DNA from: Hemileia vastatrix
Taxonomy: Eukaryota; Basidiomycota; Pucciniomycetes; Pucciniales; Zaghouaniaceae
Assembly (NCBI GenBank): GCA_030280995.1
Contig: JASXTE010000015.1
Location: 25,104,501 to 25,168,500 of the forward strand
Direction: 5' to 3'
DNA: 64,000 nucleotides
The translations under genes were made by a program, and so were the position numbers. This document shows, in pieces, positions 1 through 64,000 of the stretch. The notes beneath the pieces were generated by a model. That model did no database searches and was not told the origin of the DNA. It saw only the letters and a list, made by a program, of their open reading frames with translations. Position 1 is the stretch's first letter; every line of letters starts with the position of its first letter.

Positions 1-7
1 AATTAAA

Positions 8-2437
8 ATGTCAAATTTAAGATGCATTGGACAATTCTCTTTCAATTTTAAACCTATTTTTCCAAAAGAAAGATCTGTATTTGATAAAGTATCCACTCCA
101 GTTATTATGCAACAAGAAAGATCTTTAGTTCATGTTTTTGGATTATTCAAAGAATGAGAAGCAAAACCAATTGGTGATCTTTCTAACAAACAGAGCAGCC
201 AAATTGGACAACTTCTTGGAGAAGTTGGATCTGGATCTCAAATTTTACTTGAGAAAAAGGCTTTAAATCCCCAAATACCTTATTATTTTTGCTCTTACTT
301 TGTTCTACTTTTAAACAGGCAGTATAGAATTTGTGGCCTCCTTTTTTGTTTGAATGATTTTATTAGTCAGGCTAAAGAAGTATTTCTAAATGCTCAAATT
401 GATTTGACACCAATTCCACACTACAATCAAACCGTCTTCTTCAATATTCCTCATTCTTGTATTCACACAAATTCTGAAATTTCTGAAACAAGGGATAATC
501 AAATGGCAAATCTATCTATATGTGGTATGAAAACAACTCTGAAAATGCATCAGATTCAAGCTATCAATTTTATTATAGACAATAAAAATTACTTATCCAA
601 AAAGTTAGAAAACCTGTGGAGGCATGCAGACAACAGCTGGCTGAGAGTAGGTTTTAATAATTATTATGAACAATTTCTTGAAGAAGAGTTATCCTCTGCA
701 GGAATCGGTTCCATTCTAGCTGATGATATGGGCTTGGGAAAGAACCTCTCAACTCTTGCCCTAATTACTGCAACTCAAAGTGAAGCCAGACAATTCCAAC
801 TCTTGGGTGGTGGACAAGAGAAAGATAGGACATCAGCAACTCTCATCATTTTCCCACTTGCAAAATTATCAAACTGGGTCAATGAAATAAGAATTCACTT
901 TGAAGATAATGCACTACCTTTCACAGTTCTTTACGGGAAGGATTCAAAGAAAATTAATTTTGAGGAGCTTCAGAACCAATTAGTTGTTTTGACTACCTAT
1001 GAGACAGCAAGTCCATCTTCTTCAAAGAAAACTACTCAACCTATTCCTCCAGTAACTCATAAACTCATTTGGTACAGAATAGTTTTAGATGAGGTTCAGT
1101 AAGCATTCATTTGAATTACTTAAAATTTTGAACATAATATTATAAAAGCTGATGAAATGTTTAACATAATTTAAAAGTTTAATCAAGAATCCCCAGTTGC
1201 ACAAGAATCAGAATATATTGGTCTTGGAGGCTGAGTATCGACTATGCTTGACAGGGACACCACTTCAGAACCGGACAACTGATCTTCAAAGCCTTATATC
1301 ATTCCTCAGAATTGAAAGATGGTAAGAAAACTGGTTGTGGATTAATTTTCTTATGAATGGCTTAAACAGAGGAAGCTCTAGCTCAATAAAATCAATAAAT
1401 ACTCTCATGAATGTCATATGCCTGCAGAGGACTAAAGAAGCAATCTTATCACTTCCTCAAAAAATTGAGCAAGGAATATCTGTAGAATTGTATGAACCTT
1501 GGCACTCAAAACTTACAAAGCTTCAAGAACTTTTTTTTGAGTATTATGGACTTTCTCAAAACACCAACCTCCCTTGGGACTCAGCTGAGTTTCTCCAAGA
1601 ACTGTCAATTTTACAGCAATTTTGTAACCACCCTGTCTACGAAAACCCAGATCAACCTCCAACATTTCCTTTCACATGGAAACATTCAGAAAATATTATA
1701 CATCTAATCAGTCATTTAGAAATTTTATTAAGGGGAGAAAGGGGGATAATTTGTCCCAAGGCTGTTATATTTTCAGAACATGCGGAATTTTCGGAAATGT
1801 AAGGAATTCTATTAATTATCTCAATAAATTATTTTTAGCTTAAACTAAATTTCAATATTCTATCCATTGAAACAGTATAAAAAAGGCTTTAGATGACCAT
1901 GTAATTAGCTACACAGAGCTTGTAGGAAAGTTGAGCATGAAAAAAAGGGATGAAAATCTGGACAAATTCAAAAATGATGAAAGATGTCAAGTTTTGCTTG
2001 GTATGATCAAGGCTGCAGGAGTTGGAATAGACTTGAGGTGTGCACAAAATGTATATATAATGGTAAGTCAAAGAGTCTTATATTGAAGTAAAAAAGGTTG
2101 AAAAGAGAATTTGTTTAAAATATTGAAACAGGAGCCTAATTGGAATCCAGCAGTTGAACAGCAAGCAGTTGATTGTCTGTATAGAATGGGCCAACAAAAT
2201 GAAGTTCATGTACTCAAGTATTTTGTAAGCAGAAGTATTGAATTCAGCATTTATAAGATACAATGAAAAAAGATTGAGCTATCAATGTATGTGTAATTTT
2301 CTTTATATAAAGTTGCATCATAGCTAAAAATATTTATCCGTTCTAATTTTTTAAGGTTAAGTGTCCCAAACATTGGAAACAAGGAATATGAGTCTGCTAG
2401 ATTATTGATTAGGGAATTCATCAATAACTCACATTAG
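8..2437 (+). pseudogene. SNF2-family (Rad5/HLTF-like) helicase, copy A, broken
   Basis: The reading frame starts at the ATG at base 8 and aligns throughout with the SNF2 gene at 46,543-48,971. SNF2 ATPases use ATP to move along double-stranded DNA and displace proteins or nucleosomes. The motif I region reads ADDMGLGKN, so the usual Thr after the Lys is Asn. The motif II region ends LDEVQ where copy B has LDEAQ. LCLTGTPLQN (motif III) is present after the first intron. In-frame stops are TGA at 155-157 (AGA in copy B) and TAA at 1,323-1,325 (CAA in copy B). Introns match copy B in position, with donors near 1,098, 1,799 and 2,062. The gene ends at TAG 2,435-2,437, overlapping the 3' end of gene Y on the other strand. 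There is no RING or HIRAN domain that I can see. Confidence 0.8.
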
Positions 2438-3541
2438 AATTTGAAATTTGTTCAAGTATGTAGGAAATGTTTATTGGGGCTTGACAATTAAGAAGTCTTA
2501 ATTGTTGAGGATTAAGAGAAGCAAGATATAATTAATAATAGCAGTCACTTGGCAAACCCCTGGGGACTGGAAAAGAATTAAAGTGAGTCTCAATTGAGGA
2601 TACCAAATTTAATCTATCATATAATGCCAAGTTCTTAAGTATTTCTCCAGAATAAGAGGAATTTTCTTGGATTTGAATGTGTTTCTGGTCGAGATTTTGT
2701 GCAAGTCTTGAGAATTATTCAGATCTCCATGGCAATAAAATCCACTTAAAAGAGCCTTCATCATCAATTTTGGTTTCTGAGCAACATTTGACGTTCTTGA
2801 AAAGATTCTCATAGGTTTCACCACTTGGAAGTTGTTTAAGAAGGTGAGCTATGTTAAAAGAATTCTGAAAAAGATTGTCAAATTTATATAAGCTTGTGTA
2901 AAAAATAAGATAAAAATATTAGTTCTTACTTTCTTTTTTATTTTATATTTATACTTTCTTATTTTAACTATTTCACGGAAACTATCAGAATCTTTTCTGA
3001 GTCATAATTTATCAGCATAACCTATAAAACAGCAGTGAAGAAAACCCATTTGATTTAGGTAGGAAATATGAGTAGAGTCCATTGAATAAGAAACCAAACA
3101 ATTAGTTTCCAAAGCTTTATCCCAGTGTTTAATGATATTTTTTTCCAAAACTTGATTCCACTTGTGAAACCAATAAAGATTTCAAGCAAACGTTTTTCCA
3201 GGATAGTTGCATTGATGAAGAAAGAGGATACAAGCATTGTGGAATATAGCAGGTATTTGTTCAGAAACATGGTAGTTTCATTCAGGATATGGAAAATTAA
3301 TATCAATGTTTAGAGAGCTTATATTGAGAAATGAAAACCTATGTAGTTGTTCTTTGATGGGGTTCAGCTTCTATTCATTAGATTGAGGTGAAATATTCAA
3401 AAGCACACAACAGAAATTGTAAATAGACCTGCAAAAATGAGAAGTTTATTGAGGGAGTATCTCATTGAATCTTTTATTAAGTACACGTGTATTAGTAGGT
3501 ATTTTTACCTGAGGAAAATAAGAACAGCTAGAGCTCATCAT
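2421..3541 (-). pseudogene. Gene Y, copy A: transposon-associated protein of unknown function, broken
   Basis: On the minus strand from an ATG at 3,541 (or the adjacent one at 3,538) to the stop at 2,421, the translation follows the intact-looking gene Y at 48,955-50,074. Shared stretches include an N-terminal SSSxxYFP followed by PTNTR, a central WFxKWNQVL then IIKHWDxAL, and a C-terminal SLNPQQLRLLN. Several in-frame stops are present, including TAG and TGA where copy B or the local context has Trp. I do not recognise a domain. From memory of the family, proteins of this kind sit beside Tnp2 transposases in rust and other basidiomycete genomes, but their role is unknown to me. The last codons overlap the SNF2 3' end by 17 bases, tail to tail. 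Its start faces the transposase gene across a shared upstream region. Confidence 0.6.
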
Positions 3542-4866
3542 ATACGTTATGAAAAGAAAAATGAACAATAATATAAAATTTTGATAGAATATGGCAACAA
3601 AAACACTACTATATTAAATTTTTTATTTTGAAAATAATTAATAATGAAGAGTTGAGTGGGCGGACAGATGAGCTTTCTCATGAATATCTTTCTCTATAAA
3701 ATATGGATATCTATGTATGTTCATAATGAATTTAAAAGGAAATAACTCAGCTGTAATAGAAAATTATTGAATGATAAACGGGTAAAAATATAATGCAGAA
3801 TCATTTTGGTTTTACAACTTATTTTGAAAATATTTTAATGCAAATAATGACCTTATTTGAGCTTGTTGATTGTGCTGACAAAATTATTTAAAAATTTATA
3901 TTAAAACCTTATTAGTATGTATATAGTTTATTTACCAAGATTACTCGGAAACCATACCAATTTTTCAGAGTTTGGAATAAGCAACTTAATGTAAAAATTC
4001 TATTTTTTGGATTCTGGAAGCTTTACTTTGATGACCTCTTAGATTTGAAAATTTGAAAATAATATATTTTGTTGAAAAAATATTTATTTTTCAGACTCAC
4101 CACGCAATATGGGGGGCAAAATTGTTAGCAAGTCCGCAACCTTGGACTCAAATTCACTGGGATTGAACACACATGGAGCTATTGACAAAGGAACCATACA
4201 ATCAGGGATGAGCACCACTCAGCAGAACAGTTTTAGGTGGGTCTTCAAGTAGAGTTCAATATGAGTTCAGTCTGAGTTCAATCTGAGTTCCATCTGAGTT
4301 CAGGTTGGGGACTTGCTAGCAAGTCCACCCCCTATATTGTGTAGTGACTGTAATTCTATATTGTGAAAAATAAATATCATAAATTTTTTTATATCTTATA
4401 GTGATTATTAGTGAAAACCTTTCTGATACTTGGCAGAATTTTATTAATGCAGGTGATTGTAGAAAAAAAAACCACGACACTTAAATAACTTTATTATTAT
4501 AAATTAAATGGTATTATTTTGATTCAAGTTATATCATGGTTTCTCCTATATTTAAAAATGCAATCAATTTGTATTCTCTTATAGTATTATGCTTTGTGAA
4601 AAATAAGCTGTTTGATAAACATGTATGCAACATTGTAAAATGTAGTGAGTCTGAAACATTTTTCTGATGCACAGTATGGATACCTACTTAATGCGTAGTT
4701 GATCCGCATGAAACAAACATTCAAAGAAATACATGGTAACCAACTTGTTGATAAACTTCTTGAGACATAAAAATTAGCTTATTTTAGTAAGTGCTTCACA
4801 ATAAATAAATATTTTGTTCAATTACTACCATCCAGTAACATATTTCTTATATCCAGAAGACTTAAA
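3542..4866. other. Divergent intergenic region between gene Y and Tnp2, copy A
   Basis: No coding potential was found. This is the shared upstream region of two divergent genes and so presumably holds promoters for both. It is 1,325 bases long and contains a 249-base MITE plus a 3-base duplication. Without these it is 1,073 bases, almost exactly the 1,076 bases in copy B. It is very AT-rich; I could not pick a convincing core promoter. Confidence 0.5.
4098..4346 (+). mobile_element. Non-autonomous CACTA MITE, first copy
   Basis: The ends are imperfect inverted repeats of the form CACYACRCAATATRGGGGG. On the right the repeat continues into the perfect palindrome GGACTTGCTAGCAAGTCC; the left copy of that palindrome is slightly degenerate. 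The element is flanked by the direct trinucleotide ACT (4,095-4,097 and 4,347-4,349), which fits the 3-bp target duplication of the CACTA superfamily. The right half holds about five tandem 11-base units of the type GAGTTCARTCT. Subterminal repeats like these are the usual transposase-binding sites in CACTA elements. A second copy lies at 28,320-28,580. There is no coding capacity, so it would rely on a transposase in trans. Confidence 0.88.
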
Positions 4867-7800
4867 ATGCCACCATTTTTTCACGTTTGTAAATGTGAAG
4901 AGCTTGGATGTTCATCAAGAAAGCATCAGACCTCATTGGGAAGCTTTGAAGTTGGTGTAGCTTTCAAAACATCTCAGTCATACTCCAAACATGAAGAGGA
5001 AAGAAATTGCAAAGCACAGATGGTTGGTACATCCAGCACTTCACCTAACTTAGGATCCAACATCCAAGATCTTGTAAGACATAAATATTTGGTAAATAAA
5101 GAGAAATTATGTTTCAATTAATCTCTATTTTTTTTCTTTGCTTAGGGGCAGCCTGTTTTGGAAACAATTCAATCTCTACCACGGTCAAACAATTTGAATT
5201 TGGAAGAGCTTTATAGCCAAAAGATAATGTGGCAAGAAGCAAAACTTTCTCTTATCCATAATTTAAGCAAAGAAAGTTGTGCTAAATTTTTGCATGATGA
5301 AGTCAACAAAATCAAACTTCTTAGTGACATAGGTAAACTAGATGCTGGCAGAATCATCAGCCTGATTCTTCTTTCTATAGAGACAGTTTTTAGTCGATTG
5401 CAACTCAATCCATTTTTTGTCACCAAGACATTCTGTGCTAAGTGCTTTGCTCTTTATGAGTATATCCCCAAACACCAACCATCGATCTTATCTTGTACTC
5501 AACCTTTTTATTCATCCTCAGAGTGCTATTTGAAAGATTTAGGACAGAGAGAAGAAACTGTCAATTGTGATGAAAGTTTGTATTTGGCTAAGTAAAAACA
5601 AGAAGAAGCAATATAATATCCTTGTAAATTATTTCATCACAACAGTTTGGTTGAATGGCTTTCAGGAAAGCTTAAACTAATCAAGTTCAAGACGCTGATT
5701 GATAAAAAAAAAGGATTTTCTAGAAAACATGGAAAGGGATGTCATGAAAGATGTATATGATGGTTTTGTATAGAAAAATTTTCCAGATATTTCTATGACT
5801 CAAAATAGAAGTGTTGATGGATATACAAAAACACGAGGTAATTTAATGTTTAGTTTATATGCTGACTGGTTTAGGCCAGGTGGCAATTGTATTGGAGTTC
5901 ATCAGAAATCTGTGGGTAATATCTTGTTGGTGTGTATGAAGTTGCCTACAGAAGATTGATACAAAACCAAAAATCTATTTTTGTATGATATTATTCCTGG
6001 TCCAACTGAGCCAACAAGTGAACAAATAAATCATCTTCTGAATCCTCTTGTTGATGAACTAAAGACTCTATGGGATGGCATATTTATTTAAAAAACACCT
6101 CACTATCCACAAGGCCGAAAAATAAGGGCTGCATTATTCTCTTTAATAGGAGACATTCCAGCAATGCAAAAGATTGCTGGTTTTTCAAGTCACTCAGCCA
6201 CTAAGTTCTTATCTGTCTGTCATATTTCAAAAGATGAAATCGGTGAGCATCAAGTCAAAAAATTTTCCTTACGTACTCATGAGGATCATATGCACTGGGC
6301 AGAGAAGTGGAAAAAGTGTCAGTCACATTGGGAGTGGGTATCTATTTTTAGGAGTCATGGGGTTCAATGGAGCGAGCTGAATAACCTTGTATATTGGCAT
6401 ACTTGGAATATTGCTCAATTGACTTGATGCATTCACACATTCTTGGAAATCATAAAGATCACAGTCTAAATTTAATCTAATACAAAATGCCGCAATCGGC
6501 CTAGAAAAAAAGCTGAAAAAGGAAAAAAATTGGCATGTAAGAAGAGGCGATGATGATGCAGGTTCTGATATATTTCTAAATAAGCAATATAAAAAACATA
6601 GAAGCAGCTTAGTCAGCACTGATGCCGATAATATTGAACCAGTGGGACGGCATAAAATACTACGATATACAAGTACAACAAAACGGTCACAAACATATCT
6701 TAGAATGGATAGTGGAGGAGCTGAATTGGAAGGATCAAACAGCCGGACAAAGTCATCAAGTTATGAACATCACTTTCAAACCTTATAGTTTGGCTCCAAA
6801 CATGCTTCTGAAAGTGGAAGTCAAAATTCGACCTATAACTTAAGGCAAAAAAGTATTAGTATATCCAAAAGTGAAAGATCTAATTCATCTGTTGATACTA
6901 TTAGAAGTAAGGAAGATAAAAAGAAGGGCAAAGAGAAAGAAAGCAAAAGAACTAGAAATCCACGATTGTCAGCCACTGAGCTAGAGGCAGTGTGGAATGT
7001 GATTGAGCAAACAGAAAAACCTTCCTGGATTTCACGAGTGCCGAAAAAAGTAGGATCTAAAAATTCAGGTTCCCTCAAAGCTGCAGAGTGGAATGTAATT
7101 TATACTGTTTACTTTCCTTTGTCACTTATCCCACTTTGGGTAGAAAAATTAAATCAAGCCAAGACATCCGTGACATCAGACCACAAACCTAGAGAATATT
7201 ATCTTCTCAAATCACTCAAAACTTTAAGTTCAATTACCAACTTTTTGACTTTAAAAAATGTGTCTTCCAATGAAGTTGATGAATTAAAACAACTTTTATT
7301 GGAGTATTGTAACTGCTTGAAAGAAGGTTGGAAAAATATCAGCTTTAAGCCAAATCTTCATTTCACTCAACATTTTCCAGAAATGATTAAATGTTTTGGT
7401 CCACCCATAGGTATGGCTACTTGGGCTTCTGAAAGAGTTAATGGTATATTATTTGAAATTCCAAACAATCATCATCCAGGTATTTAGTTTGGTAATTGGG
7501 TGCTTAAAAATGCAAATGAGCTAATATATTTTTATTGAACATACAAGAAATACCACGGACCATGCTCAAGCACTGGCATTGGAATTCTAGGGTATTTGAA
7601 CTAGGTGAAGCTGAAGATGATGCTCAGTATGGATCTAATATTAAAAAAATTGAGCACAATACAAGAAAAAGACATTTCCATTTAACTGAGGCATTATTTA
7701 CAAAATGGGTAAGGGCATGCTTAAGAAAAGAGACATCTAAATGGGCTTTGTTACCATCAGAGAAAGTAGGAGACTGGGTAGTTGAAAATATAGCAAGCAT

Positions 7801-10355
7801 ATTGGTCCATGGAAAGCGTTATACAACTCATGACCAAAATCCTGGGATTCTACCATTGAATTCTAATTTGGAAAAGATAGTCAGTTTGGGCATATTTATC
7901 ATCTTTTTAGTTCAAAGGATGATAATGAAAAAGTCTATTTAGTTGTTAGTCCAATTAAAGAGCTTATACCAGAAGATACAAAAAAGGATCCCTATGAGGA
8001 GTTTCCACAAGTGCATTACCGTTTAGTAAGAGTATAAAAAGCGTCACAAATTGTGATAAATCAAGATTCAATTATTGGACATGCCACCACTTTACAGCAC
8101 CAAAGGGGAATGTTTGGAATAAAGTACAATGTTATCACTGCTGTTGGACTTCAGACACTAGTAAGTAAAAAATTAAACAACATGGACATTTTATTTTTGT
8201 TAATATGGTTGAAACTATTTAGGATTGGTAAGAATTTGGAGGATTTTGAAAGTTTGTAATAGATCTTTGGAACAGCTAGATGCAAGATTATTAAATAAAA
8301 CATGTTTAGATTTTGCCTAAATGTTTAAGCAAACAATAAAAAGGGAATTCTTTACGGTTTAGAAACCCTGCTATTAATGAGTGACATTTAATTTTAAATG
8401 TAATTCCAACTAAAAGGAATTCAATGTACTATACAAAGTCTACCTATACTAGAAAAATATTATAAATAGTTCAGAACCAGGGTTGAAAAAATCTAAGGAC
8501 CATATTTTTCAAGCCAATAAAACTGAGTTTTCCACTAATTTTTTTGCTTGAATATTTTATTCATTAAACCCACAATTAAAATGTATAACTAATTTCTCAT
8601 TAATATTATCTTGTCTATATTCTGAAAGTTAATAATTTTTGATTAATTTTTGATAAAGCACAGAATTTCTAATACTGGTGATGCCATGTAGGTTGATCCT
8701 CCATTAGCAAGTAATGTTGGAGGGCAAAATAATCCTCCCCCTCAAAATCCTAGAATGCCTCCATTGGGTCCTGCTCCCCCTGAAAGACCTAGTGGAAATC
8801 CAGGTAAACCCTAACCTCCTCCTCAGTCTTCATCAGATCTCCAAGTTTGATCAACTGATTGTTCTTCTAATATCACAAATACAGATGGTCAATCCACACC
8901 TGGTAATTTTCAGCAGCAAGCAGAAAGTGTAGGTAATTATTGGGCTAGTATGTTGTTGAATCAGTTTCTTGGAAGCGGTGGGGGATCCACTTCTACTAAC
9001 CCAGCAGACAGTACCAGTGGACCTGGTGAGTAACCTTTTTCAACATGCTTTTATGTTTTAGAATAGGTTTACCAATTTTTATTTTCAAAAATTTGCAGTT
9101 AATCCCTCTCTTATAATTAGAGCTACTTATCAGTGCAAAATACTTGATGCTGAGTCACTTTAAAATTACCAAAACTTGAAAATGGTTAGAAGCATAGTTA
9201 CAAGGTGTGATGTACCAAGGAGCTCAGATTCTATTAACCGAAATATCTATCACTTTTTGAAGTTTTGTCTTGGTGGACCCATTAATATATCTGAGTTTCC
9301 TGAAGGCCCAAAAAATGAAGAACTTACAGATTGGAAAAATTGGCATGAGTACAAGCTATTAACAATTGAAACAGCATTAAAACAGGTTCAAAACGCACCG
9401 CAGGCAACTTCAGCTGCTGATTGTCAATTTATTTTAACGAATACTGCTATATTCTTACATTCCAAAATTCATCTACCAACTTTTATTTCAACACCTGAGC
9501 CCCAAGGACTAAAGGGAGGAGCTGCTGTACCAATCTCTGTAAAACTAAATTTGGAACAAGAGCTTCAAGAGAAAGGATTTTGTCAACTTGCTTTTGATTG
9601 GAACTGTCAAAATTTTTCTGAGTCACTATGGAATCAATTAATGGGAAGTGTAGTATCAGACCATTTTACTAAGTGGCTCTCAACATTGAAAAATATTGAT
9701 TAAGCAAAAATCAGGTTTACACCAATCATCGTTGAGCGATTGGTTTTCAACAAGGGAAAGGATATTTGAAAGTTGGCTGGTCAAAACAGTGAGGTGATTG
9801 AGGCAAGTATAAAGGAAAAGAGATCAAGAGCACAGATAAAGTGTTATCAAACAAAGGTATTTATTCAAAGCATAATACCTAAAGAAGTCTATCACAAATT
9901 TGATTTGATTTTAGATTTCAAAAAACTGCTATGACATGGCAAGAAAAAAGTGCTTTGATCAGCCAGGCTTTGTAGCACTTTTTCATGATACAAGTCTCAT
10001 GTCTGATTTAGAAGAAGCCCCACCCAATCCAGAAGAGAATCGTCCTAAACAAGTTGTTCCTGGATTGAGAAATCCAAAACTCAATTAAATTTTAGATAAA
10101 ATGGACAACTTGACTAAAAAGACGGCCCATTCAAATGTTGAAATGGCTTCAATGAAGATACTTTATGATCGCTCAACTAAAAAGACAGCTTCAACAGATG
10201 GTATCTTGAATGTTCCCAAATTTCTGCCAAAAAACTGCTATTCACCTGGATGTTTAGAAAATTTGTTGGATAATGAGAGGGAGTTACTTGAGGTTTGAGA
10301 AGATATAGATTTTGCCAAAGTTAATGAAGCACTAGATCAAGTAGCAGCACCTTAA
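4867..10355 (+). pseudogene. Tnp2-type CACTA transposase, copy A, broken
   Basis: The gene starts MPPFFHVCKCEELGC, a CxC...GC putative metal-binding N terminus typical of basidiomycete Tnp2 proteins. Exon 2 begins at 5,146 after a GT-AG intron. The catalytic region around 5,850-6,450 has YADWFRPGGN, IIPGPTEPTSEQ and IGDIPA. The C(2)C motif of CACTA DDE transposases is degraded: copy B has CSFC, whereas here the first Cys is Leu (LSVC). Stops include TAA 5,593-5,595, TAG 5,771-5,773, a TGA near 5,957 and a TAA near 6,089. A one-base deletion just before the SIDxMH motif shifts the frame near 6,400. The later parts (6,966-7,485, 7,548-7,940, 9,176-9,700, 10,101-10,355) match copy B, including the C-terminal KNCYS region. 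It cannot make an active transposase. Confidence 0.88.
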
Positions 10356-11089
10356 ATTTTTTAACCCACTGGAAACCATGTATATAGAGTGATAGTAATC
10401 ATCTTTTAAATATAACATTATTATTCTTTCTTATAAAAAATTCCAATCAATGTATAAGATAAAAGAAAGCAAAAGAATTAACAATTATAAAATTATTGAG
10501 GATAGAAAAACAGATATATATTTTTGTAAAAATTTAAGACATGATAAACATTTTGATTAAATAAATGTGAAATTTTTTTATGCACAATATATGAACTAGA
10601 AATAAATTAAATTGAATCTCTTCTCAGATACTTACGACAAGATCAAATTAAAGCCTAAAACAAGAATAGAATTAGATTCTTAATTTCAATTTAAAATACC
10701 TGTTTTTCAATAATTATAATTGCTTTATTATTTGCTTAATTCAATCAATGATTAGTATAAAAATGCACATGTGAAAAAAATTATGAAAGTGAACACCATC
10801 CCTCACCAAAAAAGAAACATCATTAAAGGCACTCAATAATCCATAGCCATAGTTAATAAACAAAATGTATACAAAAAATTAAACCATTCAACCAATGTGA
10901 ATTCATTTTCACAAGGATTTTAAGAAATTTTTTTTAAAACTTCACTTATTGTAACAATAATTGAAAATTATTAATCATTAAAAACCAAAAAATCATCAAT
11001 TTATATTTGGTTTTCATACCTTAAAAAAATAAAAGAGGCTTTAATAACATGTAATTGATAAACATACTTCAATAGAATTTAATTATTGT
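10356..11089. other. AT-rich spacer, no gene seen
   Basis: Extremely AT-rich sequence between the transposase stop and the palindrome array. I see no conserved reading frame or repeat. The corresponding interval in copy B is only about 215 bases, so this stretch has either expanded here or been lost there. Confidence 0.4.
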
Positions 11090-13260
11090 ACTGGACACTT
11101 TGGCCAAGACCAGTGACTAAAAATTGCAAGGAAAACCAAAAAAATGGCCCATATAATTAAGATAATTGATGGCATCTAATTTTTTTTTGGTAAATATGTC
11201 AAGCACAAGTTTGGCAGAACTTATGCTGGACACTTTTATAATTTGAAGTTGCTAAGGTGCAAGTTTTTTTAAGAGAAGTGAGGTGTTCCTCATAAAAGGG
11301 TCAAGCACAAGCTCGGCCAAACTTGTGCTGGACACTTTTACCAAAAAAAAAAAATTGATGCCATCAAATATCTTCATTTTCTAGCCTAATTTTATTTAAT
11401 TTCCTTGAAGTAATAAGTTACTGTCCATGACCAAAGTGTCGAGCACAAGTTCTGCCAAACTTGTGCTGAAAACTTTTATGAGGAACACCTCACTTCTCTT
11501 AAAAACACATACACCTTAACAACTTCAAATTGGAAAAGTGTCCAGCATAAGTTCAGCCAAACTTGTGCTGGACACTCTGGCCAAGACAAGTGACTAAAAA
11601 TTGCAAGGAAAATCAAAAATAAATAGCCCATATAATTAAGATAATTGATGGCATAAAATTGTTTTTTGGTAAATATGTCCAGCACAAGTTTGGCCAAACT
11701 TATGCTGCACACTTTTATAATTTGAAGTTGGTAAGATGTATGTTTTTTTAAGAGAAGTGAGGTGTTCCTCATAAAAGTGTCCAGCACAAGTTTGGCCAAA
11801 CTTGTGTTGGACACTTTTACCAAAAAAAAAAAATAGATGACATCAAATATCTTCATGTTATAGCCTCTTTTTATTTAATTTCCTTGAAGTAATAAGCTAC
11901 TGTCCATGACCAAAGTGTCCAGAACAAGTTTGGCCAAAATTATGCTGGACACTTTTCTAATTTGAAGTTGGTAAGGTGCATGTTTTTTTAAGAGAAGTGA
12001 GGTTTTCCTTATAAAAGTGTCCAGCACAAGTTTGGCCAAACTTGTGCTGGACACTTTGGTCATGGAAAGTAACTTATTACTTCAAGGAAATTAAATAAAA
12101 TTAGGCTATAACATGAAGATATTTGATGGCATCTATTTTTTTTTTTTTGGTAAAAGTGTCCTGCACAAGTTCAGCCGAACTTTTTCTGGACAATTTTATG
12201 AGGAACAAATCAATTCTCTTAAAAAAACATACACCTTACCAACTTCAAATTATAAAAGTGTCCAGCCAAAGTTTGGCAGAAATTTGGCTGGACATATTTA
12301 CCAAAAAACAATTTTATGCCATAAATTATCTTAATTATATGGACCATTTTTGTTGGTTTTTCTTGCAATTTTTAGTCACTGGTCTTGGCCAAAGTGTCCA
12401 GCACAAGTGCGGCCAAACTTATGCTGGACAATTTTCCAACTTGAAGTTGGTAAGGCGCATGTTTTTTTAAGAGAAGTGAGGTGTTCCTTATAAAGGTTTC
12501 CAGCACAATTTCAGCCGAACTTGTGCTGGACACTTTGGTCATGGACAGTAACTTATTACTTCAAGGAAATTAAATAAAATTAAGCTAGAAAATGAAGATA
12601 TTTGATGGCATCAATTTTTTTTTTTTTTGGTAAAAGTGTCCAGCACAAGTTTGGCCAAACTTGTGCTGGACACTTTTATGAGGAACACCTCACTTCTCTT
12701 AAAAAAACATACACCTTACCAACTTGGAATTGGAAAAGTGTCCAGCATAAGTTTGGCTGAACTTGTGCTGGACACTTTTACCAAAAAAAATATTGATGCC
12801 ATCAATTAACTTCCTTTTATAGCCTATTTATTTTTGGTTTTCCATGAAATTTTTAGTCACTGGTCTTGGCCAAAGTGTCCAGCAAAGTTTGGCCAAACTT
12901 TTGCTGGACACTTTTCCAATTCAAATTTGGTAAGTTGCATGTTTTTTCAAGAGAAGTGAAGTGTTCCTCATAAAAGTGTCCAGCACAAGTTCCGCTGAAC
13001 TTCTGCTGGACACTTTTACCAAAAAAAAAATTTGATGCCAACAATTATCTTCATGTTATAGCCTATTTTTATTTAATTTCCTTGAAATTATAAGTTATTG
13101 TCCATGACCAAAGTGTCCAGCATAAGTTTGGCCAAACTTATGCTGGAAACGTTTCTAATTTGAAGTTGGTAAGGTGCATGTTTTTTTAAGAGAAGTGAGG
13201 TTTTCCTCATAAAAGTGTCCTGCACAAGTTCAGCCGAACTTGTGCTGGACGCTTTACTCA
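11090..13260. repeat. Palindrome array A: 18 palindromes with spacers in alternating lengths and mixed orientation
   Basis: Eighteen copies of a ~45-bp near-perfect palindrome are present. The half site is AAAGTGTCCAGCACAAGTTY and the core is centred on GGCC. Starts are near 11197, 11297, 11433, 11533, 11675, 11773, 11911, 12013, 12152, 12253, 12389, 12493, 12632, 12733, 12870, 12972, 13110 and 13211. Steps alternate strictly between about 101 and about 138 bases. The short spacer contains TTTGAAGTTGGTAAGGTGCA and a run AAGAGAAGTGAGGTGTTCC. It reads forward after palindromes 1, 5, 7, 11, 15 and 17, and reversed after 3, 9 and 13. The long spacer has two related types, one containing CTTGAAGTAATAAGTTACTG and one containing TTTTTAGTCACTGGTCTTGG, each found in both orientations. 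Frames read through it are translations of the repeat, not genes. Confidence 0.95.
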
Positions 13261-14554
13261 AAACAGTTTGATTGATTCAATTGTCTACATATTCCTTACC
13301 ATTTTCTTTTGGTAAAGAGGGAGACCTTTAGCTATTGGTAGTTATTTTGAGTATTTTATGAGTAGTTTATATTTCCATTTTAAGGTAAAAGAGTACAATA
13401 TTTTTTGTGATTACTAGTAATTTATTTCCCTCAATATTTCTAAGATATTGGTTATAATTTTTATAACACCTATTCCTAATATTCCTCTTTGATTTGATTT
13501 TTTTTTATTCCTGATTTAAAGGTTTTTACTATTTTATCAACCAAGCTTTACATCAATGTAAAAACTACCTTGATTAATCCTGCTATATTTTTTTTGACTG
13601 TTCCTATTCAATAATAGCTCAATTAAGAGACATATATCCATTATCTATTCTCTCTTTCAATTTAGTTATCTCAGTGTAAAATGTTCTTCAATTACTATTG
13701 AATGATGTTTACAGTACATAACCTTGTACAAATCTGTAAAATACTTTTAAAAAATTGTGACTTTGGTACTTGGTTATTGGATTTTATATGGCAATTATTT
13801 CAAATAATTCTATACTTTATTCATATGCTAAGATTCTTAAGTGTTTCTATTTCCGATTTATTATTTAAATTTAACTTTAACTAAGGTTAGACTAGGTTTG
13901 TTCCAGGGGGTGTCAGCGCAGCCCAAATGAGCTCCTATCATAGAATAAATTAATTTTTTTTAATAATTTTATATAATACTATTTAGTGTTAACTTTTTTT
14001 ATCTCCTTTTTTTAAATTATCTTTTTCCTTTGTTTTTGTCCCCTATTTTTTATAACAGATAAAGATGCCAAAATTTCCAATGATAGATCCCTTTGTCATA
14101 TTGCATGATGTTGATATTTACAAATTAATTTAAATATTTAAATTAGTTAAACTTACATTCTCAACTATTTACCCTTTGTGATTTTCAAATTGTAAATTGG
14201 ACATTTTCTTTGTATGTCATACTTTAAAACCCCCAATGTTTATGTCTAGTTACTTCCCTTTTACTATTAACCCCATTATTATCATCAGACTATTTTCCAA
14301 TATTCTTGCTAGCTTGATGCCATTGTAAAAGAACCCCTATCAAAAACCTGCTTCTGGTAATATATAAAACCTCTTATTTTGTATCACATTTCTCAATTTG
14401 TTTATTTCTCTCAATTTTACTACTATTATCTTTTGGTTATCACATTTATCTGTGTTAGTACAGCTTGAAAATAAAAATAGTAATATATATTTTTTATCTC
14501 TTTATTACCTTGATATAAGAATTTTTTATTTTATTCAAGTACTAAGTCATTAAA
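13261..14554. other. AT-rich region upstream of gene X, copy A
   Basis: No conserved reading frame was found. It lies in the same place as 58,758-59,791 in copy B and should contain the gene X promoter. A pyrimidine-rich stretch precedes the proposed start at 14,555. A short patch at 13,900-13,940 is less AT-rich than its surroundings, but I cannot assign it. Confidence 0.35.
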
Positions 14555-17500
14555 ATGCCTTGTGATAAACAGACACCTCCTTTATGTAAGATCTATTGCT
14601 TTATCTCTTATATCTTCTTAGACTAACTTTTCTTTTCCATTAATATATTTGATATATTAGCACCAATTAGTTATTTGACAAAATCTCATCAGCATCCTTG
14701 ATTAGAATCCTTCAAACTCACGAAACAACCACCTCTAGGCATGTCTCCAAACCCCCCTTCTCTTGCCAATGAAAGGACTGAAATCACCCAATCTCAATAT
14801 GGCAAGATACTTGAATTTTCTAAAGGTAAAACTGAAGAACTACTTTCAACTCTTAGCGAGAAGCCTTTTCCATCTTATATTTTGAATGCCTACAACAATG
14901 TGCTTGAATACATTGATGACCTAGAAAAATGTAAGTAATTATTTTATATTAAATTCTTTAAACTCAGAAGGATAGATTATTGACCCTTTCTCTTTAAAAC
15001 TTATTCAAATTCAGCTTATGAAAAAGATATCATTCATCCTGATGATGTCATTATCATCAAAGATGATGATTATAGTGAGATACCTGATGCTGAAGGCTAT
15101 GCATCAACATCTCGAGGGTGAGATAAGACTATTCTTCAACTTTCAAAAAGAATGAGACTTTCTAGGGGCTCTAGTTTTGTCAGTGCTACTAAAACTCCTC
15201 CTGCCAAGGATTCCTCTTACTCAAAATCTCAAAAAGCTAAACAAACTAGCCAAAATTTGTCAAAAGGGTATGTCATTTCTTTCATGAGTAATATAGAAAT
15301 CAATTTTATATTTGTGTTTAAAGCTATCTCCAAATTGTTTACTTTCTTATTTATTATTTCTTGTCTTTATCTTATCTTTTAATCCAGCTCTAAAAATAAC
15401 AATCACTCCAAAGCATCAACTAATAGCAAATCTTGCTCTAATGAAGAAGAAGTAGAAGAAGATGATGATGATGAAGTTTCAAAATATGAAGCTTCTCTAA
15501 CTCAAAAAGATGATGAAGCTACTTCTGCTAATGAGGTTGAGAAAACACCCAATGAAGAAATTGATCCACCTAGCCAGCCACACAAAAATACTTCAAGCTC
15601 AAAGAAACAGCTTATAGTTGCCGTTGTGGTGTTCCCAACCTGGGTAGGCCTTTGGAGTGCATATTTGGGGGTATTTGGTATGTAGGGTGTTATTGGGGTT
15701 ATGGTGTTATAAGTGGTTTTTTTCATCTTTAGGTGATATTTAGTAGTGTTTATGGAGGCTCAAGCTAGGGTCACTTATTATGTCTCAGCTTAATGTCCTT
15801 TCTTTTCTCTTCATTTTGGTATCCCTTATGGGTGGTTACCTTGCTTTATAGGGTAGTTATGGTGTTTTTATTGGTATTTATCGGATGTTTATTGCTTAGT
15901 GGTGCTTATGTAGGCTTAAGCTAGGGTCACTTATTATGTCTCAGCTTATTGTCCTTCATTTTCTTTTCATTTTGGTATGTCTTATGTGTGTTTATCTTGT
16001 TTATTAGTGAAGTTATGGGTTTTTATTGGTTGTATGGGTGTTTTAGGTCCTAGAAGCGGCCCGTCCGTCCCCAAGCGGCCTGCCTGCTCCTAAGCGGAGC
16101 TGCCTCTAAGCGGCCTTCCCGCCTGGGCGCTGGGGAGGCGCTAAAATGCACTTTTATGCATGAAAAAGGCTGGGAAAGCTGGATTTTGGGTGGGGAATTT
16201 GTCAGGGTGGTCTGTGCACTGGCTGTATGATGCGTGTGTGGGAAGCTTTTTAGGAAATCATCTTGTCTCTTTACTCATCTCCTCTCTGTTCCTCACTGTC
16301 TCATTGGCTTGTGTTTGGTTGGCATATATTACTGTTCATTTCAACTCTTTCTGGTAGTCTGTCTGGGACTATTATCTTCACTTTTAAAGAGGTCAAGAAT
16401 GTTTAATTAGAGGGTCTAGAAAACAGAACTCCAATTTGCTGCAACAGGTAAATCTCACTTATTTTTCTAAAGGGACAGGGGTTATTCTTTCTGGTTTTTC
16501 TCCAAGTCCCTTGGTCAAGGCCTATAGCTAGTACTATAGGATTGTCTACACCGTATCTTCAAAATCTAAAATTGAAATTCCGAAAATCCTACAGTCTCTA
16601 TCATCATCGATAAAAATTGCTAATAACTCCGTTCCTTATACTCCAACAGTGATTGGAAACACAAAATTACAGAAGCAAATAGCTGAAATTCATCAAATTT
16701 TTGAAGGTAGAATAAATTGTCAAAAGGTACTTAGGGCATGGCCAGAAATTGTTCAGTTATTTGAAATCCGTTTGTCTGCTTCTCTTGAAAAGCCACACAA
16801 TATATCACACAAATTCAATTTTCTATGGATAAAATCTGCTCATGACAAAATGCTTACAAAAATTAATGATCTCTGTATGTATCACTTACTTGAAGTTGGT
16901 TAATTTATTTTATGATAGCTAATTGTTTTGTTATTTTTTTAGCTTTGGATTTTCTTAATGTTGACACTTTGCAGATCTGGGTGGTCAATAATTTGAACTT
17001 TGAAAATTTGTAAAATTTTTGTAACTCTGAAGAACCAAACTCAATTAATCTTTCTCCGTTTAAGAAAACTGATCACCCTGAATCATTGATGATACGCATG
17101 CTATCAAGACTAGTTAGCCCAATTGCTCATCAGCGTTCTTTTTGGGCATCCCTCGTCGCATCATCTCTTTATCTTTCTTCTCAAGAGTTTACCCTTCCTG
17201 CTGAAGAATCCAACTTCAATCCAGATTGTCCTATTGAACGTGCCCTACATATTCTAGCCCGCCTTACACATCTGAAAAGCAAATTTCCCAATATGTTCGA
17301 CAGCTCAACATCACAGTTAATTGCTGCAAATTTTTCAATCACTCCCCTGTGCCAATTTAGAAACATAATAATCAACCTCAAGATTTCAATAATTATTTTA
17401 AAATCTAGAGAGGCTGCTGCAAATATAACTCAAGCTGAAAGCAAGAAACGACAATGTTCAAGGAATAAAAAAAAGCAACAGATATGCAGCAATTTGATGA

Positions 17501-17896
17501 GTCTCATAATGATTCAATTCAGAAGATGAATCAAGAATATGCACACCATAAATATCAATCATTTACTTTTTACTTGGTTGATGGTGTTTGTGGATTGTTT
17601 CTTTCCTCACAGGACCACCGGCTGTGTCAGCTTCAGACTGTTTAGAATTCATAACACAACTCGGCCTCCTTAGAAAATACTGTGATAATAATAATCTGGG
17701 CAGTGAAAAAATCTGGAAAAACCTTAATTTTTATATCTTTAATATTATCAAACCCTTAATAGATAATTCAGGGCCTATGCCACTTAATTTTAATACTCTC
17801 ACCATGAGCCATATTGCTAAAGCAATGGCAGCTGATTTTCTTGATTATTGGAATCTTATTAAGCCGAATTCTTCATTTTCTCTATTGTTGACGTAA
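14555..17896 (+). pseudogene. Gene X, copy A: unknown acidic/serine-rich protein, broken by an insertion
   Basis: Exon 1 (from ATG 14,555) is short and ends in TPPL before a GT donor, exactly as in copy B. Exon 2 encodes NPPSLANERTEITQSQYGKI and ends LEKC at about 14,935. Exon 3 has the acidic stretch IIIKDDDYSEIPDAE followed by a frame break. The next acidic exon (about 15,390-15,610) is interrupted by foreign sequence up to about 16,540. Downstream blocks match copy B: KVLRAWPEIVQLFE (16,720), then DHPESLMIRMLSRLV and NPDCPIERALHILARLTHLK (17,070-17,280), then KIWKNLNFYIFNIIKP to the stop at 17,894-17,896. There is a frameshift near 17,620. I recognise no domain. The conserved exon pattern in both copies shows that it is a real gene of the element. 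Confidence 0.6.
15615..16540. mobile_element. Foreign insertion (~0.9 kb) inside gene X of copy A, possibly solo LTR-like
   Basis: The sequence has no counterpart in copy B and interrupts the acidic exon of gene X. It is less AT-rich than its surroundings. At about 16,050-16,135 it has four imperfect ~18-base units each starting AAGCGG, giving a small GC-rich, CpG-rich island. Two ~110-base direct repeats, starting near 15,742 and 15,897, contain AGCTAGGGTCACTTATTATG. Toward the right end CTAAAGGGACAGGGGTTATT resembles a stretch at 32,944. Its ends are weakly similar (TTATAGT and, reversed, CCTATAGT), and I could not define a target duplication. It may be a solo LTR or another non-coding element; class uncertain. 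Confidence 0.5.
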
Positions 17897-20178
17897 TTAA
17901 TACATAATCCTACTTCATTTAAATATATACTTTATCCTATTGCTACATTTTTTTGTAACTAAAATTATTTATTTATGTGAGATTTATTACCAAATCTGAA
18001 TAAAGATGCTTAAACTATCAACAAATATTATTGCATAAATTTCTTACACCTTTTTTCTATTCAGTAAATATTATTTCAATAATCATAACTCAAAATCATG
18101 ATGAATCAAAAATTTGAAAAAAAGTTTAGAATACATTATAAGTCATTTTTCTCATAACACTATATATTTCTTTAAGATGGCAATATATCTTAGCATTTGT
18201 CACAAATTTTAAGATAATTATTACAAAAAATTGAAACAGTTTTCTATCAATTCTATCAGAATGTTAAAAAGTAAAAAATATTAAGTGTAATGAATTTTTG
18301 CTCACATTTCATCACAGCTTTTCTTAAGTAGACTTTTCTTAATCTAATTTCTATAATTTCTAGGTGCATAATTATCTTAATTATACTAAGTATTCTCTAT
18401 TAAAAACTCCTGGAAATAATTTTCAATTCATTTAATAATAGTAACATATATATTTACCATGATAAAATAATATCTAGACATTTAAATAATGAGAAGCCAT
18501 CATATTGGTATGAAATCATATTAAATTGTCTTTGAAAAACTAGTTAAATTTAAAAAATATCTTTTTATCAGTGTCAATTATTTTAAAAAACAATATTTAC
18601 TCTACATTTTGATGATCTATAATTTATCTTGCTGTATTTTGATTCATATTCTATATTGATTATTTTTTACACTTACAGATTCATGTATAGATATCAAATT
18701 TCATTAAATAATTTGGGAAAAAAGATATTTAATTCTTTCTATGAAACCAATAAAATAAAAGAAAACAACTAGGGTAATCCTTATTAAGAACTTAAAAATA
18801 TTATTTCTATAAATATTAAAACAAACCCTTTTTAGATTGCCATCCTTCTTGTTCATCCTTAAATATCAATAATAAGTTATTTAAATGTTATTTTCCTTCT
18901 AAATTTTCATATGAATCAAATTCTACTTACATCTAACTTAATAGATCAAGTTCAATAAAAATGTATCTACAATATTTTTCTCGGTTTTTAAGATTCATTC
19001 AACTCCAAGAAAAATAAAATATTCTTCCACAACTCTTAAAATTAATTCAATGGATAAATATTCAGACACTTTAAAATAAATTTCAATTTTATTGTGTTAT
19101 ATTTATCTTAAAATATATTGAGATCCACTCTCTGACAAAAGTAAAAGCCCTTTTATAATTATTAATATTTTATTATAATATAATAAAATTTACTTAAAAA
19201 TGATGTAGTAGTTTCTATTTTACATACCTGGTTTTATGAATTTAAAAAAAAATTCAATTAGATATATAGAAATATCATCATATAATTCAGCTTTTGTAAT
19301 TCTGAACCTTAATTAAAGATAGATGATGAAGACTAAGTCAAGATATACAAGGAAATTTAAATTCATATTAATTAAATATTCCTCTTCTACAAGGTAAATT
19401 TTAAAATTAGAATTAATTTTTATTGGATATCTAAATTGATTGATAGATTCTTCATTATCAAAATTTCTCATTTCCTTTTATTGATTATTTCACTTCTACT
19501 TTGAAAGTTATATGCTTTACTAAAATATAATTATGTGATGAAAAATATTCAATTTATCAAAAAGAAAATCATAAGTCACAGTAGTGTACAAATTTCACTA
19601 AATTTAAGATTGAATAATGCCACTAAATTAATTCAAGTTAGATATGAAAGTAAATAATGAATGACTCAAAGAAAAAAATTAATATTTAATTGTCCATTAA
19701 TATTTTTTTTCTTTTTACTTAATTAAGAATAAAATAATACATGGTTTTACTTTAGTTATTAATAAGAAAAAACTTATTTTAAAAATTAGCAAATTTTTAA
19801 TTTTTTTTAAAAACAATATTAATAGTACAGATCTTTTTATATTGATGCATATGATCTTTTAGGATGGAAACTAAAAATATTGTATATTTTTAGTTTCCGT
19901 TTGCAATAATTAAGCAAGTTACAAAGATATATTTTGTTTCTTATATTTTTATATATTATATTTCATTTTACATGTAGCAATGATAATTTTTTATTGTAAT
20001 ATGAGTTTTCAATTTTTACATCCATTTTTTTTCATACTTTTATTGTTTTAGGTTTTTTACTAGATTATACATAATCATCAGCTTCATAAAAAGAGTTTCT
20101 AGACGTGTATTTAACTATATCATTCTACCACTTAACTAAAACTATACCTGTACAATACAATCACATTTTTACATATCA
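17897..20178. other. AT-rich convergent gap between gene X and the dioxygenase, copy A
   Basis: About 2.3 kb of very AT-rich sequence between two genes that end toward each other. I see no conserved frame. The only clear structure is a perfect inverted repeat at 19,866-19,898, with 15-base arms GGAAACTAAAAATAT around a 3-base loop. Copy B has only about 0.8 kb here. Confidence 0.45.
19866..19898. repeat. Perfect hairpin in the convergent gap
   Basis: Arms of 15 bases (GGAAACTAAAAATAT and its complement) are separated by TGT. It lies 3' of both gene X and the dioxygenase, where an RNA hairpin could affect 3'-end formation on either strand. Such inverted repeats can also arise by chance or as hairpin scars, so the role is unknown. 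Confidence 0.6.
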
Positions 20179-21455
20179 CTACTTAATGGTCTTTTCCTTT
20201 TTTTTATTAACATGTATATCAGAATCTTTTTCTGTATTTAATTTTTTAATATCTTTAGTAACATTAAATATATAGTAATTCACTAACTTTTTTTTTGTTA
20301 AATCAGTCTTTTCATTGTACTTAGAAAGTTTCATGATAAGAAAATTACATCTTTCTAACTCTTCATTTATATTTAATTACTCAGAAATATCTATTTCAAA
20401 CTCTTGGAGTTTTTTAAATGTATTGAAAAGTCTTTTACTAACTTGAATAGAAGAGCCAATGCAAGTGAATCCACCAATTTCATAACATCATGAAGTGAAA
20501 TGATTAAGAAGGTTTGCTGGCCATAGAATCGCTGTGATTCCATTAGTGGCCTCCATGTCTACTTTGCAAGCTATTTCAGAAAAATGAAGCTCTCCACCTT
20601 TTTTACATTGTTGATTTGAGTCATAAGATTGATGAAGAGAATTTTTCTCAGTCTTTTTAGGCATGAAAAGTCCAAATGTATACCTGCTACAGTCTGAGTC
20701 ACAGTGAGAACTATTCAAAAACCTGTTTCCATTTGAGCCTGTTGTCCAAGTAACATTGCCAGCAAATGGTTCAATTTCTTGATCATCAACAATTTCTCCA
20801 AACCCAGGAATCCCAAGCTTTTGACAGAGTTTTACTGCTTCTTGATACTTAACATTAGATATATTTTGATAAACAAATTTAAAGAATAACTCTATTTGCT
20901 TCATGCAACAATCATACTCTGCCAAATCTAAGGGCTTAGAAGCATATTTACCTATAAAAGTAATTAAAATAATAATAGATTAAAACTATTCATAAATAAA
21001 ACTATATAATACTTACGAATTAATAAAGACTTTTTCCTATCTAAACACCAACCACCAACAAACATATTACCAAATCCACCATCATTTTTATGAGCTTTAT
21101 TTTGTAAAACTCCATGTTCACAATACGAAAAGTCTTTGATGCACTGAATTGCTGCTTCAAGCATTTTTAATCAAATGAGATCTTCAATAGAAAATATTTT
21201 CACTATAACACTTGGAATTGAGGAGTGGATTGGATGGAAAATATAACATCTAGAAATCAAAGTAAAATACCGTTCTGGATTAACTAATTTTTTTACAAAA
21301 CTCCTAGAAAAATATTTTGCCCTCTTTCCATCTGTCTCAATACTGTAATTTTCAACAATAAGTAATGCATTCTTGATGTTTTTTGCACACTTGTTGTTTG
21401 ATTTTTTTCCTCAGTGGTGATTTTTCTTTATAAACAAACTTTGTGAAGCCTGCAT
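20179..21455 (-). pseudogene. TET/JBP-family dioxygenase, copy A, broken
   Basis: TET/JBP enzymes are Fe(II)/2-oxoglutarate dioxygenases that oxidise the methyl group of 5-methylcytosine or thymine in DNA. The last exon (20,951 down to 20,179) carries the HxD iron motif as HCD, GGELHF, and WPANLLNHFTS with the distal His. It aligns with copy B (HLD, GGELMF, WPANQLRHFTS). Directly after HFTS an in-frame TGA stands where copy B has Arg. The frame then continues with IGSSIQVSKRLF, matching copy B's IGSSIQISTRLF. The upstream exon, 21,455 to 21,017, continues N-terminally (DRKKSL near its 3' end) and carries a further TGA and a frame slip at an A-run. A possible earlier small exon near 22,957-23,024 has a good GTAAGT donor. 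The gene is decayed but unambiguous. Confidence 0.75.
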
Positions 21456-23372
21456 CTTGTAGTGTAGTGGATAAGAAATTAATTTGATTCAAAAATAAAT
21501 AAAAAAGTGCAATAGAATGCAATTGTTAAAATTAACACCTCCAAAAATAATCATTATATATTCTTAATAATATATAAAAAATCATATCCAATGTTCATGT
21601 AGAAAACATGAGTATTAGCTGCATTTAAAATATTAATCAAGTATTTGGAATTAAAGCTTCATTTTATTTTTTAAAAGTATAGTATTCTGCCATATGCGTT
21701 GGGCACACAAGATTCAAGTATACCCTAAACATAAACAATTAAACGTGAATCTTAAATCCAATGCCCAATTATTACGATAAATACAGCAATAATACATAAG
21801 TTTGTGTTGATTCTTTATTTAATTTTTCTCCATATATCAATAATATATCAAACTTCCAGATATCCAAAATTTATAATGTTGAAAGGTATAGTTTCCTTAA
21901 ACAAGAATCAGCTATACCTCAACCATTAATAGAATTACAGGAGGCCAATACAATAAATTATTGATATGTAGGAAAAAATTGATCCCATACACATGTGGAT
22001 ACTATGATATTTTATTTCATTTTATTATTTAATATATAATTATTGAGAATAATAAAAACTTTAAAAATGAAATAGTGAAAAAAAGATATTCTTACTTGAA
22101 ATTTTAAAAAAATCCTTTGGTAGAAGTTGATTAATCAATAAATGGACCACTAATCTTTTGATTTAAGTTTATAGGAATAGATTATTTTAGAAAAATAAGT
22201 ATTATTTTTATTGAATGAAAAAAATGAAAAGAGAAAGACAAACCAATATAAAATTTGGATGCTAACCAAAAATTAGCTTTTTGATTTTACTATGACAAGT
22301 TAGAGATCAAGCTGCCAAGAGTTAAAATCAATCATCAGTTCTATTTTTTTATTTTTTAAAGAGATTTAAAAGGAGAGTAAAAGACCAAAAATCCAAGTTA
22401 GTAATCTTTAAATAAGTTACTTTGGTGGCAAACCTAATGATTGAGAGAAATGGATTCCCTAAAAGTTGAACATATATTTGAAGTGAAATTAATATTTTTA
22501 CTTAAGAAACAAGTATAAGGGTCAAACCAAAATAAAAAACTCTTAAGTGAAACAGATGGAAAGCTAATTACTTTAATAACCTGTCTCTTGTAAGTGGAAG
22601 GAGAGAAGTAGAAAATTTGCCACTTGGATGAAAATTTGCTTACATTTATGCATATAGAAACACACAAATTACTGAAGCCGGTTGCATGGTATGCAGTGAC
22701 TTGCATAAGGTGTATATGCAACAGGTTTTTACACAGCAATATATTGTACAAATGATGAAAAAACATTTTCACATGCTTTTAATTAAAACTTACATATTGT
22801 TTTTACAGCTTATTTTTATAAGGTTTCACGACATATAATTTGAGGAACCAAAGCCTTGGATTGTTTCACATGGATGTAATTAATAATTATTTTCACTTAT
22901 TTTTCAAATTAAATCCACTTATCCATATCATTTGTTCACATAAGGTGGGAAAACTTACCTTCAGCTGATATAGACACATTTATATCACTTATTATTTTTG
23001 TTGCCACTAAGTTGAAATTTGGCTACAAAAGTGTTAACAACCAAGCATATATTTCTGCAAAACAATATGCACACAAAATCAGTATTTTGATATTTTAAAC
23101 TTGTTAAAACTGGGTATATATATTTTGGCATTTAAAAATATCCAATACCACTTTTTCTAGCTTTAATTTTTATTATGCACATATAAATTTCACACTGTCA
23201 AAAAATTAATGCCAAATGGCACGTAAAAGAGTAGGGAAAATTTCAATATCTCAACTCTCATATTATTTCTTATTAATTAAATCCAGCCCGGAGAACATAG
23301 CTGGTGGTTTATTTTTGATAGTAGCCAATTTTGCTTAAAGCAACATCGGCTTCTCAAATCTCACTTTAAAAC
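21456..23372. other. Upstream region of the dioxygenase, copy A
   Basis: Mostly AT-rich sequence. On the minus strand a short open stretch at about 23,024-22,957, between a TTTTGTAG acceptor and a GTAAGT donor, could be an N-terminal exon. I cannot confirm it because the matching part of copy B lies outside the window. No other coding feature was found, and the minus-strand frame at 22,434-22,772 has no recognisable similarity. Confidence 0.3.
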
Positions 23373-23715
23373 CTCCCAGCCAGTTTTATCTGGCTGGGAG
23401 ATGCAAAAAACAGTTTTCAACCAAAGTCGCTACAAGCGACTTTGTTTGCTTTAAAAAAAGACTTGCAGCCAGTTTTATACTGGCTGCAAGTCAATAATAT
23501 AAAATAAAAACTGAGCAAAGTTGCTGCATGCAACTTCGCTTGCTTTTAAACACAACATCTTGCAGGCAGTTTTAAACTACCTGCAAGATGTATTATAAAA
23601 ATGACCAAAACCACTTTTGGTGGCTTTGGTCATTTTTTTCATTTTTATTAAACACTGGCAGCAATTTTTTTTATTTTTTTATTATTCAATCCCGAGCCAC
23701 AGGAAGTGGCTTGGG
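23373..23715. repeat. Array of seven hairpins arranged as repeating double-hairpin units
   Basis: Seven consecutive stem-loops occur in 340 bases: 23,373-23,400 (11-bp stem), 23,422-23,444 (10 bp), 23,460-23,492 (14 bp), 23,515-23,539 (10 bp, one mismatch), 23,556-23,590 (17 bp, one mismatch), 23,598-23,636 (about 16 bp) and 23,691-23,715 (10 bp, one G-T pair). Stems 1, 3 and 5 are versions of one hairpin (CAGCCAG, loop TTTTA). Stems 2 and 4 are versions of another (AAAGTCGCT versus AAAGTTGC). Several differences between versions occur on both arms and keep pairing, for example CGCT/AGCG becoming TGC/GCA. Stems 6 and 7 are followed by T-runs. The array lies just inside a CACTA-type terminus at 23,740-23,767 that shares the CAGCCAG motif, so I read it as the subterminal region of copy A. 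Confidence 0.85.
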
Positions 23716-23739
23716 TTTTTTTTTTTTAAAAAAATTTTA

Positions 23740-23767
23740 CCAGCCAGGCTCCCCCAGGCTTGTAGTG
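23740..23767 (-). repeat. Probable right terminal inverted repeat of copy A (CACTA type)
   Basis: Read inward on the minus strand the terminus is CACTACAAGCCTGGGGGAGC. The CACYACA start and the G-run about 8 bases later match the MITE ends and the left end of copy B. It stands about 2.3 kb beyond the first clear dioxygenase exon. The next three bases outward are TTA, the candidate target duplication. The partner end is outside the window, so this is a motif-based call; it could belong to a smaller separate CACTA element. Confidence 0.5.
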
Positions 23768-24985
23768 TTATCTGACATTTGAATTCTTGTAAAAAAGTTT
23801 AGAGAAAATATAAAATGCATATTCTTTGACACATTATGAATTATGAGGTAGAGGATTGATGAAGGGATTAATAGCTTAAAAATAAAATGGGCCATTTCTG
23901 ATAAGGATAGTTCTAAAACAATAGATATTTTCTATGTAAATGAGATGGGATGGAGTAAATTAGGAGGTCTCCAAATTAATCAAATATTCCACATAAACAC
24001 GCCATAAAAAAATTACCAAACACCCCATCAGAAAATGAAATACACCTGCGCTACACAGGTGTATTTTGATGGTGTGTTTGACCTCAAAAACACCTTCTTT
24101 TGGGAAGAAAAAGCCATCAAAACACTTCTCTCCTTCATCTTGATTAGTCAGCACTAGGTACAGACAAGCCATCTCCTTAGATTCTTTTTCACCTAATTCT
24201 TAAGGGCTTATTATTCAACATGTGAAAAATGTGACTTCCAACCACTTAAGCAGCCACTTCATCATACACTCACCCTTAGTCTTCATCACCATTCACTAAA
24301 ATTCCTCTTTCAGTCCATTGTTAACTAGAAATAACTGCTACCACTCTAGCCCTGGATCTATTGGTTAACTCAGCTACCAACTCCAATGCTGAAATTAACT
24401 TGGCTTACATTTGTGACATGCTGAATAATCACTACTTATATTCCAGAACACTTTCCATACAACACCAACCACAATTTAACCTTGATGTTCTTTAAAGCAT
24501 TCCTGAAATTAGCTTTAAACAGATATTTGGCACAAACTTTCCTAGATTTCTCAGTTACTTGAACTGATAAAAGATCACTCAATTTTCAGAAATGATTCTT
24601 GTTGTCCATAAAGAGATCCTCTTATTCAAATCTGTGTTGCACTTTGTCATTTTAGTTCAAATTGAAATGGTGGCACATTTACCCATCTTGAAAACCTCTT
24701 CCAGATCAGAGATGGAAATAAATATTTTGATTGTAAAAAAATGCTTTGAATCTCTCTTATATACATTGCATGTGTCTACTCTTGCTATTTTTTAGGATTC
24801 CAGTTGATTAAATGTTTTGTATTTAAATTATAAGTAATGTTTTTCTCCATATCTACATGACTAAAATTCATTCTGGATTTCTATTAATAATTTGGTTAAA
24901 TATGGTTTTTAAACAGCTTCATTAAACAACCCTTGTGCACAAGATACATAAATTAACAAATTTTATTTTTCTAAATCTAGAAATT
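23768..24985. other. Non-coding flank with one foldback
   Basis: No recognisable gene. At 24,017-24,080 there is a foldback whose arms contain AATACACCTG and its complement around a 7-base loop, with outer arms AAACACCCCATCA and its near-complement. The rest is AT-rich, and I could not align the short open frames at 23,960-24,172 and 24,592-24,795 to any family. Confidence 0.35.
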
Positions 24986-25215
24986 CGGCAATACCCTCCC
25001 CTGCGTTTCACTATATTAGGGGGTGGTGATTGCCATTTTTTTCATGTCAAAAAATTTTTTTATATCTGAAAAAAAAATGGCAATACCTCATCCTGAACTT
25101 TACTGTGGGAGGGGGTGGAGATTGCCATTTATTTCATGTCAAAAAAAATATTTATGTAAGAAAAAAAATCACAATACCTCCCCCTAAAATTTACTGTGTG
25201 AGGGGTTAAATATTA
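24986..25215. repeat. Three tandem inverted-repeat units with CACTA-like cores
   Basis: Three units start near 24,986, 25,078 and 25,168. Each begins GGCAATACC (degenerate in unit 3) and ends with the complement, GGGGGTGG then GATTGCC. The first unit contains CACTATATTAGGGGGTGG, close to the CACTA terminal repeats elsewhere in the window. The units are separated by AT-rich runs containing TTTCATGTCAAAAAA. It may be a run of nested or tandem element ends; no coding sequence is linked to it. Confidence 0.6.
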
Positions 25216-25925
25216 CCAAATTTTCATTTTAATTTCATAAATTCTTAAATAAATAAATAAAAAAATATAATCAGCCAAGTAAAAGTAATGGGATTCACAA
25301 TTCTACCTGCTAATGATTTCAGATGTGACCAAAGCCAAATAAATCATATGACAAGCAATGTATTGACAATTCATCCATTCAATACAAATAAATAATTAAA
25401 TGAACAAATCTATACAGCAGCAAGTCTCAATTGCACAAAATTTTTATTTTATTGATTATATTTAATAATTGATAATTTAAAAATTTATGAAGTAAAAATA
25501 AAAAAAACTGAAAATCTTCTAATCACCATATTTGGAACCCCTCCCTAAAGATTTAATATAAATAGGGCCCTTTCACCTTGCTTTACTTACCTTGTTTATC
25601 AAACTTTGGTTGATCTGGAATGAAAAACCAAAATGAGTAAGTGTTTCACAAGATTCAAAAAAATGAGAACACTTTTTACAAGATATCAAACAAGGAGTTT
25701 CCTAGGTAGTTTGATGATTATCTCTTGGATTTTTGATTGATGATTATGCTGAGAAGAGTTCCAAATATATTTGATGATGCCATCTCCTAAAAAGAATCCA
25801 AAAAATCAACAAATCAGGGAAAAAATGATTTATAAAGAAGAAAAATTGAGGGAAAAAATGATAAAAAACAGTTGAGGAATAGACATACCTTGGGAGTGGT
25901 ACAATGAAAAGTATCAGAAAAAACA

Positions 25926-26720
25926 TGCATATTATGGAATATCAAAATTCAAAAATGTAAATTAGTTTACAAAAAAAGACTCAACTTTAAAAGTAGATAT
26001 CTCAGAAATTTCTGAGCCAAAATTGATTATGCTTTCTGGAAATGAAATTCATGCCTATAGAGAACCTGTAATCAAAATAATGTGAGATTTGAATGAGCCA
26101 AAATCTAGCAAATGTTAATATTCATCCTCATAAAATAAAATTACATAATTGGAAGGACTGATCTAAAACTGATACTTAGCTGATCAAATAAGAGCCAAAA
26201 GCCTGAAGTATTATTTGAAATAGATTGCATAAGCCCTATATGCATATTATGCAACATTGAACTTAAAAAATGTAAATTAGTCCATGAAACAAGATTCAAC
26301 TTTGGAAGCAGTTATCTCAGCAATCACAGGAAAAAATTCAACACCATTTTCTGGAAATAAAATCCATCATTCTGGATATTCTTCCAACAAAAGGATATGT
26401 CATTTAAAAAACTCTAACCCTATTTCTGACCTTTTATTTTTGACTTAAAAGAAAATCAAAAAAGGGTTATAAAAATTAAAGCCAGGTATTATAAATGGTC
26501 TAAAAAGATCTATTTTAGCTACCTATTTTTTTATAAGTATTATATTTGTTCCAGAGTAAGACCTACTTGAGAAGATTAAAATAAAGTTGATGGAAATTTG
26601 AGCCAAGTGGATGATAAATATCTCAAAAACCAGTGAGCCAAATCAGATGTTGTGTGGTGGATATGAGAGCTAGGCTTCTGTAGAACCTTCTTAAAAGTGG
26701 AATTTTGATTTGAGAAAACA
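25926..26720. repeat. Diverged tandem repeats of about 300 bases
   Basis: Similar blocks occur near 25,926-26,110, 26,241-26,420 and 26,570-26,700. Each has an ATATCTCA-like core, and units 1 and 3 share a following GAGCCAAA. Units 1 and 2 also share AAATGTAAATTAGT and TTTCTGGAAAT. The arrangement suggests an old tandemly duplicated non-coding region, perhaps from a retroelement leader. No gene is visible. Confidence 0.4.
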
Positions 26721-28319
26721 AAAAAATAAATAGAAACAATAAAAAAATAAATTCGGAAAAAGAACATCAGTTAAAATTGAAAAAAAGATGGTGGGAGGAT
26801 GACTTACCTGATGAGATGTCTTCAAAGATGTAGTAGGACCAGATAGAAGTTCAGGAAGTGATGGATAAAATAAATAGAAGAAGAGTTAAGGAAGTGATAG
26901 AAGATGAATAAAAGGATATGAGGGATCATTTAAAAACAGAAAGAATAAAAAATTATGTAATTTCTGAAAGATCCAACTTCATGTTAAGATGATTAACCAA
27001 AATGAATCAGGAAGTGAAAAGTTATGCTTTCAGTGAAAATTCAAAATAATAGTCAATATGCAAAAATGAAACAAACCCAAGTGGAAAGTACATGAAACTT
27101 GATCATTTTGAGAGCATGAAAAAAGGATTTAAAAGGGTTGTGTTAAAAATTTTGTAGTGTTCTTGGCATTATGAGTAAGTTTTGAGGATATAAATTTTTT
27201 CAGGAATTGTTGATAAAGAAAGTAATGAAAAGCTCAAAATTTACTGGGGCACCATGTGTAAAAATTTGTATCAAAAAAGTGGGATGGGAAATATGTGATG
27301 TGTGGTGAATTGGGAGGATCTGTAGATTGGTTGGCTGTGCTGTGGTTGGGAAATTTTCACTAAAGTAGGACATATTTGACCCCATATTTAAGATCTCATG
27401 TACCAAATCAGCCATGTTTCATGGTGTGTTTATGTGGTGGTTTTCAAATGAAATCCACCAGGAATATTTGTTCAAGTTTGAGACCCCCTATTAAAAATTA
27501 GATGGGTAGAGGAGGAGAAGGAGATCCTTAAGAAGATGAATAAAATATTGCTTTCAAAATTTTTTATGGATAAAAATTAAATTGAAATTAATTTTATAAA
27601 TATTTTTGTCATTATATTGGTTTCACTTTTAAATGCAGTTGCTATTTCACATGTACTCATACCAGAATTTGGGAAAGTGATTTATATAAGCATTAAATAA
27701 TTAAATCAGAAAACTTGCATATTAATTTACATAACAACCATTCAAGTTATACACTTTAAGGACTATTTTTATTTTTATTTAAATATAAATATTTCTTTTA
27801 GTTGAGTAACTGAAGATTTTATTTTCAATAGCCTGTAGGTCTTATATTTTAGGTAAAATTTAAAAAATTATAGAAAATTTAGTTTTTCAAAGACTTAATA
27901 GATTAGAAGTGAGAAGTGACTATAATCTTTTTAAAATTTGAAAATAGTAATGGCACTAGTTATTTCAATCCCTATAGCTATTAATATTTGTGATCAAAAA
28001 ATTTGCTAAATTTATCTATTGTTACAATTATGTAGTAAAAGATATTATTATTGTAAATTATATTTACTTTCATAATTTTATGGTTTATCTTTTGAATGCA
28101 AAGTAATGACTAGGTATGTTAAGGAATAATTTTCTTCCTCTAAATTGATAATAATATTGTATATTCAAAAGCTTATGTTGGATCAATTTGTGCTCAATGT
28201 GTGCTCAATGAAGGATAAAATCATGGTTATAGTTGATCAACTTATGCATAACTTGATATCAATTGAGGTTCATTTTTGGACCAATCTGAGAATAAATGTA
28301 AATCTAACCCTAATTTACT
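26721..28319. other. AT-rich interval, no gene seen
   Basis: Only short frames of low-complexity composition occur, none with a recognisable similarity or conserved motif. Polyadenine and polythymine runs are common. Confidence 0.3.
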
Positions 28320-28580
28320 CACCACACAATATGGGGGGCGGACTTGCTAGCAAGTCCGCAACCTTGGACCCAAACTCACCATAGATTGAACACACATTGA
28401 GCTATTGATAAAGGAACCATACAATCAGGGATGAACACCACTCAGCAGAACAGTTTTAGGTGGGTGTTCAAGTAGAGTTCAGTATGGGTTCAGTATGAGT
28501 TCAGTCTGAGTTCCATCTGAGTTCCATCTGAGTTCAGGTTGAGGACTTGCTAGCAAGTCCACCCCCTATATTGCGTAGTG
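28320..28580 (+). mobile_element. Non-autonomous CACTA MITE, second copy
   Basis: Same family as the element at 4,098-4,346. The left end CACCACACAATATGGGGGG and the inverse of the right end CACTACGCAATATAGGGGG match. At both ends they are followed by the palindrome GGACTTGCTAGCAAGTCC, which is better preserved than in the first copy. The 3-base flanking duplication is ACT (28,317-28,319 and 28,581-28,583). It is 12 bases longer than the first copy, consistent with one extra 11-12-base subterminal unit (GAGTTCAGTAT type). Confidence 0.88.
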
Positions 28581-28628
28581 ACTTATGTTTATAAAGTATT
28601 CATAAACCTGGAATAATTAAGAGACACA

Positions 28629-29338
28629 CTAAATTTCAAGAGAGGGGATTTCTAGCAATTCACCCCTAGATTTCCTGCGGTGATTATTGCTGGTTTCTGA
28701 CTCAGTTGATTGTGGCTCCTGTGTTTGCTCTTCAGTCTATTTATAAATAAGAAAATATAAATAAAAAAAAGAATTGATAAGATAAAAGAAAAAAAACATA
28801 ATTGATTTATATCAGGTTGGTTTATATTTCCATAAGGATCTATTGAAAAGATATCTTGATTTGTGGAAGTGAACTGAGAAGAGGCTTGAGTAGAAGAGGA
28901 AGGAAAAAGATTTCTTTTGAAATCATGTTCAGAGATAGGATCTTCTCCATCCAACATGTTTGCAGGATTAACATCAGCTTGCTCTCCAAAAATCAAATCC
29001 ATCTCTTTAAATTAAGGACATAAAAAATCAATTTTATCATCTATGGATTTGATGCCCTTACTGATATCGAGGTCAGAAATACCAAAACCAGTAGAAGATG
29101 AAAGAGTCTTTGCCTTCTTGTACTTGGCTCAATAATTCTTGAAGCGTTCAGACATCTGTTTTGGTAAAAGGTCTATCCTTCCCTTAGTCTTATTCCATAA
29201 TTTTTTGGCCATTAGAAGATAACCATTAACTTTTGATGTGGGGGGGCGTCCTACTTTAGTTGCATTCTCAGTACCAAAACAAGAATCATGGTTATATTTA
29301 GTTTTTAGCCAGTTGATAAGAATGAGATGATCTTTTTT
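28629..29338 (-). pseudogene. Rust-type Myb/SANT-like DNA-binding protein, relic
   Basis: The minus strand from about 29,338 encodes LILINWLKTKYNHDSCFGT, then GRPPTSKVNGYL, then LLPKQMSERFKNY followed by a TGA where Trp is expected, then AKYKKA and TGFGISDLDI. It continues FLCP, a TAA, FKEMDLIFGEQADVNP, an acidic Ser/Thr-rich stretch, and a probable last exon (28,747 to 28,629) ending SLEI. The spacing of W, K-rich segments and the C-terminal CP...IFG motif is what I recall from a large family of SANT-like proteins in rusts, often derived from Harbinger-type transposons. That assignment is from memory, not a search. Two in-frame stops make it a pseudogene. A run of seven Cs on the minus strand near 29,240 keeps the frame. 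Confidence 0.5.
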
Positions 29339-29399
29339 TTAGTTGAATGATTTTGGATTTCTCAGCAGATTAGGGGAAGGAGGGAGTTGTGAGATTTGT

Positions 29400-30000
29400 A
29401 GAACAACTGGGTGATGGCTGCATTTGAGAAGATCTATGATGACAAGGCATGTTAAGATAATTAAAGATGAAAAGGAGCAGAAACAAGCAGATGAGATAGC
29501 AAGATTAAAAGGAGCAGAAACAAGCAGATGAGAGAGTGAGATGAAAAGGAGCAGAATCAAATAGGAGAAATGGGGAGAAAGTCTGAGTGGATAGAATGAG
29601 CAGGATGGGATGAGAATGGGAGTGCACAGCAAGGTAGAAGGCATATGCAGAGGGTAGTCCAAGATGTGGTTATGGAAGAAAGTTGTGCAACATGTGGTTA
29701 TGACGGAAAGTTTTCCAAGATGTGGTTATGAAAAATTGAGTAAAAAAAAATTTGGATAAGAGGTGAAAATTGACATGTAAAGTGTCTAATAACCCAATTA
29801 TTGGCAAAAATAATTGCAGAAGATAATTGGGGTATAAGGATTTTTATCCACAATTAATTTAATTGAAGATCTGTCAACATTGATACCCCTTATTATAACA
29901 GGTGCTCTTATAGGTGTGATTTTTTAAGTTTCATGATTTACATCTTTTATTTTTCAGCTTCCTCAATACAAGTTAAAGATTATTCTATGGAAGTTATTTC
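29400..30000. other. Low-complexity purine-rich interval
   Basis: Purine-rich repeats such as AAAAGGAGCAGAAACAAGCA (about 29,467-29,550) and three copies of ATGTGGTTATG (29,664-29,735) make this a decayed tandem-repeat stretch. The minus-strand frame at 29,339-29,662 is a translation of these repeats and is not a credible gene. Confidence 0.4.
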
Positions 30001-31130
30001 ATCATTCAGGAACATAATATCCTATTCTAATACAATTACCTCATTTACATCATCACTGTAAGATATTTTACATTTAAAATCTTCACATGAATCATCCTTT
30101 TCATATTCATGATTACTAGGTTCAGAATCTTGTGAGTTTTAAATAACATTTATTCTTTTCTTACAGGTATGACTTTTTACCCAAGTTTAATTAAATTTAT
30201 AGCAAGTGTCACTTTCTTGTCTCTTAGGGAGAAGAGGAGCAGTAGGTTTTTTCTTCTCTACTGGTATCTTATTTTTAGTAGGTTTTAATACCTCAACATT
30301 TTTCTTATGATGGGTATACCTTGCCTCATACTTGTGGTTTAATAATATTTCATTTCATATATTAATAAATCCAGAATTATCCCTGATGGTTTCAGTTCTA
30401 GCTACAATAATGTCTCTGACTGATATAGGCAATTTATATATTATTTTATCTTTCCACTCATCATAATCCATTTTTGGATCCATGGCTTTCATGATTTTCA
30501 CTAAATTTATTAGAAAAACAATTGGGTTTTCCCCAGTGCTTGGGTTATATCTATTTTTTCATACAATCTTTGTTGAGTGATTCAAAATTTTGGGACACCA
30601 AATTTTATTTAAATTAGTTCCTTCCATTCAATCCAGGAATAATTAATTAACTCACTAAGAACATATTCAAGCCATAAAAAGGCCACATATTTAAATAAAG
30701 ATATTAATTTTGATGTACTTTCTTTATCAGCTAATTTGTATGAAAATTGTAAGTTATCACTTCTTTGAATAAATTTTTGCCAATCATATTTTTAATCCCT
30801 ATTAAAAGATGGATACTGATCTAAATTATGCCACTTCTATTGGTGAGTTCTGACTTCATTAACCTGAGGAATATTTTGTATTTCACTTACTTTGGATATA
30901 TGATCATGTATTTCATCTTTTACTTATTTTTTACTCTCAGATTCCATGACACTATTTTCTTTTTCAATCATTGGTTTTTCATATGAATTTTTCATATGAA
31001 GTGGTGTATTTTCCACATAAGAGGTGTTTTCATCTACTTCTACAATTTTTTAAGTATCTTATAAAATATTAGTTACTTCTATTTCAATCTGGAGAAAAAA
31101 GCTTCATGATCCTTAATTGTGGATCCCTTG
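30000..31130 (-). pseudogene. Retrotransposon gag-like relic with a degenerate zinc knuckle
   Basis: Reading the minus strand downward from about 31,100, conserved-looking blocks appear in order. These are an acidic Glu/Ser stretch, then DNLQFSYKLADKE, then WLEYVLSELI and SWIEWKEL, then NPIVFLINLVKIM, MDYDEWKDKIIYKLP, RDIIVARTETIRDN, ILLNHKYEARY, and a final CYKF...WVKSHTC that looks like a damaged CCHC knuckle. This order (capsid-like helices, then basic stretch, then knuckle) fits a Gag protein of a Ty3-like or related retroelement. Several stops interrupt it. No protease or polymerase follows on the left, so only the gag end survives. Family assignment is tentative. Confidence 0.45.
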
Positions 31131-33287
31131 AAATTAATATCCCCTAATAAAAATATTGAGAATTTACATTACCAATAGATTAATGATAATAAGATAGACA
31201 TGGTGTCCAAAGGATTCAGGTAAGAGAATAACTTAAAAGCTAAAAAGGGGTGGATTCTTTACAGAAACTAATTCAAGGGGAAACCATGAGATTAATATAA
31301 TCTGGTGTGTGTGCAATAAATATTATTATTAAAATAGCTACATTTATTGTCTTATTAGACTCTATGATGTGATCAGTACTTCTTAAATCATAGGCTTGAA
31401 GAATTGTACACTTAAAAAATAAGCAAAAATTAAATTAAATAGATTCATTAATTTAAATTTTACACATTTTAAAAATTTAAAATTCACTTGTTGGGCTTTT
31501 TTTTTCATGACATGTCAATTTTTTACTGAGTTTTTTTCATTATTCCCTGTTTTCTGATTTTAAAAAATGAAAAAATATCATTTGGGTCCATATTTTTGCA
31601 ATTCTATAAGTTCTTTTCTATCTCTACCTTCATGATTTTTGGTTTCTTTTTTAAAAAAATAATGATAAAAATCATATTTTCCCTTTTTTATGACCCAAAA
31701 TCATATTTTGTGGGTCAAAGGAAACAAAAAAATTAACTAAACTATACTAAAAAAACAAAAAATTTTGAAAAACAGCTTTAATTTTATAACCATTAATTTT
31801 TAAAATTTTACTGAAAAGATTCATTATCCTCTCTATTATCTCATTCCAGAAGACATTTACTTTATTCAGTAGGTTATAATGTTGTGCATATTAATTTTGG
31901 AAAAGCAGGCTGGTTTTATGTCTCAAATCTCCCACTGTGGCAGTCTAAAGTTTAGTATGGCACCAAAAGTTGCTTTAAATTTATTAGTGGATGTTAATCA
32001 TGAATATTTGAAGGTTTATATAAATTCAGAATAATTTTATTATAATGAAAATGGTTGGTTTTATGGTTAAAAATGGTCAAGAGGAAATAATTAATTCACA
32101 GTCAAGTAGAGTTATTATAGGGTTAAAAATGGATCAAAATAGAATTCAGGTGGCTCAAGAAACTTTTGAAATTTTTTGTGAATTCTTAATATTTTTTTTA
32201 TATTTTTAATTGTTTTATTAAGTATTTTTAAATATTTTGATTTTTGTTAAATTACTTAACTTTAATAATTTTTAACTTAGTGAATAGGGATGTTCAGGCT
32301 ACAAAAATTGGAGGAAATGTTCTTCATATGTAGTTCTATCATTTATAATTTTTAAATATTTTCTATAAATGTTTTAAGGTTCTAATTGAGTCCAGAAAAT
32401 TCTGGACAACCTCTGTACAGGCTCCAAAAATCTCCAGATGAACTCCAGACAAACTCCAGATGAGCCCTGGAAGAAAAAAGGAGGCACATGACTAGACTAT
32501 TCATATAAAGGCTGTAGACTTAGAATTAGACCATCATCATACATCATAATAAAGTATCAAAATAAATTATAACACATAACAGCTATCATTTTACATAACA
32601 TTTTACAATTTGTAATACCCCTATAAATATAACATTTTTACTTAACACTTCATATATTTTGCACAAAAACTCATAAGTATGAAAATGTAGGGTATCATTA
32701 GATAGTTCTCAACTCCAGGGACACTTTTTTAACATCTTTTCACAAAAATAAAAACTTTATAAAAACATATAAATACAATCATTAAAATAACTTTTGACTG
32801 GTACAACTTTTTGTTGTATTTCTTTATATTAACTTAAGAACATAGATTATATCATCTCAAAACTGTTAAAAATAACTGGGGAAAATTTCATTTATTTATA
32901 AAGTAGAAATATAAGCTTATTTTATTGAGAACTCTTATTTTACTTAAAGGGACAGGGTTTTCTTTGGTTTATACAACTCCCTTGGATTCTGCTTACAGAA
33001 AGGCAACTGTAAGAGTCTTTCTACACCTCCAAGAAAACAATTATTGGGAAATTTTTGGTGGAGGAAGAAAACTGAAAGATGTTTCCAAAATATATGTAAA
33101 TAATGCATAATAAAGGAGAAACAATTTTTAAAAAACTAAAATAAAACTGTTATATCCCCAGCCAGAAAAGAAATCATAATAATTATATAATAATTATGTA
33201 TTTGTGACCAAATTAACAGGGATTTATTACAGCATTATTACACTTAGAGAATCAAAACCCATTTCCTCAAATATTCTACAACTCTGG
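31131..33287. other. AT-rich interval with short inverted and tandem repeats
   Basis: No gene is recognised. Small structures include a hairpin near 31,690-31,720 (GACCCAAAAT and its near-complement), an 18-base inverted repeat GTCCAGAAAATTCTGGAC near 32,390, and a run of ~11-base units CTCCAGATGAA / CTCCAGACAAA up to 32,470. At 32,944 the stretch AAAGGGACAGGGTTTTCTTT resembles one inside the gene X insertion. Confidence 0.35.
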
Positions 33288-33390
33288 GTGAGATGGTCTA
33301 TGTGGTTAGATCAATGCATGGATGGCCACTAGTCAGTCTCCTTGACATGTTTTTTGTGGGTTCAAATACCTGAATCATCACCCCTTTTTA
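33288..33390 (+). ncRNA. tRNA-like sequence, possibly a SINE head
   Basis: The sequence starts GGGTGAG and ends ATCACCCC, which pair over six bases like an acceptor stem. TGGTCTATGTGGTTAGA resembles an RNA polymerase III A box, and GGTTCAAATACC, about 65 bases on, resembles a B box. A T5 run with a second T-rich tract follows, as at a pol III terminator. The T stem does not pair well and I cannot assign an anticodon, so this is not a functional tRNA. A tRNA-derived SINE or decayed tRNA is the best reading. Confidence 0.4.
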
Positions 33391-33687
33391 AACAAACTTT
33401 CTTTTTCCATGGTCAGCACACTAATTTCTTGCTGGTTTCAATGCATTGTTCTCCCCACAATATCTCTATTCTCCCTCAGAAACATGCAGTGGATCAAAAT
33501 TTATGTGAAGGCTGTAAAACCCACCCCACTTTGTCAACCACCTACTTTTTCAGCCCACCCCACTATCTGGACATTAGTAGTTGATCATTCATCTTTGGTA
33601 AGCTGCAGAATACCACTCCCCTTATACTCTTGAAAACCATTCCCATCAAACCATGGCCCCTCAAGAACTAACCTCCCCCCTTCCCCC

Positions 33688-33695
33688 TATAAAAA
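33688..33695 (+). promoter_or_regulatory. Possible TATA box in a C-rich context
   Basis: TATAAAAA follows a strongly C-rich stretch, and about 30 bases downstream begins AACTGGATCCCCCAGTT, a short hairpin. It resembles an LTR or gene promoter, but no gene follows closely; the nearest is the Copia relic 2 kb away. Confidence 0.3.
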
Positions 33696-33699
33696 CCCT

Positions 33700-35727
33700 A
33701 TCTGTGTCCTCAAGACAACTGGATCCCCCAGTTATCCTGTTAATTATCCATACACCTAAACCAGTACATTCATTGATCCACACATGCACATAGCCTATTG
33801 TTTTACCATGCCCTCATGCCCCTAGCTGGGTGAGATTGTAATGAACAGAAAAAATTCTACAACTTAGGGTATTTACCTCCATTTTGGTAGAAAATAAGTA
33901 TATAATTGCACATTAATTGGTTCATTTCATAATTAAATTCCATATTCAACCACCCTATGGAGTAAATTTTAGTATTAATGGCATTTAGTTAATATTCAAC
34001 CCTGGTACTTTGGTAGTCATTAGGTAAAACTTGAGTGCTAATTGTACATGAATTTCATTCAATGTGCACAATGAATAACTTTATATGGAATAGTAAGAGT
34101 ATATTAATTATTCTGTATGTTTGTAGAGCACTTTTACTTGTGTTTGGTTGGAATATTTTAGTAACTGAGGCTTGGAATATGCATCCAGTAGTTTAAAACA
34201 GTGAAAATGGATGAAATTTGGTGATGAGTAGTAAGTATAGTGGCTTGGAATGAAAATTGAAAGAAATGAAGAACTGGGAAGGATAAAGTAAGTGATTTAA
34301 AAGTGAGATGCAAAATCAAAAAATGGCAGGAAGGGGGGTAAGTTAATGATGCAAAGTAAGTATCTGTTAGAATATATACTTACTTCTACCCATTTTTTAC
34401 AAAAATTAATAGTTAATGAGGGTTTATAATGCAATTGTGAATGAATATTCTATCAATTTTTGGTAAAGTACTCAAAGCAACCCAGATTACAGGTACAGTG
34501 GTAGATGCCCTCAATGCATATTACCTGCAATTTTGTTTCCAAAATACATGACCACACACTCATTTTGGAAGCTTTTACTACAGTAAGCATATAATCAATA
34601 TTGGTCCCTCATTGTCTTTAGAATCACACTTCAATTTAATTTAATTTCAAATTATATTTCACACATCTCACTATCATGATGGGAAAAGTTTAGTCACATT
34701 TTCTTTTTGGGTGGTAGTTTCCCACAATAAAACATGACATGAACTAATGCAGCTGTCCTGAAGTACATACATTGCACACATGTCCATGCTACTCAATTAT
34801 CCTCACCCACAAGTAAAATGTGTGACATTGCACATCCCAATTTTAGTAGGAAATTGTGCTGAGTAGCAGTGATGTGTAATGATCATAATTTAGTGTAAAA
34901 AGAGTAAAAAAATGAAGTAGGCTTTTGAAAATGTGTAACTGGTCAGGATGCAAGATGGGGATTTGAAGAATTGTCAGAAGAAATTATGAGTTGAAGAATC
35001 ACATGCCTAAATCTCTTGTAAATCTACTAGAGACTAAAGAATTTTTATGTAATATGATAGTCAAAGGAGGGAAATAATGAAAAAAGGGATGTGGTTTACA
35101 TCAGAATAGCCAAAAATATGCATACCAAAGGGGTTTAACAAAATGGGGGTAGATGCTCTTAATGGTTTTACAGCAATTTTTTTGGTGATGATGGGAGAGG
35201 GGTTATAATTAGGTTTAGAATATTGAGAATTGCAAATGTGGCCTTGTATGTATGTAGACTTTACAGGCAAGTTATCACTCTTCATTCTGATACCAAGTGA
35301 AGAGAGAAAGTCTACCATTGGGACTTTGGGATTTTGGTGCACAGGGAATTAAAGGTTATGAGTGCTTAGTGTGCTACCAGTTGCAGATAAAAAGTAAAGT
35401 AATATAGATCAGGAAGGGAAAGAGGAAGAGAAAATTTAAATTGTTTTTGTCTTGCTAATAGAATAAAATAGATAATTACATGAAAAATAAAATAAATAAT
35501 ACATATAAAAAACATAAAATTAAAATTAAAAAAATTATATTTCTGGTTTTTTTTTCTGTTTTATTTGTTCCTGCAGTAATTTCATATCTTTAATTTTTAA
35601 ATTGGATGACTCATTATCACTTCTCTGGTCCTAATTCTTACTTTTTTGTTCTCATTGCTCATATGGCCCTTCTTACTCTCATATATCATGTGGCCCTCCT
35701 CTGTTCAATTCACCTTCCACTCCTGCT
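33700..35727. other. AT-rich interval upstream of the Copia relic
   Basis: No gag-like frame was found before the protease segment at 35,728, so the 5' part of the outer Copia is either lost or unrecognisable. I found no LTR here matching sequence after 45,700. Confidence 0.3.
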
Positions 35728-38205
35728 ATGTGTTCTCAAGAACAAATGACTCTTTTTAAACCTCATGCAACAGATCGCATTAGTGGGAATCTGTCTGTTT
35801 TCTTTGAATTTAGTGACTTACCTCACAAGATCCCTCTGATTGTCAAAGATAATACTGGCTCTCATCAGTATGCAACAGGAATTGTTTCCATCATCCTGAA
35901 AGGTTTCAATAACTCCAAAATAATCAGAAGAAGAGTGTATTTCTGCTCAACAGCTTATGATACCTTAATTTCAGGGTCTTCACTGTTTAAGTCTGGGGTT
36001 TCATTCTATGCCAATGCAGAAAACCATTTTTTTCTGAAAAAGGATGGTGTTGATTTGGAAAAATAAAAGTGGTCTGGTGGAAGAAAATGTTTTCTCAAGA
36101 TATGGTCTCATTATTTTACTCAATTCTATGCTAAAATTATTTTCTCCTCCCTTTCTTACAAGCATTTTCTCCCTCACTTGACCCTCCAATTCAGCAACCA
36201 TGTACTTCAACTCAGCAGCCAGAAAGTGAACTTATGAAATGGCATTGAATGCTTGGGAATGTCAAATTACATGTTATGAAACAACTTTTTGCTTCTAGTT
36301 TTACTCTTGGTCTCCTGTCTTCACTTCCTCCTAGAATAATTTACTTTGAAGAATTCCATCTCTGCAAAAATTTCTGAAGACATACTCTTCTTCTAACTGA
36401 CTGAGATCCTTAGCCATTGGAAATTGTTGCCCCTGATGTTTTGGGTCCTTGTTAAGTGGAGAATTTTAATTATGCACAATAAATAGTTGCCTTTTGTGAT
36501 GTGAAGACCATCTATTCTGATATTGAGATCATTAAATCAAAAAATGAAGTTTATGATGCTTTTATACTAGTTCACTTAAAAATGGAGCAGTTGGAAGGTT
36601 TCAAGCTGAAGATTCTTTTCTCCAATAATGGTGGTGAATATCTCAATCAGAAGATGCAGAAATATCTGTCCCAAAATTGCACTCAGTGGGAAAATTCAAT
36701 TCCTTATCATTCTGAACAAAATGGGGTTGCTGAACAGTATATCAGAAGTATCTCTGATATGAGTGGAAAAGTGTTTGATGACAGTGGTTTTCCAAAGTTT
36801 TTTTTGTGTGCAGAATTTCTGTGGGTAGCTTATATTCATAACTGGCTTCCTCATTTGATTTCTCTATCTAGAAATTTCTCTGAAGGTATGTTCAAGAAGA
36901 AACCTCAACTTAATTTATTATGCAGTTTTGGAGAAGTGGCTTTTGTTAATTTTCCAAAATCTAAATAGTTGTATCTGGATGTAAGAGCAGTGAAATGTTT
37001 TGTGGTTGGATTCGTTGAAGGTGTTAAAGGTTGGATATTTAGGATCAAGCAAACAAAAAACATATACAATCTGCTTTTTCAGATTTTCCTTACCAAGCAA
37101 CAATTCAAAAAGTCTTTGAAAAGCACTCTAACCCCAAATCAAGTGAACTAACTGCTGAGAAATTGCAAGAAGAAAGTCATGTAATCCCTTCTTCAGAAAA
37201 GAAAAGTTTTCCCATTATTATCAACTCATTAACTCTTGGTGATTTTGAACTTGATAATAAACTAATGGATCAAGATTCTGTTGGAGCAGAAAATCAAAAC
37301 ATTTGCTTAGAATTATCTCCTGAAGCACCAAAAACATATAAGCAAGCTATGAAAAGTCAAGAAATTCATCAATGGTCTTTAGCATGTAAAAATGAGCTTG
37401 AAAGTCTTTCTAAAAAGAATATTTGGTCACTTGTTAAGCCCCCACCTGGTGTTAAAGTTCTTGGAGCACAATGTTTTTTTATGTTATCAAACCTAGTTTT
37501 ACATCTAATGGCCCTAAATTTTTCAAGGCATGCTATATAGCTCAAGGTTTTCTGCAGAAATATGGCCATGATTTTCATGACACCTATTCTCCTACAGCTA
37601 CCTTCACATCTCTACATCTTATCTTTAATCTGGAAGCCAAATTTAATTTGTTTTCTTATTATTTTGATGTGGTTTCAGCTTATTTGAATATTCATACTGA
37701 TGAGGAAGTGTATGTTTGTGATCCTGAAGGTCTTGAGGATAATGATGGCTCTTTGTATGTTGGTTACACAAGGCACTTTATGGGACTAAGAAAGCAGAAA
37801 GATGTTGGTGGATATTCATTTCAGAAAAAGCTGATGAATTTGAATTATGAACCCAGTCTTTTGATAATTCAGTGTATTTTTTGAAGAAAAATTTAGGTTC
37901 ATCTTTTATCTGGCTTCATTTTGATTATGGAATAGTGGCATGTGATTCTCAAGAAGCTTTGAAGAAGTCGGAGAGTAGTTTGTCTGGAGTTTAAGAAATT
38001 AAATGGAAGGAAAAGGTAGATCAGATTGTAGGCTTGAATGTGAAAAAGGCTTGAATGGGTTTATTTTGTCTTAAGCTTCTCTTTCTCAGAAGATCATAAA
38101 GCTTCATAAGTATTCTCAATGGCATACAAAGGCTCCTCTTCCAACTAAGTGTAATCTGTTTTCAGCAGTTCCACCATCCACTTTGATAGTGTAGTTGAGA
38201 AGCAG
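35728..38205 (+). pseudogene. Outer Ty1/Copia retrotransposon relic: protease, integrase, reverse transcriptase start
   Basis: Copia pol polyproteins contain protease, integrase, reverse transcriptase and RNase H in that order. Here 35,728-36,063 is protease-like up to the integrase zinc-binding region (WHxMLGN near 36,240). The integrase core at 36,501-36,968 shows FSNNGGEYLNQ and YHSEQNGVAEQ. Reverse transcriptase starts at about 37,330 (APKTYKQAMKS...W). It continues with DTYSPTATFTSLHLI and YYFDVVSAYLN at 37,580-37,690, then fades toward PLPTKCNLFSAVPPS. Many stops and frame breaks occur. The coding sequence stops at 38,205 and resumes at about 45,220 in the same orientation, so an insertion splits it. 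Confidence 0.8.
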
Positions 38206-38371
38206 TGGAAAACTCTGAGAAGAATCAGAGTTTTTCAGAAATGTAAACTGTAGCCTATATACACAGATCACATGGTAGCAAAATCTATAATATTTGTATA
38301 TACATAAAAGCTCACCATTTTTCTGACAGGATGAAAAAAAATAGAAATAGAAAAGGAAAATATAAATATAA

Positions 38372-38913
38372 TTAAGAAACTCCCAAGTGATAACGTTTCT
38401 CTACAGTATGAATGGGTCCTACATTCTTAGTCAATATATCTGCATACTTCTCTGTACCTTCCACCCAATCTAATACAATATTTTCTCTGTATAATTGCTT
38501 ATTCACAAGAAAGAAATACCTATCAGAGTGTCTGATCCTTTTGTTTGAGGGATTGTATTTTACTGAGGAAACTGAACTTTTATTTTCACACTTCAAACAT
38601 ACACTGTCGATTGGTCCACAAATATCAGTGAGAAGATTTTGTATCCAGATACCATCTTTTGTTTCCAGGCACATTGCTATACATTCAGAAAAGAAGTTGG
38701 AATAAGAAACTGTATTTTGACCTTTTGAAGACCATAAGTTAGGACATCCATTCAGATAGATTATATGGCCGTATGTAGATCTAGATCACTCACCACCCCA
38801 AGAAGAATCAGAGTAAGCAGTTAGTGTTGGCTTTGACCTTGAGTCAGGATATAAGCAAAGATTGAGATCTTTGGTTGTCTGTAGATATCTGAGTAAATGA
38901 GTTAAAGATTTCC
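38372..38913 (-). pseudogene. Copia RNase H, inner element
   Basis: The minus strand reads LTHLLRYLQTTKDLNL, then LTAYSDSSWGG, a TGA, TYGHIIYL and SSKGQNTVSYSN, then an in-frame ATG at 38,674 leading into SVKYNPSNKRIRHSDRYFF and ADILTKN. These are the usual Copia RNase H landmarks, with D in YSDSSW as the first catalytic residue and ADILTK at the C terminus. It follows on from the reverse transcriptase end at 40,650 once the intervening LTR-like sequence is removed. Confidence 0.75.
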
Positions 38914-40112
38914 TTTCAACCTAGGTATTCCCAGGACTAAGTATTTCTTATTCTTATAATAAGATAACATTAATTACATTAAGATTATAAGTAAAAATTT
39001 TGGTTATAATACTTGTATATATGGTTATTATGCTTATATATATATGTATTACACTATTAAATGACTTATATAAGTTTAAATAGCTTATCCATAGCCCTAA
39101 AATACTTATTAAGGTGTTAATAGATTCATAATATACTTATCTTAATTGATATTAAGTAACTATACACATACATAAGCTTATATGTATGCATAAACCTCAT
39201 ATTCTGTGAAATATGTAGTTATATTATGTATATATAGGTCTATAAGCAGTTTTTAACCCCTAAATATCCTATAAGATTTATTTTTCTGCTTATTTTAGGT
39301 CATATAGACAAATTCAATGGACTCAAAATGCCTACACAAGCATATACATCTTTTTCAGGTGCATTTACTCAGTTTGGACAGATAAATCTGCTTCCTTTGA
39401 TGGAGTTTCACAGATTTAAGGGTTGGGATATGATTACTGGGTTAATCTGGATGCTTGGGGATGTTATTTGGGGCTTTAAAAGTTGATTTGGTTCCTTTAT
39501 ATGATTTGTGTTTCATTATATACTCTTTGGATGAGTTATTTTATCTGTTTTGTTATGGTATATGCTTTTATCTGTATTCTCTATTTATGGTATGTGTATA
39601 TGATATCATTAATTGTGATGGAGGGTCCTTACTTGAGATCAAGGTGTTGAAACTGCTTGGATAGAAGGCCATGGGGAGGTGATGGGCCCTCACAGTGCTT
39701 TAATTTCTCGGTAGAGCAGTGACATTATCTGGATTGAAGGTCTGTGCACTCCAGTGGATTTTGGTATAAGTAAGGGAGGGTTTCATTGGTTATTGGACAT
39801 CTCTTACTTACTAAAATTCAAATAAAAATTATAAAACAATTATTATCATATAGAAATATATTGTAAAGCATTTTTAAATTGATATTATCTTTATATTAGC
39901 TATAACTATATTTTATTAACCTATTTTCCACCACTAGCATGCACCAATCCAAATATTGTGAGTTAATATTGAGCATAACTTTTTTATTAGTCTTCCCCTG
40001 TGGTTTAATCACTAAATTATTTATTCATAAGTAGTAGGACATTTAAGATTTACTATTAAATTATACTTAGATACTAGCGTACACTGACATAAACCGTGTG
40101 ATTGAATTATGT
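38914..40112 (+). repeat. LTR-like sequence, full copy, inside the inner Copia
   Basis: Runs from TTTCAACCTAGGTATTCCCA to AAACCGTGTGATTGAATTATG. The same ~1.2 kb is present in the opposite orientation at 43,015-44,215. It separates reverse transcriptase and RNase H codons of the inner Copia that would otherwise be contiguous, so it is an insertion. Its length, lack of coding and AT-rich body fit a solo LTR or terminal-repeat-only element of an unidentified family. Confidence 0.65.
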
Positions 40113-40648
40113 ATTGTATCTGCTTTTATCTGTTTTCTCTATTTATGATATGTGTTTATGATATCATTAATTGTGATGGAGGGTCCTTACTGGAGGTCTA
40201 GGTTTTGAAACTGCTTGGATTGAAAGCCATGGGGATGTGATGGGCCCTCAAAGTGCTTTAAGTTCTGGGTAGAGCAATGACATCATCTGGATTGAAGGTC
40301 TGTGCACTCCAGTGGATTTTGGTATAAGTAAGGGAGGGTTTCATTGGTTATTGGACATCTCTTACTTACTAAAATTCAAATAAAAATTATAAAACAATTA
40401 TTATCATATAGAAATATATTATAAAGCATTTTTAAATTGATATTATCTTTATATTAGCTATAACTATATTTTATTAACCTATTTTCCACCACTAGCATGC
40501 ACCAATCCAAATATTGTGAGTTAATATTGAGCATAACTATTTTATTAGTCTTCCCCTGTGGTTTAATCGCTAAATCATTTATAAACAAGTAGTAGAACTA
40601 TTGTTATTTAATGTTAAATTATACTTAGATGCTAGCATTCACTGACAT
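40113..40648 (+). repeat. Partial tandem duplicate of the LTR-like sequence
   Basis: Repeats about 39,560-40,087 of the preceding copy at high identity, including GTGATGGAGGGTCCTTACT and CCTATTTTCCACCACTAGCA. The junction at 40,107-40,115 lies at a short TTATG match shared with the interior of the element, so a replication slip or unequal exchange is likely. Confidence 0.75.
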
Positions 40649-41950
40649 GTCCAATGACAATCTAAAGGCTTGGATGAGAACCTGTCCAGGAAACTTACTG
40701 CAAATGAAATATCTGGGGGTTTTTTCAATTGCTATGTAATTTAAACTACCAATTATTGACAGATATTGAGTTGACTTGATGCCTTGATCTTCAGGTTTGG
40801 ATGAATCTAATGTGATTTCAGCTGGGAGAGGAGTCTTGGATTTCAAACCACTAGGATTATGATTGTGTAAAACTTTTTTATCAGCCTGAGACATTCTATT
40901 TCAAAACCCTTTTCTACCCTCCTAATGTTCATTCCAAAAATACCATCTAAAACTTCCAACTATTTCACCTCTAGTCCCCCATTCAGCCCTTTTTCTAGTT
41001 TCTTCAAAACAGCATCACTACTACCAGTAGCTATTCCATCATCCACATGCAGCCATACCCCACCAGTTGATGAACCATCTTTTAGAACATAAAGAATCAT
41101 ATCATATTGACTAGCATGAAAACTTAGAGTTTTGATTTTTTCAGAAATATAAATCCAGAAACAACAAGCAGTTTTTTTTTCCATAGAGGGATTTATGAAG
41201 TTTGAAAACATTTACAGGTCTTGTTATATTCATACCAGGAAGAGTTTTAATCTAAAGATCTTCTTCCACATTTCTATGTAGATAAGCAGCTGTAACATCA
41301 AAAGATCTCTCACCTTTGTAACAAACATAGCAGCAAGAGTTAATAAAATTCTTTGAGAAGAAAAGGTTGCAGTAGGATAAAAATTATCTTTGTAATCAAT
41401 TCCCTCACTTTGTTTGAAACCTTTGGCCACAAATCTTGCCCTGAAATTGATAGGTGAGTCTTTTTGAGAGTGTCTAATAGCAAAAACCCATTTTTCTTTA
41501 AGATGAAAAGCACCATGTGGAAGAGGAACTCCTGAAAAAACTTTCAAGAATGAGATTTTAACTATTTCAGCTTTTCAGGCCATCTTAAATTCAGCAGCTT
41601 CTGGTGATTTCATAGCTTTCAGAAAGTTGTTAGGTATAGGAATTGGAGAACAAGCAGTGGCAATTTGCATTGCTTCAGTATATAGATCTTTTTCATCAAT
41701 AGTTTTTCAGTAGTGAAATCACCAAAAGAAAGTGAATTAAGAAGAGATTCAAGAGATCCTTTGGAAGGAGGCGTATTCGGAGCTTGTTGTGCAACATCAT
41801 GTGCTTTGAGGTCACTGGTGGGAAACATATCCATTGCAGATTCAATGAGTTGGCCAGATTCTTCATGCCAGAATAGCCATCCATAGTTATTTTGTGAATA
41901 GCCACCAACTTTACACTCAAGTGCTCAATTATCTAGCTTGGTTCTTACCT
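40649..41950 (-). pseudogene. Copia reverse transcriptase, inner element
   Basis: The minus strand from about 41,950 reads GDFTTEKLL (linker), then at 41,547 PLPHGAFHLKEKWVFAIRH, RARFVAKGFKQSEGIDYKD and YPTATFSSQRILLTLAA, the usual start of the Copia RVT_2 domain. The segment 41,211-40,960 has LYVLKDGSSTGGVWLHVDDG, equivalent to the LLLYVDD catalytic box. Then 40,894-40,650 has QYLSIIGSLNYIA, the conserved connection region. Frameshifts separate these pieces. Confidence 0.8.
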
Positions 41951-42995
41951 CTTTGTGAACATGAACAAATGCCTTTTCACCAAAAGTCCTCATGTTGTTG
42001 AAGTTTCTTCAAGTAACATAAACCACTTGAAGAGGTGTTGATTCTGTGATATTCCTGTTTGGAATTCAGTTATGAACAAAAGATGCCCACTTGTAAGAAA
42101 GACCCCAAAAACTTTTTGGCAGTCCACTATACAAAAGAGAATTCTGTGAAATATCACCTACTTTCCAATTAAATCTTTCTGCTGTTCCATTTTGTTCAGC
42201 ATGATATGGCATAGTCACTTCATAAACAGCACCTATTGAAGCAAGATATGATTTAATTGAATTACTGTGAAGTTCACCACCATCTGTCCTAAGTACAAGT
42301 AATTTCTTTTAAGTAATAGTAGTGAGTAGGTCATGAAAAATTTTGAAAGATCCCATAGCATCAGTATTATTCTTTAGAAGAAAGATATTGCCATAAGTAG
42401 AGAATGACTCCCAGAAAAAAGCTTCCCATTTGTAACCACCATTGACTGTTGCATCTCTGATTGGTCCAATCAAGTCTCCAACTACCAATTAAAATAAGGA
42501 TTCTGGTTCCATTTCACGTTGAGCTGTAGTTTTATGTACACTTTTTGCAATAGAATAATCAGTGCAATCAAACTTTCCTTCAGAACATTCAGAAGGTAGG
42601 CCAATACCAAGGTTGAGTTTTATGAGTTTGTGTAGGACTCAATCACTAGTGTGGCCCAATTGACAATGCAAATCCAGAAGTTAACCCAGAGAAGCATATG
42701 GTTGATGAATTGAAGCAGAATTGACATTTATAAAAAACACATTGGAGAGTGAAATTTGTGTAGCTGGTATGGTGGTGGAAGCAGCAGAATAACTTGTAAC
42801 TGAATCTTTATTTCCAATGAAAGCAAAAGTATGACAAACATTTGTACTTATAGAATAAGTATTACCCTCTGATATTTCACCATCATCAATTACTTTTGCA
42901 TTGTCACAAGCTGAAATAGTCATTTGATACTTTTTTAAGAGGTTGTGGTCAATCTCTTCATTCATAATAATTGTTGTGTAGTCATCAGCTGACAT
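41951..42995 (-). pseudogene. Copia protease end and integrase, inner element
   Basis: From 42,995 downward the minus strand gives a protease-like segment and then HCQLGHTSD, the integrase zinc-binding motif. It continues with DLIGPIRDATVNGGYKW, LRTDGGELHSNSIKSYL and YHAEQNGTAERF (DDE core), and ends FGEKAFVHVHKE. Several stops occur. The first ATG at 42,995 lies just inside the LTR-like insertion boundary and is probably not a real start. Confidence 0.75.
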
Positions 42996-43014
42996 TTTCA
43001 GACTATCACCTCAT

Positions 43015-44215
43015 AACTCAATCACACGGTTTATGTCAATGTATGCTAGTATCCAAGTATGATTTAATAGTAAATATTAATGGTCCTACTACTTTTTGAT
43101 AAATGATTTAGTGATAAAACCTCAGGGAAAGACTAATAAAATAGTTATTCTCAATATAAACTCACAATACTTGGATTTTTATGTATGCTAGTGGTGGAAA
43201 ATAAAAAAATAAAATATAGTTATAGATTATATAAAGATAATATCAGTTTATAAATGTGTTATAATATATTTATAAATAATAGAAATTGTGTTATAGTGTT
43301 TATTTGATGTGTAGTAAGTAAGTGATGTCTAATAACCTGTCAAATCCTCCCTTCCTTATACCAAAATCCACTAGAGTGCACAGACCTTCAATCCAGATGA
43401 TTTCACTGCTATCCCTGGAAATTACAGCACTGTGAGGGCTCATCACCTCCCCATGGTGTCCACTTCAAGCAGTTTCAACACCCAGACCTCTAGTAAGGAC
43501 CCTTCATCACAATATATGATACCACAGACCCATACCATAAATTGAATAAACTGATTAAAGTGGATACCATAAAGAAACAGGTGAAATAACTCATCCAAAG
43601 AGTATAGAATGAAACCCAAAGAATATAAAGGAACCAAATCAAAGTTTAAAGCCCCTAATAAAATCCCCAAGCATCCATAATAACCCAGTAATCATATTCC
43701 AACCCATAAATCTGTGAAAATCCATCAAAAGAATCAGATTAAGTTGTCCAAACTGGATATATGCGCCTGAAAAAGGTGTATATGCATGTGTAGGTGTTGT
43801 GAGTCCACTGAATACGTCCATATGTCCTATAATAAGCAGAAAAACAAAGTTTATAGGCTATTAAGAGGTTAAAAGCCACTTATAGACCTAAATATACATG
43901 ATATAACTACATATTTCACTGATATGAGGTTTATGTATACATATAAGCTTATGTATGTCTATAATTACTTAATATCACTTAAGATAAGTATATTATGACT
44001 CCATTAACACCTGAATAAGTATTATTAGGATATGTATAGGCTATTTAAACTTCTACAAGTCATATAATAGTGTAATAATTATATATATATATGTATTATA
44101 ACCATATATATAAGTATTTTAACGTCATTTTTAAATTATAAGATTAATGTAATTAACGTTATCTTATTTTAAACATAAGAATTACTCAGTCCTGGGGATA
44201 CCTAGGCTGACAGTT
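43015..44215 (-). repeat. LTR-like sequence, inverted full copy
   Basis: Inverse orientation of 38,914-40,112; on the minus strand it begins TGTCAGCCTAGGTATCCCCA and ends AAACCGTGTGATTGA. It separates gag from protease codons of the inner Copia. Together with the other copy it forms an inverted pair about 3 kb apart, flanking the integrase and reverse transcriptase. Confidence 0.65.
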
Positions 44216-44229
44216 TATGCCAACTGAAA

Positions 44230-44770
44230 GATTAGAGAGAGAATTTGGCAGAAGTACTTGAGTCATGATTGCTTTTAAGGAGTCATTGGTGAAATTAAAA
44301 CCAGGTTGCATGATGCTATCAATTATATCATTCACCCATTCGCAATTTTTTATGATGGACTCAAAAGGTTTGAGAGGTACTGCTAGCAGTTACTTGAACA
44401 GTGATATGCAAAATGTGTGCATTGCTCTATTATTTTTTTTGAACAAAACTAGATATGCAGCATGACATGGGCTGTTGGGTGGTAATAGATGTTGGAGTGA
44501 AATATTCATGGTATTAAAAATAATCATCCAAACTAATTTATCAATAAAAGCATTGCTTAAAGTATAAGCATCCATTGTTGCATATAAAGGTGAGCCAATG
44601 TCATTTGTCATTGCAGTTTGGACCTGCCAGTCCCAGTTGTACCAGTTGGATCCATCCACAAGTAGTTTCATGACATCAATGGTTGCATTATTCACACCAT
44701 TGATTAGCTTTTGGTATTGCTCAAGCTCATCAAGAGATAAGGGGTGGGAAGGATAAGATTGCAAGGTCAT
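44230..44770 (-). pseudogene. Copia gag, inner element
   Basis: The minus strand starts at an ATG at 44,770 and reads LVDGSNWYNWDWQVQTAM, the Copia gag landmark (LxGxNYxxW), followed by a helical region to 44,390 and decayed sequence to the LTR-like boundary at about 44,216. It is broken by frameshifts. A leader of about 340 bases separates it from the right LTR. Confidence 0.7.
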
Positions 44771-45219
44771 ATTAGATGGGTTAGAAGGGGTAGAAGGGGA
44801 AATAGTCAGGGATAGAAGAAGAAATAGTTGTATAGGAGGAAGTTATTGGCCCATGAAAAAAAATTGTTTCAACAGGGATTTTGATGGGAAAATGGGAAGG
44901 GTCAAATTGGTGTAATGGCCAGGGAGAAGTAATTAGGGAATGCCAAATTGGTGTATTGGCAGTGAAGAAAGAAAATGAGGAAACTCAGTGTATTTCACCT
45001 ATAAGGATTTATCGTCTGAAAAGATGGGATTCAAATCTTGCAAGTACAGTGCTTACTTATTTAATGACAAGTGCAAAAGGGTCCCATAACCTGTATTTTA
45101 GCCTCAGTGGCAAACTCTGAGAAGAATCAGAGTTTGCCAGACTTGTAAACTACAGCCTATATACACAGATCACATGGTAGAAAAATCTATAATATGTGTA
45201 TATACATAACAAAAAGATC

Positions 45220-45647
45220 CCCTTGGTTTCTTGTCAATTGTTTGCTCTTCCAGTTAGCTGGCACAAGGAACAAGCCCAGATATAGCTTATTCAGTTAATT
45301 TGTTGGCAAATTTTGCAAGACACCCATCTGAAGATCACTGGAAATCCCTCAAACATCTTGTGGAATATGTTTCAGCAACAGCTCATTCCACTTTCAAGAT
45401 ATTTCCCCCCAATACAAATCTGATGGATAAAGTTGAAGTCTATGCTGACTTAAGTTGGAGTGGGGGTGAAGGGGATAGGGCTTCTCAAGGTCATGTCATT
45501 GGTTTCTGTAATGTTCCAATTAGCTGGAGGGCAAAGCGGCAACAAACAGTGGCACTTTCTACTTCCACAGCAGAATATATGGCTTTTTCATCAGGTACAA
45601 AGACTTGTTTATGGATAAAAACCTTACTTGAAGATTTCATCAACTAT
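45220..45647 (+). pseudogene. Copia RNase H, outer element, cut by transposon copy B
   Basis: Continues the outer Copia: LGFLSIVCSSS, a TAG, GTSPDIAYSVNLLANFARHP, then KHLVEYVSAT, VYADLSWSGGEGDRASQG, WRAKRQQTVALSTSTAEYMA and WIKTLLEDFINY. Copia RNase H should continue for about 60 more residues toward ADxLTK, but the similarity stops exactly at the CACTA terminus at 45,648. The rest should lie beyond the right end of copy B, outside the window. Confidence 0.8.
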
Positions 45648-45750
45648 CACCACAGAAAATTTGGGGGGGTATTGCTAGCAATACCCCTCATTTAAAAATG
45701 TTGGGAAGTGGTTGGAAAGCTGTTGGAAGGCTGTTGGGAGTTCATTGTGA
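45648..45750 (+). repeat. Left terminal and subterminal repeats of copy B
   Basis: The terminal part is 45,648-45,688 with the CACYACA start, a G7 run and a perfect 22-base palindrome. The tandem units GTTGGGAAGTG, GTTGGAAAGCT, GTTGGAAGGCT and GTTGGGAGTTC follow at about 45,699-45,744. Their ~11-base period equals that in the MITEs although the sequence differs, as expected if each transposase lineage has its own binding site. The three bases before the terminus are TAT. Confidence 0.75.
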
Positions 45751-46542
45751 AACCAGATTTAAATTAATTGGACAAAGATTTGGTAATCAGTTAGACCTAG
45801 GTTCAACCAAACTCAATCACAGGTTTCTTGGAGCTTGGTGATTACTTTGATTTTGAGCTAAGCGCAGATTGAGCAAAGCTTGAACATATCACTTAACATA
45901 TCATAATATTCACTTTCCCATCTTGTGGAAAGCAAAATTTGATATTCGTTCTAAGAATATCTACATATATTTTCTTGCCAAGTTGGTAACAGAAGGTTAA
46001 ACTGTAGTATCTCAATTATTACACTAGACTACATAGATATTTGATAAAACATACAATTCAAATCAATTTTAATATTATTGAGATCACCATAAGTGTCTAT
46101 CCAAAGACTTACAAAAAGTATGTTAATATCAAGACATCGTTCTAGGTAGTAGTTTCAATTTGGATTTTGAACTGACATCTAAAGCATTTTACTATTAGAT
46201 AGAAACATAAATAAGTGTAATAAGAGTGAAATTATTCTATTTTGTGATTATAATGTAACAATAAAGCACATTTTTATTGAGAAAATTTTTCTTCCTCCAC
46301 AAACCAAAATTTACTCTATAGGCTCAAGATTTATTTTTAAGCCATATTATTCATTTCAGTTATCATTGATTTACTTTCAATATTTATTAAAAAGATAATA
46401 ATAATACATGTGAAAGAATTATGAGCTTAGCATAGCATATGCTAAAAAGTTATTTTGTCGTTTTATTCAAAACTGATTATTCATTTTTTGCTTCAATTCA
46501 TCTTTTAACAACCACTATCTTCAGATACTATTCTTACTTAAT
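45751..46542. other. Upstream region of the SNF2 gene, copy B
   Basis: AT-rich with no coding feature; it should contain the SNF2 promoter. A pyrimidine-rich stretch around 46,485-46,535 (TTTTGCTTCAATTCATC, ACCACTATCTTCAG) precedes the start codon, as is common in fungal promoters. Confidence 0.35.
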
Positions 46543-48971
46543 ATGTCAAGTCTCAGATGTGTTGGAAAGTTCTCAATAACAATTGATCAAATTTATATGA
46601 ATGTAATTTCAAGATTTCAAAACTCACCGACACCCACGATTTTACAGCAAGGCCATTCGAATGTTCATATTTTTGGACTATTTGAAGAAAGAAAACCAAC
46701 CCTTGTCAGTAATCTTTCTCAAGTGCAGAGTCAGCACATTGGAGCACTATTGGGTGACATTGGCTCTGGATCTCGCCATTTAAACCAAAGAAGTGCCTTG
46801 AATCCTATGAAGCCTTTCTATTTTCATGCTTACTTGGTTCCAGTTTTTGGTAATCAGTATCAACTTTGGGGATGCCTCTTTTCTTCAAGTACACTAATCA
46901 GTCTTGCTAAAGAAGCATTTTCTTCTGCTCAAATTGATTTATGTCCAATCCTGAACTACGACTCCACTATCTTTTTTAATATCCCGCATGTAATTTTTGA
47001 AGGCTCTTTCCAAATATCTCAGAGTACTCAAGATTGGAAAGCTGATCAACTTATCCGAGGAATCAAAACAGTTCTCAAAACACATCAACTTCAAGCAATA
47101 AATTTTATGATTTACAATGAACAAATGTTAAAGGAAAAGTTGGATATCATGTGGAGGCACCAGGACAACCATTGGCTTAGAACTGGATTCGATGACTATA
47201 AAGATCAGTTTCCTAACAATCAATTAACACCTGAAGGAAACGGGTCAATACTTGCTGATGATATGGGTTTGGGAAAGACACTTTAAACTCTTTCTCTTAT
47301 AAGTGCAACTCAAGGTGAAGCAAGACAATTCCAGGTATCAGAAAATCAAGAAGGTATTAATCGGAGTTCAGCCACACTGATTATATGCCCCCTGGCAACA
47401 CTATCGAATTGGATCAATGAAATAAGTGTGCACTTTGAAGATAATGCGCTTCCTTTCAAGGTTCTTTATGGGAAGGATTGTCAAAATACTAATGTCAATG
47501 AGCTACAGGACACTGCTATTGTTTTAACGACCTATGAAACAGCTAGCCCAACGATGTCAAAAAATCAAAGCCAAAAAAAGATACCGGTGACTCAAATGCT
47601 CTTTTGGTATAGAGTTGTTTTAGATGAAGCTCAGTTAGTGCCCATTTCTATATCTAAAACTTAAAACTTAATTTTTATAATCAATTTTTATAAATATTCT
47701 TTTAGTTACATAAAAAATCATTACTTGCAGAGGGCTCAAACAATATTTGACTTGGAATCCCAACACCGACTATGCTTGACTGGAACTCCACTTCAGAACA
47801 GGCCCACTGACCTTCAAAGTCTCATATTTTTTCTTAGAATCAAAAAGTGGCAAGAAGACTGGTTATGGAAGAATTTCCTTTTTCCAGGTTTGCAAAAAGG
47901 AAAGGCTAATTCTATTAAATCAATCAATCACTTAATGAAAGTCATAAGCCTACTTAGAACAAAGGATGCAATTTTGTCTCTTCCAAAAAAGATTCAAAGG
48001 GGGATATTGGTTCAATTAGCAGATCCATGGAGGTCTAAACTTGATGTGCTTCAAGAAGGATTCACTGAGCGATATGGGCCCTCCAGAAGCACTGAATTCC
48101 CTTGGGACTCATCTGAGTTTCTAAGAGAGCTGACGATTTTAAGAAAATTCTGCAACCATCCAATCTACGAAAATCTGGATGAAACTCCAACTTTTGATTT
48201 CACCTGGCAGCATTCCGCAAAGATTTGTCATCTTATAGGCCACTTAAAAAACTTTTTGTCTGGTGAAAGGGGTATAAATCTTCCAAAAGCTGTTATATTC
48301 TCCAACTTTGCAGACTTTTTGCAGATGTAAGTGATTCTATAATGAATTGTTTTACAAAATTGTGTTGGCTTATTAAAAACAATTTTCTAATATTTCAAAA
48401 TAGAATAAAAATGGCTTTAGATGACCACAATATTAGGTATACCCAGCTTACGGGTGAACTCAGCAGGACAAAGCGAGACAAAAATATGCATGAATTCCAT
48501 TTTAATAAAAATTGCCAAGTTTTGGTTGGAACGATTCAGGCTGCAGGAGTGGGTATAGATCTCAGGTGTGCTCAAAATGTATATATAATGGTGAGCTCAA
48601 TGTCTTTTATTTCATATTAAGAACAAAAATATTAAATTTTTTATATGTTCAATGTTGAAATAGGAGCCAAATTGGAATCCAGCAGTTGAGCAACAGGCTG
48701 TTGATTGGCTGTATAGAATGGGGCAGCAAAATGAAGTAAATGTTTTGAATTATTTTGTACAAGGAAGTATAGAATTCAGCATGTATAAGATTCAAAGGAA
48801 AAAAATGGAGCTAACAATGTAAGCCAAATTTCATTTCTATAAATTTTAATGATAATAGTAATCATTAAAATTATGTTTTTGTTTTCAAGGCTAAGTGTCC
48901 CAAACAGTGGAAATGAGGAGTATGAGTGTGCAAACCTATTATTAAGGGAGTTTGTCAATCACTCACATTAG
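46543..48971 (+). CDS. SNF2-family (Rad5/HLTF-like) helicase, copy B; one premature stop
   Basis: Five exons (46,543-47,633; 47,733-48,326; 48,404-48,590; 48,664-48,818; 48,890-48,971) with GT-AG introns give 702 residues. Motifs in order are ADDMGLGKTL (I, ATP binding), LIICPLATLSNW (Ia), VVLDEAQ (II, a DEAQ box), LCLTGTPLQNRPTDL (III), QAAGVGIDLRCAQNVYIM (V) and NPAVEQQAVDWLYRMGQQNEV (VI). These place it with the Rad5/Rad16/HLTF branch of SNF2 translocases. The N-terminal ~200 residues are not recognised, and there is no RING finger. The only defect is TAA at 47,284-47,286 directly after GKTL, where the family usually has Gln; a CAA to TAA change would explain it. It ends tail to tail with gene Y. 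Possible role: opening chromatin or modified DNA for the element; inferred. Confidence 0.85.
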
Positions 48972-50074
48972 AGGAAGAAAGAATTTCAAGGAGAGCAGGT
49001 AAATTTATGGGATTTTGAGGATTTAAAAGTCTGAGTTGTTGAGGATTTAGAGATGCAAGATATAAGGGAGAATAACAGTCATTTGGCAAACCCCGGGGGA
49101 CATGAGAAGGATTAAGGTTAGGGGATAATGTTGAAACCAAACTTATTCTTTTGTACAAGGCCAAGTCCTTTAGCACACTTCCAGAGTAGGTTGAATTATC
49201 TTGAATATCAAAGTGTTGTTGGTCAAGATATTGTGCAACTTTAGAAAAATCTTCAGACCTCCATTGCATTAAGATACGTCTTAACGATCCATCATTATCA
49301 ATTTTGGTGTCTGAAAAACACTTGATGTTTGTGAAAAGGTTGTGATAAGTTTCACAATGTGGAAGTTGTTTAAGAAGTTTAGTTCGGTTAACTGAATTCT
49401 AAGAATCTTTGTTATTTTAAATAAAGGTCATAAATAAAAACGGTTGAAAAAAAGGGGAATTTCATACTTTTTTTTATTCTATATTTATGCTTTCTCACTT
49501 TGATTATTTCTTGAGAGCTATGAGAATCCTTCCCAAGTCTTAATCTATCAGCATGACCTAAAAACCAACGGTGAATAACTCCTATTTGATTTGAGAAGCT
49601 TATTTGATTTGAGTCAATTGGATATGCAATCAAATTATTGGTTTTTAAGGCATTGTCCCAGTGTTTAATGAGAATATTTGCCAAGACCTGGTTCCATTTG
49701 TCAAACCAATCTAGGTTCCAAGCGAAAGTTGATCCTGGGAAACCCCACATGTGAAGGTGCTCAATAAAAGATTCATGGAAAATTGGTGGAAACTTTTCCG
49801 AAACCGCTGAATTTGATTCTGGATGAGGTAGTTCAAAGGCAATGTTGCAAGAATTCCTGTCGAATGATGAAAATCTGTCTAATTGCTCTTCAGTAGGGTT
49901 TTATTTCCATCCATTTGATTCTGGTGACATATCCAAAAGTGAACGACAAAAATTGTGTATAGATCTACAAAAGTGAGAATTGAATGGAGGCAAAGTCTCA
50001 TTAAAAATTCTATTAAGTGTTCTTGTGTTTGTGGGCAGGTTTCCATGAGGAAAGTAAGAGCTACTAGGGTTCAT
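48955..50074 (-). CDS. Gene Y, copy B: transposon-associated protein of unknown function
   Basis: It starts at the ATG at 50,074 (MNPSSSYFPHGNLPTNTR) and runs to the stop at 48,955. One stop interrupts the frame (TAA at 49,901-49,903), and there is probably one intron near 49,400-49,470. Landmarks are FHESFIEHLHMWGFPG, WNLDWFDKWNQVLANILIKH, then HRWFLGHADRLRLGKDS and a Lys/Arg-rich segment. The C-terminal part has WRSEDFSKVAQYLDQQ, GLPNDCYSPLYLASL and PQQLRLLN. I know no domain for it. Proteins of this pattern accompany Tnp2 transposases in basidiomycetes, from memory, and it may be an accessory DNA-binding protein. Its 3' end overlaps SNF2 by 17 bases, as in copy A, and its 5' end faces Tnp2. 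Confidence 0.65.
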
Positions 50075-51150
50075 AAATAATTAGATTAAGAAAGTGTTCA
50101 ATTAAATTAAACAAAGAGGAAGGATAAATTGTTGAGCTCCAAAACTTTATGATAAAAGTTGATTTAAGGAGAAATATCACAAAAATTAAGAATAAGAAAT
50201 ATTTCAACTTTATGGAATTATAATATGCATAAATTATATTTTTATATGCAACTTGAACTCAAAAGGAATGGTATAAAATAAAGAGAATGATTATGTGATA
50301 AAAGCAGACTCATTTAAGAAACGGATTTTTTTTTCTTTTCAAAAAATTGTTCCACAAAAATAATTTGTTAAATGTGAGGCTATGTTCATTTTTTGATTAC
50401 CAAAAAATTATTTTTGGTCCAATATGATAGTAATACATATTCTATTGAGTAATTTTTGTTCAACTTGAATAAATAGACTAGAGTGTCACTTCATTACATT
50501 TATGTATGAAAAGTTATACAAGGTTTCAGCTTTTATGTAATTCTTTAAGGTTTACACTTTTGTAGCATCTATTATTTGAGTATTTTTGATTTTTTCTTTA
50601 TAGAAAATTCTACCTAGTACAGACCAATTTTCAAAGTGAAAGAAATATGTTTGTGATTGTTTTTTACAAAATATTAACCTTATTTTTGGGTTTAACTTTG
50701 ATTTTTGGAGTAATTTTTTAAATAATTACGTTAAAAATATGGATTACTTTTCTTATAGTCCATAACTAAGAATTTTTATCAAAATCAAATAATTATAGGG
50801 TAGTTAGATATAACTCAGAAGGCATTTGATAGAAAAATAATTAAGATGCTTGTGTGTACAACAGAATTTTTTCTATGATAGAAAATATTCTGATAAACAT
50901 GCATGCATTGTTGTACAAATGCAGAGAGTATACAGAATACAAATAAAGTAGACTGCATAACTTTAAATTAATATATAATTTATCTGATTAAAGATTAAAC
51001 ATTTAAACTTAAATAATTTCAACACATATTCCATCATATTCTTTTGATAAAAAAATGTAGCTTATATTAGCTAGTGTCTTTCAAAAAAAGGAATACCTTC
51101 AATCGGTAACTTCGAATAGCTAACTTATTCCTACAATTATCACAATTACA
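50075..51150. other. Divergent intergenic region between gene Y and Tnp2, copy B
   Basis: 1,076 bases without coding potential, the shared upstream region of two divergent genes. It matches the copy A interval in length once the MITE there is removed. Short stretches are still similar, such as GATAAACATGCATGCA here and GATAAACATGTATGCA in copy A, so some sites may be under selection. Confidence 0.5.
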
Positions 51151-54100
51151 ATGCCTCCATTTTTTCATGTATGTCAATGTCAAGATCTTGGATGTGTCAA
51201 TAGAAAGTATCAAACTTCTTCTGGGTCCTTTGAAGTTGGTATGGCTTTCAAAAGCTCTAATTCTTATGCAAAACATCAAGAGGAAAGAAATAGGAAGGCC
51301 CAGATGATTATTTCTTCCAACAATCCACTTAACATTGGAAGTTCCAGCTCCACAGAAACAGTAATCTGTATATCTATAGTTCAATGTGAGAATAAAAGTC
51401 TTTATGATGTTTCAATGATTTATTACATAGGGGTAGTTGCTATTGGGGGCAGAAGTATCTTCAACAGTCTCTAGAAACTCAAATCTTGGGGAACGGTATA
51501 GCCAAATAATTATGTGGCAGGCAGAAAAGCTTTCTCTTATTCATCATTTGAGCAAAGAAGGTTGTACTCAATTTTTGGATGAAGAAATTAAGAAGCTCAA
51601 ACTTCTAGGTGATAGTGGAATACTGGATTCTGATAGCATTGTCCGCCTGGTCCCATGCTCGATAGATACAGTTTTTAGTCGATTAAAGCTCAATCAATCA
51701 TTTTTCACTAAAACATGCTGTCCTAAATGCTTTGCTCTTTATGAGTATAACTCTGAATCTCAACCATCTATACTATGTTGCAATCAACCGTTTCTTTCAT
51801 CATCAAAGCGCTATTTAAAAATGTTTGGAGCAGGACAAATTGCAGTTAAATTTGATGAAAGGCTGTATTTGATGGAGGAACATCAAGAACATGTAAAATA
51901 CTTATCTCTTAAAACATTTCATCACCATTCTTTTATCGACTGGCTTAAGGAAAAGATCAAACTGTTCAAATTTGAGCTTCTGATTGAGAAGAAAACCCCT
52001 GTGGCAGAACGTGTAGAGTGTGATTTGATGAAGGATGTTTGTGATGGTTCAATTTGGAAAAACTTTCCCATAACCACTCCAGCTCTGGATAGAAATGATG
52101 ATGAATATAAGATAACTTCAGGCAACTTAATGTTTACTTTATATGTTGACTGGTTTAGGCCTGGTGGAAATAGGATTGGAGGTCATCAGAAGTCTGTAGG
52201 CAATATTATGATGGTGTGTATGAACCTACCTCAAGAAGATAGATACAAAATGGAAAATCTTTTTTTGTATGCTATTATACCTGGACCAACAGAACCCACA
52301 AGTGAACAGCTTAATCACCTTCTAAAACCACTGGTTAATGATCTACAAACTCTATGGGATGGTATATTGATTGAAAAGACACATCTTTATCCACGAGGCC
52401 GGAAATTAAGAGTTGCATTGTTCTCTTTGATAGGTGACATTCCTGCAATACGAAAATTGGCTGGCTTTTTGAGTCACTCTGCAAAAATGTTCTGCTCATT
52501 CTGTAATATCTCTAAAGATGAAATTAGTGAAAAGAATGTGGGAAATTTTTCATTACGGAATCATGAGGATCATATGTGCTGGGCAACAAAGTGGAAAAAT
52601 TCTAAGTCACATTGGGAGCGTGTATCAATTGTTCAAAATCATGGGGTACGATGGAGTGAGCTGAATAACCTTGAATATTGGCGTCCAACTGAATATTGCT
52701 CAATTGATGTTATGCATTCACATATGCTTGGCAACCTAAAAGATCACAGTCTAAGCTATTTTCAAATCCAAAATGCAGCAAAAGATCTAGAAAGAAAGCT
52801 GGAAAAGGATAAAAATTGGCATGTAAGAGAAGAAGATGATGATTTCTTTTCTGATACTTCACTGCACAAACATTCGAAAAAACGTAGAAGTAGCTTAAGC
52901 ACCACAAATAATGATGATGATGATACAGGACACACGAGACAGCACAAGCGGCAAAGACGTACGAGTTCAAGACAGTCATCAAGTCATCATGGACTAGATA
53001 ATGAAGGATTGGGAACAAATTGATCAAGAAGCCAGAGTAGGTCATCCAGCTCCAAATTTATTCCTACATATAGCGATTTGGCCTCAATACAGTCTCACAG
53101 CAGTGACATTAGGAATTCATTGTATAACTTAAGGCAAAGAAGCATTAGCATATCACAGAGTGAAGGATCTCACTCATCAAATGAGACAGCTAGAGATGAA
53201 GAAAATAAAAGGAAAGGTAAGGAGAAAGAAAATGAAGGTAGTAGTAATCCACGAATCACAGCAGCAGAGCTACAGGTTGTATGGAAGATGATTGATCAAG
53301 TAAGAAGACCTTCCTGGCTAACACGAGTTCCAAAATCAGTAGGATCTAAAAAGGAAGGATCCCTCAAGGCAGCAGAATGGCACATGCTGTATACTCTCTA
53401 CTTCCCTTTGTCACTTATACCCCTTTGGTTTGAAAAATTTAAAGAATCTGAATCTTCAGCTTCCTCAGCTGATAAACCAAGAGAATATTATCTTCTCAAG
53501 TCACTTGTAACATTATGCTCGATCAACAATTTTTTGACATTAAAAAATATACAGACTAATGAGCTTAAAGATCTAGATCAATTTCTGTTAGAGTATCGTG
53601 AGTGCCTTGAAGAGGGTTGGAAGAATATTAATGCAAAGCCAAATCTGCATATCACTCAACATTATCCTGAAATGATAAAGCGTCTTGGTCCACCATCAGG
53701 TACAGCTACTTGGTCTGGAGAGCGGGTGAATCATATATTATCTGAAATTCCAAACAATCACCATCCACGTATGTAATGTTTGTAAGCAATGATTTAAAAA
53801 CTCAGCTGTGCTAATTTATTAATATTTACCACAGGAGAGATACTGCTAACAATGCTCAAACATTGGTATCGGAATTCTAGGGTATTAGATCTTGGTGAAG
53901 CTGAAGATAATGATCGATGTGAGACTAAAAAAATCCATATTGATCTCGATAAACAAAACAAATGGATCCATCTAAGTATGGCATTATTTACTAAATGGGT
54001 AAGGGCACGAATGGGAAAAGAAACTTCAAGACGGGCTTTGACACCATCGGAGAAAAGTGGGGATTGGGTAGTTGAAAATGTAGCAAGCATATTGATACAT

Positions 54101-56604
54101 GGAAAGAGGTTTACTAGTTACCATCTTCACATTGCTAATTCAAAAATTGAATTCTACTATGGAAAAGATAGCCAGTTTGTGCAAATTGATGATCTTTTCA
54201 GATCAAAGGAAGAGAATGATAAAATATATTTAATAGTAAGTCCTTTCAAAAAGCTCCGTCCAGAAGAAACATCAAAGGATCCCTATGAGCTTTTCCCACA
54301 AGTGCATTGTCGGTTAGTAAGAGTAGCCAAAGCAACTCAAATTGTGATTAAGAAAGATGCAATAATTGGACATGCAGCTACTGTCGAGCACAAAAAAGGA
54401 ATGTTTGGAATCAAAGACGAGGTTGTCACTGCCATTGGACTGCAGACAGTAGTGAGTGAAAAAATTAATCAAATTTATTTTCTGTTGACTAACATCTTTG
54501 TGTTAATTTGGGATTGGGGAAATTTGTAGGATTGGTGATATTTGTAAATGGTGAAAGAAATAATTCAATGCTCGATTAAAGAATGCAATGCATCCAACTT
54601 ACCTTATCATAAATCAGTGAACAATTACTTTGGTTGCTTTTATTGCGAGAGAACCCATGCTTTCAATGAGTCATTTTTATCTTAAATGTAAGAATGAAAG
54701 AAATAAAATCATGATAATGAGAAATATGATAAAATTTTTACTTAATGAATGATCTTCTTGCTCATTCATCTACTATAAATAGTTTGACCTTCCAACTTTA
54801 GCTGATAGCTATATATTATTCACTTTATTTTTCGACAAGAGAACATACACGTTTACAAGACTATAATACATAGTATCTTTTTTTACTTTAGCTTTTATAG
54901 GTAAAAATTTTAACAACTGATTATTTTTATTTTATTTTATTTTATTACAGTTCATTATGGATGATAATTTTGAAGGGATGTCTGTTGACCCAACCGATTC
55001 TGATTGTTTTCCCCCTCAACATACTAATACTGGAAATACTCCTCCACCACCCTCTGCTGATCCACCTCCAGATGCATCTCAATCTGTACCACCTAATCCT
55101 AACCCACCACCTAATCCCAATCCAGGCGAAGAGTCTCATTCAGAACCGAGAAATTTTAATCCCAATCATCCTTCTGCTTCTGAAAGTGCTGATCAGCTAG
55201 GAAGAGATTGGGCTAGTGAAGTATTGAGGGAATTTTTCGGAGACCAATCATCATCTGCTCAGCCTAACCAAGGAGCAAGCACAAGTGGAGCAGGTAAGTC
55301 AAATTTGTAGTGTATTATTTTATTGAAAAAAAACCAATTTAATTAACTTATTTGAATTGTTAGTGAATCCCTCAATCATTATGGGTATCAGTGATTACCA
55401 CAGACTCAATTCAGCAGAGTCTCATGAGCGAGAACGGGGGTTAAGGGCTGTAAGAGGCTTAGTTAGAAGGAATGATGTTCCCAGTAGCTCGGACAGTCTA
55501 AATAGAAATATTTACCACTTTCTGAAGTATTGTCTTGGGGGACCAACACAAATAACAAAATATCCTGCCAGCCCAACACCTTTGGAGATTGAAAATTGGA
55601 AAGCTTGGAACCAATTCAAACTGTCCTAACCCAAGTCTAATCTTCTAACCGTGCCAATTCTGCAGCTGATCAACAATTTCTGATAACCAATTCTATAGAC
55701 TTCTTGCGATCCAAAATTCGACTACCCGAATTTTTCCAGCACCTGAGCCTCGAGGACTAAAAGGAGGAGCACCGATCCCACTTTCTGTCAAAAGAAACTT
55801 AGAGCGTGAATTGCAAGAAAAAGGTTTTTGGAAATTTGCGTTTGATTGGACTTGCCATGATTTTTCAGAATCAACTTGGAATCAAGTCATGGGAAGCATA
55901 GTATGCGACCACTGTACCAGATGGCTCACCACCTTGAATACAATCGATCAGTCAAAGCTTCAGTTCACTCAATGTGTTATTGAGAAGTGGGTAGTTAATA
56001 AGGGGAAGGAGATGATAAGGTTTTTTGGGCAAGAAGAGGAAAGGGTAGTAAGAGAAAAGATCGAAAAGAGGGCAAGGGCACAAGTAAAACGTTATCGGAC
56101 CAAGGTAAGTTTTTTATTTTACTTTGCTTTTTGTTATTATGAAGCTGATTTAGTTGGAATTCAGATTGCTAGTGCACGCTACAAGTTAGCAAGAGATCTC
56201 TGCAGTGATGTGCCAGGTTTTGTTGTGCTTTTTCATGATACTAGGTGCATCTCTGATATCGAGGAAGGCCCAGCACCAGCCCCAACTGCACCTATCCGAG
56301 CTATTCCTGGATGGCGAAATCCTGAACTCAATGATTTGTTTAAAAAATGGATAAGATGATTTAGGACATAGCCCATACACCAGCTCAAAGAAAATCAGCA
56401 TTAAAAACATATTCACGGTCATCAGAAAGGACAGTTGCACAAAATGGTATATTCAATGTTCCTAAATACCTCCCCAAGAATTGCTATTCAGCAACATTTT
56501 TGCAAGGATTATCTGTGAATGAACGTGAGTCACTTGGGGTTGGAGCTGATATTGATCTGGTAAAGATTCGGGAATCAATTAATAGAGCATCAACATCATC
56601 ATAA
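51151..56604 (+). CDS. Tnp2-type CACTA transposase, copy B; lightly damaged
   Basis: About 1,550 codons in six exons: 51,151-51,360; 51,437-53,768; 53,836-54,448; 54,951-55,293; 55,364-56,104; 56,165-56,604. The N terminus is MPPFFHVCQCQDLGC. Candidate catalytic features are D in YVDWFRPGGN (52,148), then GDIPA, the C(2)C motif CSFC (52,493-52,504), and D in SIDVMHSHMLGN (52,706). These correspond to the D, C(2)C and D positions described for CACTA transposases. A low-complexity Ser/Arg region (about 52,840-53,250) and a Pro-rich exon (54,951-55,293) follow. Defects: TGA at 53,021-53,023 within the Arg/Ser stretch (CGA likely), a small deletion with frameshift near 55,620-55,750, and stops near 56,359. 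It should cut and paste elements with matching termini if repaired or expressed elsewhere. Confidence 0.9.
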
Positions 56605-56820
56605 CTTAGGTATAACGGTGATCTTCTGTGTAATATAGCTATCTTATATTGAATTTTATGTATTCTGTTTTTTTTCAAAGCAGCTTGGTAAATGTTATAA
56701 AGTGATATTGAGAGAGAGTAACATTTTATTTAAGAAAAACAAATAATGTATGAGATATAAAAATGTATTTTCAACAAATTGATGGTCCATACCTCTTTAT
56801 GTCACATTTATGTATCCATA
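56605..56820. other. Short 3' flank of Tnp2, copy B
   Basis: AT-rich spacer between the transposase stop and the palindrome array, with no visible gene. Confidence 0.4.
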
Positions 56821-58757
56821 TTAATTTCAATTCAATTTAATGTTGACCAATACATAGTGAATACATGCTATGCCACTTATACTTTCCAGGCATTGCTACC
56901 ATTAAATATGCCAGTATCAAAAATTAATTTCGATCGAAATTAATGAGCATGATAATCATGAATTTCTGGAGTCAACTGCTTATTTTTATGCATGGTGCCT
57001 TGCCAACATTAATTTCGATCGAAATTACTTTTGATACTGGCATATTGCATGGTGTCTATTCCTGGAAAGTGTAAGTGGCATAATGTGTATTCATTACGTA
57101 TTGGTCAACATTAATTTCAATAGAATTTAATATTGACATTTTCATATTGAACCCAAACCAGCAAACGACCCAAAAAATTCTTCATAAAACTGCTCATTAA
57201 TTTCGATCGAAATTAGTGAGCACCATATACATATTGAATGGTAGTTATATCTGGTGTGTGTAAGTTGTAAAGCTTGTGTTCAATGTTTATTGGTCAACAT
57301 TAATTTTGATTGAAATTAATATTAATGTGTAAATGATATTTACATGCTCAATATGCATTGTAATGTGTTTACTTAAGAATAGAGTGCCCTACTTTTCATC
57401 TTACATAAAAATGCTTGTTGGCATGTCAAATTCAATTTTTATTAAAATTAATGTTGACATGTTACCATGCATAACAGTAAGCAACTGACTGAATAAATTG
57501 ATGATAATCATGAACCTTAATTTTGATCGAAATTAATGTTGCCAAGTGCAGATTGAAAAAAAGCTATGCCACTTACACTAGCCAGGCATATTTACTATTT
57601 ATTATGTATTGGTCAACATTAATTTTTATAGAAATTAATATGGATATGTAAATTTTATATTTACTCTCAACATGTATAGTAAATTTCAATACTTAAAAAT
57701 ACTTGCTGTCCTTTACATGTCATGTAAAAAAGCATTATATCATTTCAACATTAATTTTGATCAAAATTAATGTTGGCATGCCATTATGCATTGAAACAAC
57801 TAACTGACTGAAAAAGTTCATGATCAAAATGCTCATTAATTTTGATCAAAATTAATGTTGACCAATACATATTGAATATAAGTAATCTCCGCTTACTCAG
57901 ACCAGATATAACTACCATTCAATATGTATATGGTCAGCCTTAATTTCAATTGAAATTAATGGGAAGTTTTATGAAGAATCCTCTGGGTTGTTTTCTGGCT
58001 TGGGTTCAATATGCAAATGTCAACATTAAATTCGATCGAAATTAATGTTGACCAATACATAATGAATACACACTATGCCACTTACACTTTCCAAGCATAT
58101 ATACATGCAATATGCCAGTATCAAAAGTAATTTCGATCGAAATTAATGTTAGCAAAGCACCATGCATAAAAATAAGCAGTTGACTCCAGAAATTCATGAT
58201 TATCATGCTCATTAATTTCGATCGAAATTAATTTTTGATACTGGCATATTTAATGGTAGCTATGCTTGGCAAGTGTAAGTGGCATAGCATGTATTCATTA
58301 TGTATTAGTCAACATTAATTTCAATTGAAATTAATATGGACATGGACTATGCATAAAATTCCTATAAGTATAGGTAAGATAAGCAGTTAGATAAACTGGT
58401 TTGATCAAGTACACCATATAAAAATTGATGTTTTAATGCCTTGGTTAATTTCGATCAAAATTAATTTTAAGCCATGCATGTTGAATTTTATCTATGTCTG
58501 TGTAGTCCATGTGAAATGGCTTGTATTCAATATGCAGGGGTCTATATTAATTTCGATCGAAATTATGAGGTTCATTGCCTCATAAATTTGATGGTTTCTG
58601 TCAGTGTTTCATGCATGGTGCCATATGATACTTGTTGATTCCTATCAAAATTAATTTCAACACCAATATATTGAATACAAACCATGGCACTTACAGTACT
58701 TGGTCATAGCTAAAATTCAATATGCTAGTCTCAAAATTAATTTCGATAGAAATTAAT
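56821..58757. repeat. Palindrome array B: about 20 palindromes, spacers in both orientations
   Basis: Repeated palindrome ATTAATTTCGATCGAAAT (extended by TAAT in the best copies), starting near 56821, 56923, 57008, 57110, 57196, 57299, 57431, 57516, 57618, 57750, 57834, 57939, 58025, 58127, 58211, 58314, 58445, 58545, 58633 and 58735. Steps alternate between about 85 and 102 bases, with three steps of about 132. Spacers recur reversed: ATGAATTTCTGGAGTCAACT (56,958) returns as its complement near 58,175. The spacer with ATACTGGCATATTGCATGG (57,031) is reversed in the one ending ATATGCCAGTATCAAA (56,905), and the long spacer containing AAGTGTAAGTGGCATA recurs in both directions. Seven copies keep the intact CGATCG core. 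The array occupies the same place in the element as array A, but the palindrome is unrelated. Confidence 0.95.
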
Positions 58758-59791
58758 CAGGATCCATGAAGTTTATCAATAGTGTATGAGTTAAGTTTCA
58801 AGTCATATGTTTCATCATTTTCTTGCACCCATTTCTAGGTTATCTCAACAATTTTTTTCAAGTTTTATTATATTAATCAAAACTGTGGTAAGTTGTGAAA
58901 AATTAGCTAATCCAAATCTCAAATTGAATATTAATATTTTAATAATTTTGAATGTTGCTTAAGGTATTTCATTGGGTGATTCATAATAATATTTTATCAA
59001 CTTAGTAGTCCTATAACTTTTGAAAAGTAACAATATTGGTATAGTTAGGGACAACAATGCAATATCTTGTGCAGACTAAGATATATTGCAAAATAAAACT
59101 ATTCAATTTTTTTCCCCCCTTAGTTGTATCCAAGTTTATCAAAGGTTTGGTCATGGTGCCCACACCCTAGCCTGACACTCCTCCTGTCACTTAAAAAACA
59201 AATTCTTATCTTAAATTCTAATGTTACCAATTTTATATTTATAATTCATTTCTTGTTTGATGAGGCATATCAGTATATATTTGAATCTCGCATTGTCATC
59301 TGAAAGTAAATTTAACAAATATTCATAAAGGATTATCCTTTTTTTTCATATAATATACTAATTAAGTGTATCTCCATTGTTTAGGAGTAAATTCTAATTT
59401 AAAAAATTTTGTATTTACCCATGGCAATTTGCATATGGGATATACATTTGTTATTATTTGTTTTTCGCACTAAAAGTCCCCAAAGAATTAATAGTATTTT
59501 CTGTTAGCTACATCAAATTTCGCTTCAATATAAACAGATTGTGATTTAGCATGTTACTCAGTTTACCCCACTATGAATAATACATGTTAAAAAAAGCTCA
59601 AATAATATAAAATCCCCCTCTTTATGTTTTCTGTTTCTTTCATCCTCACTTTAATTTTAATCTTATTCAATTTTTTATCCTATTAAATTATCAACTTCAA
59701 TTTTCTAGAATAGAGTTTCTTATAATTATTCATCATATTACATCATAATTTTTTGATATCAAATACTTTTTTTTAATATTCATTAATCAAT
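58758..59791. other. AT-rich region upstream of gene X, copy B
   Basis: No gene recognised. A pyrimidine-rich run (TTTCTGTTTCTTTCATCCTC near 59,630) precedes the gene X start, as in fungal promoters. Confidence 0.35.
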
Positions 59792-62216
59792 ATGTCTAGT
59801 ATACAAAATCCTACACCTCCACTTTGTATGTATATCATGTTCCTCTCTCTTAATTTATATATTTCACTTATGTTCTATATCTTTTTTTTTCAAAAATTTG
59901 ATTTTCCAGCACCCGAATGTGTTTCATCCCACTCTCTGATTGATACTTGCTTTGAAGCTTTTGAGCTTGCACCATGTCTGCCACATGGCATGGCACCTAA
60001 CCCTCCTGTACTTAGCAATGAGAGTCAGGAAATAACGAGAGTTCAGTATCGCAACTTACTTGAATTGGCTAGAGATAAAACAGAAGAGCTTTTCAAGATC
60101 CTTAACAATAATCCTTCTCCTTCATATTTATCTAACCCTTGTAATGACTTACTCCAATATGTGAAAAGCCTTGAAAAATGTATGTTCTTCACCTTTTTTG
60201 TCTCCTTTTAAATTAGTAGATAAGATTATTAATATTTTTTTTTCTTCATATATATTTGTAGATTATGAGGAGGGTATGATTCCTCCTGATGAAATCATTG
60301 TCATTAGGGATGATGATGAGACAGATGAACCATCAGATTTAACTCATGCTTCAACTTCTAAGGAAAATCTTGAAACACCTGTTATCGGCTCCAAGAAAAA
60401 GAGATTATCCCAAGGCTCCTCTTTTGTTCAACGTATTAAACCGGCTTCTTCTAATGAATTTTCTGATGTATCAAATAATAAATCTCAAAAAAAAGCAAAG
60501 GTTTTGATAATGAGTATATTCTTGTTTCTTTTTTTTATTGTTATTCTTTTATCTTTAAAATTCTATCATATATCTCTTTTATTGCTTACATATTGTACTT
60601 TTTATCTTTCTTTTGATATTTTGTACCAGAAACTCACCTGCTGTAGATTGTTCCATCCATAAACGCCCTATCCCTGATGAAGATGATGAAAAGAGCGATG
60701 AAAATAGCGATGATCAACTGTCAGAATATGAAGCTATGCTTGTTCATCAAAAAAAGCAAAGTTTAAAATCTTCTTCAAGACATGTTGATATGTTTGATAA
60801 AGATGATGATTCAAACAGCTCATCACCGAATTCCTTCATTTCTAAGAAGCAATACCCATCACCTCCTAAATTACCTACTTTGACCACTTTGAAAGCTTCT
60901 CTACCAATGAAATCAACTCCAATCAAGATATCAAAAAAACCTCTAACTTATTCACCCTCAGTTCTAAAAGAATCTGATTTTCAGGAGGAATTCTGTAAAA
61001 TTCATAATTTTTATAAACGTAGAATCAGATGGCAAAGGTCCTCAGGTTGTGGTTGGAAATTGTTACTCTCCTCGAATTATGCTCTTCTACTTCTTCCCAA
61101 GAACCCATGTCAAATATTCCAATGTTTACTTTTCATTGGGAAAAATCTTGTGGAGAAGATTGGCTTTCAAAACTTACTGAGTTATGTAAGTTACCATAAT
61201 TTTTAGTCTTGACTTTTGTTCTTTTACTTATTTTTTTTTTCCTTTTGTAGCAAATATTTTTTTATAGATTGATAGCTCACAGCTATGGGTACTCCATAAT
61301 ATTGATTTCAAAAAAATGGAAGATTTATGTGATCCTTATGGTTTAAATACTGAAATTCTTTCCTCAACAAAGAAAAAGGATCACCCTGAATCCAATCTTA
61401 TCCTAATGCTCATGAGATTAATGATCCCAAGTGACCACTGCCGTTCTTCATGGGTATCTCTTATATCATATTCACTTTATCTGACTGCACATGAATTCAG
61501 CCAGCTTCCATCACATCAAAACATTAACTCAGATTGTCCAATTGAACGTGGTCTTCAGCTTCTAGCTCACCTTTCAAATCTGAAGAGTCCGATTTCTGAT
61601 GGCTTAGAAGTTGGTCCCACTGCACTTCAAACCCGTGATATATCAATGTCAACTCTTCTTCAAATCAGCAATATTATCATTGATATAATTATGTCAATTA
61701 TCATTCTTAAGTCAAAATATTGTGCTGCAACAATATCAAGTGGCAAGACTAGTGAAGCTCAACAATCAAGTGAGAAAAATGAAAATACTGAACTGACTAT
61801 AATGAGAGAGAAACAAAATGCTGCACTAAACAAAATAAATTCTGAATACTCCCACCACCGATATCAATCTTTCACATTCTATATAATCGATGGTGTCCGT
61901 GGTTATTTCTGAGCTCTCAAGATCATAGATTGGCTTCAGCAGCTGATTGCTTGGAGGTAATATCAGAAGTTAAGTTTCTTAATTTACATGGAAAAAAAAT
62001 CATTTGATGGAAGAAATAATTTGGAAAAATTTAAATAACTATATTTTAACATTAATAAAACCTTTTATAGGCAAGTGTGATCCATTTCCTTTAAAATTTG
62101 ATACCCCAAGTCCTCCGGGAATTGCTAGGGCTATTTCTGCAGATTTTCTTAATCACTGGAGCTCCATTCAGCCAGTATCACCTTTTTTTGCTAAACATAG
62201 CCTTTCAATAAATTAA
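59792..62216 (+). CDS. Gene X, copy B: unknown acidic, serine-rich protein; frameshifted
   Basis: It starts MSSIQNPTPPL at 59,792 with a short first exon. Exon 2 (59,910-60,179) holds NPPVLSNESQEITRVQYRNL and a helical segment ending SLEKC. Exon 3 has the acidic IPPDEIIVIRDDDETDEP followed by a basic KKKRLSQGSSF. The next exon has PDEDDEKSDENSDDQLSEYE and a Ser/Pro/Lys-rich linker. A one-base deletion in an A-run near 61,030 shifts the frame before KVLRLWLEIVTLLE. Downstream blocks are DHPESNLILMLMRLM, SDCPIERGLQLLAHLSNLK and, after a break near 61,910, IWKNLNNYILTLIKPFIG to the stop at 62,214-62,216. No domain is recognised. Acidic plus basic low-complexity segments suggest a nuclear, perhaps chromatin- or transposase-binding, protein; inferred. 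Conservation with copy A shows that it is a genuine element gene. Confidence 0.65.
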
Positions 62217-63015
62217 TATTCCAACATGTAAATAGATAAAGTTCTGTCTATATGATATATCTTGTATAATTCAAGTTATTTTCCTTCAAATACGTCAAAA
62301 ATGTGACCATCTTTGAAATTTATTAAGTAACCTTTGACATGATTTTCTAAATTAATTATTAAAAAAAATTATTGTAAGTCCAGCAATAACAAAGATTTTA
62401 AAATCTACTTATATGATTTCAAATACTTGTATTAAATTCTTAAATATTTTATTGTTTATATAAAAATATGATAACTGCTCTAGTTTTGTTACTTTACCTT
62501 TAATATTATATAATCTATTAATTATTACAAATATTTTCGTTGATTGTAACATTTTTAATCAGAAGTAGAACAATTTAAATAATTAAATGAGTACATTCTT
62601 AAAAAAATACATTTTAATCTATTATTGATTCAAAATTCTTTCTTCAACTCTTAATTATTAACTTTTTTATTAATAAGCCTGTTTGACCTAAAATACTATA
62701 CAGTTAATTTGGTAGCATTAAAAGCACATTTTTATGGCTAATATATTTCAAATTCTTTATTATAGTTTTTTTTATTATAGAACCTTTGCTACCAATTTAA
62801 TAAAAATGACATTTAAAGATTTCACAACTTATATATTTCCTCAAAAGTAAATCAAATTTTCTTATAATATTATGAAAAAAAATTATTTTATTTCACAAAT
62901 AAAAAAAATAGATAATACTATAATTATCAAAACTGAAAATGTTACAGCTACTCCCAGTATTTATCATGTTTAAATTTGCATTAAGTTGTGTATATATAAT
63001 ATAAATTTTTAATAT
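62217..63015. other. AT-rich convergent gap, copy B
   Basis: Separates the 3' ends of gene X and the dioxygenase. No gene or clear repeat; the sequence is extremely AT-rich and probably holds both polyadenylation regions. Confidence 0.4.
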
Positions 63016-64000
63016 TTATATATCTAGATTTTTTAGATTTGTCTTAACATTAGATAAATAATACTTTGCTGATTCTATTTCTTCCTCTATTAAGTCATCT
63101 CTTTTCAAAAAATCTCTTAAAGCACTATTCAAATATTCTAACCTAAATTTTTCTTTTTTAATTTCTAAGTATTCTGAAATATCAATATCAAAAACATTAA
63201 GCTTTTTTATAGCATGAAAAAGTCTAGTGCTGATTTGAATAGAAGAACCTATCCTAGTGAAGCCAGGAATTTCATGACATCTTGAGGTAAAATGCCTTAG
63301 TTGATTGGCAGGCCATAATGTCACTGTTATTCCATTAGTTGCTTCAAAGTTGATTTTACTTCGAATTTTGGGAAACATAAGTTCTCCACCTATTTGTTGT
63401 GGTTGGGTCTTATCATACTTCATATGAATGGTGTTTTTTTCTGTATCTTTAGGAAAAAATATTCCTAAAGTATACTCACTTGCATCCTTATCAAGATGAA
63501 CCTCATTAGAGAACCCATTACCATTCCCTCCAGATGTCCAAGTTAAATTACTAGCAAATGGTACACCCTCTTCTTCACTAGAAACTTTTGAAAATCCAGG
63601 AATACCAAGTTTTGCACAAAGATTAGTTGCCTCATTGTACTTTACATATGATATTTTTTTAAAAAAATATTCAAAGTACATTGCAATCCTCTTCATTCGT
63701 TTTTTATATTCATCCGTTTTTACAATATCATCAGTGTATTCATCTGCAAGGAAAAGCATTCAAAAATTCAGTATTTAAATTAAAAAAAGTGATACTTACG
63801 AATATATAAAGATTTCTTTCTATCTAAAATAAAGCCACCACCAAACATTTTTCCAAAACAACCAGCTCTTCGATGATAACCATTATTTTTAATTTCATGT
63901 TCGCAGTAAGAAAGATCCTTAATGCATTGCACCGTAGCTTTTAACATATCTAGTTCTTTGAGCTCATGAATTTCAAAAGTCTGCACAAGAACATTAGGTA
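63016..64000 (-). CDS. TET/JBP-family DNA base dioxygenase, copy B (5' end outside window)
   Basis: Two visible exons on the minus strand, from beyond 64,000 to about 63,786 and from about 63,744 to 63,016, are joined by a short GTAAGT...TTGCAG intron. Landmarks are DRKKSLYI at the exon junction, CAKLGIPGF, TWTSGGNGNGFSNEV, HLDKD (HxD iron ligands, 63,490-63,498), GGELMFPKI, WPANQLRHFTS with the likely distal His, and IGSSIQISTRLF with a candidate 2-oxoglutarate-binding Arg. The final ~60 residues are charged and helical. No stop or frameshift is visible, making this the best-preserved gene of the element. TET/JBP enzymes oxidise 5-methylcytosine or thymine. In other basidiomycetes lineage-specific TET/JBP genes are known to travel with KDZ transposons; here the partner is a CACTA/Tnp2 transposase. 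Confidence 0.75.

What the first reader, a model, noticed from the sequence alone, without database searches (positions are those of the whole stretch)
45648..64000. A CACTA/Tnp2 transposon that carries its own TET/JBP dioxygenase and SNF2 helicase
Two diverged copies in one window share the order SNF2, Y, Tnp2, palindrome array, X, TET/JBP. Published work links basidiomycete TET/JBP expansions to KDZ transposons (Iyer and colleagues). I know of no described CACTA element with this cargo. The dioxygenase is the only gene in copy B without a visible lesion, which suggests it is kept longest. A mobile element that encodes a 5-methylcytosine oxidase plus a chromatin remodeller could remove silencing from itself.
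Basis: partly seen in the sequence, partly recalled or inferred. Interest (0 to 1): 0.92.

Follow-up and report, generated by a model that had tools for sequence, protein, structure and literature searches.

The report
CACTA transposon carrying TET and SNF2
A rust-fungus genome carries hundreds of copies of a 27-28 kb jumping gene that brings along both a DNA-demethylation-type enzyme and a chromatin-remodelling-type motor, probably to fight its own silencing; transposons of this kind with the first enzyme are already published, the pairing with the second I did not find described.

Summary
Copy B is a complete CACTA/EnSpm element: left end 45,648, right end 9,669 bp beyond the window, 28,022 bp, CAC..GTG ends, TAT/TAT target duplication, inserted in a Copia gene. 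Copy A runs from -881 to 28,681 with ATT/ATT. Both pairs of ends enclose SNF2, Tnp2 and TET, so the linkage is not accidental. The 748-Mb host genome (unnamed; a rust by protein relatives) holds 728 exact left ends, 798 exact right ends and 752 exact TET words; 79 of 100 listed left ends have a same-strand TET word inside, against 3 outside and 0 on the opposite strand. Six genes show dN/dS 0.26-0.35 between A and B. Copies carry strong TCG/CpG transition decay. However, TET-bearing EnSpm/CACTA elements of rusts were published in 2025 (PMC12730594), against 'no described CACTA element with this cargo', and TET is not constrained more than the other genes. What I did not find in print is the conserved SNF2+TET pair, a split counterpart of JBP2. 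Demethylation of the element itself is inferred, not shown.

The parts
45645..45647 (.). target-site duplication TAT of copy B (partner TAT lies just after window-equivalent 73,669)
   Evidence: leaving the element out brings the two parts of a Copia RNase H gene together in one frame, with a stop codon at the junction
45648..45687 (+). left terminal inverted repeat of copy B, CACCACAGAAAATTTGGGGGGG followed by the perfect palindrome 45,666-45,687 (they overlap)
   Evidence: 39 of 41 positions identical to the reverse complement of the right end; 728 exact copies in the genome, reversed control 0
46543..48972 (+). SNF2-family ATPase gene, five exons (46543-47633, 47706-48326, 48404-48590, 48664-48818, 48890-48972, window-equivalent positions in an uninterrupted copy); interrupted in B itself
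   Evidence: 711-codon frame in L024; Pfam SNF2-rel_dom E 1.2e-57 and Helicase_C E 2.6e-17, no RING
48958..50083 (-). gene Y, unknown protein
   Evidence: conserved with A; dN/dS 0.28; no Pfam match above cut-off for the two pieces tried
51124..54529 (+). Tnp2/EnSpm transposase gene; 781-codon open frame in 7 of 18 sampled copies, interrupted in B
   Evidence: Transposase_21 E 1.2e-15; relatives in Puccinia and Austropuccinia psidii; open frames
54921..56601 (+). gene Y2, unknown protein; a 48-residue C-terminal stretch resembles that of Y
56806..58763 (.). array of palindromic repeats in B (core ATTAATTTCGATCGAAATTAAT)
59777..62213 (+). gene X, unknown protein
   Evidence: conserved with A; dN/dS 0.26
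63016..64000 (-). TET/JBP-type dioxygenase gene; exon 2 is 63016-63743, exon 1 spans 63,800-64,223 and so runs past the window
   Evidence: Pfam PF20515 E 2.6e-22; HxD and distal H invariant between A and B; 383 codons
1..28681 (+). copy A, older element of a related lineage (starts 882 bp before the window)
   Evidence: ends and ATT/ATT duplication; colinear with B
20236..21215 (-). TET gene of copy A, with stops
11086..13321 (.). palindromic repeat array of copy A, at the same place in the gene order as in B but with a different unit
28642..28681 (-). right terminal inverted repeat of copy A, followed by ATT

Best explanation
It is an autonomous, recently amplified CACTA/EnSpm (Tnp2) DNA transposon of a rust fungus, typically about 27 kb, that moves as one unit with six genes: SNF2 ATPase, Y, Tnp2, Y2, X and a TET/JBP dioxygenase. 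Shown: ends, target duplications, gene content, copy number, purifying selection on all six genes, and TCG/CpG decay of copies. Inferred: Tnp2 with Y and/or Y2 makes the cut-and-paste machinery; the host methylates new copies at CpG, above all TCG; the SNF2 motor opens or slides nucleosomes on the element and the dioxygenase oxidises 5mC there, so that fresh copies stay expressed long enough to transpose, while the resident copies are in the end methylated and deaminated. The pair works like a split JBP2 (TET/JBP hydroxylase plus SWI2/SNF2 domain in one protein).
For: B ends, TIRs and TSD, with the two parts of the interrupted Copia gene in one frame; A ends and TSD. 18 of 20 sampled TET loci carry left end, SNF2, Y and Tnp2 at about 98%. 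79 of 100 listed left ends have the TET word 10-40 kb inside, 71 of them near the distance seen in B; 27 of 27 SNF2 exons have it, 25 at 14-18.4 kb and two at 27.7 and 35.2 kb. dN/dS 0.26-0.35 for six genes. Uninterrupted SNF2 with Walker A, DEAH and motif VI; 147 of 150 scored TET hits without internal stop. Transitions at TCG 11.9%, other CpG 6.3%, non-CpG C 0.26%. JBP2 parallel: PMC11065753, passages. Anti-silencing already proposed for TET+ transposons: PMC12730594.
Against: No activity, expression or methylation data. Copies bearing an open TET still decay at CpG, so protection is not evident. The 20 loci came from the 150 best-scoring TET hits, which favours intact copies; 21 of 100 left ends had no exact TET word inside and 7 of 63 elements with both ends lacked it, although a mutated word would also be missed. 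SNF2 proteins also act in repair and replication. The TET structure model failed (mean pLDDT 39.4), TET found no relatives at E <= 1e-3 in the protein database, and the substrate is unknown; CMD1-type or thymine chemistry is not excluded.
Confidence: 0.58

Rival explanations
1. SNF2 and TET serve transposition or repair, not anti-silencing: the RAD5-like motor helps repair of the donor gap or strand exchange, and the oxidised base marks element DNA for the transposase or for repair.
For: Best solved relative of SNF2 is RAD5; all six genes are about equally constrained; copies still decay at CpG.
Against: RING, which RAD5-type proteins listed carry (PF00097, PF13923), is absent, so the RAD5 repair role is not simply inherited. 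TET+ elements of superfamilies with unrelated transposases share related TET genes (PMC12730594), which fits a transposase-independent role better.
Confidence: 0.22
2. The dioxygenase makes another modified base (as CMD1 or JBP do) that shields element DNA from a host system rather than demethylating it.
For: PMC12730594 states that another activity on cytosine or thymine cannot be excluded for PU-type enzymes; JBP1/JBP2 hydroxylate thymine (PMC11065753, passages).
Against: CcTET, a relative of the AG-type enzymes, oxidises 5mC (PMC12730594); the CpG decay here points to 5mC as the host mark.
Confidence: 0.12
3. SNF2 and TET are passengers or host-useful genes that happen to lie in the element.
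For: CACTA elements are known to capture host genes (recalled).
Against: Same gene order in two lineages, dS 0.73-1.75 over the six genes and dN/dS 0.26 (SNF2) and 0.31 (TET); 27 of 27 SNF2 exons have a TET word downstream; 752 exact TET words in the genome.
Confidence: 0.06
4. Accidental adjacency or segmental duplication, not one mobile unit.
For: Two copies in one 64-kb window.
Against: Different insertion sites and duplications (TAT, ATT), interrupted Copia gene, dispersed copies with shared ends, controls 3 and 0, duplications in 9 of 10.
Confidence: 0.01

Closest known systems
TET+ EnSpm (CACTA) families of Pucciniales (Kojima 2025, PMC12730594)
   Same: CAC..GTG termini, 3-bp duplications, EnSpm-type transposase, TET/JBP gene inside the ends, rust hosts
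   Different: The main text does not mention SNF2 (0 occurrences); its Table S1 and Data S1 were not available here, so the published families may or may not carry it. Element length and copy number there are not known to me.
TET+ Dileera, Kyakuja, Zisupton, hAT7, IS3EU, PHISTA, ESTA, Helitron and Plavaka elements of fungi (PMC12730594; Iyer et al. 2014 recalled only)
   Same: Transposon-borne TET/JBP gene
   Different: Other transposase lineages and target duplications; TET+ IS3EU carries an alpha-kinase gene besides
JBP2 of kinetoplastids (PMC11065753, passages)
   Same: TET/JBP-type hydroxylase domain paired with a SWI2/SNF2 domain
   Different: One polypeptide, acts on thymine, cellular gene; here two genes on opposite strands of a transposon
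RAD5/HLTF-type SNF2 proteins
   Same: Among the nearest SNF2 relatives outside rusts
   Different: No RING domain in the element protein; 711 aa
AcademH and KolobokH helicase-bearing transposons (named in PMC10799480, passages)
   Same: DNA transposon carrying a helicase
   Different: Other superfamilies; TET not mentioned in the passages seen

Membership tests
CACTA/EnSpm DNA transposon | CAC..GTG termini with terminal inverted repeats | tested here: met
   Left and right ends of B match at 39 of 41 positions; exact 40-base ends 728 and 798 times. The first five bases are CACCA, not CACTA.
CACTA/EnSpm DNA transposon | 3-bp target-site duplication | tested here: met
   TAT, ATT, 9 of 10 further elements; 14 of 16 in all
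CACTA/EnSpm DNA transposon | Tnp2 (Transposase_21) transposase | tested here: met
   E 1.2e-15, 57.7 bits against a cut-off of 28.6
CACTA/EnSpm DNA transposon | DDE triad with C(2)C and H(3-4)H motifs | not tested
   Residues not mapped
TET/JBP dioxygenase | Tet-like 2OG-Fe(II) oxygenase domain | tested here: met
   PF20515, 80.3 bits in B and 66.2 in A, cut-off 27
TET/JBP dioxygenase | HxD and distal H for iron | tested here: met
   H88, D90 and H156 of the 63016-63759 frame are invariant between A and B; their assignment as the iron ligands is by motif, read by eye
TET/JBP dioxygenase | fold by structure prediction | tested here: inconclusive
   3-row alignment, mean pLDDT 39.4
TET/JBP dioxygenase | oxidation of 5mC | not testable with these tools
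   needs biochemistry
PU-type TET/JBP of rust transposons | place in the tree of PU-type domains | not tested
   reference sequences not available here
SNF2 ATPase | both helicase lobes with Walker A, DEAH and motif VI | tested here: met
   (motifs read by eye)
RAD5/HLTF | RING domain | tested here: not met
   no RING match
JBP2 | both domains in one protein | tested here: not met
   separate genes on opposite strands

The most novel reading that the evidence does not exclude
The SNF2 and TET genes form a transposon-borne two-part anti-silencing module, a split JBP2, that has travelled together since before lineages A and B parted, lets the element outrun TCG methylation and deamination, carried it to 700-odd copies, and accounts for part of the SNF2 and TET family expansions of rust proteomes.
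Probability: 0.35. Interest if true: 0.8.

Novelty: new variant of a known kind. Interest (0 to 1): 0.6.

Why it matters
If the pair acts as inferred, this is a mobile element that brings both a chromatin motor and a methyl-cytosine oxidase to its own rescue, in the same combination that kinetoplastids hold in JBP2. It also offers a simple reading for a published observation: SNF2 (PF00176) is listed among protein families enriched in wheat rusts (log2 ratio 2.56, PMC5295586) under transcription factor regulation, and the 32 best relatives of the element's SNF2 are all Puccinia proteins (120 of 6948 matches listed). Counting such genes as host regulators would be wrong if they are transposon cargo; whether those Puccinia genes lie in transposons was not tested here. 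Hundreds of copies, some with open and some with broken SNF2 or Tnp2, make a natural test of whether these genes protect a transposon in cis or in trans.

Tried and rejected
Tried without result: TET relatives in the protein database (263 candidates, none at E <= 1e-3); TET, Tnp2 and SNF2 pieces in viral contigs (no relative confirmed); TET against solved structures (one match at E 0.8, an epimerase); TET structure prediction (poor, so no fold search was run). Pfam for pieces of Y, Y2 and X: nothing above cut-off. Comparing the left end of B with the right part of A for inverted repeats failed because the lineages differ; the true ends came. A right end near 25.2 kb for copy A, which I first considered from repeats there, was rejected once 28,681 was found. 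The role of the palindrome arrays was left open. Considered and rejected: segmental duplication (different duplications); TET as the longest-kept gene.

Full report
What was checked. The window is C67:25,104,501-25,168,500 of a 748-Mb genome in 791 contigs. This places it among the rusts. The two copies are colinear at 65-72% DNA identity, and Pfam confirms SNF2, Tnp2 and a Tet-like dioxygenase.

Ends. The DNA right of the window (L009) holds the mirror image of the left end: 39 of 41 positions agree. Copy B spans 45,648-73,669 (28,022 bp) with TAT on both sides. Leaving it out brings two parts of a Copia RNase H gene together in one frame (..LLEDFINY, a stop codon, then GPIHLYCDNQTAVKAGK). 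Copy A spans -881 to 28,681 with ATT on both sides. SNF2, Y, Tnp2, Y2, X and TET lie inside the ends in B; in A their matches lie inside as well.

Family size and linkage. Exact 40-base words occur 728 times for the left end, 798 for the right end and 752 for TET, with reversed controls at 0. Only the first places are listed, so linkage was counted on those. Of the 100 listed left ends, 79 have a same-strand TET word 10-40 kb inside and 71 lie within 4 kb of the distance in B; on the outer side 3 do, and on the opposite strand 0. From the other side, 78 of 96 TET words (those beyond the reach of the left-end list dropped) have an exact left end at 10-40 kb. Of 90 left ends (10 beyond the reach of the right-end list were dropped), 63 pair with a right end within 45 kb, 41 of them at 26.8-27.2 kb, and 56 of the 63 contain the same-strand TET word, 7 do not. 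Of 27 SNF2 exons on the covered contigs (from the 150 best-scoring; six on C26 beyond the list were dropped), 27 have the TET word downstream, 25 at 14-18.4 kb and two at 27.7 and 35.2 kb, and 24 have the exact left end. Eighteen of 20 loci taken from the 150 best TET hits carry the whole left part at about 98% identity; one is cut short and one lacks it. As a rough estimate, 70% of 728 elements at 27 kb would be about 14 Mb, near 2% of the genome (inference).

Target duplications. With copies B, A, L012/L032, L014/L051 and L025/L045 (read with a one-base shift) matching and L018/L038 not, 14 of 16 match. In one search the remaining rows were not counted: their right stretch held no end of this family with BLAST support. 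Typical elements are about 1 kb shorter than B, which is one reason the stretches missed.

Genes. SNF2: in one copy an uninterrupted five-exon gene of 711 codons with GLGKT, DEAH, LTGTPLQN and QAVDRLYRMGQ (motifs read by eye); SNF2-rel_dom and Helicase_C, no RING; the closest solved structure by sequence is RAD5. In 18 copies, the Tnp2 781-codon frame is open in 7; the 395-codon first SNF2 frame is open in 10, with two more open at 388 (L015) and 416 codons (L028, shifted by an insertion). TET: two exons, up to 383 codons in B; the start is uncertain because exon 1 is 424 bases in B but 425-426 in the three other copies in which it could be read, where the frame from that ATG breaks early (eight loci tried, four not readable by the marker words). 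HxD and the distal H are invariant between A and B. Among 150 scored TET hits, 147 have no internal stop, but that list is the best-scoring part. Pieces of Y, Y2 and X have no Pfam assignment; Y and Y2 share a C-terminal stretch (E 5e-6 for that single comparison).

Selection. Between A and B the dN/dS is 0.26 SNF2, 0.28 Y, 0.35 Tnp2, 0.32 Y2, 0.26 X, 0.31 TET, upper bootstrap bounds 0.33-0.46, dS 0.73-1.75. Both cargo genes have therefore been kept by selection over the time that separates the lineages, about as much as the transposase. This does not single out TET. Stops in A (3-8 per gene) were excluded from the count, and dS near or above 1 is poorly measured.

Host pressure. In 18 partial copies (B and 17 of the 18 loci with a left end; L028 was left out for an insertion), transitions reach 11.9% at TCG, 6.3% at other CpG and 0.26% at other C. 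PMC12730594 recounts TCG hypermutation in Pucciniomycotina repeats. CpG observed/expected is 0.35 in the window part of B, 0.20 in the window part of A and 0.06 between them. The element is thus under the very pressure that TET would oppose, and is not immune to it.

Mechanism. Shown: a mobile unit with these ends and genes, amplified, under selection, decaying at CpG. Inferred: SNF2 gives access and TET oxidises 5mC, giving a window of expression for transposition. The nearest worked-out parallel is JBP2, which joins a hydroxylase and a SWI2/SNF2 domain and is, in a proposed model, responsible for de novo base J synthesis (PMC11065753, passages). Rivals are listed in their field.

What is known. 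Kojima 2025 (PMC12730594; I read the abstract, introduction, results 3.1-3.2.1 and 3.4, the first part of the discussion, the legends and passages) describes TET+ EnSpm with CAC..GTG and 3-bp duplications in rusts, and proposes escape from methylation. SNF2 is not in its main text. Searches for SNF2 with EnSpm and Puccinia, with tnp2, and with Plavaka found no paper in the open-licence library; searches with broader words gave capped listings, in which I saw no title naming this pair. Iyer et al. 2014 is not held, so what it says is recalled. PMC5295586 (one section read) lists SNF2 as enriched in wheat rusts. PMC12210899 and PMC10799480 were read in passages only.

Verdict. A confirmed, large, recently amplified CACTA element; new variant of a known kind; the SNF2+TET pair is the part worth following.

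Noticed in passing
28320-28580 and 4098-4346: Two small CACTA-type elements without genes (261 and 249 bp, about 89% alike), ends CACCACACAATATGGGG / CACTACGCAATATAGGGG in the first, palindrome GGACTTGCTAGCAAGTCC in both, both flanked by ACT; both are nested inside copy A, one of them about 100 bp from its right end.
   Followed up: partly
56806-58763 (B) and 11086-13321 (A): Palindromic repeat arrays at the same place in the gene order in both lineages but with different repeat units (A: 479-bp period, core AAGTTTGGCCAAACTT; B: core ATTTCGATCGAAAT). The position is kept while the sequence is not; role unknown.
   Followed up: partly
23373-23492 (A) and L009:2110-2647 (window-equivalent 66110-66647, B): Clusters of distinct perfect hairpins (3 and 5 with stems of 9 or more; means of 20 shuffles 0.1 and 0), with shared motifs such as AAGTCGCT..AGCGACTT in both copies.
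   Followed up: partly
48958-49398 and 56365-56601: Proteins Y and Y2, on opposite strands, share a C-terminal 48-residue stretch (29% identity, E 5e-6).
   Followed up: partly
L009:1-223 (TET exon 1): TET exon-1 length differs by one or two bases among four copies (424-426), so the start codon or the assembly there is uncertain.
   Followed up: partly
L011-L029 element copies: Besides CpG transitions, non-CpG C positions show more transversions (156) than transitions (69) among 18 copies; not explained.
   Followed up: no
39035-44089: Large inverted repeat (741-nt arms, 85%) with a further direct copy of 94% identity (39554-39853 / 40112-40411), beside the Copia fragment that copy B interrupts.
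   Followed up: no
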